DNA from: Sphaerolaimus hirsutus | Taxonomy: Eukaryota > Nematoda > Chromadorea > Monhysterida > Sphaerolaimidae | Direction: 5' to 3' | DNA length: 64,000 nucleotides | Assembly: GCA_964036195.1 (NCBI GenBank) | Contig: OZ038450.1 | Coordinates: 3,722,701 to 3,786,700, forward strand | In this document: positions 1 to 64,000 of the stretch, in pieces | How positions within the stretch are numbered: position 1 is the first letter of the stretch | How the letters are laid out: each line of letters opens with the position of its first letter | Translations under genes and position numbers: made by a program | The notes under the pieces: model-generated | The model's database searches: none | What the model saw: only the letters and a program-made list of their open reading frames with translations | Told to the model about the DNA's origin: nothing

Positions 1-680
1 TCTATTTTTATCCTCACTTTTGTTCCCAACCCGATTTTTGGCGCGTGAATTCTTTGTGTTTTTGTGTAGTTGATCGACGTATCCTGTAAGCTGACGCCGT
101 GAATAATTTTAGGTATGCCCGTTTTAAAATTCCGTGTGTCCGTAAAATCGTTTGTAAGCATGCTTCTCGTGGTATGTGGAAGTGTTGTCTGGACTTGGCT
201 TATGTTGTTGCGTATAAAAGCGTACCGTAATTTAGAGTAGGGGTCGATTCAGTCGAAATTGCTTCGGTTTCATTTTCTTGGAGTTTTTTCGAAGGTTTTG
301 TGCCGCTGGTTAGAAACTCGCTCTCAGTGTGTTCCCTGTGTTCTATCTGAATGTGTGAATTCTGAGTCTAAAAATCGCCTAAAATAAAATCTCTTCTAAA
401 AACTTCGGACCCCTTGGTGTAAATTAGACATTCAACTAATTGCTGGTGCGTTGATAAAAACGCCATTTGCTAAAAAAGCTAACTTAATTGACGTAGCGTA
501 CACCTGTGATATTCACTTCGGTGAATTCACCATTGTGCGTTGCGAATTCAATCGGTAGTCGCTTTTCCGTTGCCTTACTTTGTCGCTCATCCAACGAGTA
601 GGTGTGAGATCGGTAAAACTTGGCAGTTTGCCATAGTGGAATTTGGTTGAGTAAAAAGTAGCCGGTGAAAATTCATGACA
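1..680 (+). repeat. 5' LTR of element 1 (partial: end of U3, R, U5)
   Basis: It matches 20875-21554 with an offset of 20874 and ends in ATGACA immediately before the primer binding site. A TATA box lies at 213-219 and AATAAA at 383-388, which places transcription start near 245 and R between about 245 and 400. The start of U3 is cut off by the window edge. Confidence 0.93.
213..219 (+). promoter_or_regulatory. TATA box of LTR promoter
   Basis: TATAAAA is preserved in both LTRs (213-219 and 21087-21093). A TTCAGTCG initiator-like sequence lies about 35 nt downstream. Confidence 0.7.
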
Positions 681-682
681 AC

Positions 683-700
683 TGGTAGCAGCGAGTGGTT
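683..700 (+). other. Primer binding site of element 1
   Basis: Two bases after the LTR end, TGGTAGCAGCGAGTGG begins with TGG, the complement of a tRNA CCA end. The cognate tRNA was not identified. Element 2 has the same AC spacer followed by TGG. Confidence 0.7.
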
Positions 701-722
701 TGTTTAATATTCCCAGTGAGTT

Positions 723-1205
723 CAGGCGACTGATCACCGTTTGACAATCGCTGGTGAGAACAAACGAACCACCGCCCGGCTGGAGGAACGGAAGGCTACC
801 CGATCGACGCAACCGATAAGCACGGATATTTTTGTTTTGGGACGTGAAACTGACGAAATTATTAGTGGGCAAAAAAGGGAAAAGCGGAAAAGTAAGAAAA
901 AATCGAAATCGGTTCAGTTCAGTACGGACGCGCACTGTTCTGAACCGGGAACCGCTGAGTTGAGTGACAAACCTAACGACTTTGACGTCAACTGCTGGGT
1001 GGACGCGGAAGGACCGGTCCCTGAAAGAGGTGCGGAGGAGTCATTCCCGACCTTTGAGCAAGGCAAGCCAAGTGCGGGTGCGGAGGTGCCATTCCCGACC
1101 GCAGGGCAAAGTAAGTTAGGGCACCGAAGCGCGAGTGCCGGGTACCGAAGCGCGAGTACCCAGTCGTCGAGTGAGTGTGTGCTTTTCCGGTATTCTACTT
1201 TGAGT
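723..1205 (+). other. ATG-less open extension upstream of gag
   Basis: The gag frame is open for 161 codons upstream of the first in-frame ATG at 1206 and contains no ATG. The translation is protein-like, with a Lys/Arg-rich stretch near 880-915 and charged linkers. It also holds a short direct repeat (GTACCGAAGCGCGAGT, around 1140-1160). It could be read from a non-AUG start, or joined to a short upstream exon through the AG acceptors near 716-725, or it may be leader sequence kept open by chance. Confidence 0.4.
1183..1203 (+). promoter_or_regulatory. CCGGT box upstream of gag ATG
   Basis: TTTTCCGGTATTCTACTTT lies 19 nt (first C of CCGG to A of ATG) before the gag ATG at 1206. The same block, with two mismatches in 21, lies before the helicase ATG at 8474 and 14048. 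Shorter relatives precede ATGs at 19184 and 20567. Its function is unknown; candidates are an internal initiator, a ribosome-entry signal or a splice-related signal. Confidence 0.55.
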
Positions 1206-4200
1206 ATGGCGCATGCGAGCGGTAGTGGTGTGAACACGGGTCCCGATGTGGTGCAATTGTTGATTCAAGCGAAAAATTTGACTTTGAATCAAATTAATTT
1301 GTCGATAGTGGGGAATTCGGTTCAGGGGTCAGAATGGAACCTTAGTCAGGTTGTGACTCAAACGGTGAGTATTGCCGCTTATTTGTATAATCAACGACCC
1401 ATGAGTTCTTTGGAAAATGGGAACATGAGTGATAATGACGAAAAATTAGTGTCATTAGTAAAGTTAGGTGTTGACTGCTATAATTTGCGAAATGATGTGA
1501 GTCAAATTGTGGACGCGATTAATGCATTTGCCGAGTATATTCATTTAGAAAAGCCTGACATGCAAGCGATTAATTCCATAATTAGCGCTGTTTCTAATTC
1601 GGGAGGGTGCTCTACCGCTACCACACCACCTATACCTGCCGTGAGTATGATTGCTACTAGTAGGGAGGGTTATGCTGCTGCCATGACCGCGCTTACTGGA
1701 CAGGTGATACCATTTAAGGGGCGCGCTGATGATAAATTTGCTGATTGGCGTAAAAATTGGGACGCAGTTTGTGAGGCGTTGCAAATTCCGACGGATGAGC
1801 GAAAATCGCTGCTTCCGGTTTATTTGCGTGACAGCGCGCGTTCGATTTACATGTCGCATAAGAGTGAATTGATCAATTTGGATTATGAGGAGTTCATGGA
1901 TGCTTTGGAACGTTATTATACCAACCCCATTTCAGAGCATCATGCGCAAAGGGAAGTAATTAGTAGTGAGCAGGGCGAAGATGAAGATGTGTTAAATTGG
2001 TCAGTGCGGCTGGAGAAGATTATAAAACGCGCTTTTCCGAAACTTTCAAAACTTGAACGCGAAAAGATGGCAGTGGCGAAATTTGTTAGTGGATTGTATC
2101 CTGACATTCGTAGGAATGTATCTATTACTGCTGGGGCTAAGTTTCAAGACGTAGTCAATAATGCGCGCACGCAAGAAAGTTTTCTGGAAATTGATAAGGA
2201 CAAAGTGGGTGGTAAGAAAAAGTCAAAATCCAACGCTGAATTAGTTTCAGAAGCCACCAATTCGGTAATCGAGCGAATTTTTGCTTTAGGGGGTGCGGGA
2301 GCTTTCGGAAATTCCCCGCCCGTTCCGGCGGCGGCGGAAAATCCAAAGTTTGAGGAACAGCGAGTGAAATTGGAAGAACTTTCTAGGCAATTAGAGGATA
2401 AGGATAAGCGTTTAGTTGACTTGGAAAAGCAATTGATAGGTAACAATGCTGCGAAACCAGTTTCCAAATTTAGGCCGCGTAAATTTGATGAGGGCTGTTA
2501 TGAATGTGGGGCAGATGATCACTTTCGCTCTGATTGTCCTAAATTGACAGAAGAGGAAAGAGCGCGCTTTAGAAATTTTCGGCGCGGGCCGTCGCAGCGA
2601 CCAATGAATAACTTTAGAGGTCCAGCGAACATGATGCGCTCTGCACAGCAACCTGTATATCCCATGCAAGCGGCGCCTTACCTGTATTATCCCCCTCCCG
2701 CGCAAGTGTCAACTACTAGTTGGTCTCCAGTGCAACAAGTTCAATCATCGCAAATGGCCATTGCGGCCCCTCCGTCAACTGAATTGACTGCGTTAAATCC
2801 GACGCGCGTGTCTGCGAACTCAGTGAATCATGCACGCAGCGTGCAAGAAAGTAAGGAATATGTGCGCATGATTAGGGTTTTACCAGGTCTTGAGAGTTCG
2901 GATGAGGAAGCAGAGGATCCATGCAATCCGCCTGAAATAACGCCGCAAGAACATCAATTCATGCTCGAAAGAGAGGCTTGGATTATGCCTTGGGTTTATG
3001 CGCGTTCGTTAGATAGCATGATATTTCGAACTAAGTGGTGGGCTCAATTGCAACACATGGGTTTGCAGGGGTTAAATATTAGCGGGTTTTGTGAGCATGC
3101 TGATGAGCATCCGCATGACGACCCTGAGGACACGTTGACGTATGTTAAGTTAGCAGCGCTGTTAGAATTGACCATGCATACGTTTAGGTGTGAACCGCCG
3201 GACATTAGTTTGTCGCGAACGTCATCTGACTCTGAGCTGTATGTGTTGTCTGATTATTGTGAAGCGAGCGTGCCAACTTTGTACCGAACGTGGTCGGAAC
3301 CGAGTATGTTGCCCAGTGTGTTGAACCGTGTGTTTTTCCTGTGCTGTCTATTTACGTTTTTTGCAAGTGCTGACGCCCTGGGTGTTCCAAGTGGTGGCGT
3401 TGTTAAGAAAAAAGGAGTGTCAGATGAGTGGATTTTGACCGTGCGAAATTTTCTTGAGGGATTTATCGCTGGAATGTGCACTTCTGTGTTTTTGAGGTAT
3501 ATTCTGCCAGCTTTGTGTGAACTGGTGTTGTATTTAGTGTGCGCAGTGTGTGATTGGATAAAATTGAGAGTGTTGCGGTTTCAATTAAATCGCATGCAAG
3601 CGATAGAAAATAGGCGCAATCCTGCAAGGGGTGCGACCCCCGTGACACCGCCGCAAAAGTTAAATCCAGTTAGCGTTGACAGTTCAGGGTATAGCGCTGA
3701 TGTTGAAGAAACGCCAGTGAGTAGATTTAAGCGTTTGCCGCCGCTGCGCGTTCCTAAAGGTTCTGCCGTCATGGAAAAGGTGAATGTAGTCACGCTGACC
3801 AGTGAAGAAATTGCGAACATCAAAAGTATTACGGCTAAGCGTAAAGAACTCGTGCCAATTTACTATAGTCCGTCGATTACGGTAGAAATTGAGGGGAATG
3901 AATACAAAAGGTGTCTGTTGGACACAGGTGCGATGAGGTCATTGTGCAGCCCGCTGGTGTTGGCTAGGCATCGAAATAATTGCATAGCGTTTGATGAAGT
4001 CACGCCTGTGGGGGGATTGCAAAGCGCGTCTCAATGCAAATTGCAAATTGAGGGTCAGTTGGAACTTCAAGTGATGATTACTGGGAAAGCGTTTTCTATT
4101 GTGTTTCAGGTGATTAGCGGTTTGTCGGACGATATTTTATTGGGCGCTGATGTGTTGAGGCATATGGTTATTGATATGCCTGCGCGTGAGTTGCGAATTG

Positions 4201-5132
4201 AGAGTGGTGATGCGCGTAAAAAGTTGATCGTGCCTTTTGACAACCCGCCGCCTGTAGTGCAAGAACGGCATGTTTATGCAGTTGTGACTGAACCGACTGA
4301 AATTAAGCCGCGGCATGAAACGATAATTAGTGCAAAGTTATCTGAACCAATTGATGAATTGACGTTTGCGATTGAGCCTTTGAATGAATTTCATGTGAAA
4401 ACGGGTGTGTTTGCAGCTAATGCTGTTTATGAAAGCGCGAGTGAATTGTTTCCGGTGAGGTGTGTTAATGTGACTGAAGTGCCAGTAAAGTTGCAGGTGG
4501 GCCAGAAAATTGCCATCGTAGAGCCAGTGGAGTGTGTTTTACAAGTGCGTCGAGGTGATCCGCCTGCTGAGTGGGTGCGAGAATGCCGCGAGCGTGATAT
4601 GAGTTTTACCGATACTATACTTAAAACTAGTGAGGAAAAAGTACCAACGGAGGGCACTGTACCTTCAAAAGCGGCGAATACAACTATGAAAGTGGGTTGT
4701 GCTGATGGGAGGGAAATGGATTTTGAGGTACCGGTTGAATTGGACGAAATTAAGCGCCAGCAATTAAAAGAGTTGATTTTGACTCATCAGGATGCTTTCG
4801 CCAGGGATAAGTATGATTTGGGATACAGTGAATTGGTTGATTATCGACTTCAATTGACTAGTAAAATTCCGGTCGCGTGTCGAATGTATAGATTGAGTTT
4901 GGATGACCAGCAGTACTTAGAAAAGCATTTAAGTTGTTTGCTTGAGCATGATGTCATTGAACACAGTACGAGTCCGTACTGTGCGCCGACATTAGTTGTT
5001 ACTAAGCCGGATGGTGCCAAGCGCATGGTGATAGATTATCGACGATTAAATGCAGTAGTTCACGCTCCCCAATTTCCGCTGCCCAGATTAGACGATACAA
5101 TAGAGTCATTGCACAGTTGCAAATATTTTTAG
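1206..5132 (+). CDS. Gag-Pol polyprotein, first part (gag, protease, N-terminal RT), element 1
   Basis: From the first in-frame ATG the frame runs 1308 codons. In order it holds a gag/capsid region, a charged coiled coil (about 2345-2435), and a CCHC zinc knuckle (2496-2537, C-x2-C-x4-H-x4-C). Next comes a hydrophobic block with a signal-like segment (about 3310-3375) and a membrane-type segment (about 3450-3565). An aspartic protease follows with DTG at 3921-3929 and an ILLGAD strand near 4135. The N-terminal half of RT ends the frame. The frame stops at a UAG (5130-5132) after a run of five T, inside RT between the fingers and motif A. Continuation lies one frame away, so the polyprotein is broken unless the ribosome shifts. 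The hydrophobic block between nucleocapsid and protease is unusual and also seen in element 2. Confidence 0.85.
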   Translation: MAHASGSGVNTGPDVVQLLIQAKNLTLNQINLSIVGNSVQGSEWNLSQVVTQTVSIAAYLYNQRPMSSLENGNMSDNDEKLVSLVKLGVDCYNLRNDVSQIVDAINAFAEYIHLEKPDMQAINSIISAVSNSGGCSTATTPPIPAVSMIATSREGYAAAMTALTGQVIPFKGRADDKFADWRKNWDAVCEALQIPTDERKSLLPVYLRDSARSIYMSHKSELINLDYEEFMDALERYYTNPISEHHAQREVISSEQGEDEDVLNWSVRLEKIIKRAFPKLSKLEREKMAVAKFVSGLYPDIRRNVSITAGAKFQDVVNNARTQESFLEIDKDKVGGKKKSKSNAELVSEATNSVIERIFALGGAGAFGNSPPVPAAAENPKFEEQRVKLEELSRQLEDKDKRLVDLEKQLIGNNAAKPVSKFRPRKFDEGCYECGADDHFRSDCPKLTEEERARFRNFRRGPSQRPMNNFRGPANMMRSAQQPVYPMQAAPYLYYPPPAQVSTTSWSPVQQVQSSQMAIAAPPSTELTALNPTRVSANSVNHARSVQESKEYVRMIRVLPGLESSDEEAEDPCNPPEITPQEHQFMLEREAWIMPWVYARSLDSMIFRTKWWAQLQHMGLQGLNISGFCEHADEHPHDDPEDTLTYVKLAALLELTMHTFRCEPPDISLSRTSSDSELYVLSDYCEASVPTLYRTWSEPSMLPSVLNRVFFLCCLFTFFASADALGVPSGGVVKKKGVSDEWILTVRNFLEGFIAGMCTSVFLRYILPALCELVLYLVCAVCDWIKLRVLRFQLNRMQAIENRRNPARGATPVTPPQKLNPVSVDSSGYSADVEETPVSRFKRLPPLRVPKGSAVMEKVNVVTLTSEEIANIKSITAKRKELVPIYYSPSITVEIEGNEYKRCLLDTGAMRSLCSPLVLARHRNNCIAFDEVTPVGGLQSASQCKLQIEGQLELQVMITGKAFSIVFQVISGLSDDILLGADVLRHMVIDMPARELRIESGDARKKLIVPFDNPPPVVQERHVYAVVTEPTEIKPRHETIISAKLSEPIDELTFAIEPLNEFHVKTGVFAANAVYESASELFPVRCVNVTEVPVKLQVGQKIAIVEPVECVLQVRRGDPPAEWVRECRERDMSFTDTILKTSEEKVPTEGTVPSKAANTTMKVGCADGREMDFEVPVELDEIKRQQLKELILTHQDAFARDKYDLGYSELVDYRLQLTSKIPVACRMYRLSLDDQQYLEKHLSCLLEHDVIEHSTSPYCAPTLVVTKPDGAKRMVIDYRRLNAVVHAPQFPLPRLDDTIESLHSCKYF

Positions 5133-7935
5133 CAGTGTCAATATCAATCAAGCGTTTTACAACATTGCGCTGCATCCGGATGATAGACATATTACGTCGT
5201 TTCGTAATTGTTTTGGTCAATTTCAGATGAAACGCTTGCCGATGGGATTAAAGTGTTCCCCGGCTTTAGCGCAGCGCTGTTTTGAAGTTACAATGGCTGG
5301 ATTATTGCATCGAAATGTGTTGGTATATATAGATGATTTGCTCATTTACAGTAGGTCATGGGAAGATCATTTGAGTGATATAAGTCAGGTTTTGTCGCGT
5401 TTGATAAGTAGCAGTTTTAAAATACATCCAAAAAAGTGTTTTTTCGCGCGCACAACTGCTGTTAAATTCCTGGGTTATATGGTAGGGCGTGAAGGGATTT
5501 GTATACCGGATGACAAGCGAAAGTATTTGAGTGATTGGCCGCTACCTGTATGTGTGCGTGAACTTAAAGCGTTCCTAGGCGCTGTTGGGTTTTTCCGGAG
5601 GTTAATTCATAAATGTGCTGAATATGCCGCTCCCTTGTCTAATTTAACTCGAACAAAAACTGAATTAGGAACTGAAAAGTATAGCGGAAGTACTCCCGTA
5701 GATTTAAATGCGAACCCCGCCGCTTTGGAAGCTTTTAATAAGTTGAAAGTGATGGTGGCTGAGAGTCCCTGTATACAGTATCCTGATCCCAGTAAACCGT
5801 TCATAATTATTACCGATGCTTCTAAAGTTGCATTAGCTGGCATTTTAGTACAGCGCGCTGAACCTGCCGCCGCTTTGCATGCGTGTTCATTTTATAGTCG
5901 AAAACTTTCTGAAGCGCAATCCCGATGGCCTGCAATTACGCAAGAAGCATGTGCTATTTTTGAGAGCATACGCAATTGGCATTGTTATTTAGCGGGCCGG
6001 CCGTTTGAAGTTTGGACTGATGCGAAAAGTATTTCATGGGTAAAAAATCCAAATTTGGAAACCCATCCCCATACGGGTTTGCACCGATTTGCGCTTGCTA
6101 TTCAATCATATCAAGTTACTTTTAAGCATTTGCGTGGGAAAAGTAACGAATTGGCTGATGCTTTGTTGCGCCGGCGTGATGCACCCGTTGAATTTGATGA
6201 GCGTGTTAATTTGGACGAAGCGTTTGAAGAATATGCGTTTGATATACCTGTTGATGAATTGGCGAGAATTTTGACTGAGGAAGTGGCGTTGTTAACATCT
6301 GAGGAACATTTGGCATGTCAAGCGGTAGCTAAGGCCATGGCGCGATTGGCTGCTGCTCAAAATTGGCTGAAACATGCGAAAATGAAGTCTTTGGAACCGT
6401 CAGTTACGGTAGCTGCTGAACCGCCAGTGGCAAGCGTTGCTACTGTGCGGGTGCCGCATCCAATGACAATGCGTGTGCGAAGTAAAACGAAGGCGGAGTC
6501 CACTTCTGAAAGTGCTTTGAAATCGCCGCCCAAAAGTGACGATGCGTCTAAATTAATGGCTGGTGGCCGCCGTTCTGTTCAATTAATTAAGAAACCGGAA
6601 AAACTTGATGCTTTACCTCCTCCCATTACTCCAATTGAAGAGTTGTCGCGTTTGCAAAAAGAAGAACCGTATATAATTACAATTCGTCGCATGTGTGAGG
6701 AATCTACTTTGCGTAGGGCCCCACCGTTTTTCATTGATCAATTTGATGTGGTTAGGCGTGATGCAGACCCGTCAATATTAGTGGGTGAAAGGAAATACGA
6801 CCCTGCGTGCATTCCCCAGTCACTAGTTGTCACTGTGTTAGAATTGGCTCATAATCATCCCACTGCTGGACATTTAGGTGTGATGAAAACGTTTGAAAGA
6901 TTGCGCGAATTTGCTTGGTTTACAAATATGCGTCCAGAATGTGCTAGATGGGTTTCTACTTGCCCTTCGTGCAACGCGAAGAAAGGATTGCGCCGCTCGA
7001 TGAAAACTCAAATTCAGAGCCGGAAAATCGCTAAGTTTCCTGGTGATTTTATTGCGATTGATGCAGTAGGGCCATTGCCAATTACCGAAAAAAGGAATGT
7101 GCATGTATTGGTATTTGTGGATCAATGTACGCGTTTTGGTTTAGCAGTGCCCGTTCCTAATTTGAAACAAGATACTGTGGCTATTGCGTTTTTGCAACAT
7201 GTGTTACCGATTTTTGGTGTGCCCGCTGTAATCTTATCCGACAATGCACCAAGCTTCATTGGCGGCATTTTTGCGGAATTGCTGCGTTATCTAAATACAG
7301 TGCAGCATAAGTGTTTCAATTATATGCCAAAGGGGAATGGTTTGGTTGAGCATAGGAATGGCGTCTTAATGGAAATAATTTCACATTATGTGAATGGCTC
7401 GCATTCGGATTGGGACAAACACTTAGGCGCCGCTGTCTATGCGTATAATACGTCTATGCACCCCTCTATGAAAGTGACGCCATATGCGTTGCTATTTGGA
7501 TCAAATTCTCCGTCACTTTGGGAGCGTATGATCGAGCCGACGGGAAATGGCACCGATAAGACCGATAAGCCGATGGCGTACAGTCCTTTTGTGTCAAATT
7601 TAGACGCGCGACTTTCGGACGTCCGCACGGCCGCGCATTCGGCTTTACAGCGCGCGCAAGAAAAAGAGTGTTTTTATGCAAATCGCAGTGCGCGTCGCTT
7701 GAATTTGAAGCCCGGTCAATCAGTTCGTGTTTATTCGCCCCGAATTCTTCGAAAGTTAGGCCGCGTTAAGAAATTCACGCATCATTATATTGGCCCGTAT
7801 GAATGTTTAGATTATGTGCATCCCATTGTGACCGTGTTTAATAGGTTGTCTAAGAAAACTTATACCGTTCATGCTGATCGCGTTAAACTGACAAATGAGC
7901 CAGTTAATCCCACTTATTCGCAGATTTTCGGTTAA
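5133..7935 (+). pseudogene. Pol continuation (RT palm, RNase H, integrase), frameshifted, element 1
   Basis: The +1 frame continues RT without an ATG of its own at the join; the first is at 5227. Motif A, just after the frame change (about 5136-5165), reads VNINQAF, with Asn where the catalytic Asp belongs. The YIDD motif is intact near 5326-5337. RNase H (about 5800-6180) shows its acidic residues. Integrase follows, with an HHCC finger (about 6850-6980), the core D, D and E (about 7060-7350), and a GPY motif near 7790 typical of Ty3/gypsy. Both the frame break and the Asp loss predict no RT activity from this copy, while integrase and RNase H look intact. Confidence 0.85.
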
Positions 7936-8473
7936 AAACCCTGAGATTTTCCGCTCTTCAACCTAAAGTGCTTCAAGTTAATTATTCCGTTCAAAAATTC
8001 AATTAAAATTTATTTTCATTTTTATTTGGATTACTCGCGTTTAATTCTGACCGTCAATTCGTGGTGAGTTCGGGGTTGCAAATTTGGTATTTTTGATTGT
8101 GTGCAAGGTAATTTTGAGGTAAAAAGTTGTTTTTTATGTAAAAGGTAAAGGTAAAGCGCGAAAATTTTATCGGTGTTATTAATTGTTCGTTTCTAATTAT
8201 CGCCGCAAGTTTAATTCGTTAGTTGTTCATACCATCGCATTTATTTTGTTCTAAATTTGTTCTTTAATTTCATTCTCATTTTCACCCATTTCGCAACAAA
8301 ATAAAAATTATTTTTGGCGCAATACGTTCAACGTAGTGCGTTGAAAATAATTCGCAACTTTTCGATTAGGGTGTCGCTCAGACCTTCGTGCATTTCGGTG
8401 CCGACATTCTGGGTGGCGCATTTTAAGTAGCAATAAGTTGTGTTTTCCGGTGCTCTACTTTGAAGTGTGAAAT
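7936..8473 (+). other. Spacer between pol and helicase ORF, copy A
   Basis: A 538-bp AT-rich stretch with no ORF. It contains a short direct repeat (AAAGGTAAAGGTAAAG near 8141-8156) and an imperfect hairpin (GCGCAATACGTTCAACG...CGTAGTGCGTTG near 8318-8343). It ends in the CCGGT box. Confidence 0.6.
8443..8463 (+). promoter_or_regulatory. CCGGT box upstream of helicase ATG, copy A
   Basis: TTTTCCGGTGCTCTACTTT matches the box before gag at 19 of 21 positions. It lies 27 nt (from CCGG) upstream of the helicase ATG at 8474. It may allow separate expression of the downstream ORF. Confidence 0.55.
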
Positions 8474-11131
8474 ATGACTAGTTCGGGTGGCGTACCTATG
8501 GGTGGGTATGGAGCGAGTTCCAGTTCGTACCGTGGCGGGCGCATAGCCAAAGCGCCGCTCAAGTCGTGGACTTCTCATGGAAAACAGGGCGGTGACACTA
8601 TTCCGCCGCTGCCCTACAATCCTCCTCGAAACGCCCGATCGATTTGTCCTGAATTTGTCATCAACCAAAAGTTGTCGGGAATAGTGGATCGAGTTCACGT
8701 CGGTAACGAGCAGCGTCCTACCAGTTATCAATGCCACATTCGTTTCGACGGCGATGCGCAGGCACTTTTGGAAAGTTATCCGGAGTGGTCGGAAGCGGAA
8801 ACGGCTTATCCATTTTTCACCTATTCGGTCAACAAAGCGGAGCGCGCTCGTGAGCGGTCGGTGCAGAAAATTTTGAGGGAATATCGCGAGGCTAACGAAG
8901 CCTACGACATGTTTTTGCCGCTTGTCCGCCACGGCATGCATTTTGTCGCGACTGGTATCAGTAGGGTTAGCGCCAATCCAAAATATTGGGAATTGCGAGG
9001 CGTCACCATTATGAAAAATGACGCTCAAATGCCATTGTTTTTGGGCCGCCCTGTTGTCATTGTTTCGCAAGGACAGGTTGACCTCTCCGTCGATGAGCCA
9101 GCGTCGGAAAATTCACAGAGAGGACAGGAAAATCGCGAAGGATATCATCCTTATCCGGCCAAGTGGAGATATTTGCGTTTGAGGGCAGCGTTCACCCCTT
9201 CGCGGTACATTAGTGCACCCCCCTTCAAAGGCGCCGACGAGCGGGATCCGGGCCCTGAAAAGTTGATTTTTGCGCACAGCGAAAATGTCATGGAAAGTGA
9301 CATACACCCGCACGCCGGACAATTAGGTGTGGCGCATGTAGAATATCACGCTTTTGATGACGCCGGCAAAGTCAACAACTTTTATTGGGGTCATGCGTAT
9401 GGCGTGCGTATTTTTTCGGCGCGGCAAATTGAGGCTGGTATGGAGTGGAAGGGTGAAATGAATAGAAATTACCTCACCTCTCAGCTGCAGCTCCGTTCCA
9501 TCTTTTTGGCCGCTGCTAACGTGTGTCACGAAGCGCATTTGCGATACACTGCGACTAGGGCGAAAGCGGTGCGCGCGCAGGTGACTTGGCAAAATGGGCC
9601 GCGGGGATTAATTGCGATAATTAGGTGGGAGCGCGTGCATTTGAATCCAGCTGCTGCGATGCGCGACACGGCCGAGTGGCACAGGAATAAGGCGCAGGGC
9701 TACATGTTGAATTTTACTTCGCCCATGTCGTCGCTACAAATCGTCGAAGCTGATCCCCGGGGGGAAGAGCGTGCTCTGACTGGCCGCCCGCAAATAAATT
9801 TACGCACGGTCAGCGCCGACATCACTGCCGAGGCGGTGCAGCTGGTCGCCAAACCGGATGTGTTGGTGCCGCAGGCGCTGTCGCCGCATTTGCTGCCCAA
9901 TTGCGATTACATGGTGCGCGGTTCCGCTTTGTCGCCTAGCTACAATGGCCGCATGGAAATTTTGGAGCGGTTGTGCATAATGGGGCCTAGTGGTTACCGG
10001 CCAACCGAGAGCAACACCGGAATGCTCGCTGTGGAAGACCAGGTCAAAATGGCGGTAGTGCTGCACAAGCAGTTGAACCAAGTTGACACTGATTGGCAGC
10101 GCACGCTCGAAAAAATTGAGTCTGACGGGTTGTATGCCGAGGTGCGCAGAGGCACATGCGAAGATTTATTGCAAGCGCATCAGGGTGATTTTCGGCCGCA
10201 GGAGGGGCAGGGGCGTGTGATTGCGTCAGTTATCAAGTCTGTGTGAAAAACTGCGCCGCTATTGTTGATGTGTGATTCACCGTTCGGTTCCGGTAAAACG
10301 ACTGTGCAAAGTCAGTGTGCGTACGCGGTTGCGTTCAAATTTACTGAGAAAAATGACCCGCCGAACCCGCTGAAGAGGGAGTTGCCCTCTGATGCAAACA
10401 AAAATGCGCTTTACCACTCCACAATGATTACTTGCAGTGTGAATTTGGCCGCTGATGAGTCTGCTAGACGATCGTTGCAAAGTTTGGCGGACATCGGTCT
10501 GCCTACTTTGGAAAGGGTCGTGGAAGTTTTGCTGCGCAGTAGGGAGACGTGGACTGCGATGGATAACAAACCGAATTTCGAAACACCTGGCTATGCGCGT
10601 TTTTGTCAGGTGCGCGCTGCTTTCGCGATTCGCGTGCTGAGTCCATTGTTGGAAGTTGACGATCGCTACGTCAATATGACGCTCCAGCAATTGCCGCTGC
10701 TGAATTTGATCGCGCAAAACATGCCCATACATGTGATTCGATTGAATGACCACTGGCTAACTGCTTATGAACGCTTTACCGCTCAACGCCATATTTGTGA
10801 CACTTTGAACGAGATCATCGCGAACAATCAGCACCCCGCCGACATTTTCGAAGCCATTCGGTCGCAGTTGCCTTTGGTTCGTTTGTCCATCGACGAAGAC
10901 GACGAGGATGATTTGGTGCCACTGGACGATGGTCAAGAGGAAGGCGTGCAGGCGTGGGGGGCCGCGGCTGGCTTTGTCGATGACAACCAGGTGTGGGGCA
11001 AAATTTACAAGCGCGAAATGCGACGCCTCGTTAGGGTGGCTACTAGGTTGCATAAGGTGGTGTTGAATGTGCTGCAGCCAGGCCAAGTCCATGTGACCTT
11101 GGATTCATCGCGCGATAAGCGACTGCGATAA
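8474..11131 (+). pseudogene. Helicase cargo gene, truncated copy A
   Basis: Codons 1-590 (8474-10246) form an N-terminal region I cannot assign, beginning with a Ser/Gly-rich tail. An in-frame UGA (10244-10246) follows, then the same frame resumes with Walker A (GSGKT near 10285). The copy is cut at 11126 by the duplication junction and ends at a stop in the junction filler (11129-11131). Motifs II to VI are missing, so this copy cannot make a helicase. Confidence 0.85.
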
Positions 11132-11137
11132 GCGAAG

Positions 11138-13509
11138 TTAAAGCGTTCCTAGGCGCTGTTGGGTTTTTCCGGAGGTTAATTCATAAATGTGCTGAATATG
11201 CCGCTCCCTTGTCTAATTTAACTCGAACAAAAACTGAATTAGGAACTGAAAAGTATAGCGGAAGTACTCCCGTAGATTTAAATGCGAACCCCGCCGCTTT
11301 GGAAGCTTTTAATAAGTTGAAAGTGATGGTGGCTGAGAGTCCCTGTATACAGTATCCTGATCCCAGTAAACCGTTCATAATTATTACCGATGCTTCTAAA
11401 GTTGCATTAGCTGGCATTTTAGTACAGCGCGCTGAACCTGCCGCCGCTTTGCATGCGTGTTCATTTTATAGTCGAAAACTTTCTGAAGCGCAATCCCGAT
11501 GGCCTGCAATTACGCAAGAAGCATGTGCTATTTTTGAGAGCATACGCAATTGGCATTGTTATTTAGCGGGCCGGCCGTTTGAAGTTTGGACTGATGCGAA
11601 AAGTATTTCATGGGTAAAAAATCCAAATTTGGAAACCCATCCCCATACGGGTTTGCACCGATTTGCGCTTGCTATTCAATCATATCAAGTTACTTTTAAG
11701 CATTTGCGTGGGAAAAGTAACGAATTGGCTGATGCTTTGTTGCGCCGGCGTGATGCACCCGTTGAATTTGATGAGCGTGTTAATTTGGACGAAGCGTTTG
11801 AAGAATATGCGTTTGATATACCTGTTGATGAATTGGCGAGAATTTTGACTGAGGAAGTGGCGTTGTTAACATCTGAGGAACATTTGGCATGTCAAGCGGT
11901 AGCTAAGGCCATGGCGCGATTGGCTGCTGCTCAAAATTGGCTGAAACATGCGAAAATGAAGTCTTTGGAACCGTCAGTTACGGTAGCTGCTGAACCGCCA
12001 GTGGCAAGCGTTGCTACTGTGCGGGTGCCGCATCCAATGACAATGCGTGTGCGAAGTAAAACGAAGGCGGAGTCCACTTCTGAAAGTGCTTTGAAATCGC
12101 CGCCCAAAAGTGACGATGCGTCTAAATTAATGGCTGGTGGCCGCCGTTCTGTTCAATTAATTAAGAAACCGGAAAAACTTGATGCTTTACCTCCTCCCAT
12201 TACTCCAATTGAAGAGTTGTCGCGTTTGCAAAAAGAAGAACCGTATATAATTACAATTCGTCGCATGTGTGAGGAATCTACTTTGCGTAGGGCCCCACCA
12301 TTTTTCATTGATCAATTTGATGTGGTTAGGCGTGATGCAGACCCGTCAATATTAGTGGGTGAAAGGAAATACGACCCTGCGTGCATTCCCCAGTCACTAG
12401 TTGTCACTGTGTTAGAATTGGCTCATAATCATCCCACTGCTGGACATTTAGGTGTGATGAAAACGTTTGAAAGATTGCGCGAATTTGCTTGGTTTACAAA
12501 TATGCGTCCAGAATGTGCTAGATGGGTTTCTACTTGCCCTTCGTGCAACGCGAAGAAAGGATTGCGCCGCTCGATGAAAACTCAAATTCAGAGCCGGAAA
12601 ATCGCTAAGTTTCCTGGTGATTTTATTGCGATTGATGCAGTAGGGCCATTGCCAATTACCGAAAAAAGGAATGTGCATGTATTGGTATTTGTGGATCAAT
12701 GTACGCGTTTTGGTTTAGCAGTGCCCGTTCCTAATTTGAAACAAGATACTGTGGCTATTGCGTTTTTGCAACATGTGTTACCGATTTTTGGTGTGCCCGC
12801 TGTAATCTTATCCGACAATGCACCAAGCTTCATTGGCGGCATTTTTGCGGAATTGCTGCGTTATCTAAATACAGTGCAGCATAAGTGTTTCAATTATATG
12901 CCAAAGGGGAATGGTTTGGTTGAGCGTAGGAATGGCGTCTTAATGGAAATAATTTCACATTATGTGAATGGCTCGCATTCGGATTGGGACAAACACTTAG
13001 GCGCCGCTGTCTATGTGTATAATACGTCTATGCACCCCTCTATGAAAGTGACGCCATATGCGTTGCTATTTGGATCAAATTCTCCGTCACTTTGGGAGCG
13101 TATGATCGAGCCGACGGGAAATGGCACCGATAAGACCGATAAGCCGATGGCGTACAGTCCTTTTGTGTCAAATTTAGACGCGCGACTTTCGGACGTCCGC
13201 ACGGCCGCGCATTCGGCTTTACAGCGCGCGCAAGAAAAAGAGTGTTTTTATGCAAATCGCAGTGCGCGTCGCTTGAATTTGAAGCCCGGTCAATCAGTTC
13301 GTGTTTATTCGCCCCGAATTCTTCGAAAGTTAGGCCGCGTTAAGAAATTCACGCATCATTATATTGGCCCGTATGAATGTTTAGATTATGTGCATCCCAT
13401 TGTGACCGTGTTTAATAGGTTGTCTAAGAAAACTTATACCGTTCATGCTGATCGCGTTAAACTGACAAATGAGCCAGTTAATCCCACTTATTCGCAGATT
13501 TTCGGTTAA
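11138..13509 (+). pseudogene. 5'-truncated pol, copy B (RNase H, integrase)
   Basis: This duplicate of pol begins in the RT thumb, lacks RT motifs A to C, and has no start codon at its 5' end; the frame is closed upstream by TAA at the junction. RNase H and integrase domains are complete and end with the GPY region. It differs from copy A by an Arg for His in the integrase E-region near 12925 and Val for Ala near 13015. Without a fused upstream part it is unlikely to be translated, unless from an internal start. Confidence 0.85.
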
Positions 13510-14047
13510 AAACCCTGAGATTTTCCGCTCTTCAACCTAAAGTGCTTCAAGTTAATTATTCCGTTCGAAAATTCAATTAAAATTTATTTTCATTTTTATT
13601 TGGATTACTCGCGTTTAATTCTGACCGTCAATTCGTGGTGAGTTCGGGGTTGCAAATTTGGTATTTTTGATTGTGTGCAAGGTAATTTTGAGGTAAAAAG
13701 TTGTTTTTTATGTAAAAGGTAAAGGTAAAGCGCGAAAATTTTATCGGTGTTATTAATTGTTCGTTTCTAATTATCGCCGCAAGTTTAATTCGTTAGTTGT
13801 TCATACCATCGCATTTATTTTGTTCTAAATTTGTTCTTTAATTTCATTCTCATTTTCACCCATTTCGCAACAAAATAAAAATTATTTTTGGCGCAATACG
13901 TTCAACGTAGTGCGTTGAAAATAATTCGCAACTTTTCGATTAGGGTGTCGCTCAGACCTTCGTGCATTTCGGTGCCGACATTCTGGGTGGCGCATTTTAA
14001 GTAGCAATAAGTTGTGTTTTCCGGTGCTCTACTTTGAAGTGTGAAAT
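13510..14047 (+). promoter_or_regulatory. Spacer and CCGGT box upstream of helicase, copy B
   Basis: Same AT-rich non-coding spacer as 7936-8473, with one A/G difference near 13566. The CCGGT box lies at 14017-14037, 11 nt before the ATG. Confidence 0.55.
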
Positions 14048-17000
14048 ATGACTAGTTCGGGTGGCGTACCTATGGGTGGGTATGGAGCGAGTTCCAGTTC
14101 GTACCGTGGCGGGCGCATAGCCAAAGCGCCGCTCAAGTCGTGGACTTCTCATGGAAAACAGGGCGGTGACACTATTCCGCCGCTGCCCTACAATCCTCCT
14201 CGAAACGCCCGATCGATTTGTCCTGAATTTGTCATCAACCAAAAGTTGTCGGGAATAGTGGATCGAGTTCACGTCGGTAACGAGCAGCGTCCTACCAGTT
14301 ATCAATGCCACATTCGTTTCGACGGCGATGCGCAGGCACTTTTGGAAAGTTATCCGGAGTGGTCGGAAGCGGAAACGGCTTATCCATTTTTCACCTATTC
14401 GGTCAACAAAGCGGAGCGCGCTCGTGAGCGGTCGGTGCAGAAAATTTTGAGGGAATATCGCGAGGCTAACGAAGCCTACGACATGTTTTTGCCGCTTGTC
14501 CGCCACGGCATGCATTTTGTCGCGACTGGTATCAGTAGGGTTAGCGCCAATCCAAAATATTGGGAATTGCGAGGCGTCACCATTATGAAAAATGACGCTC
14601 AAATGCCATTGTTTTTGGGCCGCCCTGTTGTCATTGTTTCGCAAGGACAGGTTGACCTCTCCGTCGATGAGCCAGCGTCGGAAAATTCACAGAGAGGACA
14701 GGAAAATCGCGAAGGATATCATCCTTATCCGGCCAAGTGGAGATATTTGCGTTTGAGGGCAGCGTTCACCCCTTCGCGGTACATTAGTGCACCCCCCTTC
14801 AAAGGCGCCGACGAGCGGGATCCGGGCCCTGAAAAGTTGATTTTTGCGCACAGCGAAAATGTCATGGAAAGTGACATACACCCGCACGCCGGACAATTAG
14901 GTGTGGCGCATGTAGAATATCACGCTTTTGATGACGCCGGCAAAGTCAACAACTTTTATTGGGGTCATGCGTATGGCGTGCGTATTTTTTCGGCGCGGCA
15001 AATTGAGGCTGGTATGGAGTGGAAGGGTGAAATGAATAGAAATTACCTCACCTCTCAGCTGCAGCTCCGTTCCATCTTTTTGGCCGCTGCTAACGTGTGT
15101 CACGAAGCGCATTTGCGATACACTGCGACTAGGGCGAAAGCGGTGCGCGCGCAGGTGACTTGGCAAAATGGGCCGCGGGGATTAATTGCGATAATTAGGT
15201 GGGAGCGCGTGCATTTGAATCCAGCTGCTGCGATGCGCGACACGGCCGAGTGGCACAGGAATAAGGCGCAGGGCTACATGTTGAATTTTACTTCGCCCAT
15301 GTCGTCGCTACAAATCGTCGAAGCTGATCCCCGGGGGGAAGAGCGTGCTCTGACTGGCCGCCCGCAAATAAATTTACGCACGGTCAGCGCCGACATCACT
15401 GCCGAGGCGGTGCAGCTGGTCGCCAAACCGGATGTGTTGGTGCCGCAGGCGCTGTCGCCGCATTTGCTGCCCAATTGCGATTACATGGTGCGCGGTTCCG
15501 CTTTGTCGCCTAGCTACAATGGCCGCATGGAAATTTTGGAGCGGTTGTGCATAATGGGGCCTAGTGGTTACCGGCCAACCGAGAGCAACACCGGAATGCT
15601 CGCTGTGGAAGACCAGGTCAAAATGGCGGTAGTGCTGCACAAGCAGTTGAACCAAGTTGACACTGATTGGCAGCGCACGCTCGAAAAAATTGAGTCTGAC
15701 GGGTTGTATGCCGAGGTGCGCAGAGGCACATGCGAAGATTTATTGCAAGCGCATCAGGGTGATTTTCGGCCGCAGGAGGGGCAGGGGCGTGTGATTGCGT
15801 CAGTTATCAAGTCTGTGTGAAAAACTGCGCCGCTATTGTTGATGTGTGATTCACCGTTCGGTTCCGGTAAAACGACTGTGCAAAGTCAGTGTGCGTACGC
15901 GGTTGCGTTCAAATTTACTGAGAAAAATGACCCGCCGAACCCGCTGAAGAGGGAGTTGCCCTCTGATGCAAACAAAAATGCGCTTTACCACTCCACAATG
16001 ATTACTTGCAGTGTGAATTTGGCCGCTGATGAGTCTGCTAGACGATCGTTGCAAAGTTTGGCGGACATCGGTCTGCCTACTTTGGAAAGGGTCGTGGAAG
16101 TTTTGCTGCGCAGTAGGGAGACGTGGACTGCGATGGATAACAAACCGAATTTCGAAACACCTGGCTATGCGCGTTTTTGTCAGGTGCGCGCTGCTTTCGC
16201 GATTCGCGTGCTGAGTCCATTGTTGGAAGTTGACGATCGCTACGTCAATATGACGCTCCAGCAATTGCCGCTGCTGAATTTGATCGCGCAAAACATGCCC
16301 ATACATGTGATTCGATTGAATGACCACTGGCTAACTGCTTATGAACGCTTTACCGCTCAACGCCATATTTGTGACACTTTGAACGAGATCATCGCGAACA
16401 ATCAGCACCCCGCCGACATTTTCGAAGCCATTCGGTCGCAGTTGCCTTTGGTTCGTTTGTCCATCAACGAAGACGATGAGGATGATTTGGTGCCACTGGA
16501 CGATGGTCAAGAGGAAGGCGTGCAGGCGTGGGGGGCCGCGGCTGGCTTTGTCGATGACAACCAGGTGTGGGGCAAAATTTACAAGCGCGAAATGCGACGC
16601 CTCGTTAGGGTGGCTACTAGGTTGCATAAGGTGGTGTTGAATGTGCTGCAGCCAGGCCAAGTCCATGTGACCTTGGATTCATCGCGCGATAAGCGACTGC
16701 AAGTTTTGAAATATGCCGCGGTGTTTGTGGACGAGGCGTCTCTGGCGGATGAAACTGCCATTTTTGGTGCTGTTTCAAACGCTCGACTCCCCCACAATGG
16801 CTTGGTGCTTTTGTTTGGCGATAGCAAGCAGTTGACCCGAATGGTCAGGCCGCATTCATGGATCGCCCCGATCCTGAAACCTGATCCATCGTTGATCAAC
16901 AGGTTGGTGGAAGGTGTGCTGTGCCCAATTCTGAAGCTCGAGACTGTTTTCCGCGGCCACGACGCGCTGATTCAAGCGAATTCTGTCGCTGCGTACGATG

Positions 17001-18613
17001 GCCAATTGCGCGCGTTCCACGAATACAGTCAGTGGCGAGATACTTTGCCGCTCATGGCTTGCGGTGCCGATCAGGTGCCTTTGTCTTCTGTGATCGTGCA
17101 CATGGGTTTCGAAATGAGCGAGGGCGTGTCTGTTAAAAATTTGGCAGAAGTAGACATTGTGGTGCGCGTTGTGCAGCAATTTGTCATTTTGGCGCTGAAC
17201 AGCGAGGGCGAGAATGTCGTTCCGTGGAGTGATTTAGAAAGCGCCGATTCGCTGCTGGTTGTGTGTTTCTATTCAGCGCAGGAGAGAAGAGTGATTGACG
17301 AATTGGTGCGATTGAGCTGGGCGCAGTTGTTAGGGGGTGAGGGGTTCCCTGGCTATTTAGCGACCCCAGCGTTTTGGCGGAAAAAAGTCATCACTGCTGA
17401 TCGAGCGCAAGCTCGTGAAGCGCACGTGGTGATTGTGTCATGTGTGAGGGGTAGCGCGCCGCGAATGGACGCTACTGGGCACCCGTCGCAGCGCGAGCGC
17501 GATGTGATGGACAGAATTGGCTTTTTGGCGATGCCGGAGCGGTGCAACGTGGCCACGTCTCGCGCCAAAACGGCCAGAGTCGTGATCATGAACGCCGCCA
17601 CCGTGCTGCATTCTGAGTTTTTCTGGCGCTTTGTGGCGGTGGAACTAGGAAAGGGATGCGTTTTTGCGTACCACGAGCAACATTTGTGGGAGAGTGACCC
17701 GTTGGCTAGGTTTTTGGGCCACTGGAGAAGTGCCCCGGTCGATCTGCAAGAACCCGCTCCGCCCGTGCAAGAAGAGGAAGAAAATGAGGTTCCGCCGCCG
17801 CCGGAAGAAGTTCAGGAGGTGGATGTGAGCGAACAGCAAGCGTCCCCTCAGCCCGATGCTAATGTCGTCATTCCCGCTCCCGATTCCCCAGACGTGCAAA
17901 TGTTGCCGTCAGAAGAGCAGGAGGAGGAGTCAGAGAAAGTTCAGCCGCGCGCGGATGAAAAAGCGAGTTGTTCTCAGTCTCGGCGTCGGTATCGCGGTCG
18001 TCGTCGCTCTCCCTCGTCGAGTTCTTCCTCTTCCTCTAGTTCTTCGTCGGGTTCGTCAAAATCGGGATCGAGTGAGACCGATTCGGCCTCGGAGTCTGAA
18101 CGTGCGCCGCCCGTACCGGCACACCAACAGAAAACGCTCCAGGAGGAGGAAGTGATGGAGGTGGAACAGGAGCAAAGTGAACAAGGTGCTCAACAGCAGG
18201 AACCGGCAATGGAAGGTCAACGGCAAGAGCAAGAACCAGAGCCAGATACTGAAGAGGCCAACAATGCAATCATTGGAGAAAAATTGGATGAGTTAATTCA
18301 AATGGCGGGCGAGTTGAACACCGAGCTGGACGCTGAGCGACAGCAACAGTCCATGAGCCCAGACCGGCAGATGCTAAGACAAATGGACGCCATCCAGGAG
18401 GAGGCCAATGAATCTGCTGAGCCCATGCAGGAAGATGAGCAGGAGCAGGAGCAGGAGCAGCCTGAGGAAGTGGCCGCACAGCAGCTGCAGCAACCTGTTC
18501 AGGTTGTTGTAGTTGGTGCGTCACCGCCACCGCAAGAGGAACAGAGTCCGCCCCCGCCAGTGACTCCAACTTTGGCAGGTTTGGAGCCAGAGGAGGAGAT
18601 GGAAGCGGAGTAA
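14048..18613 (+). CDS. UPF1/SF1-type helicase cargo gene with in-frame UGA
   Basis: One frame runs 1522 codons from ATG 14048 to TAA 18613 and is broken only by UGA at 15818-15820 (590 codons before it, 930 after). The second part shows the SF1B set: Walker A GSGKT (about 15860), motif II VDEAS (16727-16741), motif III GDSKQL (about 16817), and motif IV (about 17261). Motif V (AQAREAHVVIVS near 17404) and motif VI (NVATSRAK near 17546) complete it. Family knowledge: such helicases (UPF1, MOV10, DNA2-like) unwind RNA or DNA using ATP. The C-terminus is an acidic, Gln/Pro-rich tail with an Arg/Ser block (about 17970-18060). The residues flanking the UGA fit the beta strand before Walker A, so the codon replaces a sense codon. 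A separate start exists at ATG 15842. Role in the element (RNA unwinding, escape from silencing) is inference. Confidence 0.85.
15818..15820 (+). other. In-frame UGA between helicase halves
   Basis: TCT GTG TGA AAA ACT keeps frame on both sides. It occurs at the same place in copy A (10244-10246), so it predates the duplication. It is either a lesion or a readthrough codon. Confidence 0.9.
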
Positions 18614-20566
18614 TGGTAATTTAGGTGTACAGGAATTTTTTTTGTTTTTGTTTTTAGTCGTTTTTGTTGAGCGAACGTTTTACCAGTAGAATTGAGCTTT
18701 TGTTGAATTGAAAATTGAATTTTCATTGAGTTTTACCGGTTCAAAAGTTTTTTTTTTGTGTGTTCTCAACAAAGTGTGGAAAAATGCGTAATGGTTGTTA
18801 ATAAATTTAAAATTGGTTTAAATAGTTCTTAAAAAACGGGAATTTATTTCAATTCGTTTCTTTAATAGTTTTGCTGTGTTTCGATTTCAGCCGGGAGGTA
18901 AAATGTATGGCTGGTGGAGTTTGTGAGCAAAAGTGGGTGTCCAAAAATTGTAAAATTTCAAAAATTTTAAGCGTAAATGTATATGTAGTACACTTAACGA
19001 ATTTATGTAGAGGGTTGTTTACACTTCCGAGCTTACAATAATTTAAACATTTCAGTTCTACTTCGACGTTGGTTTTGGGCGATTCGGTGGGCGAACGTGG
19101 CGTTGACGTTTTCAGCTACGTCGCTGCGCTACGTCGGCAACGTGGCAACGTGCATTTCCGTTTTTCCGGTGCCCCATTGTGTTATGTGTGTCTTTTTGGC
19201 CAAGGAAAGGATTGGAGGTATTGAGGATCTGACACAAAGTTGACGCTGTGATGTAAATAGTTGTTTTTATTTGTTTAGAATTTTTTTTTAATTAGGTAGT
19301 TTTTTTAAGAAAGTGAGACAAGTGAATTGGCAACAATTTTAATTGTGACAGTTTAATTTAAAAGTATTTTTTCTATTTCTACTAGCGGTTTAGATTGCAT
19401 AACAAAGTTTCAGTTATTTTCTCTAAGTAAAAAGAGTGACGCTGCGGTTACGTGTCGTAGTGCGTGAATGGTCAGTGATAACTGAGGGCACATAGGTTGA
19501 ATTTTGACTAACTTTAGCTGCATTTTTTTGAAGTGAGGGCCGTGGCTATTGATCTAGTATGTACTGTGCATTTCTGCATTTCCGAATTGGGAAACAAAAG
19601 TTAATTTACAAGCGATTTTACAAAGGTACACTGATTATAGAGGTGCGATGATGATTGGTGTTGAAAATGAGAGGTAATTAAAAGAATCGAGTCTAACTCG
19701 ACAGGCATGATCTCATGTCTAAATGCCTACTCCCTTGGCTTGTTGTGAGAACAGCCCAGTCTGCCGATCTCATCGAAACAAGCACCCATACAGTGACAAG
19801 TGTACCTATTTTTGAGTGAATTGAGTAGTTCGGTATTTTCGGGGTGTGGTTTTTGCACAGTGCGTATGGGATCAGAAAGCCGTGGCTGACTAATTAACAT
19901 TCTGGTAGCAGAATGAGTGGTGTAGCAGCGAGAGTGGTCATTTTCGTGATAGGTGCCTTCGGTAGTTAATGGCTGTTGCGTTTCGGCATGTGGCAGTGGA
20001 TTCACTTGAGTTTGTTTTTAGTTTTAAACTTCAAAAAGTCATGCAATCTAAACATGCATTTAAGCTACAAAGATTGAAATTTATAAATTTTCAAGTTGCC
20101 AATCATTTGCGTTCGTATTTCTATTAAGCGTTATACCGACTTCATATTCATTTTAACTTTAGGTTTGGTAGGGAATAGGTAAAACTCGAGTATGTTAATT
20201 TTTATTTGATTTTACGTTTGCAACTTCGCTATTTTTTTTATCTACCTAATCCTAGATTGATTTTTTTCTATTTCCCTTTCCCCTAGAAAACTGATAACTT
20301 GACATTTGGATATTTATGAATTTATGCAAATTTCGTGGTTGATCTTTATTATACAAAGAGATGAAATAATAAGCCGCTTGTTTTTCCTGTTTTTTCCCCG
20401 AATATTTTGATAAGTGTAAAGGTGATCTGATGTGAGTGCGTATTTATTTTATCACTCTGGTGGAATTTCCGCTAAGCGTCTTTAAAACGGTACCGTAATT
20501 CATTTTTTCCTTGACAGTCAGTGTGAAAGTTAATTTCGTTCGCCTTACCGGTATCCTAATCTTATC
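18614..20566 (+). other. Long 3' untranslated stretch of element 1
   Basis: About 1.95 kb without a convincing long gene. At 19162-19183 a TTTTCCGGTGCCCCATTG box precedes ATG 19184, which opens only 19 codons. A purine-rich run GGTAGGGAATAGGTAAAA at 20167-20184 followed by TATGTTAA could be the polypurine tract and LTR start (LTR then about 1.36 kb), but this cannot be proved because the 5' LTR start is off the window. Confidence 0.5.
20545..20566 (+). promoter_or_regulatory. CCGGT box upstream of U3 ORF
   Basis: TTACCGGTATCCTAATCTT resembles the gag box, with CCGGTAT-CTA shared. It has the same 19-nt distance from CCGG to ATG (20567) as gag. Confidence 0.45.
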
Positions 20567-20773
20567 ATGGATTATCCCACTTACGACATTTTTTCGTTGT
20601 GCATTAATAATACGTGTGCTTCTTACGCTTTGGATATCAACGTCATTTTCGTTTATTATACGCTCTTTTTGCTGATGGTATTATTGTTCGCGTGCCTATT
20701 TGTTTCGCTTATCGCCGTGTGTTTCCCCGTTCGTGGAGGTGGTTTTGGGATTTCGGTAGAGTTTGCTGAGTAA
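20567..20773 (+). CDS. Small single-pass membrane protein ORF upstream of the U3 promoter
   Basis: This 68-codon ORF has a short Cys-containing N-terminus with an N-x-T sequon (residues about 14-16). A strongly hydrophobic stretch (about residues 26-53) and a short Gly-rich tail follow. It lies upstream of the LTR TATA box, so if the LTR extends this far it is a U3 ORF present once at each end, comparable in position to nef or sag of retroviruses. No homolog is recognised. A hydrophobic ORF of this size could arise by chance; the preceding CCGGT box is the main support. Confidence 0.4.
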   Translation: MDYPTYDIFSLCINNTCASYALDINVIFVYYTLFLLMVLLFACLFVSLIAVCFPVRGGGFGISVEFAE

Positions 20774-20874
20774 AATTTGAATCGCCCGCCATTTTTTTTC
20801 GCGCTAAAACAATTTTTTACAGTATCTCGTGTGTTTTTCCTGTTCTTTTTATTCTTGTCGCATTTTCTCATTCT

Positions 20875-21554
20875 TCTATTTTTATCCTCGCTTTTGTTCC
20901 CAACCCGATTTTTGGCGCGTGAATTCTTTGTGTTTTTGTGTAGTTGATCGACGTATCCTGTAAGCTGACGCCGTGAATAATTTTAGGTATGCCCGTTTTA
21001 AAATTCCGTGTGTCCGTAAAATCGTTTGTAAGCATGCTTCTCGTGGTATGTGGAAGTGTTGTCTGGACTTGGCTTATGTTGTTGCGTATAAAAGCGTACC
21101 GTAATTTAGAGTAGGGGTCGATTCAGTCGAAATTGCTTCGGTTTCATTTTCTTGGAGTTTTTTCGAAGGTTTTGTGCCGCTGGTTAGAAACTCGCTCTCA
21201 GTGTGTTCCCTGTGTTCTATCTGAATGTGTGAATTCTGAGTCTAAAAATCGCCTAAAATAAAATCTCTTCTAAAAACTTCGGACCCCTTGGTGTAAATTA
21301 GACATTCAACTAATTGCTGGTGCGTTGATAAAAACGCCATTCGCTAAAAAAGCTAACTTAATTGACGTAGCGTACACCTGTGATATTCACTTCGGTGAAT
21401 TCACCATTGTGCGTTGCGAATTCAATCGGTAGTCGCTTTTCCGTTGCCTTACTTTGTCGCTCATCCAACGAGTAGGTGTGAGATCGGTAAAACTTGGCAG
21501 TTTGCCATAGTGGAATTTGGTTGAGTAAAAAGTAGCCGGTGAAAATTCATGACA
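20875..21554 (+). repeat. 3' LTR of element 1 (minimum extent)
   Basis: Matches window bases 1-680 with about two substitutions (17 A/G, 471 T/C). The true start is upstream. TATA lies at 21087-21093, AATAAA at 21257-21262, and the end is ATGACA at 21554. Confidence 0.92.
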
Positions 21555-21780
21555 CATAGAAGAACAAAGGAGATAAAAACTTAAAGATAGGAAAAATATG
21601 CATAAATACATAAATATGGCCAAAATTAGCTGAAAATAGGGGAGAACTCATGAACTAGTGAAATTGAGGTTGAAAATGGGCAAAAAGTTAGCAAAATTAG
21701 TGATTTTTTTAGTGAAAATTGGAGCGAAATTTCTAAAAAAATACCCACTTTTACGTGTTCCAGGGATGAGTAAGAAAAAT
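21555..21780 (-). mobile_element. Right part of a TATCTATC-type word element split by element 1
   Basis: Read on the minus strand it resembles the interior of 25233-25859 (CGCTC, TTTTCGCTCAAAAT, TTCATG, TATTTTCAGCT blocks). Its other half should lie to the left of the window. Confidence 0.55.
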
Positions 21781-21833
21781 TCTTTTCATTTTACTCTGAA
21801 AAAAGTTGTGTATGTACTTTTAACAACTCTGTG

Positions 21834-22026
21834 ATACTCGGCGGACAGCACACCTAGTATGAAAACCTACCATAATTTAATGAATAAAATCTTGTGATAA
21901 ATTTCATAATTAATTATTCCATAGTAAAAACGAAATATTATGATGGAAAATCTGTATAATTTTTGGTTCATTTTTCAGATGGGTTATGGTAGGTTTTCAT
22001 ATTAAGTGTGATGTCCGCCGCGTATA
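21834..22026. mobile_element. MITE family M, copy 1
   Basis: Terminal inverted repeats ATACTCGGCGGACAGCACAC and its complement flank a palindromic core with AAACCTACCATAA/TTATGGTAGGTTT arms. Four more copies are at 30601, 52815, 54629 and 56627. Confidence 0.85.
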
Positions 22027-22658
22027 CTCAGATCCAATAAATATTATAAAATTACACACCTGTTTGGTGCCTGTGTCTCTGTACAAATCGGTTCCGTGTG
22101 TAGATTCTCACATCTTAGAGGCTGAATGAAAAGTAGAAACAGTAAAATTATCATGGATTTCATGTAAGCTTATTGTCATTTGTGTTGTTTGTGTATAAAT
22201 GTTCAAATTGCGTGCGTTTGCTTTTTGGCATTACACCGGATTTCGTATCTTACTTTTATCACATCAGATTTGGATACTGATTGTTTATCAAGAATGTTTG
22301 TGTGTAACCAAATTAATCAATTTCGTATGATAGTTTAACGATTACCGAACGCTGTAAATAAACTATTGAGTGATAATTATTGTATTATACCGTAATTGTT
22401 TCCGTCCCTTATACCTTATGGAAATATCGGGAGTGCGTTTGTTGAATTTCCTCCGAGTACGGATGAGTACTTTCGAAAAAAAAGAAATCTACCTGCGGGA
22501 AAAGTCGGCGACGAAAAGCAGCGAAGTAAAAACAATTCGCCGTTCTTCAGTCAGTTTCACCTTCAACTTTTATTTTCAATTTTCTTCATCATTCTCATCA
22601 ATCTAATCAATTTTCAGGATTAAAATGTATCAGCCTTGAATTTCAAAATTAATTGGCG
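22027..22658 (+). other. Upstream region of zinc-finger gene 1
   Basis: No complete gene is seen. Around 22400-22530 two overlapping frames read as protein-like and end at a GTAAAA donor, so an extra upstream exon is possible. TTTTCAG at 22612-22618 is a strong acceptor, 40 nt before the gene 1 ATG. A 4-codon upstream ORF (ATG 22625) lies in between. Confidence 0.4.
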
Positions 22659-25216
22659 ATGTCCGATCAAGGCGTTTGGCGGGTGCCGGCGCCGCCGCCG
22701 CCCGTCCAAGCTCAAATTCGAGCTGGGGTTGCGGTCAGTGTTTTGATCCCTTTATTTCAAAGTTTCGTCGATACGTTTACGCTGTTTGTGGGGGCCTAAT
22801 CTGTTATTTGGAACAGTGCCAGAATGCTCTTGTTTCAAAGTAGTTTGTAATAATATTCTAGGTGGCGTAAAAACGGAAGTTGAGTAACTGAATCACTCGA
22901 ACATAAGCATAAACCATTAAATCTGTGAACACGTCAGATTGTAATGATAGGTATTTAGTATACTATTATTGTAGCTCGTGCAAAATTATTTGCAAAGTAA
23001 AACCATTTTTTTATGTATTTGAACGAATTTTTTACCGTAAAATAGGTAAATTAAAAACTTCTGTTGCGCCCTGGAAACAAATAACAATTGCGCACCTATC
23101 TTTAGAAATTAAAAGTTAGAAATTTCACGCAGATTTCTATCCACGAGTTTTTCCCTGGCCTGGTTGAATATTTTTGTTGCTGAGCTCACTTTAACATTGT
23201 CAACTCCAATTCGCAGTTCGGTCAACTGCAAGAAGCGCTTCGAATGCAAGCGCAGGCTTCCATGCAAGAATCCATGCAAGTGGCCCTTTCTCGGACTTAC
23301 TCAGATAACAACAATCAGCCACAAGTGCGGCAGCTTGCCAGCGCTGAGATGGTGAGAAATTTGAACCGGACGTTTTGTGTTTAATTTTGTGCGCTGACCG
23401 AGTTAAGAAATTTGTTTGGGGGGGGCTTGTTTACAGAGGCCGGCGAACGGAGGGGGGCTCCCCCAAAAATTTTACCCAATTAGTGCCAAAAAATAGCTGA
23501 TGGGTATACAAAATACATACATATAGATAGGGTTCAAACGGTTTCCCGAAACTTTAGAAAAATCCTTTATTTTATGTGGAACCCGGGATGGGGTGGGCGC
23601 CCCCTGCAGACCCCCCTGCCCCCCAACCCTTGGCGACCCCCTCCACACAAACATTCAGGCTCGCTGCCAACTGTGTCTACTGCCGTGCGCCTCGTGGGCC
23701 AAGCTGGAGCGGCACACGCGTGCCACGCACATTGCAGTTGAAGAGATCCACTCGTTCTTGTGCACCCTGTGCGGCTTCACCGCCCAGTCCGCCCATCTGC
23801 TGATCACGCACAAGTTCGTCGTGCACGCGGATAGTATGGTAGGTTGTGGATGGGTGGTTTTCTTTCTGTGCGGTGGATCTACGTTGAACAGTTCCTGTTT
23901 GAAGTTTTCTGAGAACGAGGACGTATCCACGGCTGAGCCCGCCCCCGCTCGCCGAGCTCCGTAAACAAACATCCCCCCACTCAAAAATACGTCCCTGAGA
24001 AATGTGTATTTGAGCACTTCGCCCGAATGATTCTTATTTTTAGACGTAGCATAAAACACAGTCGTCCTTTCCTAAAGTTACATCTTCCACTTTACACGTG
24101 CAGGTAAAGTGGTTCGTGCCCGGCGGCGCTACCCCGGCTACGGCCCCGTTGCAGGCGGAAAATGCGCCCACGAATCTAGCGCCCGCGACCGCGGCGCAGC
24201 AATTCGCGCAGCTTACAACGCCAGCGTCGCAGAAGCAAGTCACGCCTGCCGACCAGGTGCCAGTCCCAGACCCTGTAAAATGTAAAATGTCACGCAAAGT
24301 GTCAAAAGTTATGGAAAATGCCCTGCAAAATGGCAACTCGGTTGCCATTTTGCAGGGCATTTTCCATGACTTTTGACACCTTGCATGACATTTGACATTT
24401 TACAGTGTCTCGGACCGCCCCCAGCCGCCCGGCACTTCGACGCTGGTGCAGATGCTTTCTGCGCCGCCGCGGCAGCAACACGCCGCCGCTCCCGCTGCCG
24501 CGCTGCCGTCGGACGACTCGGGCTTGGGCTTGAACACGGTGCACGAGAGTGGCTCGTCCAGCGGCCAGCCCAGTCCCGCGGTCGCCGCGCAGGTTTTTGT
24601 ATGCCTTTTGTTTTTGGTGGTGCTGAATAGGAGATTTTTCCGGAATTTTGAACTTTTTGGGCCTTTTTGAATTTTTGTGTTTCTGCACTGAAAATCGTAT
24701 TTTCGCTGATTTTAATCCGCGAGCCTAATGAATTATGAAATGCTGGCAATGAATGAATTCACTTTGAGTTTGCCCGGATCGGAAACTTTGTGAAACTTCT
24801 TTTTCCCTCCGTAGGTCGACGACAGCGCATTTCGCAAATCGCTCGTGTGTCACGAATGCGGCGAACTGTTCAGAGCGCAGGTGCCATTCCCAGACCCTTT
24901 ATACTGCCTTGTAAAATGTCGAATTTCATGCAGTGTCAAAAGTCATGTAAAATGCCTTGCAAAATGGCAACCGAGTTGCCATTTTGCAGGGCATTTTACA
25001 TGGCTTTTAACACTTTGCATGACATTTCACCGTGCGTTTTACAGTGTCTGGCACTGCCCCTTGCAGGACTCGTTGCAAAGGCATTTGCTGCGAAAACATG
25101 ACATGGGTTCGACGTGGTGGTATCGCTGCGTGGTGCCCGGCTGCGCGTACAGCGCTCGAGTTTTGGCAAATTTGCGTTCCCACCTGACTCGCGCGCACAA
25201 AATCTCTTGCCGTTAG
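22659..25216 (+). CDS. C2H2 zinc-finger protein, gene 1 (7 exons)
   Basis: Exons 22659-22733, 23217-23351, 23659-23838, 24104-24256, 24425-24592, 24815-24880 and 25067-25216 join in frame with every intron in phase 0, giving 308 aa. Residues 1-70 are Pro/Gln-rich. Exon 3 holds two C-x2-C-x12-H-x4-H fingers. Exons 4-5 form an Ala/Pro/Gln linker. A third finger is split by intron 6 after seven residues of its loop, and the last is C-x4-C-x12-H-x4-H. Fingers of this type usually bind DNA, so a nuclear regulator is likely. Introns 4 (24257-24424) and 6 (24881-25066) are related hairpin elements. Intron 3 holds a decayed hAT fragment (about 23890-23998). The start is the first ATG in frame. Gene 2 and modules 4-6 appear paralogous. 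Confidence 0.8.
24257..24424 (+). mobile_element. Hairpin intron (Introner-like) A
   Basis: This 168-bp intron starts GTGCCAGTCCCAGACCC and ends TCTCGGACCGCCCCCAG. Between these lie two long arms starting TGTAAAATG and ending CATTTTACA around a GCAACTCGGTTGC loop. Arm similarity extends almost to both splice sites. It splits a linker between exons 4 and 5. Confidence 0.75.
24881..25066 (+). mobile_element. Hairpin intron (Introner-like) B
   Basis: This 186-bp intron starts GTGCCATTCCCAGACCC and ends TCTGGCACTGCCCCTTGCAG. It has the same TGTAAAATG hairpin arms as A. It interrupts the third finger of gene 1 in phase 0. Confidence 0.75.
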
Positions 25217-25232
25217 TTGGGGACGTGTGATC

Positions 25233-25859
25233 CAGGGGTTTAGTAGGGGGGTACCCCCCCCCCAAATCCGCCAGCTATCTATCTATCCCGGAGGCCCGCT
25301 CAGCTATCTATCTATCCCGGAGGCCCGCTCAGCTATCTATCTATCCCGGAAGCAAAATTTTGGGCTACTATCCCCTAAACCCCCCCCCAATCGGCCAGCT
25401 ATCTATCTATCCCGGAGGCCCGCTCAGCTATCTATCTATCCCGGAAGCGAAATTTTGGGCTACTATCCCCTAAACCCCCCCCCCCCCCCAATCGGCCAGC
25501 TATCTATCTATCTGGAGTGATTTTAAAGAAATTTTGCATCAATTTTCGCTCAAAATCGCTAATTTTCGTACATTTTTATAGATTTTCACATTCAAAATTC
25601 TAATTCATGTTCCGTATTGCCTATTTTCAGCTATTCTTTGTACTATATGTACTTATATACCTATTTTTAGCTGTTTTTCTCCTACTTTTAGCGATTTTTT
25701 CCCCTTTCCTTCCTTCTATACCTCGGAAAAACCTATATTGAACCCCCGCGACCCCCCCCCCCCAACCCCCCCTCCAATTTTTTTTCTATCTATCCCTCCG
25801 GAGGAGCGATTTGCTATCTATATGAACCCCCGCGGGGGTCCAAATCTACAAAACCCCTG
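25233..25859. mobile_element. hAT-like word element (TATCTATC core), TSD GTGTGATC
   Basis: Ends CAGGGGTTTAGTAGG and CTACAAAACCCCTG are inverted. The 8-bp GTGTGATC flanks both sides (25225-25232, 25860-25867). The core repeats AGCTATCTATCTATCCCGGAGG units and poly-C runs. It lies 17 bp after the gene 1 stop and may be in its 3' UTR. Confidence 0.88.
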
Positions 25860-25867
25860 GTGTGATC

Positions 25868-26257
25868 TTTGTGTCGGGTGGGGGGGGGGGGGTGTTTTAG
25901 AGCGGCGTCCACCATGAGAAGCCTCAGTTGGAAAGTATGGATGAAATTGATTAATCGTAATATTGACAAATGCCAGTTTTTGTACTTGCATTTTTTGGTA
26001 AGCGATAACACAGTCGAAATAAAAACCTTGCTAAAGGTAGGGTTCAAACGGGATCCCGATCCCGGATCCCGTGAAATGAATTGTGACTAGTGTTAAGTGC
26101 GAACCAGACAAATAACGTTTTTATCCCGAATGGGGTTCAACTATTGTCACTTTCATCCATTTTTTTCAACTGAAATGTTGTCATCACGTCAAATCCACGT
26201 GAACGCCCTGAAATGCCGCCCAGTCAAGAAATCAATCCGCATTTACCCAATTTGCAG
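25868..26257. other. Spacer between zinc-finger genes 1 and 2
   Basis: No gene is seen. A short CCCGAT-word fragment (TAGGGTTCAAACGGGATCCC, 26038-26075) is present. TTTGCAG at 26251-26257 is an acceptor five bases before the gene 2 ATG, arranged like a spliced-leader site. Confidence 0.5.
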
Positions 26258-26262
26258 GCGAT

Positions 26263-29200
26263 ATGGACGATGCCCAGCGTTTACAGTTTACCATGAAGCA
26301 TTCTAGCCCGCACGAGGGTTATGTAGCTGCCCCGCAAGTTCCGCGAAATGCTCGACCCGATGTAATAATAGAGGAGGAGCCTACGCTCGCTGCTGAATGT
26401 GGGCGGAGCTTATGTCAGGTATTTTTCTTTGTTTAGGTCGTTTTCCCGGTGTACCGTGTAAATGACTTTGTGACACGAAAGATACCGTTTTTACGCTAGA
26501 TTTCTCAAGCACCACATGATTGTGGTGGGTCTCTATTTTCTGCATTAATTTTTTTTTTATCAATGTGGGCCTGTACTTAGGGTGGCTTTGTATGTGAGGC
26601 CATCAATTCAATTCGCGTGTATTTAATTTCTCATACGCATCACCTGCTGGTTGAGGCGAACGGTACAACTTTACGGTATATTTCCAAAATCGCTGTAAAT
26701 GGTACGGTACCGTAATTTTTGTGTAATTTGCGGTACGGTAAATACTGCCACCCTAATATCTGCCCCCACACAGGCGACCCCCCAACACCAGGCGAACACT
26801 TCAATCGAACATCAAAGCAGCGACCAATCACGATCGAGCACTATCAAAGTGAAAGCAGTGGTTCGAATGGATGAACATAACTTGCCCAATGTGGTTTATA
26901 TACCTGATTGCAAAAGTGAAACGTCCATTTCGTTTGGGCCGCAGCCGGTCGATGAGCAAATGCCCGTCGACAGTGGGCACGCGTGTGCAGACGAATTCGT
27001 GAATGTGAGAAAGTTTTGTGTTTTTTGTTTCTGAATTTTTTAAGAAAAAATTATCAGGGTGTATTATTTAGGGAATGTCCCATAACGGGGCCTAATCCCG
27101 GTTTCAAACAAATGTTTTATTTAAGAAATAAATTTCTTAAAATGGCCAAATTAGAAATACTTAAATCGATAGACGACTTTTTACTGATAATTGTAACTTT
27201 TTGTTTAAAACAAAAGTGTATTTGTCTGTTTTAATCCAGCACAGGGACGTATCCAGGATTTTTGAGCGGGGGGGGGCTGCTTGTTTACGGAGGCCGGCGA
27301 GGGGGGGGGGGCTCAGCCCCCCCCCCTAAAATCTTAGCTACATAGTGGCGGAATGGCGCCATGGCGCTGGCGCCATTAGTAGGCGCCACGCCATGGCGCC
27401 ATTGGCGTTGGCGCCAGCGCCATGGAACACTGTATTTGTATGTAGATACACATACAAAACAGCAAAAAGCATGACATCGAGTGTATTTATTACGATTTAC
27501 GGCCACATGGAGCAAATATGATGATGATACCATATGTCTGGTGAAGAATGCGCGCTTGCGCGCAAAAATTTTTACGCTGACGTTGAAAAAAGTCGCATTT
27601 TCCGGTCACTTTCTAGTCTCGCCCCGGGAGGGGGGGGCTGCAGCCCCCCCCGCCCCCCCCCTGGATACGGCCCTGATCCAGCACCAAGCGATATTACACC
27701 CAAATATAATGATATATGTTATAGAATGGGTAATCTGGGGTCAGGTGATTTTTTTAGTTTTGTAACCGTCGAAACCCATCCCAATAAAAATATCTAAATA
27801 CACACACGCATAGGATTGGCCGATGTTTTTTCAAACGTTTCTTAAAAAAAACGTTTAAAAAAAAACGAAACGTCTTTAATATAAAAAAACATACAAAAAA
27901 ATTGTTCAACCCTATACACCAATGTGCAATGTATCCATGCATAAATCCCCACCGCAGGCGCCCACCGAATCCACCAGCGAACCCAACCCAAGTTACAGCC
28001 AAAATGCCGCGCAGCAACAAAATCACATCACTGACACACCTCATCCATTCGCCTGTGGCCGGTGCCAGTTCACCGCAAAGAGTAGCCAAAAATTGAAAGT
28101 GCACATGAAGTCCCACAAGAAACGTGGTGGCCATTTTGGTGCACTTAATCAGGTGTGTCAAGTGAATTTTGTTGTTTACATCTGAATTTTATGTTTTGAA
28201 AAAAATCTCGGTTATTTTCATAGATTATCCAATAAGTTGTGTACTCGGTGGACATGATACTCTGCCCTCGCACTTATTTCTGTGTCACGTTGGAAGCGTG
28301 CCAATGATGTAAAGCATGCGATTTTTGTATAAAAAATAAATAATCATTGTTGTGAATAAGTTAACGTAGAGCGTTATAACAGATGTGACCTTTTTCAATT
28401 TTTTATGAAAATCGCAGCGTACAAAATCGTTGGCACGCTTCCAGCGGTAACTACGCGTGTAAAGTGACTGGAGTATGAGTGTAAATACATCGCTATGTCA
28501 CAGCACACGCAGAAAAGTTTTGTACCGCGCCGAAAATTATCATTCCGCGAACAAAAAAAGAAATAGTAGGTAGTCCTTTGGGTGTGGGGAGAGAAATAAT
28601 ACTCAGGTTTATATTTTATTGATTCATATAATATTCAGTTTAATGGTACTTTGAGCAGGGGTTTAGTAGGGGGGGGCAATCTATCTATCTATCCAGGAGG
28701 CAAATTTTTTGGCTACTATCCCCTAACCCCCCCCCCCCCAATCGTCCAGCTATCTATCTATCTGGAGCGATTTTTGAAAAAATTTCGCTCAAAATCTCTA
28801 ATATTCGTACCTTTTTATAGTTTTTCACCTCCAAAATCGCTAGTTCATGTTCATTATCGCCTATTTTGGCTATATATGTGCTTATGTACTTATTTTTAGC
28901 TATTTTTCACCTTCTTTTAGCGATTTTTCCCCCTTTTCTTCCTTCTATACCTCGGAAAACCCTATACATTGAACCTCCGCGAACCCCCCCCCCCCAAAAC
29001 CCCCCAACCTCCCCCCCGAAAATTTTTCAGCTATCTATCACTCCGTAGGAGCGATTTGCTATCTATATGAACCCCCGCGGGGGTCCAAATCTACAAAACC
29101 CCTGACTTTGAGACATTATTCTTTTCGAACAGTACATCCAAAAATTATGCGGACGGGGAAAAAATTTTCCGGTGCGCGACACAATTATGGGCAGTTGGAT

Positions 29201-30946
29201 AAATTTTACTATTTTCCTCTGATAGATTGCTGGAGCGAAATAGGACTTCAATTTTAATGAAATATAATTTTTATCAATCAACTTGTAACCGTTCACTCAA
29301 ATTGTTCTTTCAGCGGGCCGGCCCAGTGGGTTTGGCAGTCAGATCGAACGGGAGTGCAAATGCCGGTAGATCGAAATATCCTAAACTGAAACGTGTTCGT
29401 AATCCTGAAAGGCGACACCAGTGTTCTCATTGTGGTTAGATTTTTTTCGTCCATTGTTGTTGATGTCGCTGCATTTTATGTCCGTTAAAATCTGTGATTA
29501 AAATGTAAGGCGGCTTTACACGTTTTTCTGTGACGACAAAAATGTTCTGTACTTATACCCTTCTTTTGTCTTGAAAATTGCAAATTAGACTTAGGTGATG
29601 CCTCGATTTTAATGACCAGGTGCCTCTGTGCACGTAAACCTGGCGTACATGTAGACCCGTCGCGCATGTAAATGTACATGCGCGCCGGGTAGACATACAT
29701 CCGCGCCAGGTTTACATTCACAGAAGGCCTACGTCATCTTAATCAGCTTAGTTCACAAAAAAAACGTCAAAAAACGCCTAAGGCTATAAAAACACGCAGA
29801 GAAGTCGTTCATGCAAGTGGGCCACTTGAAGCAGCATCTCCTGGTGCACGTTGGGAGAAGGGAGTTTCCGTGCCCGGTGCACATGTGCAACAAAACGTAC
29901 AAATGGCGCTACGACCTCAATAGACATATAAGGACTTATCATCCCTATGAGGTAGGTTTGGTGCGTGACGCGTTTAGGGTAAATATGTTCGATCTGTTGT
30001 TTTTTAATGTTAATGATTTGCTTCAGTGTAATTGTTAGTATAAGCGTCGTTGGCCCCAAATTTATCCCTCGAAACTTTTGAATTTTCTTTGGTGTCAGGA
30101 TTGTTCAATGACTAGCGATAGGAATTACGGGAAAACTTTTGTATATTTTTTAACGGATTCTATAGATTGTAGCAGAAATCACAAATTGTCTGCCTTCTAC
30201 ATTTTGCTACATTAAAAAGCCAATATATTGAACGCCCCAGTGAATTTTTTTTCAAACTATATATCCCTACTTAGTAGTGATTTACGATCTATTTATCTGA
30301 CCCCCCTCGGGGGTTCAAATCTACAAGACCCCCGATCCACTCCAAAATTCACCACGTCAGGCGGACCAACATTTAGAGCGAACAGAGGGTAGTGAAACGC
30401 CGCGTATTTCTGCTAGCGCGGGCATTTCGCAATATTCCCAGTCTCCGCTTGAAAACAACGCTGATGCAGTGTTGACTGAAAATTCTAATGAAAATTCAAA
30501 TTCGGAGAATGTTGAATCTACTGAAAGTGTGCCTGAAAATGGGTTGGATGATGTGCCGCTATTGGTGTCGGTGGCGAAAAAGGTGCGATTTTTGTTTTGA
30601 TATACTCGGCGGACAGCACACCTAGTATGGAAACCTACCATAATTTAATGAGTAAAATATTGTGATAAATTTTTGAAATTAATTGTTCCATAGTAAAAAC
30701 TAAATATTATGATGAAAAAACTGTAAAAAATTTGGTTCATTATTCGGATGGGTTATGGTAGGTTTCATACTAAGTGTGCTGTCCGCCGAGTATACATTTT
30801 GACTAATTTTAGTTGTTGTTTTTTGATTAGGAAAATCTAATTCTGATTTTTTGCAGACTTGTCCGATGGAAAATGGGATCGATGCCGTTTCAGAGGTTCC
30901 TATTCGCAAGATTCATAATGTTGGTTCAGTGCCGTGTGATTGGTGA
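26263..30946 (+). CDS. C2H2 zinc-finger protein, gene 2 (7 exons)
   Basis: Exons 26263-26418, 26774-27004, 27958-28152, 29314-29434, 29800-29951, 30361-30582 and 30857-30946 join in frame for 388 aa. Only the 29434/29800 junction is phase 1; the rest are phase 0. Exon 3 carries one C-x2-C-x12-H-x3-H finger. Exons 4-5 form a split C-x2-C finger (intron directly after the second Cys) and a C-x4-C-x12-H-x4-H finger. Exon 6 is Asn/Glu/Ser-rich and possibly an activation region. The C-x2-C then C-x4-C pair also occurs in genes 1 and 6, so these are probably paralogs. Introns are filled with word elements and MITE family M. Target DNA is unknown. Confidence 0.78.
26578..26756. mobile_element. TIR element with GGTACGGTACCGTAA core
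   Basis: TAGGGTGGC and GCCACCCTA ends enclose repeated palindromic words (ACGGTACCGTAA). It lies in intron 1 of gene 2. No clear target duplication was found. Confidence 0.55.
27242..27675. mobile_element. hAT-like element, TSD ATCCAGCA, with GGCGCC-palindrome insert
   Basis: Inverted ends CAGGGACGTATCCAGG and CCTGGATACGGCCCTG are flanked by ATCCAGCA at 27234-27241 and 27676-27683. At about 27335-27430 the core holds interleaved GGCGCC and CCATGG palindromes. It lies in intron 2 of gene 2, and a decayed relative lies in gene 1 intron 3. Confidence 0.85.
27811..27914. mobile_element. Short word element with AAACGTTT core
   Basis: Ends TAGGATTGGCC and TTCAACCCTA resemble those of 31619-42743. 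The core is repeats of AAACGTTT/AAAAAACG. No clear target duplication was found. Confidence 0.5.
28236..28480. mobile_element. MITE family with CGTTGGAAGCGTGCCAATGAT arms, copy 1
   Basis: ACGTTGGAAGCGTGCCAAT near 28288 and TTGGCACGCTTCCAGCG near 28429 are inverted arms. Relatives lie at about 47125-47345 and 50145-50345. Confidence 0.6.
28656..29104. mobile_element. hAT-like word element (TATCTATC core), TSD ACTTTGAG
   Basis: Ends CAGGGGTTTAGTAGG and CTACAAAACCCCTG are flanked by ACTTTGAG at 28648-28655 and 29105-29112. It is in intron 3 of gene 2. Confidence 0.88.
29610..29730. repeat. GCATGTA-word repeat in gene 2 intron
   Basis: Words such as GTACATGTAGACCCG and GCATGTAAATGTACATGCG alternate in both orientations between AGGTGCCTCTGTG and CACAGAAGGCCT. 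Similar words recur near 44520 and 44870. Confidence 0.45.
30225..30345. repeat. Decayed TATCTATC-type element end
   Basis: CCCCCCTCGGGGGTTCAAAT and TCTACAAGACCCC match the right end of 25233-25859. It ends shortly before exon 6 of gene 2. Confidence 0.5.
30601..30794. mobile_element. MITE family M, copy 2
   Basis: The cleanest copy: TATACTCGGCGGACAGCAC to GTGCTGTCCGCCGAGTATA. It occupies most of the last intron of gene 2. Confidence 0.9.
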
Positions 30947-31046
30947 ATGCAGTTTGGATTGATTTTTTACAGTGCAAGCTGTCATGCCTGCAATTGAGGC
31001 GAATGTTAATCGGACTAAACGATTTTTCCTGGCTTAAAAGTATCTC

Positions 31047-31474
31047 TTAAGGGTCGTTTACACGGTTTCGTGTGCCGACAAAAAAGTTACGCAAGAAAGT
31101 TCCATAATTCCGGAATAATATTCCGTATCTGCGGGAAAAGCCAGTGAAGTATACTCATTAGTTAAGTTTACACACATGCCAATTTGCATATAATTTGAGC
31201 CTGTCGTTCAAAACTTATTTGCATTTGAAGATGAATTTCAGTTGTCGGTTTGGTTTCAAAACGAAAACCGAACCGACAACTAAAATTCATTTTCAATTGC
31301 CTATAATTCTTGAACAACATGCTCAAATTATCTGCAAATTGGCATGTGTGTACACATAACTAGTGAGCACAATTCACCGTTTTTTCTTGCATATATGAAA
31401 CTTAATTCCAGAATTATGGAACTTTTCCACCAAACTTTTTTGTCGGCACACGAAAGCGTGTAAACGCTGCTTTA
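31047..31474. mobile_element. MITE with TTACACGGTTTCGTGTGCCGAC ends
   Basis: The left arm (GTTTACACGG...GTGCCGACAAAAAAGTT) and right arm (ACTTTTTTGTCGGCACACG...GTGTAAACG) are inverted. Internal arms CAGTTGTCGGTTTGG and CCGAACCGACAACT form a second palindrome. Confidence 0.75.
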
Positions 31475-31801
31475 GCTGCGTTGACACTGTCACTTTTTTG
31501 TGCCGACAAATTTTTTTCGCTTTCATGTCATGAAAATTGAATATTTGTTGTGTCGGACGTCTTACATCTCGATTCTCGATCAACCTTTTTGATCAGAACA
31601 AACAAACAATTTCACATATAGGGTTGGCAAGCGTTTTTTTTAAAGCGATTTTTTTTTTAATTCCGATTTTTTTTTTTTAAATCGCAGCACCCGTACCGAT
31701 TTTTTTTTTAAAATCGCTGGCAAAAAATGTTGGTACTCAAGCACTGGGTAAAATGCAAAAATTTTGCGCGCAAGCGCGCACTTTCATGCAAACAATCCAT
31801 C

Positions 31802-31941
31802 TGTTAAGTCCTTGATAAGTGATATCACTTCGTGATGATGATTTTTCCTTATGATGTCTTATTTAAATGTATCATCCAAGTAATCCGCACGATGCGACGA
31901 GCCGAATAAACGTGAATAACTTCAATGGCTTCACGTTAACA
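31802..31941 (+). repeat. 5' LTR of element 2
   Basis: A 140-bp TGTTAA...TTAACA repeat. It includes the palindrome AAGTGATATCACTT, a TATTTAAAT TATA-like site and an AATAAA signal near the end (GCCGAATAAACG). It is unusually short for a gypsy LTR. Confidence 0.95.
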
Positions 31942-31943
31942 AC

Positions 31944-31961
31944 TGGTGGACGAGCAGCACT
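31944..31961 (+). other. Primer binding site of element 2
   Basis: TGGTGGACGAGCAGCAC follows the LTR after a two-base AC spacer. The tRNA was not identified. Confidence 0.65.
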
Positions 31962-31998
31962 CGCAGCTAAAGTCTTTTTTTAAAGACACGTCGCACAA

Positions 31999-34900
31999 AT
32001 GTCGTCAAAAAAGGTAAATACCACTCGCACGAGTGATGCCACTAAAGGTAGTGATGCCACCACAAATGGTGAGGAAAAACATTCAAATAATGCCACCATT
32101 GGTGATGCCGCTGACAGCGATGCCGCTATAATTAGCGAAGATACCACTCCATGGAGTGATGCCGCAGATAGCGATGCCATGCCTCGACATGATGCTACCA
32201 TAAATGGTAATGCCACCAAATTATCGGGTGATGCCAGCTCAGCTGAAGATACCACCAGGTATATGTTGAATACCACCATTACCGGTGATGCCGCAAAAAT
32301 TAGCGAAGATACCACGAATGCCACCACAAAGGGTGATGCCGCAAACGTTAGCGAAGAACCACAAGGTTTAGCGGGCATAGCCGCATTAGCATCAAGGGTA
32401 ATGCTAGGGGAGAATCACCCGATGGTTCTACAAGGGAAAAATCCATTAATTTCGGCAAATACTAGAAGCAAAAAACGTTCAGTAATGCCGCCGGGATTTA
32501 CAAATGAAGATTTTTGGGCACAAAAATATACGGAAATATCGAAAAACAGCCAAAAACAACATGTAACCAAGCCACAAATGGCTACACCGGACATACAGGA
32601 TAGCAGATCCTCCATTCCCATTGCACAAGTGACAACTACGTTTCCCTCCCCAACCAAGTCCACGATACCAATGGACCAAGTGACACAGTTGATAGAACAA
32701 CTGCAAGTGAACTTGACAAAGATGTTCACCAAGCAAATTCATGACATGAACACAACCTGGGCAAATATCCACGAAGAACATAAGTCCACTGCACAAGTCA
32801 TGGACTTACGACTCTCGGAATTGGAAAATCACATGGCAATTGTAACGGATCAGGTGTCCATGTTGTCATCGTCATCTCTGCCAAACTACGAAAACACGAA
32901 AAAAACAGTTTCTGCCAAACCAACAAATGAACTGGCTTTTCAACCACTGTCACAACAGGAAGTCATGCCAGTGAAAACAATCATGTCCAATAGTTCTGAA
33001 CCCTCCATGATCATGGGCACGCCACTACCTACACTGCTTCACACAATCCCAGTATTTAAAGGGGAAAAGCAAAATTTCAAAGACTGGAAGGAAACTGTAG
33101 ACCAGCATCTGTTCATGTTGCCCCAAGGGAGCGTAACCCAATTTTGGAACATAATTTTCAGGGTAAAGTTAGAGGGCTCAGCAAAAGAATTGTTCAAGTC
33201 ATTTACAAAAGAACAAAAAAGCGACTACGAATTTGTCCTATCAGAATTAGAAACGACGTATAAAACACATGGGTTGAGATTGCCTGTTGATAAGTGGGAA
33301 AAATTAGTCCAGTTTGAAGACGAATCATGCATTAAATTCTGTACGAGAATTATGAGTAAAGTGCCAAACGAGTACATCAAATTACTGCCAGACGAACAAA
33401 GAAAAACATTGATTCTGATGCGATTTCTCAGAGGCATCCAGTTAGAACGTTTTGACAAATCGGTGATTTTTGACCTGCATCTGAAAATTCAAAATGGGGA
33501 AGTAATTGAGCCAAGACATGCAGCTCAGATACTGGATGAATATCTCTTCAATTTGGAACGTTTGGGCTATAAGGCACGAAAACAATTCACAGTGGAAAAT
33601 AAAACATACACTAGCAACAAGTTTAGTGGAAACGTGCAAAAGAATAATTCAAGCGAAGGATATCCCAAATCCAATGACAAGTACTCGCGGTCTCAGAATC
33701 GAAATGATCGGTCTTCAAAATGCACCACATGTGGTAAATTTGGGCACAGAGCCAATAATTGCTGGTCAGGAACAACAACCACAAAACCACAACCCCCCAC
33801 CGCTGGATTTATGGGTGTGAAACGAATTGGCCCCGCAGCAACACATAATAGTTCAATGCCCGCACAAGAACGAAAACCAATGAAGGGCCCACTGTCAAAT
33901 TCGGAAGACAAGAAAAAATATCCAAATACAGTGTATACCTCAGAAACACCGGAAATGCACCTGGGATCAGAAGATTCAGAAGAGGAAAATACAGGTTATT
34001 CAGTGTGGTACATTTTCCAAATCATAATACTCATAATAAAATTTTTAATTTGTGAATTTATCCCTGCACAGAAACCAGCAATCAAGATGGTATTGAAGAA
34101 AATGGGACCGAGCCTGAACAAGAAAACGAAACTGATGAAAAGGATACTGAGCAACATTTTGGCCTGCATGTTCAAACTATCCCAGGATTTGAACAGGATA
34201 CGGATGATTCTGAATGATTTTCTGAAAAACGCTGTCTATAAAACAACTGATTATATTAATGTCTCCACCGAAAGATTGAAACTAGATGAACTAGCTAGAA
34301 AGAAAAACAGATACACTCGGAAGTGGAAAAAACATTCAAAATTTAGAAAAATAAAATATGTAGCACCAATCATAAATCGGCCTGACATTATTTCGACTCA
34401 AATCGAAATTGAAAATCAGCCAGTGACAGCATTATTAGACACAGGCGCTACTAAATCGGTCATGTCTATTCAAAATTTAAAGAAAATTCTACAGGCAGCA
34501 AAATTAGTCCCAGAAAATTATTTGAAAAATATAAACACCATCATTTATCATGCGTCAGGGCACACACTTCCAGGACAAATAAAAAAAGCATTTTTGAACA
34601 TCTCTCACACTGATATTTATGGAAAAAAAGTGAAAGCAGTCTTACCGTTCCTAATAAATATGACAAAACAAGCATCAAACCATATCTTGTTAGGCATGGA
34701 CATTTTACCAAAACTGAATGTCATACCAGACATAGTGAAAGCGTTTAATAGAGTAAACACTCTGACTCAGGTTCAAGCTCCTAAACAACAGAATAAATTT
34801 TGCATTTTCCCAGCACAAAAAACTACACTAAAAGCAAATACAGTAACTTCCATTCCTGCATACATAAACGGATGGGAAAATGGTTTGCAAGGAATTTGTC

Positions 34901-37900
34901 GGTTCCAATCATTGTCCTCCAGGAATCCATGGCTAGAAGCAATGGATATCAGTATTCCATATAAAATTGAATTACCACTGAAAATTTGGGTAATGAATGC
35001 TTCCACATCTGACATAGTTGTGAAAAAATCATTCAAAATGGGAAAATTCTTCACAGCAGATAAAATTCATAGGGATATAAATTTTATAAATTCTGCTGTG
35101 GAAAATCCAATACCACCAGATTTCAAACCACCTCAACCAGATTTCCCAACCAATCCAGTTGAACGAGCTCAATTTATTCTGGAAAACTTGCCCCAGAAAA
35201 ATATCATACACTTAACTACACATGAAAACAACAAATTCAAAAATTTAATAACTAAATTTCATGATATATTTAGTTGTGGTGAATTTGATGTAGGGTGTAC
35301 TTCTTTAGTGGCACATTACATCAACGTAGATCCATCACAAAAGCCAATAAAACAAGCAGTTAGATATGAGGCACCCCATAAAAGACCTTATATCGTAGAC
35401 ACCATTGAACAAATGCTAGCCAGAAAAATTATTGAACCCTGTGATAGCCCATGGGCCAGTCCAATCACAGTAGTCAGAAAAGGTGAAAATGATTGGCGCC
35501 TAACTGTCGATTACCGATTGGTCAATAATATTTCTAGAGTTCAATCCTATCCATTACCTCAAATAGGTCACATATTAACAGAATTTGCAGGTAGAAAGGT
35601 ATTCAGCAGTTTGGATTTGAAACATGGATTTTATAACCTCCCTTTAGGAAATGAAAAAACGAAAGACATCACAGCATTTGTTTGCAGTTTAGGCCAATTC
35701 CGATTTTTACGGTGTCCAATGGGTGCAAGTGGCAGCCCAGCATCCTTTCAGAGACTGATGAATATAATGTTAAGGGGATTAGTTGACAACCCAGCTAGAC
35801 CGTGGTGTCGCACTTACCTAGATGACATTCTTATCACCAGTGACAGCGCCTCCGAACATTTAATACACTTAGAAAAATTGTTTCAAAGAATTAGATGGGC
35901 AAATTTAAAGTTGGGACCTAAGAAATGTCTATTTTTGGTAGAAAAATTGAAGTATTTGGGTCATGAGATTAGTTCCACCGGAATAAAACCGGCCTTCGAT
36001 CGAATAAAAGCAGTGTTAAGCCAAGACAGGCCGGAAACATTACAAGATCTAAGAAGATTCTTAGGGAAAGTAACTTATTTCAGTCACTTCATCCCAAAAT
36101 ATGCAAATATTGCTGCATCTCTATACAATGCCATTTCGTCAAAATTTCCTAAAAAAGGAAATACACCCTGTCTCTGGGACGAAACAATGACAGTAGCTTG
36201 GGAAACGTTAAAACGCGCCCTCACACAAGCCCCATGCCTAGCCCATCCTCGATATGATGGCACAGAATTTATACTCCAAAGTGACGCTTGTAAATATGGG
36301 ATAGCGGCAGTTTTACTACAAAAAGGTGAATTTGACAATAAAATTCATCCAATAGCATTTGTAAGCAAGCGCGTACATGCAGAGTACAAGCAATGGAGCG
36401 CGGCGATGCTCGAAGCACTAGCAATCGCCTGGAGCTTACGCAGACTATCTCCCATAATAGAAGGACAAAAAATAGTGATCCAAACGGACAACTCCGGAAT
36501 AGTTCAAGCGTATAAGTCCCCGCATCACAGTATTCTTGAGCGCTGGGCTATGTACCTTCAAAATCGAATTGTAAGAATTGAACATCGGTCAGCACACTTT
36601 AACAAAATAGCGGACCAATTAAGTAGAGCACCTATTGAAGATATTGAGTCAGATAATGACAAGGATTTAATTGAAGCAGGGGAATTAATTGATTCCCTAC
36701 CACACCTAACTCCACAAATGGAAAGTATAAATGCATTGACAATGAATAAATCAAATGAAAATAGCTCACAATTAATTCCAGATAATACCACAATAAATTT
36801 TTCCTGGAGCAATGAACAAAATAAAGACCCAGAAATTGTGAAATTTAAAAATTCAATGAAAAATGGGAAAATATTCGAAAATGCAATACTACAAAATGAT
36901 GTTTTGTACATTTTGTCTCCACATCAAACACAACAATTTGTTATTTGGATTCCGTCCCACCTACAAGCATCATTCCTGGCTCAAGCACATGCAGGACTAT
37001 ATGCAACACATGGAGATCCGTCGGCAACTCTAGCCTTACTAACACAATTTGGCGCGTGGCCAAAAATGAAACAAGATATCATCAAATTTTGTGAAAAATG
37101 CTCTAATTGCCATGAAATGAAGCCGCATGTGCATGGCAGAGCAGCATTGGGAATCACTCTCACTCCAGGAACTCCTTTCCATACCATACATTTGGATTTG
37201 ACAGAGTTGCCAAATTTCAAAGGTAACAAATATCTACTAGTCGTGGTAGATGCATTGTCCAGATATACAATTACCATTCCATTGAGATGCCATACAGCAG
37301 CGTCCATTTGTAAATTACTGCAGGAACGCGTTTTTGCCATATTTGGCCCACCAGCATTTTTGATAACAGACAATGCTCCAGAATTTTTGGGGAAAAATTT
37401 CGACATTTTCATGAATCAATGGAACATTAAGCATATAACTGGCCAAACATACCACCCCCAGACCAACGGCATTGCAGAGAGAACAATCAGATCGCTGTGT
37501 ACAATTTTACGAATAGTGCTTAAAGAGCATAGTTCTAAAGATTGGCCGCATTATGCCTCTCTGGCTGCATTGAAATTAAATATGAAAGTACATTCAATTT
37601 CTCGAAAACCTCCATTTTTAATGATCTTTCATAGATTACCAAAGTTCAACCAATTCACAGCATCGATGTTTACAACTGAAAATCCACAAAAAAGTTGGCG
37701 AACAGCCAAATTATTAACCGATATAGCCAAGCAAAAATATACCAACTGGTTCAATAAATCCAGAAAAGTTTCGATCACAGATAAATTTAAAACTTCGGAT
37801 ATCGTTTTAAAAAAAGAATTTTCCCACGGAAAATTGGCAGCGGTATATACAGGACCATTTAAAATTCTGAAAATAAAAAATAATTTAGCTGTTCTTTCAC

Positions 37901-38058
37901 CAACAACAGAAAAAACTGAATCCAATAGTAAAACGAACGCAAATAATAAAAGTAAAGCGCATAATCAACCGGATGCCGAAATCACTTCGCGCCTTGAGTT
38001 ACTTTACAAACTCCCTCTAGCAGACAGTGAAAAAGAAAAAACTGAACTTAATTCCTAA
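31999..38058 (+). CDS. gag-pol: Intact Gag-Pol polyprotein (2019 aa), element 2
   Basis: A single frame starts at ATG 31999, 57 bp after the LTR. The first 120 codons are a degenerate repeat of GDA and EDTT words with N-glycosylation-like NAT sites. A gag region follows, with a CCHC knuckle (33721-33762). A hydrophobic segment (about 34000-34060) precedes the protease, which has LDTGAT near 34437 and LLGMD near 34687. RT has LDLKHGF at motif A and YLDD near 35816. RNase H acidic residues lie near 36280, 36405 and 36487. Integrase has an HHCC finger (about 36990-37110) and a DDE core (IHLDL, TDNAPEF, NGIAER). GPF near 37850 marks a Ty3/gypsy chromodomain-side tail. All catalytic residues I can see are present, so the element is potentially autonomous. 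Confidence 0.93.
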   Translation: MSSKKVNTTRTSDATKGSDATTNGEEKHSNNATIGDAADSDAAIISEDTTPWSDAADSDAMPRHDATINGNATKLSGDASSAEDTTRYMLNTTITGDAAKISEDTTNATTKGDAANVSEEPQGLAGIAALASRVMLGENHPMVLQGKNPLISANTRSKKRSVMPPGFTNEDFWAQKYTEISKNSQKQHVTKPQMATPDIQDSRSSIPIAQVTTTFPSPTKSTIPMDQVTQLIEQLQVNLTKMFTKQIHDMNTTWANIHEEHKSTAQVMDLRLSELENHMAIVTDQVSMLSSSSLPNYENTKKTVSAKPTNELAFQPLSQQEVMPVKTIMSNSSEPSMIMGTPLPTLLHTIPVFKGEKQNFKDWKETVDQHLFMLPQGSVTQFWNIIFRVKLEGSAKELFKSFTKEQKSDYEFVLSELETTYKTHGLRLPVDKWEKLVQFEDESCIKFCTRIMSKVPNEYIKLLPDEQRKTLILMRFLRGIQLERFDKSVIFDLHLKIQNGEVIEPRHAAQILDEYLFNLERLGYKARKQFTVENKTYTSNKFSGNVQKNNSSEGYPKSNDKYSRSQNRNDRSSKCTTCGKFGHRANNCWSGTTTTKPQPPTAGFMGVKRIGPAATHNSSMPAQERKPMKGPLSNSEDKKKYPNTVYTSETPEMHLGSEDSEEENTGYSVWYIFQIIILIIKFLICEFIPAQKPAIKMVLKKMGPSLNKKTKLMKRILSNILACMFKLSQDLNRIRMILNDFLKNAVYKTTDYINVSTERLKLDELARKKNRYTRKWKKHSKFRKIKYVAPIINRPDIISTQIEIENQPVTALLDTGATKSVMSIQNLKKILQAAKLVPENYLKNINTIIYHASGHTLPGQIKKAFLNISHTDIYGKKVKAVLPFLINMTKQASNHILLGMDILPKLNVIPDIVKAFNRVNTLTQVQAPKQQNKFCIFPAQKTTLKANTVTSIPAYINGWENGLQGICRFQSLSSRNPWLEAMDISIPYKIELPLKIWVMNASTSDIVVKKSFKMGKFFTADKIHRDINFINSAVENPIPPDFKPPQPDFPTNPVERAQFILENLPQKNIIHLTTHENNKFKNLITKFHDIFSCGEFDVGCTSLVAHYINVDPSQKPIKQAVRYEAPHKRPYIVDTIEQMLARKIIEPCDSPWASPITVVRKGENDWRLTVDYRLVNNISRVQSYPLPQIGHILTEFAGRKVFSSLDLKHGFYNLPLGNEKTKDITAFVCSLGQFRFLRCPMGASGSPASFQRLMNIMLRGLVDNPARPWCRTYLDDILITSDSASEHLIHLEKLFQRIRWANLKLGPKKCLFLVEKLKYLGHEISSTGIKPAFDRIKAVLSQDRPETLQDLRRFLGKVTYFSHFIPKYANIAASLYNAISSKFPKKGNTPCLWDETMTVAWETLKRALTQAPCLAHPRYDGTEFILQSDACKYGIAAVLLQKGEFDNKIHPIAFVSKRVHAEYKQWSAAMLEALAIAWSLRRLSPIIEGQKIVIQTDNSGIVQAYKSPHHSILERWAMYLQNRIVRIEHRSAHFNKIADQLSRAPIEDIESDNDKDLIEAGELIDSLPHLTPQMESINALTMNKSNENSSQLIPDNTTINFSWSNEQNKDPEIVKFKNSMKNGKIFENAILQNDVLYILSPHQTQQFVIWIPSHLQASFLAQAHAGLYATHGDPSATLALLTQFGAWPKMKQDIIKFCEKCSNCHEMKPHVHGRAALGITLTPGTPFHTIHLDLTELPNFKGNKYLLVVVDALSRYTITIPLRCHTAASICKLLQERVFAIFGPPAFLITDNAPEFLGKNFDIFMNQWNIKHITGQTYHPQTNGIAERTIRSLCTILRIVLKEHSSKDWPHYASLAALKLNMKVHSISRKPPFLMIFHRLPKFNQFTASMFTTENPQKSWRTAKLLTDIAKQKYTNWFNKSRKVSITDKFKTSDIVLKKEFSHGKLAAVYTGPFKILKIKNNLAVLSPTTEKTESNSKTNANNKSKAHNQPDAEITSRLELLYKLPLADSEKEKTELNS

Positions 38059-38357
38059 AGAACTGAATGAACTTAAATCAGCAACAATCAACCAGTAATA
38101 AAAAGAAAATAAACTCAAGGGCATCACTTTCAAGAAAACATAGGTAAATTTAACAAAATCTGCGCCCCAAAAATTATTTGAAAAAAGTATGCGCCCAAAA
38201 TTATTTAAAAAAACGGAATTTGGAATTTTTTATGGCGCCGGATACTCAATTATTATCAAAAACTAACAAAGTATGCGCCCAAAATTATTTAAAAAACGGA
38301 AATTGAATTTGGAATTTTGGAATTTTTATGGCGCCGGACACTTAATTACCCAAAAAA
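38059..38357. repeat. Tandem repeat between pol and antisense gene
   Basis: Two units of about 90 bp begin GTATGCGCCCAAAATTATTT and end TATGGCGCCGGA(T/C)AC (about 38189-38345), with a partial third unit before them. No ORF is seen. It separates convergent 3' ends and may hold polyadenylation signals for both. Confidence 0.6.
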
Positions 38358-40113
38358 CTAACGCGAGGGGCCAGCCACACTACTGCTAATGCGGGCACCC
38401 CCAGAAACCAAAACGTCACCGCGAATACTGCCATAATATGGATGCTCTGAGAAAACATAAGCGCAGTGAAAATTAATGAATAATTTTGAAAAAATAAATA
38501 TATAATATTTTTTCAAAATCATCTTACCCGCTGGATTCGCCACAGCCACCGGTAATGTATCCCAACAGCGGTTAGCGCGGGCCTCCTCAAGGAACGGAAT
38601 CATTGCAATTCCGCGAATTCGAATCTACGGGCATAAATTGGCAAAAATCCAGGGAAAATAAATCATTTTTAAATCCGCGCCCCAAAAAAACAACAACACA
38701 AACACACCGCCACCGGGGTTTCCTCATGCCCGCCCGGCACACTCCGGCCATTTTCTCGCAGCAAATGAGCAAATCGGCCTACGGGTTCACGTTGAACATC
38801 TTCATAGTCCACACAAAGCTTGGACTGCCCATCGGCGTTCCGATCGAAACTAAGTAGTTCGAGAGCAGAATAGGCGGACTGGCTCAACGGGGGGCGCGTG
38901 CGGCCACGATTGAACATCGCACGCGATCTGAAAATGGACATGAATAGATTTTTAAATCGTCAACTCATCGTTAACTCAGATCGGGTCAACTCAAACGGAA
39001 AACGCAGAATTCATAAGCTCAAATCTTATTTCCAATAGAGTAAACACAACTGAAACCAATATGTTAAAACGCCACAGCGAATAAAGCCAAACCAAATCAA
39101 AACCCCACACCACAGACTAACAAGTCGCCAAAAATTTTAACGCCGCACAGCTTGACCATGTCGATCTCGTTGTGCAGGCCGCTAGCTCGGCGCGCCTTCA
39201 GGCCCTCCAATATGGCACTGATAGTATTCGGCGATCCTCCAAGCTCACCGGGCAGTGAATCGCGAACAATTGACACCTGCAAATTTGAGTGTCAGCCAAA
39301 AAATTTGAGTGGAAAACTAGACATCAAATTATTAGCCAAACGGCTCAGGAAAATAAATTAAAAACAAAAACGAAAAAAGAAAACAGAAAAAGTCACATAC
39401 CAAGGCACCTTCCTTTTGAAATCCACTCTGAGGGATTTGGAGACCAACAGTGCCCAGGCGCACATTTTTCATAAAATCGTACACCCGGCGAGCGTTCGCG
39501 TTGTCGCACCCCTCGCACTCACAGATCGAAAATTGTAATTGACCGGGCAAAAAGTGCGAAAAATTGTTTTCAGCCCGAAAATTCATCATCTCCTGATCAT
39601 CACTTTCGTAATAAGCCTGAAATCAGAAGACATTTTTGTACATAGAAAATTACAAAACAGTAAACTTCACAATTATGTCAAATTTGAGACAAAAAATATC
39701 CAACTTGAGACAAATTTAAGGAAAAAAATAGGTCTACTATAAATAAATATTCTAACCAAAATCTGATGATCATCAGGGCGCTCCACACGACCGTCCGGGT
39801 GCAGAATGACTTCGGGGGGGCAGGCGCGGTGACTAAACGAAAAAATGATCACATTTATGTGATCATACAGCTTCTCCTCCACTTGGTACCAATTGTGGCC
39901 ATTCAACATCCCCGTAAAATCGTACGTTTGATGGAACTGAGTCTGAAATAGAAAAACTACGTTGATTAAAAAAATTGGAACACTGCCAACAATCAGAAAA
40001 CAAACTGTTAAACCAACGACATTCAAATCAGGCATCTCAAACGGACGCAACACAGAAGGCCTGTGATCGAATCGAGAGCGGTAGGGCAACGGTCGATCGC
40101 CAGCAGCAGCCAT
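38358..40113 (-). CDS. Antisense spliced cargo gene N (7 exons, 351 aa), unknown function
   Basis: On the minus strand exons 40113-40021, 39942-39757, 39616-39401, 39276-39122, 38927-38708, 38624-38528 and 38446-38358 join in frame (phases 0,0,0,2,0,1). Each has GT donor and AG acceptor, mostly TTTCAG. TTTTATTTTCAG ends one base before the ATG, as at a spliced-leader site. No family is recognised. Exon 3 has a Cys cluster (CECEGC near 39500), and exon 4 a helix-rich stretch. No signal peptide or membrane segment is seen. It is antisense to gag-pol, so its introns cannot be removed from the genomic RNA and survive retrotransposition. It is neither a shadow of pol nor env-like. Confidence 0.78.
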
Positions 40114-40467
40114 TCTGAAAATAAAAAAATTTTGTACATAAAACAAAAAAATTGAAAGTATATCGCGTCTAACACCGTGTATCGCGTCTAATACCTAACA
40201 TATACTCAATGTGTGTTTTTTACACACTTCACAAACTAAAAACCATATAAAAGGTTATCAATAAAACGCATGCTAACTTTGATGTGGGAAAATTCAACGC
40301 GGACCAATGACAGACACACGCCAACAGTTCGAATTTGGATACTTCCTCATAAATCGGTACTAACAAAATTCTCCGGTAACTTCCGATTTTTATGGTATGT
40401 AAAACAGTACATACGACAACTAACACTCTAAAAAATCCGCATAAAAAACCCTGGAACAATAAACGAA
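40114..40467. promoter_or_regulatory. Divergent promoter region between cargo genes
   Basis: The 354 bp between the two ATGs hold a repeated TATCGCGTCTAA word (40160-40194), a TGTGTGTTTTTTACACAC hairpin (about 40210) and a plus-strand TATATAAAAGG-like site (CATATAAAAGGTT near 40244). Position suggests internal promoters independent of the LTR. Confidence 0.5.
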
Positions 40468-42082
40468 ATGTTTGCTGCGTGTAGAGCCGCGGGCGAAATT
40501 GTGAAAAAATTGTTCCAAGGATTTTGCGGATACCACGCAAACTTTTTGCGCCGCTGCACAATTTGCACGGCACATTTGGAAGGACTTGCAAATGCCGTAA
40601 CAAAGACTGAACAAGACTACAGGGAATTGACGCAGAAATACACCGAATTACAGGTCATTTGCAAACTACCGCAAGTAAGAATGTAAATACACAAAAACCA
40701 AGTTATGAAAATCCATCTGTAGGTATTGCACTGCAAAGCCCTACAGCAGTTGAGGGACTTTGGCTACACGGACCCACTTCCAGTGTCCCAGGTAGTAAAA
40801 TAAACCCCTCAACTAACTTTTTTACTCAAAATTTTACCAGAAAATAAAACCAAAAAGAAAATCTCACATATGAAGGTCGGCGTGGTAGACTTCCTGACGC
40901 GCACCGACCAATTGAAAAATGCACCCATTTCTGGGGAGTTGGTCAACCGAAATGAAAATCAGCATTTCAAGCAGCCACGGGGCAGATACTACGACCACCG
41001 CCCACGCCCATATTACAGGGGAAATAGGGGTGCAGGGCGTTCGGCACCCAGGGGATACCCCAGGGGAAAGTTTTGGGCCGAAAGTGTGACAAATGTTAGA
41101 TTTAAAAAAAGTTTTTGTTAACAAGCAGTTCTAGTGCTAGACATTAGAAAATTTCAGAATTAGAAAATTCATTAAAATTCAGGAAAATTTCAAAATTACA
41201 AAAGTAAATTATTTAATATGATTTCTGATCGAAAAAAAAGAAAATTATACTATTTCACCTAACAGATCACAATAATTATTCAAGAATATATTTGACAGAT
41301 ACATGGACAGCCAACACCACTGGCGTCATCTACACCGTCGCCGTCGGCGGTGACCTCAGATGGAAATGGATCGAAACATCCCGACATGTTCGAAGCTGCG
41401 GTGGCAGAAGCAACAAAACGCATTGAAGAAAAAATGCAGACTTCAATGGCAAACACAACCGGGGCTTCAGTGGTCAACAAATTGACTAAAATGGATCTGG
41501 AAAAGGAAAAGGGAACTCAGGAAACTGGTAAAGTGGGAAAGTATCCACCAGGTGTCTTCACTTTACCAAACGCTGGAGACGAAACAAATAAGAATATCGA
41601 AGCTTTCCTGGTTCCGGAAATAGAAAATGCCGGAGATAATACCATTGCAAATGTGTCCAATTTCCTGGGTCTCCTACCAGAGGCGCCACTATCTCCATTA
41701 GGCAGTGAGATTTATTCTAGTTTACTCGTTTTCTAACATGTTTACTAGTTTTCAAACTTTTTCTCAGGGTTCGACAAAAAGTTATAATAAAAATAATAAA
41801 ACCATTTCACTCAAAAATCAATAGTCATAAATCATAATTTATTTCATTCAATATATGGATAAAAAAAAGTATAAAAATCACTAAATTATCCAGTAAAAAT
41901 TCTGTTTTAAATAAATTATCTTCATTAAGGATATCAGTAACATTTAATATATACTTTCTTCTCATACAGATTCCAAAGGGCCGGGCAGCAGCAAAGGAAC
42001 CGAAATCGGCGGAAATAAATCGAATCAGATTTGCGCCACGGACAACGGATCTACACCCAAAGAATCTGACAATGCCAATTAG
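40468..42082 (+). CDS. Sense spliced cargo gene P (5 exons, 337 aa), RG-rich, unknown function
   Basis: Exons 40468-40674, 40723-40791, 40876-41094, 41299-41704 and 41970-42082 join in frame (phases 0,0,0,1). Intron 1 is only 48 bp (GTAAGA...TGTAG). The acceptor of exon 3 (ATATGAAG) is weak, so that boundary is least sure. Exon 1 has paired cysteines (CTIC) and a helical, coiled-coil-like end. Exon 3 ends in an Arg/Gly/Tyr-rich stretch resembling RNA-binding RGG tails (about 40978-41070). Exons 4-5 are Ser/Thr/Asn-rich with a possible short helix. The stop lies 31 bp before the 3' LTR. Sense introns inside an LTR element imply unspliced genomic RNA or recent capture. Confidence 0.7.
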
Positions 42083-42113
42083 ATATGCGGTTCAAAAGTT
42101 AAAAGGTTGAATG

Positions 42114-42253
42114 TGTTAAGTCCTTGATAAGTGATATCACTTCGTGATGATGATTTTTCCTTATGATGTCTTATTTAAATGTATCATCCAAGTAATCCGC
42201 ACGATGCGACGAGCCGAATAAACGTGAATAACTTCAATGGCTTCACGTTAACA
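42114..42253 (+). repeat. 3' LTR of element 2
   Basis: Base-for-base identical to 31802-31941. The purine-rich AAAAGTTAAAAGGTTGAA just upstream is a weak polypurine tract. CCATC follows at 42254-42258. Confidence 0.95.
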
Positions 42254-43048
42254 CCATCAGTTTCTTTTTTCATGGCTTTTACAACCAATTTGGGGGTGTA
42301 GTACCCATTTATGTGTGCTTTTAAGCATGTAAGGTAGGTTTGAATCATTTTAGGAAGTATTCATAGTTATGTTTTTTTTGTGTTGTCACATCATACATTT
42401 ATGCAAATGCATCCATGTTCATTTCCAATATCATCTATATTTTGTTCTGTGCAAGAACATGCTATTTCTGCAAACAAAATTGCAAATGGTCGATGAAATG
42501 TGATTCACGTCACAAATATTCAATTTAATTACCTTTACACTTAAAAATAACTGACTTTCAAGCTTTTCCGAAGCTCTACAGTACTTATATTAGCACAGAA
42601 AGCATAAGTATGCATTCCCTAGCAATTAATATGGCTTTTATTACCCCCAGAGGCGATTTTAGGCAGAAATAGTGCTAATTTTGACCCCAGCGATTTTTTT
42701 TTTAAATCGGGGTCGTTAAAAAAATCGATTTTTTCCAACCCTATTCACATATAATGTATTTGTCGTCAGTTGTCGGTTTCATTTCTTCTATGCAGCGTTG
42801 ACGAACCGACAACTGTGACGACAAAAAAATCATCTCATTGTGTATGATCAGTGGCGTAGCCAGGGGGTGGCGGTCGCCCCCCCCTTCCCGGGTGAGACGT
42901 GGAAAATGCCCGGAAGTGGGGGTTTTAGGTACCGTTTTAGGTTGATCGAGAACCGAATGTATTTAGACGTCCGACAACAAATATTCCGATTTTCGTGACA
43001 TGAAAGCCCAAAAAAATTGTCGGTACACGTGACAGTGTAAACGTAGCT

Positions 43049-43313
43049 GTACAATTTGAAAATTATAAGGAATATTTGAAAATTTAAAATTGTGTGGAAT
43101 ATTGGCAGCTTGCACTAGACACAGTTCCCTTACAAAATAAGCCGATTTGATACGATTTTTTATCTTGCTCAATTTTTGTATCTTTTTGGCGCATCCATTC
43201 CTGTTGTATCATAAGAAATATATTACACCCAAAAAGGTAAATACTGTATCTAAATCATCATAAAAAATCCTTATTGTAAACGCGATGTTTTTGATATATC
43301 TTTTTCTATCTAG
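43049..43313. other. Spacer before module 3
   Basis: AT-rich sequence with no gene seen, ending in the acceptor TTTTTCTATCTAG (43301-43313). Confidence 0.4.
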
Positions 43314-45413
43314 ACTTACAAATATAAAAGTATCCGCGCAGCCCGCGTCAATTCTCGATCACGATAAGCGTCCTGTGACTTTGAAACCGGAAGCAGTTTC
43401 TTCTACTCGCACTTGGAATGTTCCGAGGGGAGATTATGAAAGTCGGGGAAAAGCGTTTGTTTTGTGTCGTTTTTTCTTTATTTAGTTTTAATTGTGTCAT
43501 ATTGGGCCCACACACGCTAGTTGACATCGACACCAAATGTCAACTGGTTCCAATCTCGATACAGAGCTTGATGACGGGCCGACGAACGACGTTCAAACGC
43601 AAGCTTTGAATTGGGAACGGAACCAGTTGACATTTGGCGTCGATGTCAACTTGCGTGTGTGGGGCCATTGTGGCTACGCGTATCCTGTGACAGTCGATCG
43701 GTTGTCAACTGAGAAATCCGTTTTACATTTAGGTATTTACGTTTCATTTTTGTTTGTCAGTCGATGTATGCATTTTCGTCAATTGGAACATGTTTAAGTG
43801 GATTTATCATTTGTTCACGAAAAAAAATGAATACAACATCTTTCTTAAACAAAGTTCCCATCCGATCGGAAACAAAGTTCCCATTCGTTCCAAACGCCCT
43901 CTCACCGCAGGTTTGTATACGCGGCCAGCGACCGTCCCAAAAGTAGCGAGACACCGTGTTCGAAAGCCACGAATGACAGCGTTCCATACGCGCCTGTGGA
44001 TGTGGCCGGGACAAGTCAAGTTGTTGGTGTGAACAAAAATTGTGTTGAAAGTGACTTTTGGGTGGTGCACAACGAACAGGGTGCCTCTTTGGTAGGTTTG
44101 ATTTATTGCACGGGTTTGTATGGTTTATTTTTGAAAGATACTTAATTTTAAGAGGTTCATAAGTATTTTTCTGTTAAACTAATGTCATGGCTGAAATTGT
44201 ATTTTATACACCAATATTTGCATTTTCATCTTTACCTTCCTTATGTTGAAAATCAAGAATAGAAATCACAGAAAATTCAATTTACGATGTTTTGGGCTTG
44301 CGAAATATTTAGAAATGCTTGCATCCTGTTAGCATCCAAAAAGTTCTCTTATGTACCTATTTAGCATTAGACCATTGGACATGGCAAAACAAATCATGCC
44401 ACAGGGGTATCTTGAATTTCGACCCCCTGAGTGGTTGGATAGATAGCAAATCGCTCCTCCGGAGGGATAGATAGCTGAAAATTTTTCTGGGGGGGGGGGT
44501 TGTGGTGGTTCGATATGACTGAGGCCTTCTGTGCATGTTTACCCGCTGTGCATGTAGACCCTAATTTTCACTCAAAATCGCTCATTTTCATACCATCTTA
44601 TATATTTTCACCTTCAAAATCACTAGTTCATGTGTTTTATTGTCTATTTCCAGTTATTTCTTGTAGTATATGTGCTTATATACCCATTTTTAGTAATTAT
44701 TCACCTACTTTTAGCGATTTTTCTACCTTTTTTCCTCATTATGAAAAAGCCTATACAATGAACCCCCACGAACCCCCAAACCCCCCAAAAATTTTTCCTA
44801 GCTATCTATCCCTCCAGAGGAGCGATTAGCCATCCATCCAACCCCCTGGAAGGTCAAAATCTCGAATACCACTGACATGCACAGCGGGTAAACATGCACA
44901 GAGGCACAGGCCCGTTCGATTTTTAGGCTTTTTCGGGGCATAGAAGGAAGAAAAGGGAGAAAAATCGCTATAAGTAGGTGTAAAATAGCTCAAAAATGGT
45001 ATACAAGAGCATTTAGTACCAAAAATAGGCAAATAGGAACCAGAACTATAGTTTTGGAAGTGAAAATCTATAAAAAGGTATGAAAAATAGCAATATTGAG
45101 CGAAAATTGGGGTATAGTTTCTCAAAAATCTCTCCAGATAGGTAGATAGCTGGGCGATTTCGGGGGGAGGGGGTAGTAGCCCAAGCTTTTGCCTCCGGGA
45201 TTGATAGATAGCTGGGCGGTTCGGAGGGATAAACCCCCCCATTCGAGACCCCTGTCATGCCATGTTTCTTTTCCCATAAATTGTCATCAGTTTGTCATTT
45301 TTCAGAGGAGCGGAATTAAACTGTATCGAAGTGCCGTGGTGCTGATCGATGATTGTCGGGAAACGGATCTCCTGAATGAACGAGCGACGTCGATCGATAA
45401 ATCTGCTGAATAA
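43314..45413 (+). CDS. Module 3: partial exon set, 3' end of a zinc-finger-like gene
   Basis: The supported exons are 43911-44091 (acceptor ACCGCAG, donor GTAGGT, about 60 aa of Ser/Val/Asn-rich linker) and the terminal exon 45306-45413 (TTTTTCAG acceptor, stop at 45411). They join in phase 0. A candidate exon 43314-about 43480 reads well in frame, but its donor phase does not match 43911, so a middle exon is missing or the model is wrong. No start codon was found; exons 43314 and 43911 both enter in phase 2. No complete finger was seen. Confidence 0.45.
43504..43666. mobile_element. MITE family T (ACACACTAGTTGACAT), copy 1
   Basis: GGCCCACACACGCTAGTTGAC and its inverted partner enclose CCAAATGTCAACTGGTTCC arms. 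A second copy lies at 55039-55203, and related ends occur at 48136, 60125 and 60490. Confidence 0.75.
44402..45254. mobile_element. Composite hAT-like word element, TSD TCATGCCA
   Basis: CAGGGGTATCTTGAATTT at the left and TTCGAGACCCCTG at the right are flanked by TCATGCCA (44394-44401, 45255-45262). The inside holds two oppositely oriented TATCTATC-type cores and an internal TGCACAGCGGGTAAACATGC inverted repeat. This suggests one element inside another. Confidence 0.8.
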
Positions 45414-46637
45414 TTTCATTGAAAGTGCCAAAAAGTCCACCAATTAGCGGTACCCTGGCTGGTTTTTTGGGAAATACGGTATTTGCAATGGTATCTCTAA
45501 GGAGCAGTTATGCACTTAATTTCGTATTGAGCAAATTGCGGTTGTGGGAGTTAAATGTCGCAATTCAAAAATGTGATCTTGAAGGGTATTTCCAAAAAGC
45601 TGTAAGGTTTTTTTGTACGCATTTATGTAGCACAGACAATTTTTCGGATGCGTTGATTTCATGTGGATTGTTCTAAATAGTACGGGGAGATAACTTCATT
45701 TCCTTGACATCGGGGCATCATTCCAGTGTGAGAAAACAATATTTTTTATTCGTGTGGTTGACTCGGGTAGGGTCCAAACGGAATCCCGATCCCGAATACC
45801 GAAAAATTCCTGGACTTTGTGGTCCCGATGCCGAAACCTCAATCCCGAACCCGAAATCTACAAATCGCAATCCCGTTCCCGAAATGTTGAAAATACCAAT
45901 ACCGATCCCGAAAGGTCAATCCCGATCCCGAAATCTCGCAAAACCAATCCCGATGCCGAAAAGTCAATCCCGTTTGAACCCTACCTTGGGGTGAAACATT
46001 GTCACTTATTCTAGGTAATATTGTAATCGGTATGACGATCTTCATACAGTACTCAGGTCCCCTTGGTAGTAATGGAAAAGACACCTGAAAAAATCCCTCA
46101 GAGGGGGGTTTATTTAGGTATGGATTAATAGCATATCAAAGTACGTTTTCAGAGGATTAATGTCATTTTTCGTTTTTCATTGCGATTTTTCCCATTTTGC
46201 CTTTCCTTTTCAATCGATTCAATGTTTTTTATTCAATGATGTAAAAGTGTCAAGGGTCAAAATCCTGGAGACCCTTGATAATGAGTTCGTTATAAATAGT
46301 TTGAATAGTGCATCGCAGTAGTTGTATTGCATTTTTACAGCGGATTTCTTGCATAATAGATTATTAGAACTGGGTTGGAAATTATCATGGTTCGTAAGAA
46401 TTCTATTGATATTGCTTGTTAACCATTCGCATTGTGTTCAATTTGCCATGTGAAGTGTCAGCTAGAAATTCGTCTCGCCATTCAATCCACCAAAATCCAT
46501 ATAATTACCTGTAAAGAATCGTGGATGCGTTAAAGTTGAACTGAAGACAAAACGTGTGACGCGAATGTTCATGGGACATGGAGTTGGGTATTTGACTTAA
46601 AGTTGTTGTCCATGTTGTTCTTGTGTGTCACCCCATA
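45414..46637. other. Region after module 3 with a CCCGAT-word element
   Basis: At 45768-45983 ends TAGGGTCCAAACGGAAT and ATCCCGTTTGAACCCTA enclose degenerate repeats of CCCGATCCCGAAA. An 85-codon open frame near 45419-45676 has no ATG and is not supported as a gene. Confidence 0.6.
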
Positions 46638-46975
46638 TACCGTATTTGCTTGAACAGTTCCCCCCTTGAATAATTCCCCCTTCGAATAATCCCCCCTGTA
46701 AGACGAGTCAGGAAATAATAATCCCCGTCTCGAATTATCCCCCCCCCTTAAAAGAGATTTGCTCAATTTATTGTGCCCAATTTGAACAAAAATGGCACGT
46801 TTTTGTGTGAATAAAGCATATTTCATCAAATGAGTTGATAGAAACATGGTTGAAATTGTTGACGACATAAAAATACCCCCCCCCCCGAAATAATTCCCCC
46901 TCGATTAGTTCCCCCCTCAAAAAAGTCTGACGAAATAATACTCCCCCAGGGGGATTATTCAAGCAAATACGGTAC
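46638..46975. mobile_element. Word element with ACCGTATTTGCTTGAA ends
   Basis: TACCGTATTTGCTTGAA and TTCAAGCAAATACGGTA are perfectly inverted. The core repeats CCCCCCTCGAATAATT. Confidence 0.85.
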
Positions 46976-47017
46976 ATGCCATATTCAACCACCAGCTGCA
47001 TCAAAACGAAGTTTGCC

Positions 47018-47345
47018 ATGCCAAAAGAATCGTTCCACATAAATGGGTTTCCCTGTTTCCCGGCTGTGCACCCAGCGCCAGTCGATGTTGCAGCCCAGCT
47101 AAATGCATTATGTGTAGTCGTGTGCTCGACGGATTTGACACTCTGCACTCGCACTGATTTGTGTCTCACGTTGGAATCGTGCCAATGATAATTAAAGTAT
47201 GCAATTTTTGTAAAAAGATGAAAAAATTCATTCTTGTGAATACGTAAACATAAATATAACGTTATAACAGAAAACTTTTTTAATGAAATTTTCATGCATT
47301 AAATATCATTGGCACGCTTCCAACGTGAACCACGCGTGCAAGGTG
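47018..47345. other. Possible first exon fused to a MITE
   Basis: ATG 47018 opens a protein-like stretch ending near 47125, where a MITE of the GTGCCAATGAT family begins (CGTTGGAATCGTGCC near 47173, GGCACGCTTCCAACG near 47310). It could be a displaced start exon for module 4, but no donor is convincing. Confidence 0.3.
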
Positions 47346-47664
47346 TTGAGTAACTGCATTATACTGATTGGGTAATGGTGTATAAGAATTCATGCCCTAT
47401 AGCACAATTTCCAGTTATTGTCACAATTTCACTGCATGTTTTGGAAGCAGTACACAAGTTAGGTGGAACTAAATTGAAAAAATAGAGGTAGCTGGCTCTA
47501 ATTTTGACTCTCACAAAAAAATTTATCCTACTCCATGTCCCGTGATTATAGCAGCATCACAGCTTACGTTTTCTACATTTCTGCTTTGAGTTAATGGCGA
47601 TTTTTAACGGATTGTATTTTGTTTCGACTCTTGTATTTCCACTTGTCATCGTGGGGTACTCATC

Positions 47665-47755
47665 CAGGGGCCAGTCCCTCACCCTGAAAAATGCCTTAAT
47701 TTTTTATATTTTGTGTCTGGGTATTTCACATTTTACAGGGTGCGAGACTAGCCTG
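47665..47755. mobile_element. Intergenic relative of the hairpin introns (E)
   Basis: CAGGGGCCAGTCCCTCACCC and its inverted partner (ACAGGGTGCGAGACTAGCCTG) enclose a short core. The ends match the hairpin introns, including CATTTTACAGGGT. It shows the family also exists outside genes. Confidence 0.55.
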
Positions 47756-48135
47756 TGATAGTTTCGGTATAGCTTGTAAAACGAATGAGTTAAGCCTTTA
47801 AATAAATGATTACATTTCCTGGCCCCACTTGCCCAACCAGTATTTAATAGTTTCAGCATTTCCTAATCCAATATGGTTTTATCCAAATTGTCAGCAAGTC
47901 ACAGAAGCCTGGGATTTTTAATTCAAATACAAATATTTACCAAATACCAGATATTTACCACCATTCAATGTAAAATTTTCTAATACAGATGCATATATAA
48001 AATGTCCATTGCCAAACATGTCCATTAGAATTCCATCAGATCGGAAAAATTTCTACGTTGTCAATTTGCAGTACCGTCGGTTACTTTTATATTCAGGGTG
48101 AAGTTATTCTGATGTGCCGTACAAATTATCTAATG

Positions 48136-48369
48136 GCCCTACACACACTAGTTTTCACCGTGACTGATGTGAAAACTGAAATGGCGACATGGCGACATCC
48201 AGCCTACTCATTTTGTATGCATTATGTGTTTTAGTTTTCAAAGTTTAACTATCATTTATTTAAACTCAAATTTAAATCAAATCAAATCATTCAACCGTGA
48301 TTTTTAATTTGCATTTGAAAAAATTTCAGTTTTCACACGAAGTCACGGTGAAAACTAGTGTGTGTAGGC
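48136..48369. mobile_element. MITE with CCTACACACACTAGTTTTCACCG ends
   Basis: CCCTACACACACTAGTTTTC at the left and GAAAACTAGTGTGTGTAGG at the right are inverted. They are related to family T. Confidence 0.8.
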
Positions 48370-48668
48370 ACATTGTATTAACCCGTGCTTTGTTTGTTTT
48401 CTACAAAGATTTCTTGAGAATGGTTCTAGATTCCACTTTTTTGTACTCTATTTTTATGTATATAATGTATTTTAATATACATACAATACCTTCGTTGATT
48501 TATTTACTTGCGTATTTCCGACGTAGATATCTGTCGAGAATGAATAAGAATAAATAATTGAATTAACGTTTTCTCAATAAATTCAACGATGTTACAAATT
48601 TATTTGGGGTCATTTAAAAATTGTTTCACATTCAATGAATACCTTTTTGTATTCTATTTTTTGTCTAG

Positions 48669-51600
48669 AGAACTCGAGACTAAATATGTCAGCAAAAAAA
48701 ATTTTCAGCAATTCAAACGCACCAATTTACCTGGCGGGATCATGGCCAGATGTCAGGTAAATAACGTAACGTTTTCCATTTGGGAATGTCTTGTCTTTAG
48801 TGAATTCTCGACGCATTCCATTGTAGTTCATATGGCCGGTTCGATTCCCTCTGGTAGCAGTGCCGTTTTTGCACTCTTTCAATTTCGACGTGTGGCGTAT
48901 GTTTTGGTGAGAACTTAGAGTGACGGAACGAATTTCCTGGAGAAAAAAACTCGTCATCATTTCAAAATTTACTTCGTTTAAAATAATCACAGCCGAGCGA
49001 CGCGACACGGCAGGCGTTCAAGCAAAAGACCCGTCGAAAGGCGACCAGCAGTTACAATGTGGACGTTGATGTCAAATATGAATCAAATTACGTCAACCAT
49101 GCAGGTAATAGTCGCCTGTGTGTGTGGTTCAAGCGGATTTCGGGATTGGCAGTCCCGATCCAGAAATCTCGGAAAACTAATCCGTCCCGAAGATTTTCAT
49201 ATCCCGATCCTGTGACCCCAATCCCTAACCCAGAAAAATCTTTGGACACGATAAAAACGTTTAAAAATATTTTTTTGCATTAAGAAATGTGAACAGAAAC
49301 ATCCAGTGTCCAATTTTCGCCACTGTTATGGCATCCAGGTGTAAAGAAAAATTTTATGGCAAATCAGAGAAAAACTTTAATATCATAACAATGTCCAAAG
49401 TCTCTATTCCGATCCCAAAAACTCCGACAACCAATTCCGACCACGAAAAGTCAATCCCGTTTGAACCCCACCCGCGTGTAATGCGGGGTGTGTTCCAAAA
49501 GTAGCGCACGCGCAGGCGATATCGTTTGGCAGCGGTGCGGCGAGTGCGGCGCCAAATTCACCACCGAGCTGCAGGTGGTGCAGCACATTCGAGACAATCA
49601 CGCGTTGAGTTCGGAAAGCGTCGCGTGGCCAGATGGAACCGGTCCGGTCGGAAAAGGCGCCGTAGTGAAGAGTGGTGCGGTTGATTGTGACTACCGTATT
49701 TCCTCGAAATACCGCTCGGGGGTGATTGTTTCAGAGTGAGAATTTTGAGGGTGGTTAAACGAGGGGGGCTTATTATTTCGCCAGAATTTTTTTGAAAACC
49801 CAGTACTAACTTGTCACTTGTAACGTACGTACCAATTAACTCCGTGTAATAGAGTCTATACACTTACATAAGTATGTAGATGGTAAAAAAAGGTTCTAAC
49901 GTAACACAGTGGTTCTTTTTAACGTCTGTTCTGCATTGCCCAGATCGCAAACCGCAGCTTTAGTCATTTATGTTCCCTTTACATACAATCAGGGGGTGTA
50001 TTTCGAGATGGTGGGTAATTATTTCATAGTGTCCATTTTGAGGGGGGGGGGGTATTTCCAGACGGGTATTTCGAGGGGGGGTATTTCGAGGAAATACGGT
50101 ATTTAGATTTACACTTTCTGATAATGGTTGTTGTGAATTGACTGTACTCCTTGCACGCGTGGCTCACGCTGGAAACGCGCCAAGGATGTTTAAGGCATGC
50201 GATTTTCATAAAAGATGAAAAAATTCATTGCTGTTATAATGTTGTACGTTAAAATATGTCATCGATGAAAAAAAAAGTCATCTTTTTACAAAAAGTGAAT
50301 GCCTTAATTATCATTGGCACGCTTCCAATGTAAGACAATAAGTGCTAGTGCAAGCGAAAATTTTTACCTGTTCCCAGTCAATTCCGGTACGGTAAAATAT
50401 TTATGTATCGTCCCGCCTGCAGCACCATTGTTAACCGGTCGACACCAGCCCGCGAATCACACGAAGGACAGACACGCTGTGCAAACGTGCAAACAAACCG
50501 AAAGGATAGCACAGCAGATTTGCGGTGAATGCGGCGCACAATTCGAGACTGAGGAGCAGTTGACACTGCACATTCGTCACAAACACAAGGGCTGTTCCGA
50601 AAGTACTGCACAGTCTCGTTTGCTGCCATGTACCCAGTGTGATGTGAAATTTACGACCAGGTGCCAATTCCACAAGTGGACAAGTGACAAGAATAGTGAT
50701 AAGTGTTAAGTATATTCACAAGTTAAAAGGCAAGTGTTTATAATTGAATGACACTTTTAAGTAAAGGTAGAAGTCAAGTATACAAGTAATGCTGTAACAA
50801 TTCGATTCGAATTGATAATGCACATGTGTGTACTTATCACTCACCACTTTTCTCATAACTTGCCCACTTGCGGAATTGGCCCCAGATTGCAACTAGATGC
50901 CCACTTCAGCGACAAACACGCTAGCGGTTCCAAAAGTACTGCACAGTCGACTACGATCGCTCTGGTCGAATGTGACCTGTGTGGAGCTGAACTCAGGGAC
51001 ACGCTGCAGGGGAGAGAACACAAATGTAAAAAGCGCGCTAGGCGTTCCAAAAGTGGTGGGCAGGTGCATTTAATCGGTCCGTGGTGGTGTGATAACTGCG
51101 ATACGGAAATCGCCAACGAGATACAGCTAAAGAACCATGTTTGTGAAAAACTGCAGGTCGGTTTGATCCGCTTTGAGTGTGTTTTCGTGAAAGTTGTAAT
51201 TTGTTAGTGGTCGGTGTCTTGTAACTCTTGGCGCAATTCAGAGGTCTAGTATAGGCTTTACCAGGGGTCTCGAATGGGGGGTTACCCCCCCCCCTCCAAA
51301 CCGCCCAGCTATCTATCTATCCCGGAGGCTGCTCAGCTATCTATCTATCTTGTATACCCATTTTGAGATATTTTTCACCTACCTTAAGCGATTTTTCTCC
51401 CTTTTCTTCTTTCTACACCCTGAAATAGCCTATATACCGAACCACCACAACCCCCCCCCCCGACCCTCCTTCCCCCAAAATTTTTTTACAGCTATTTGTC
51501 TATCGCGAAGGCCGCTCAGCTATCTATCCAACCACTCGGAGGGTCAAAATTCAAGATACCCCTGGGCTTTACTATCCATAAAAAACGCTCCAGCGATCTA

Positions 51601-52019
51601 TCTGTTCCAGATACCGCTCGCCGCTCGGCTATCTATCAATCATGAGGCAAATTTTAGGCCACTATCACTTCAAGTGCCACATAAATCGCCTAGCTATTTA
51701 GGTAAATATCTATCTGGAGCCATTTTTGGTAAATTTTGCCCCAATTTTCACCGCGAACGCCCCCAGAAACAGTTTCAGTTATCAATCTATCTTACAAAGG
51801 GTCCAAATATACAAGATCCCTGGCGCCATTTTGCTATTCAGATTATTTGCACTTTGATACCCACAGGGTCTGGATCAAACGGCAGAAAGAATTTTCAAGT
51901 TTTACCGATGCGGTGTGCCCTACTGCGAGTTTGCAGCTGACTCCGTTGGTACGCTACGCGCACATAAAAAGAGAAAAACCAGCTTTCATGGGAAATGCAA
52001 GTGGGTGGCGTTGAATTGA
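48669..52019 (+). CDS. Module 4: C2H2 zinc-finger gene, 5' end unresolved (6 exons)
   Basis: Exons 48669-48756, 48993-49104, 49516-49674, 50423-50660, 50886-51156 and 51867-52019 join in frame (entry phase 2, then 0,1,1,2,0) to a TGA at 52017. Fingers: C-x2-C-x12-H-x4-H in exon 3, the same in exon 4, and one split between exons 4 and 5 by a hairpin intron. Two degenerate CxxC...HxC units lie in exon 5, and exon 6 ends with a C-x4-C-x12-H finger. The end of exon 3 is uncertain because a repeat (49690-50103) begins nearby. No start ATG was found, so a 5' exon lies upstream or elsewhere. Its last two exons are duplicated in module 5. Confidence 0.65.
49115..49475. repeat. Decayed CCCGAT-word element in module 4 intron
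   Basis: Scattered CCCGATCC and CCCGAAA words lie between GGTTCAAGCGGATTTCGG and CAATCCCGTTTGAACCCC, as in 45768-45983. Confidence 0.55.
49690..50103. mobile_element. Word element with ACCGTATTTCCTCGAAATAC ends, copy 1
   Basis: TACCGTATTTCCTCGAAATA and its inverse enclose CCCCCTCGAAATA-type words and a unique middle. The middle matches the outer parts of 53205-54112 in reverse, showing that the latter has an insertion. Confidence 0.8.
50145..50345. mobile_element. MITE family with GTGCCAATGAT arms, copy 3
   Basis: ACGCTGGAAACGCGCCAAGGAT near 50166 and ATCATTGGCACGCTTCCAAT near 50309 are inverted arms. The core has AAAAGATGAAAAAATTCATT as at 47217. Confidence 0.6.
50661..50885 (+). mobile_element. 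Hairpin intron (Introner-like) F
   Basis: This 225-bp intron starts GTGCCAATTCCACAAGTGG and ends CCACTTGCGGAATTGGCCCCAG, so its ends are inverted repeats reaching both splice sites. It splits a C2H2 finger in phase 2. The core differs from A to D (repeats of CAAGTG words) but the GTGCCA start is shared. Confidence 0.75.
51262..51564. mobile_element. hAT-like word element, TSD GGCTTTAC
   Basis: CAGGGGTCTCGAATGGGG and TTCAAGATACCCCTG are flanked by GGCTTTAC at 51254-51261 and 51565-51572. The core holds AGCTATCTATCTATC words. It lies in the last intron of module 4, and the paralogous intron of module 5 lacks it. Confidence 0.9.
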
Positions 52020-52302
52020 GCATGCCGTATTAAATTGTCGAATGAATTTGACTGGAAAAGTTATCTGAGTTCACTTCAAAAATCTATTTCAAACGCCTTG
52101 AATAACCATGGGGCGCGATTTCGTTCATGTGTTTATTTGTGTTGACAGATGTATAAAACTGTTTATTAAATAGTTGCATACATTCCCGTTCATAGGACCA
52201 TGTGTAAAATGGATGTTTTTCTGTTGACCACTGAAAGACTGTCAACTAGACTTCGTAACCACACTTCATCACTAGGTATTTGAACTTATTTTTTCCTTAC
52301 AG

Positions 52303-55054
52303 CTACCACTGTCCGCGCTGCCCATATCAGGGGTATCGCCAGCGGGTGTCACCCACAGACGATGTAAAATGTCCTGTAGTATAGAAATGTCATGCAAAGT
52401 ATCAGACATCATGTAAAATCCCCTATAAAGCGGCAAACTTATTTTTCCATTTTACAGGGCATTTTACATAACATTTGACACTTTGCATGACATTTGACAT
52501 TTTACAGGACATTTTACAGAGTCCGGGAGTGCCCCCAGGATCTGACTTTCCACTTAAAGCGCATGCACCAAATCTTATCGGGCCCCGATCGGCAATTTCG
52601 CATGTGTTTCGGAAACGAAATAGGGTCGCGGCGCGTAGAAAATCAGAAGGCGAAAAATCCGGAGACTTCACTTCCGAAAAAGAGAGCGCCGCAGAAACGG
52701 AGAGTACAAGCGTCTCCTGCGAATGTGAGTGTAAATGAGGTATATTTTTTATATTGTCTCCACATAAAATAAATATAACAAAATCTCTCTGGAAAAACCT
52801 GGAGAAAATATAAATATACTCGGCGGACCGCAAGTATGCGCAGAATCCTGCCATAATTTGTGATAAATTTCGTAATTAATTAATCAATAGTAAAAACGAA
52901 ATATTATGATGATAAATAAAAGCTGGAAAAAATTTGATTCATTGTTCAGATGGGTTATGGTAGAATTCCATACTAAGTGTGATGTCCGCCGAGTATACCC
53001 CAATATAATTTTTATATTTAAAAAAATATAAGTCTCCCATGATGTTTGAAAGTGGTGCCCAGGTGGATTTAATCGGTCCGTGGTGGTGTGATAACTGCGG
53101 TACGGAAATCGCCAACAAGATACAGCTGAAGAACCATGTTTGTGAAAAAGTGCAGGTCGGTTTAGTCCGCTTTGAGTGTGTTTTTGTGAAAGTTGTAACT
53201 TGTAAGTACCGTATTTCCTCGAAATACCCCCCGCCCTCAAGATACCCCCCTCGAAATACCCCCCTCAAAATGGACACTATGAACTTATAAACCCCTCCTC
53301 GAAATACCCCCCCCCCAAATATAGTGTATAGAGGACGTAAATGACAAAAGCTACAGTTTGATCCGGGAAACGCAGAATACCGTATTGGCTTGTTTTGAGT
53401 GCCATGCTTTAATTGAGTGCCATGCTCGAATACAGTGCCAGGGTAACTGCCTTATGAAACAATACAGTGCCATGCTTGAATTGAGTGCCCCCCACACCTA
53501 AGTAATAGAAACAAACATGACGAGGGAAACGCAGTACGTTCAAAAACGTTACTGCATGCGAGTGGCTTCTGTTCTGTCGCTTCTGTTGTTAAAAAAATCC
53601 AGTCGTTGTTGTATTTATCTAATTGACGCAGCTGTTGCAATTACATCATAATTACGCAGCTGGAATCGATATACGTACCAAAATATTATGTATATCGATG
53701 TCTATAATGGAATTGAAATGCGTTACCAAATAATACAGTATCATGCTCGAATTGAGTGCCATGCTCTAATTGAGTGCCACTGTAAAGACGTTGTGAAAAA
53801 ATACAGTGCCCGGGGTTCAAAACAAGCCAATACGGTTCACGTTATAAACAATGACTGTGTTATGTTAGAAAAGAGTTTATAACGTCTAGGTACTTACATA
53901 TTTAAGTCTATAGAGTCCTATAGATGGCCGTTTTTGTTGCATGTTTAAACGTCTGTGCACGTTACAAACAACTATTTACTGGGATTTCAAAAAAATTCTG
54001 GCGAAATAATAAACCCCCCTCGAATTACCCCCCTTCCCCTCGAAATACCCCCCTCAAAATTCTCACTCTGAAAAAATAAACGCCCTTGGGGTTTTTCGAG
54101 GAAATACGGTAGTCAGTTTCTTGTAACTCGTGGCGCAATTCAGGGGTCTAGTAAAGGGTTAACTCTCCGACGGTGCACTATTCCGCACATCGGCCTATTC
54201 CGCATTTTGGCTCATCCCGCATTTTGGCCTATCCCGCACACAAACCCATCACGCACACTGCCTATCTCGCACATTACACCGGCAAGATGCGGGATAGGCC
54301 AAAATGCGGAATGGGCAGGTAAATGTGCGGGATGAGCCAAAATGCGGAATAGGCCGATGTGCGGAATAGGCATGCGCCTAACTCTCCCAAGAAAAGCTCC
54401 AGCTATCTATCTGTCCCAGACACCGCTCTCCGCTCAGCTATCTATCAATCATGAGGCAAATTTGAGGCCACTATCACTTAAAGCGCCACATAAATCGCCT
54501 AGCTATCTAGGTAAATATCTATCTGGAGCCATTTTTGATAAATTTTGCCCGAATTTTCACCGCGAACGCCCCCCAGCCCCCAGTTTCAGTTATAAATCTA
54601 TCTTACAAAGGGGCCAAATCTACAAGATTTACTCGGCGGACAGCACACTTAGTATGAAAACCTACCATAATTTAATGAATAAAATCTTGTGATAAATTTC
54701 GTAATTGATAATTCGTATTCGTATATTCCATAGTTAAAACGAAATATAATGATGAAAAACTGTATAATTTTTGGTTCATTATTCAGATGGGTTATTGTAG
54801 GTTTTCATACTGAGTGTGATATCCGCCGCGTATACCTGGCGCCATTTTGCTATTCAGATTATTTACAATATGATACTCACTCACAGGGTCTGGATCAGAC
54901 GGCAGAAAGAATTTCCAAGATTTACCGATGCGGTGTGCCCTACTGCGAGTTTGCAGCTGACTCCGTTGGTACGCTGCGCACGCATGAAACCAGATCAACC
55001 AGCTATCATGGGAAATGCAAGTGGGTGGCGTTGAATCGGTGTCACACGCACTAG
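52303..55054 (+). CDS. Module 5: zinc-finger exon set with stop replaced by a MITE (4 exons)
   Basis: Exons 52303-52345, 52539-52724, 53063-53155 and 54887-55054 join in frame (entry phase 2, then phase 0). The first finger (C-x2-C-x12-H-x4-H) is split by hairpin intron C. A basic linker follows, then a CxxC...HxC unit and a final C-x4-C finger. The last two exons are duplicates of module 4 exons. In module 4 the last exon ends AAT TGA. Here a family T MITE starts at that point, so translation runs five codons into the MITE and stops at TAG 55052-55054. No ATG start was found. Confidence 0.65.
52346..52538 (+). mobile_element. Hairpin intron (Introner-like) C
   Basis: This 193-bp intron starts GTGTCACCCACAGACG and ends GTCCGGGAGTGCCCCCAG, with TGTAAAATG/CATTTTACA arms. 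It is paralogous to D by segmental duplication. Confidence 0.72.
52815..52997. mobile_element. MITE family M, copy 3
   Basis: TATACTCGGCGGACCGCAAG to CCGCCGAGTATA. It was duplicated together with exons to 56627-56808. Confidence 0.85.
53205..54112. mobile_element. Word element with ACCGTATTTCCTCGAAATAC ends, copy 2, interrupted
   Basis: ACCGTATTTCCTCGAAATAC at the left and TCGAGGAAATACGGTA at the right enclose CCCCCTCGAAATA words. A second element occupies about 53379-53838. It lies in the last intron of module 5. Confidence 0.8.
53379..53838. mobile_element. Nested word element with GAGTGCCATGCT core
   Basis: ACCGTATTGGCTTGTTTTGA and TCAAAACAAGCCAATACGGT are perfect inverted ends. The core repeats GAGTGCCATGCTCGAATT at both sides. 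Confidence 0.88.
54179..54379. mobile_element. Hairpin of CCTATTCCGCA words, TSD TAACTCTC
   Basis: The left half repeats CCTAT(T/C)CCGCATTTTGGC and the right half its inverse (GCCAAAATGCGGGATAGG). TAACTCTCC borders both sides (near 54169 and 54380), within a TATCTATC-type element. Confidence 0.82.
54629..54834. mobile_element. MITE family M, copy 4
   Basis: TTACTCGGCGGACAGCACAC to CCGCCGCGTATA with the same palindromic core. It is inserted into the duplicated hAT-like region. Confidence 0.85.
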
Positions 55055-55203
55055 TTGACAATCGACACCAAATGTCAACTGGTTCCGATCCCAATTCAAA
55101 GCTTGCTGACGAGCCAACTAACACGTTGAAATGGAAGCTTAGAATTGGAATCGGAACCAGTTGACATTTGGTGTCGATGTCAACTAGTGTGTGTGGGACC
55201 ATT
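55039..55203. mobile_element. MITE family T, copy 2, in module 5 last exon
   Basis: GTGTCACACGCACTAGTTGAC and GTCAACTAGTGTGTGTGGGAC are inverted ends with CCAAATGTCAACTGGTTCC arms. It begins at the ancestral stop codon position of the exon. Confidence 0.8.
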
Positions 55204-55207
55204 GAAC

Positions 55208-55939
55208 ATGCCTAGGGTTCAAACGGGATCCCGATCCCGTATCCGGAGAAATTTCGGGATTTTGTAGTCCCGATCCCGAAACGTCAATCCCGATCCCGAA
55301 ATTTGAAAAAGCCAATCCCGATCCCGATCCTGAGAGTTTGAAAATCCCAATCCCGATCCCGAAAAAAATGCCCCAATCCCGATCCCGGAAAAATTCACAG
55401 ACACAAAAGGTACCAGAAATGTCACTTTTGAAGGACCATTTTGTATGCAGTTTGTAAAAAATTTGCGCGCAAGCGCGCATTTCCCCACCTCCCTCTATAT
55501 CTCTCTGTTGCGTCGGCATGGACACCACTACAAATGGCTCTATACAGTGCCCATTGCCATAGTTTAAAGTTAATACACATGCATATATGGTAGCCAGTGG
55601 TGTGAATGACAATGCCAGGCAGCCAATTGCGCAGTGCCTAAATGAATCCATGCATTGTTTTGGATGACAATTTAATCCAACTTTTCTGGCATCCATTGTT
55701 TTTGGTGTTTTGGGCCATTTTGTGAAATATCAGGGGAAAAACCCTGAAAGCCAATTTTTTAGGCCTAAATCCCGATCCCGAAAAAAACGCCAATCCCGAT
55801 CCCGATCCCGAAAGGACAATCCCGATCCCGACCCCGAAATCTAAAAAGCCAATCCCGATCCCGAAAGGCCCATCCCGATCCCGATCCCGAAATCTCAAAA
55901 AACCAATCCCGATCCCGAAAAGTCAATCCCGTTTGAACC
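55208..55939. mobile_element. CCCGAT-word element, largest copy
   Basis: Ends TAGGGTTCAAACGGGATCCC and ATCCCGTTTGAACC enclose two blocks of CCCGATCCCGAAA words (55225-55390, 55770-55930). Between them is a unique piece holding TTTGCGCGCAAGCGCGCAT. Confidence 0.82.
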
Positions 55940-56117
55940 ATTTCGTGTCTATGTTTATTTCTGTTGGCAGATGAATAAAACTGTTTAAAAATAGTTACAT
56001 TCCCGTTCATAGGAACATGTGTAAAATGGATTTTTCTGTTGACAACTGATCGACTGTCAACTAGACTTCGTAACCACACTTCATCACTAGGTATTTCAAT
56101 TTATTTTTTCCTTACAG

Positions 56118-57686
56118 CTACCAATGTCCCCGCTGCCCATATCGGACGTATCGCCAGGTGTCACCCACAGACGATGTAAAATGTCCTGTAGTATGGAAAT
56201 GTCATGCAAAGTATCAGAAATCATGTAACATCCCCTATAAAGCGGCAACCTTATTTTTCCATTTTACAGGGCATTTTACATGTCATTTGACACTTTGTAT
56301 GACATTTGACATTTTACAGGGCATTTTACAGGGTCCGGGAGTGCCCCCAGGATCTGACTTTCCACTTAAAGCGCATGCACCAAATCTTATCGGGCACCGA
56401 TTGGCAATTTCGCACGTGTTTCGGAATAGAAAAAGGGTCGCGGCGCGTAGAAAATCAGAAAGGAAATGATCCGAAGACTTCACTTCCGAAAAAGGGAGCG
56501 CCGGGGAAACGGAGAGTACAAGCGTCTCCTGCGAATGTGAGTGTAAATGAGGTATATTTTTTATATTGTCTCCACATAAAATAAATATAACAAAATCTCT
56601 CTGGAAAAACCTGGAGAAAATATAAATATACTCGGCGGACCGCAAGTATGCGCAGAATCCTGCCATAATTTGTGATAAATTTCGTAATTAATTATTCAAT
56701 AGTAAAAACGAAATATTGTGATGAGAAATAAAAGCTAGAAAAATTTAATTCATTGTTCAGATGGGTTATGGTAGAATTCCATACTAAGTGTGATGTCCGC
56801 CGAGTATACCCCAATATAATTTTTATATTTTTTAAAATATTTATATTTTTCTCCCATGATGTTTGAAAGGCTAATCTCGCAGCCAGAAAACACGGACGCA
56901 TGGCTAGATTTCGGCATCCTGTGGTGCGAGGTGTGCGATTTCGCGTGCGACCGGCCGGCGGTCATGCGGCGGCACCACTTTGATCAGCACCGGGATTACG
57001 TGCTCGCCATGCAGAAAAAGCATGAGAATGTGCGTTGCCGGGTTTGAAATTGGTTGGATTTTGAATAGTGTAAATAGTTTCATGGCGGGTTTGTTCACAA
57101 ATTGGGACGTGTGCGAAGATTGAGCACGTTTGAATTAGATGTTTGGAAGTTCGTGGAAAGAACCGTAGTGCGGCTGTAAAACTATATTATTTGGCAAAAG
57201 CTATGGGGTTAGATTAGAAAAATTAGATACATTTACAAACGAACTTTGCAATGAAAGCAACTGCATACCATCTGAATAAATTTCTTTGAAAATTTTTTCA
57301 CCACATTACATTACTCCCAATCTGCGTGAATTCGGTGCATGATTATTTGTGACTTTATTCATCAAAATACCGTAACACTCATTGTATAGCGTTCACTCCG
57401 ATTGTCATACCAATGTGAAAGTCACGGTAATAAATCGTAATTATTTTTGCAGGGCCTCGTTTCATGCAACCAGTGCCCCTTTGTAACGAAGGAACAATCG
57501 ACATTGGCGGAGCATATAAAAACTGCGCATTTGCCATTTTTCTGGAAGTGCGATTTCCCTGGGTGCAGTTTCTCTTGTAGACAGGTCAAATATTACAACG
57601 CGCATAAATACATTCACGCTGATAATACTAGTGCTACTGCGGAGGATAACACAGCTAATCCGGAGGAATCTACAGTGATTGATTGA
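56118..57686 (+). CDS. Module 6: C2H2 zinc-finger exon set (4 exons)
   Basis: Exons 56118-56157, 56351-56536, 56883-57029 and 57453-57686 join in frame (entry phase 2, then phase 0) and end at TGA 57684. The first two exons duplicate module 5, but one finger codon at the intron border is missing, leaving an 11-residue loop. Exon 3 has a C-x2-C-x12-H-x4-H finger; exon 4 has C-x2-C and C-x4-C fingers and an acidic tail. No ATG start was found upstream. The C-terminal finger pair resembles genes 1 and 2. Confidence 0.68.
56158..56350 (+). mobile_element. Hairpin intron (Introner-like) D
   Basis: This 193-bp intron starts GTGTCACCCACAGACG and ends GTCCGGGAGTGCCCCCAG. It is the segmental duplicate of C. 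Confidence 0.72.
56627..56808. mobile_element. MITE family M, copy 5
   Basis: TATACTCGGCGGACCGCAAG to CCGCCGAGTATA, a duplicate of copy 3. Confidence 0.85.
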
Positions 57687-57792
57687 ATTGACATTGTCCC
57701 GAATTTGATTGGGGAGGCATATTTTTCGGGCAGCAGCCCGACACAGGGCATGCCTTAAACGCGCAAATTGCATAATGTGAAAGATCTAAATC

Positions 57793-57974
57793 TACCGTAT
57801 ATCCTGGATTAAGACCCCAGGGGTGCTAACATTCTTTTGTATTTTCATCGATCGTTTTTGTAAGTGTTGTAGCATTTATTCATCCAGAGGGGGTTATTCG
57901 AGGGCAGAGTTATTTTATCGCCTCGCCAACAGTGTGGAGTTATTCTAGGGGGTCTTATTGGAGCATATACGGTA
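57793..57974. mobile_element. Word element with TACCGTATATCC ends
   Basis: TACCGTATATCCTGGATTAAG and CTTATTGGAGCATATACGGTA are imperfect inverted ends around GGGGTTATTC words. Confidence 0.65.
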
Positions 57975-58094
57975 ATTACGTGTGCACCGCCTATCGAGCA
58001 TTCGATTTCAATTCGTATTGCTTTCGGACACAATCTGTCTACTGTGCCCTACGTGCACGATGGGCGACACGTTTAAGGTGCCGGGCATATTTAA

Positions 58095-58200
58095 TTGAGG
58101 CCTCTACTTCTAAAAGTCGACAAGTTTGTTTCCGGGCCTAACTCGAAATTTTCATATTTTGGACTTGTCGACTTTTAGAAGTAGACGCCTCAATTGCGAA
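58095..58200. repeat. Near-perfect hairpin
   Basis: AATTGAGGCCTCTACTTCT and AGAAGTAGACGCCTCAATT arms continue into AAAAGTCGACAAG/CTTGTCGACTTTT around a loop of about 35 bp. This is a likely MITE core. A structured RNA is possible but unsupported. Confidence 0.6.
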
Positions 58201-59207
58201 TTGCCAGGCATGTCCATTATCCATTCGGGCATACCTTCCTAATTAAACCAGGTCCATGTTTTCTTGCATTTTATTTTCATTTACTTGATTCCATCAAAAC
58301 TGCCCCAGGAATTTTTCGTTTCGCTACCGGCACTCGCTACCTATATTGAATACGTTTGACGCGTTTTTAAGCCCTAACACCAGTAGTTGATCAGAAACGG
58401 TAATAATGTCCGTGTATACTTTTAAATTTCCGTTATTGTGGTCTGCTTTCATTGTTTTCTGCGCTCTGCGCGGATTTTTTCTTCAAATTGTACCAGATGC
58501 TAAAATGTTTGTGTTAAATTTAAAATGAAGATAAAATAATTATAACATTAATGTTATTATCAAATATACGTGTGAAAAAACTTTTGATGGCTTGGAAATA
58601 TCAAGTATCGTTTAGAAATTCATGGTCTACTCTGTTGAACCATCTGTTCTGCCGGATTTAGTATACTGTATTTCCTCGACATACCGCAAGGGGGTTTATT
58701 ATTTCGCCAGCAATTTGGGGGGGGGGTAATTCCAGGGCAAAAATTTTCATTACGGATCGTAGTAAAGAATGGCTTTTACATACGCAAAACTGGTAATAAA
58801 CGTGACCAAACGGAATACATTTAGACACATAAACGTAGATAAACCACACAAACTATGTGTAGTTGCGGTGCAAATTGGCAGCAAGTAATATAGCCTGTAC
58901 ATGATGTACCTCATTCCAGATGAGGGTTTTTTCGAGGGGGTATTTTTTCCTCAGCTCGCTCAGACCTGGAGGTATTTCAAGGTATAACTGCGGATGTTGG
59001 CCATTCTCCAATAAATAGGTCGTTCCAGCACATTTTGGGCGTAGGATATTTCTATGTACTGTATTACCTCAAAATACCCCCAGGGGGTTAATTCTAGGTG
59101 GTGTCTTTTATTTCGCCAGAGGGTTCCTACGTAAGAAAAAGTACATATTTACCTAGTAAACATTTGTGAAATCGCTTGTCGCGCGGTCAGAGCAAATGCA
59201 TCCAAAT
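58200..59207. other. Repeat-rich gap without a gene
   Basis: AT-rich sequence to 58660, then decayed ACCGTATTTCCTCGA-type elements (about 58665-59130). No coding exon is seen. Confidence 0.5.
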
Positions 59208-59426
59208 TAGTGATGTAAAAGCGCCATGGCGCTAGCGCCAAAGCAAAAAGCGCCATGGCGTTTTTGGCGCTTGGCGCTATTTTTGCCCGACACCATGAAC
59301 ACAATATCTGGGGCGCCATGGCGCTTCCGCTACTTGGCGCCATTTTGCTCTAGCGTCACTGGCGCTGGGCATCGGTAAAGCGCCATGGTGCTTGGCGCCA
59401 AAGTCCTGGCGCTTTTTACATCACTA
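59208..59426. mobile_element. hAT-like element of GGCGCC/CCATGG palindromes, TSD ATCCAAAT
   Basis: Ends TAGTGATGTAAAAGCGCC and GGCGCTTTTTACATCACTA are flanked by ATCCAAAT (59200-59207, 59427-59434). The core is almost entirely self-complementary words (GCGCCATGGCGC). Confidence 0.88.
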
Positions 59427-59434
59427 ATCCAAAT

Positions 59435-61916
59435 GTCAGCCTGGAAGTCGGAAAACTCTAAGATTAACAGTTTTCTGCTGTCGGAAATCGGAAAGCTGAC
59501 ACCGTGAATTTGTTGAGTTGCTCGACCAGCGCCCATGCTCACTTATTTTAACAAACATGACAGTTGACAAGTAAAATAGGGAAAATATGACAGTTCACAA
59601 ATAAAAATATGATACTTCACAAGTGTAGTACCACTCACTTGACTAGTAGATGCAGACAGTGACAACTAGTCTATCACTCGACCAGTGATAGACCAGTCCT
59701 GCGTGAAATTATTCATTTCGAGTTAGAAGGTGAAATGAACATTCCTTATAGCGCAACTCGATTCACGCGTATATACAAAAAGATTATTTGCAAACGTAAA
59801 TTTGCAACCGTAATGCAAACAACTTGAATTTTAATTTGTAGGTGGATAACCGAGACCCTACGCATTTCCCATACGGCGTATTCCACATGCAAATACGTTG
59901 CACAATTTTTCTCCTGTATTGCACAAACCTAACATTGCGCATGAGTGCCGTCAGTTGCACATGGCAGAACAAAGATTGCACATATATGGCGAGTCTCAAG
60001 TGGCAAAAATTGCACATGGCACCAGTAAATTCCCCATAATGCAAAGTATGCAGCAGTGAAATCAAAGGGATTAGTGAGTATTGAGCTGAATGTGCAAACA
60101 AGTGCAAGTAAATGTATGTGATTGTGCCTACACACACTAGTTGACAACAGAAATTTCCCAAACTGATAAATCTGTTTTGAACACATTTGAGTTTACCATA
60201 CTGACTGCTTTTTGATCTCTGTCAACAGTATTACTCAATATTAGATTTTTTGCATCAACTTATTCATTCTCAATGAGACTGAGTTTGACTCAAGCAATTA
60301 AAAAAAATATTTTCAATAATGGCAAACAAATCAGCCAGCTTAAAAATTGTATTTTTAATCAACCCCAAATACAATGGTGACAAAAAGTGCCAATGGCCAT
60401 AAATATGTGGATAATCTGTATACTTGACACTATTATGCAATTAAGGGCAGCTGTGTTTTTGCATTAACTTGCATTATTGTATATACTGTTGACACACACT
60501 AGTTGACAACTGAAATTTCCAAAACTGATAAATCTATTTTGAATACATTTGAGTTTACCATAGTGAATTATTTTTAATCTCTGTGAAAAGTATTAGTCAA
60601 TATTAGATTTTTAATCTTCATCAACTTATTTACTCTGGAAAACTGAAATGTATTTAAAACAGATTTATCAGCATTGGAATTTTCAGTTGTCCACTAAAAA
60701 GTATGTTTAGGGCCATATAAATTTATTTGCTGAAAATGGCTATTACTGGTTATCATTTGGAATAGATTCTAGTGATCTATTTAAATTCCCTTCAGAGAAT
60801 TTTGACGAAAAATGAGACAGTTTCATTCAAGCAATTAAAACAAATCGATTTTCAATATTGGCTAAAAAATCAGCCAGCTTAAATTCATAGATTTTAATCA
60901 ACCCCAAATACAACAGTGACAGATAGTGCCAATGGCCAGTAATATTTGGATAATCTGTATACTTGACTCTATTATGCAATGAAGGGCAGCTGTGTTTTTG
61001 CATTAACTTGCATTATTGTAAATACTATGAATTTGGACCCTTCACATCTGCACGAATTGCACATGAACACAGAAGATTGCACATGAGGGCTGTGCATACT
61101 TTGTGTTATGGCAAATGGATACCCATTTTGCCGTTGAATCTTTGCCCCCCATGGGGAATATTAGGTATGTCCCCATGTGCAACTTATCAATTTGTGGAAT
61201 GTGCGGCACTTATGGGAAGTTAATTACAAATGTGCAATACGCGGTTATGGGGAATCCGCCATTCCCCGGATAAGAGAACCAATTTACACGCTGGCGGTGA
61301 TCGCTTGGCAAATGTATTTAGGTACACGCGCAAATCTAGAAATTCATGCATCTACCTTGATCGCGATAAAATGCCGCTGGTCAAATTTACCTGCGCGTGA
61401 AAGGGGTCGTGTTATTGGGACGGGCAATTAATGTAAATCTTTGCACCAAACGGGAAACAGATTTGTAGCCAGGACCAGGGTTGGCAAAATCTCAAAATTC
61501 AAAAAATTTCTGGCGATATGATAAATCCCCATTGAATTACCCCCTCAAAAATTCTCACTCTGAAAAAATAAACCCCCGGGGGGTATTTCAGGGAAATACA
61601 GTATGTATTTTGACTGACTGGTCTGTATATTTACCTATGTAGGCAATTAGTGACAGTCTGAAGCTGATCTGAAGCCAGAAAATGTAGTGAAAATGATTTT
61701 TTTGCATAGGGGACTGAAGCAGATTGATTACAAATACACCTCAAATTGATTTGTTACAAAAATTGTGAACGTTGTTCCTTGTGTCACAATTCAATGGTCA
61801 TGCGTTTTTCTGGAGAAATATGAAGTTTTTGGAAAAAACTGTTGCTTTTCCACATTTGGTCTTACACCTGACCCCAGTATTTTTAGGATGGGTTCTAACT
61901 TCAACTTGCTCAAGAT
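59435..61916. other. Repeat-rich gap without a supported gene
   Basis: Contains TTGCACATG-word repeats (about 59880-60045 and 61060-61250). Two family T related MITEs occur (about 60125-60490 and 60490-60715), with CAACCCCAAATACAA blocks repeated at 60360 and 60900. A faded ACCGTATTTCC element lies at 61500-61605. No exon is supported. Confidence 0.5.
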
Positions 61917-62165
61917 TAGGGTGTCAACAAAACTTTATTTACGGAAAACGGAAACGGAAATTTTTTTGCACTTGCCGGAAAACGGAAAAGGAAACGGAAA
62001 AATTGTTGCACTTGGCGGAAAACGGAAACGGAAAAAAAATTTGCACTTGCTGGAAAACGGAAACAGAAACCGAATAATTTTTGCACTTGGCAGAAAATGG
62101 AAACGGAAGTGGAAAAAAATTTGCCTGAGGAAAGCAGAAGCTGAAAACGGAAAGTTGACACCTTA
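61917..62165. mobile_element. hAT-like element of CGGAAA words, TSD CTCAAGAT
   Basis: TAGGGTGTCAAC and GTTGACACCTTA ends are flanked by CTCAAGAT (61909-61916, 62166-62173). The core has about five copies of a unit near 45 bp containing TTTGCACTTG and GGAAAACGGAAACGG. Confidence 0.9.
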
Positions 62166-62173
62166 CTCAAGAT

Positions 62174-62950
62174 GCGCAAAACGCATGTGCATGACAAATG
62201 TGCCAGGTGGTTCAAATTTTTATTGGGGAGTCTTATTTGATATCTAATGATTTATATTTTGTTTGTGTATTTACAGTCTTTTTAGTCTCGTCCGTGAAGA
62301 CTGACACTTGTATTCCCTGATTCTTTCTGTAAATATGTGTGGTGCACTATGTAGTATCTTTAGGAGTTAAACGCGATTTTCCGTTGATTAAAATTGTGCA
62401 CCACTCGAACATTCGTAAATATTGATATCCACTGCAGTGATTAAAAATGGGGCAGCCGTACAATTTAACGTCAGTTTGATATGGTTAATTTTATTTTAGC
62501 AGTGAATGGCTGCTTGAATGATTGCCGGTGTTTTGACATGAATTGTCAATTGGAGATTGAGTTCCGCAGGATTGGACCCGCAGTTGACATCGCAAATTCG
62601 TGTCAACGCAATGTTAACTAAATAGGTAGCACAAAAAGTTTTTTAAAGCATCGCACTTAACAGAAACAATGAAAATTTAATGTCACGATATAAAATGAAC
62701 TAGGGTCTGTAACATAGAAAAGTTGAAATCACATAATTGACGAAAATTCAGTTGACACAAGTTCAGTTGACATCAGCGTGTGTGGCGCCATTTCCGCTAA
62801 ATTTTGTGCGAAATTACACCTACAAATGAATAGTGTTTGGTTCAGCTAATCTAGCCCGTTCGCGTTTCCCGTTACCCCAAACTCTCGCTCGCTCAATTCC
62901 CACAACAATAAACAACCCATCTTGGCTCGGCGCCAAGTGTGCAATAAATT
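62174..62950. other. AT-rich gap
   Basis: No gene is seen. Traces of the GTTGACA-type MITE ends lie near 62580 and 62750. Confidence 0.4.
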
Positions 62951-63643
62951 GTGACCGTTCTCTTCGTGCGACAGCGCCGGCCTCGAGGCGGAAAAAGCTT
63001 TACACCGACCGAAAATACAGTAAGACACTTGACACATTCTCCACCAAAATCGATATTTTCCACCAAAAACCGGAGACACGACGCAAAATCGACCCTAGTT
63101 TTTGGTGATTTTTTGGTGCGATTTTGTCCTGGCGGCCAGTGGTTCCGTGCCGGAAAATGTCCGATTTGAGTGGATTAGCGCTAAACGGTTCGTTTTTTGG
63201 TGATTTACTGTTTTGTCTTGGGTTCCTTTGGGGGTTTTCGCCGTCCCTGTAATCATGGCCGGAATAATTGATACGATTTTCCGGTCGACCTATGTTCGGA
63301 TACTAATTTTCGGTTGTTTCTGATGCGGGATTTCATTTTAATGAGAGAATTTTTGATTAAAATGTCCGATTAAGCGTGGGAATGGGCTGCCGCGTCTGCT
63401 GCACTTTCAAAATTTGTTCATAGAAAATACAATGATTTTATTTCAACACAGGTGGAGAACCTCTGGGATAGCCAATGTCAAATCTGGCACCAAAATGAAC
63501 CAAGAAACCAGGCGTCACGACTGCCATTGGCGGAAAATCGACGCTCAAAGATCATAGGCGGACAATTTTTTGTGTGCCCACTTTGTGGTGATGATGGTGA
63601 AGCTTGTGAAAGATTCTTTGTGGTTCGTTCGATGAATGTCTGA
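62951..63643 (+). CDS. Possible two-exon gene end, single CxxC motif
   Basis: A candidate exon to 63019 (donor GTAAGA) joins in phase 0 to a terminal exon 63452-63643 (acceptor TTTCAACACAG, stop TGA). The last exon encodes a CPLC pair and one further Cys but no full finger. The 5' exon has no clear acceptor or ATG. Confidence 0.35.
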
Positions 63644-63910
63644 TATGAATTTGATTTGAAGCATTTAAAGTAGACTGTGTGTAATTAATTTACCCGTGTG
63701 TCTGTATGAACAATGAAACTAGAATCGTAAATATACTGTCGCATTATCACTTGTCGCCCTATCCGTCTCACTCGACGGGAGCACCACAGTGCTGCTCTAC
63801 CATAACCACCCGAATTTCCCGCCATATCAACCATAGAAATCACACTCAAATCAATCCGACCTCCAACCCAAGCCAAGAGCCAGTCAACCAACTACCGTAA
63901 CCCTTTGAAT

Positions 63911-64000
63911 ATGGCCGAGTTGACGCCGAACGGGGCGCACATCGAGCTGGGCATGGCCGCCTTCTACAACCACAGCATGTCCGTCATGCAGAACTACTGC
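63911..64000 (+). CDS. Start of a new gene, cut by window end
   Basis: ATG 63911 opens 30 codons with GC-rich, well-behaved coding composition up to the window end. It encodes Ala/Met-rich residues with no recognisable motif. The preceding bases (TTTGAAT) hold no acceptor, so this may be the transcript's own first exon. Confidence 0.55.
   Translation, partial: MAELTPNGAHIELGMAAFYNHSMSVMQNYC

Follow-up and report, generated by a model that had tools for sequence, protein, structure and literature searches.

A Ty3/gypsy-type LTR retrotransposon in the nematode Sphaerolaimus hirsutus carries, between pol and its 3' LTR, a predicted multi-exon gene on the antisense strand and core exons of a predicted spliced gene on the sense strand. 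The explanation that we prefer, at a probability of about 0.4, is that this cargo is a resident accessory module of the element, in which the sense gene is laid out like CERV and the antisense gene like aORF-3R or HBZ. The backward intron-containing gene and the forward extra gene(s) may control the element, by analogy with the accessory genes of complex retroviruses.

The element spans positions 31802-42253 of the window, which is the whole 64,000-nucleotide stretch of DNA that was analyzed. Its parts are as follows.

31797..31801, no strand: left target-site duplication, CCATC, equal to the right flank by direct reading
31802..31941, + strand: 5' LTR, 140 bp, TGTTAA...TTAACA
31944..31956, + strand: possible primer-binding site, TGG 2 bases past the 5' LTR by direct reading
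31999..38058, + strand: gag-pol in one frame, 2019 aa, with protease, RT, RNase H and integrase (ORF, Pfam, 70 relatives)
42114..42253, + strand: 3' LTR, 140 bp, with AATAAA inside
42254..42258, no strand: right target-site duplication, CCATC, by direct reading

The identical LTRs and the exact 5-bp duplication reported in the earlier note were both seen again, with 140/140 bases matching between the 5' and 3' LTRs and CCATC on both flanks. Since the LTRs are identical, the insertion is recent, gene conversion aside. By direct reading, a candidate polypurine tract, AAAAGTTAAAAGG, lies 7 bases upstream of the 3' LTR. The Pfam matches of gag-pol, at residues 801-908, 1160-1324, 1393-1521 and 1651-1820, follow the order protease, RT, RNase H and integrase. 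This domain order, the paired LTRs with terminal TG..CA and the short target duplication are those of the Ty3/gypsy elements (Metaviridae). A protein search that used the pol part as its query yielded 70 relatives, with identities of 22-36%. The 10 relatives with an organism name came from five animals (the pseudoscorpion Cordylochernes in two rows, the oyster Saccostrea, the mussel Mytilus and the nematode Caenorhabditis auriculariae), two fungi, one oomycete, one plant and one record filed under a bacterium. No gag-pol relative was confirmed in viral contigs, whether gag-pol served as the query by itself or eight of the 70 matches were aligned with it, and scans of the window with Rfam and for tRNA returned nothing. 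The region from pol to the 3' LTR measures 4.06 kb, and its location between identical LTRs suggests that this cargo moved with the element.

The antisense gene was modeled as follows.

38358..40113, - strand: predicted antisense gene, ATG at 40113 and stop at 38358, 351 or 349 aa
40113-40021, 39942-39757, 39616-39401 and 39276-39122, - strand: exons 1-4 of the gene model
38927-38708 (or 38714), 38624-38528 and 38446-38358, - strand: exons 5-7 of the gene model

The seven-exon gene of 351 aa proposed earlier gave a clean translation at this length or at 349 aa. Only two of the eight donor combinations lacked an internal stop. These two use the same exon-4 donor and differ in the donor of exon 5; the other six break the frame. 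With the codon use of element 1 and gag-pol, the antisense frame was the best of six in all seven exons. When compared with the other two frames of its own strand, it also ranked first in 7/7 exons with the codons of element 1 alone, and in merely 4/7 with those of gag-pol alone. The GC content was 0.53 in the antisense exons and 0.31 in the antisense introns, compared with 0.39 in gag-pol. Splice sites were scored with a generic matrix that was not derived from this genome. Of the 160 AG sites on the minus strand, the nine with the highest scores include six of the seven antisense acceptors (the acceptor immediately 5' of the ATG is counted as one of the seven), and the exon-6 acceptor is weak (-2.0). 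Donors 1, 2 and 4 are weak; the other three take ranks 1, 3 and 5 out of 283. Directly 5' of the antisense ATG, TATTTTCAG plus one A forms the best acceptor of the strand, which would serve either a further 5' intron or trans-splicing. TTTTCAG at this place is in line with the splice and trans-splice habits of nematodes.

Intron 1 is doubtful as an intron. It has the worst donor (-4.4), is 78 nt long and contains no in-frame stop, and its hydropathy is 2.66, compared with at most 1.86 in stop-free stretches of the other five introns. A transmembrane reading of this segment was kept as an alternative only, because its codon score and its GC content (0.32) are intron-like.

A purpose-written gene finder, based on dynamic programming, was supplied solely with the splice matrices and with codon frequencies from the retroelement ORFs in the window. 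Unaided, it picked antisense exons 2-7 exactly; its exon 1 ran on to 40006, and it placed a further short exon upstream. The antisense score was 58.2, compared with maxima of 23.5 among 26 controls (windows at 13 overlapping positions, each taken on both strands) and 2.9 in 20 Markov sequences. The flanks in which these control windows lie also supplied the background codon model. Training on element 1 alone gave 83.6, compared with a control maximum of 28.7. With gag-pol-only training the antisense gene was lost, and the best minus-strand model (2.7; control maximum, 3.2) lay elsewhere in the cargo. This loss indicates that the coding support is conditional on element-1-like codon use, which is a reasonable condition. 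On these sequence statistics, the prediction of an antisense multi-exon gene inside the element was confirmed.

The candidate parts of the sense gene are given below.

32014..32015, + strand: putative splice donor in the leader, following gag codon 5, by the generic matrix
40468..40791, + strand: uncertain 5' part, with two overlapping readings
40870..41094, + strand: core exon, RG-rich segment, starting at 40870, 40876 or 40841 by model
41299..41704, + strand: core exon, the best supported sense exon, codon score of 0.26 per codon, best of six frames
41768..41787, + strand: alternative last exon, with a strong acceptor at 41768 (6.5)
41970..42082, + strand: last exon in the earlier note, GC-rich, frame not the best of six

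Splicing of a sense gene from RNA between pol and the 3' LTR is predicted by several in-phase models, none of them unique. A sense gene with at least two core exons is partly shown by these predictions, and its ends vary by model. The 5' part reads either from the ATG at 40468 with an intron at 40675-40722 or from an acceptor at 40623 in another frame. For the five-exon gene of 337 aa that had been proposed, the phases were consistent and exons 3 and 4 held, but its ends did not; the acceptor of its exon 3, at 40876, is poor (-3.3), and no more than three of its five exons have the predicted frame as the best one. Together with the seven antisense exons, this model has 12 exons and 10 junctions, and not eleven exons as had been counted. 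All seven sense models that were tabulated lacked an internal stop, and four of them begin at gag codons 1-5 or 1-23 via the gag-leader donors. The mean splice-site scores of the seven range from 0.73 (the 337-aa model) to 2.47 (donor 32069 joined to 40841). Two gag-leader donors rank 1 and 3 among the 369 plus-strand GT sites between the LTRs, the best being the one after gag codon 5. At the default intron cost, the plus-strand model of the gene finder consisted of just 40870-41094 and 41299-41736, and other settings gave other ends. Segmentation by GC content, which also cut three control stretches and is therefore weak evidence on introns, separated antisense introns 2, 3 and 6 (three of six) and sense introns 2, 3 and 4 (three of four).

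The strand bias of the element bears on how long the cargo has resided in it. A exceeded T in all 20 consecutive 500-bp windows over 31999-41998, with skews of 0.04 to 0.34. The skew was at least 0.15 in 17 of these 20, compared with 1 of 63 flank windows. Plus-strand A:T counts at fourfold sites were homogeneous among the three coding regions (gag-pol, 335:146; sense core, 42:18; antisense gene, 46:18; P = 0.94). On the plus strand, A also outnumbers T in the sense introns of the 337-aa model (264:199; P = 0.003), with 157:99 in introns 1-3 and merely 107:100 in intron 4. For the antisense gene, the plus-strand counts were 332:152 in the introns and 118:41 at third positions. The ORFs of element 1 prefer T over A in their own sense in all four segments tested (e.g., 30:70). 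Therefore, the A bias of the sense gene would mark adaptation to this element, and that of the antisense gene is ambiguous, being equally explained by codon habit. The sharing of the element's bias by the sense exons and introns points to long copying through the element's RNA, which argues that they are probably long-term residents copied as unspliced RNA and not a very recent capture. The earlier note had invoked either regulated splicing or very recent capture. The former is favored here, and the latter is unneeded given the A-over-T bias through the sense gene and its introns and the position of the strongest plus-strand donor at gag codon 5.

Neither protein had been recognized previously, and the database searches were in line with this. 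Among 5.8 billion proteins, no relative up to E 10 was found for the 337-aa sense protein (1641 candidates) or, in a search for relatives sharing short exact words, for the antisense protein. Up to E 1, the antisense protein had no match to a family of Pfam, PHROGs or NCBIfam, the TRP28 domain included, and it gave nothing usable in viral contigs or genome contigs; its seven matches to PDB sequences (E 0.32 and above) were taken as noise. For three sense segments, no match in Pfam or PHROGs was better than E 0.029; those in Pfam were below the cut-offs, and the best one (E 0.029) was to an unrelated phage domain. Comparison of the cargo proteins with gag-pol or element 1 gave matches at E 0.56 or above alone, and neither the 337-aa nor the 351-aa protein matched one export-signal pattern or a four-leucine zipper pattern. 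Since no relative of either protein was found, no membership in the CERV, aORF-3R or HBZ families is claimed.

The two genes diverge from a region with the following features, listed together with a repeat beyond the antisense stop.

40114..40467, no strand: divergent region, 354 bp from antisense ATG to sense ATG, putative promoter
40158..40195, no strand: tandem pair of 19-nt repeats with TATCGCGTCTAA in common, 5' of the antisense ATG, by sequence resemblance
40244-40254, no strand: TATA-like CATATAAAAGG, direct reading, by sequence resemblance
38155..38348, + strand: imperfect direct repeats at a spacing of 84-96 bp, past the stop of the antisense gene

The 354-bp length and the TATA-like site thus agree with what had been described. 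The 12-mer TATCGCGTCTAA had just two exact matches in the window, both in the tandem repeats.

An unlikely but serious alternative is that the antisense gene is a host gene or fragment, captured in antisense by read-through and template switching and now a passenger, the sense gene alone belonging to the element. Its codon use is like that of the element 1 ORFs and unlike that of gag-pol, its exons are richer in GC than gag-pol (0.53 versus 0.39), and its T-rich acceptors are presumably of the ordinary animal type, all of which would suit a host gene. On the other hand, every antisense exon is open, and the short-exact-word search found no relative up to E 10 for the protein among the 5.8 billion. 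The A-over-T excess in the antisense introns and third positions also speaks against a host origin, but the same excess would arise from introns rich in T and codons ending in T. It is very improbable that the cargo inserted into the element later and lies outside the moving unit. The comparison rests on one element copy, which would allow such an insertion, but the identical LTRs leave little time for it, and the strand bias of the element runs on through the cargo.

The sense product may instead be a structural or env-like third protein and not an RNA-export regulator. The RG-rich stretch, judged by eye, is possibly a nucleocapsid-like RNA-binding part, but none of the three sense segments had a Pfam match at the cut-off (best E, 0.029), and we consider this reading improbable. 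The gene finder scores of the sense strand bear on whether the open frames are due to chance. With the intron cost at its default, the sense model scored 26.9, narrowly above the best control (23.5; Markov sequences, at most 3.4), and after training on element 1 the best plus-strand model scored 6.4, below the control maximum of 28.7. Training on gag-pol gave 42.9 with several other exons (controls, at most 3.2), a score that A-rich composition could carry. These values, and the loss of the antisense gene under gag-pol training, are what would be expected if the extra gene were unreal on one or both strands. This has a very low probability, with the antisense gene scoring far above all controls in both trainings that include element 1.

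In the preferred reading of a resident accessory module, the RG-rich sense protein without relatives would be made from spliced sense RNA, which would use the gag-leader donor at 32014 or arise from an internal TATA promoter. It would aid the nuclear exit or packaging of the unspliced genomic RNA, comparably to CERV in Cer1. The antisense protein would be expressed from a separate promoter within the divergent region, the two genes being divergently transcribed, and would restrain or tune the sense programme. Copying of sense-strand RNA would preserve the antisense introns, and the sense introns would be kept because that RNA is unspliced. It is also conceivable, but rather unlikely, that an invertebrate Ty3/gypsy element independently evolved a circuit like that of complex retroviruses, with a spliced sense export factor and an intron-split antisense regulator sharing a divergent promoter. 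If so, the antisense introns would be spliceable solely from antisense transcripts off DNA copies, and the antisense protein would be a marker of the integrated state.

Accessory genes beyond the vertebrate retroviruses are poorly understood, and in the available parts of the compared literature the antisense ones are plant ORFs and deltaretroviral genes. The literature covered by several search terms jointly, with subscription journals mostly outside it, showed no antisense gene with several introns in an LTR retrotransposon of an animal, which is weak evidence of absence. If the accessory module is real, it would be a natural example of introns passing reverse transcription in reverse orientation in a recently inserted animal element. 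It would also test whether LTR retrotransposons evolve HTLV-like paired sense/antisense control.

According to the available text of PMC10309623, CERV of the C. elegans element Cer1 is made from a spliced five-exon mRNA with exons 1-3 in the frame of gag, is required for export of unspliced gRNA and is without obvious homology outside nematodes. The sense gene described here is likened to CERV by layout and not by sequence, its protein having no relatives in the protein search. Cer1 differs in that the word "antisense" is absent from the main text of that paper and in that CERV shares gag exons, whereas such sharing is merely possible in the sense gene of this element.

Plant Retand elements, as available parts of PMC11963269 describe them, have antisense ORFs (aORF-3R) downstream of pol in a pol-3' LTR region of 2.9-6.6 kb, with tandem repeats there in about half of the elements; gene23 of Grande is antisense with its own promoter (PMC7264820, in part). 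The long pol-3' LTR region (4.06 kb here), the antisense gene past pol and the tandem repeats are like those of Retand and Grande. In contrast, the predicted antisense gene here has introns, and the word "intron" is absent from the available text of both papers. The antisense protein also lacks the TRP28 domain of plant Retand (Pfam, up to E 1), and the named pol relatives are 5/10 animal and 1/10 plant. The LTR retrotransposons of bdelloid rotifers have diverse ORF3 genes past pol, typically expressed from spliced messages (PMC5408684, in part), and are similar in carrying extra gene(s) downstream of pol. In the available text of that paper, however, "antisense" occurs once, for small RNAs, and "intron" is absent; several ORF3 types have recognizable domains, unlike this cargo.

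For HTLV, the available text of PMC10186651 reports that a spliced form of the antisense gene HBZ exists and that HBZ lowers Rex-mediated export. Like HBZ and APH of the deltaretroviruses, the antisense gene here would lie in a retroelement, undergo splicing and stand beside sense regulators that are themselves spliced. HBZ is expressed from the retroviral 3' LTR, whereas the antisense ATG here is 2 kb internal to the element, and a further difference from HBZ is the number of introns predicted for this gene, five or six. By analogy, the element fits a union of two layouts, that of a CERV-like spliced sense gene and that of an HBZ-like antisense gene.

Intron 1 of the antisense gene, the multi-exon gene predicted on the minus strand within the Ty3/gypsy retrotransposon element 2, is free of stop codons (39943-40020, minus strand) and keeps the reading frame. 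In the predicted translation, its retention would add a hydrophobic stretch of 26 residues, and the intron-retaining product could be an alternative membrane form.

The window outside element 2 contains the following features:

1-21174, second Ty3-type element of the window (element 1)
5560-16707, tandem duplication of 5574 bp within element 1
25252-25542, arrays of CAGCTATCTATCTATCC-type repeats
29811-29978, + strand, C2H2 zinc-finger-like exon (zf-C2H2 match under the Pfam cut-off)
31046-31475, long inverted repeat just to the left of element 2

The arms of the inverted repeat are 211 nt long and 81% complementary. The zinc-finger-like exon is perhaps part of a host gene. Further CAGCTATCTATCTATCC-type copies are dispersed around 28.7, 51.3 and 54.5 kb.

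Element 1 is bounded by near-identical repeats (1-300 and 20875-21174), and its gag is PNMA-like, with a Pfam match (E 1.9e-05) just short of the cut-off. The copies of its internal duplication, which is either genuine or an assembly fault, differ at 13 positions, six of them in the final 7 bases. Two additional ORFs lie downstream. The 590-aa ORF matched no family in the Pfam search; the 925-aa ORF carries an AAA_12 helicase domain (Pfam) and weakly resembles yeast NAM7/UPF1.
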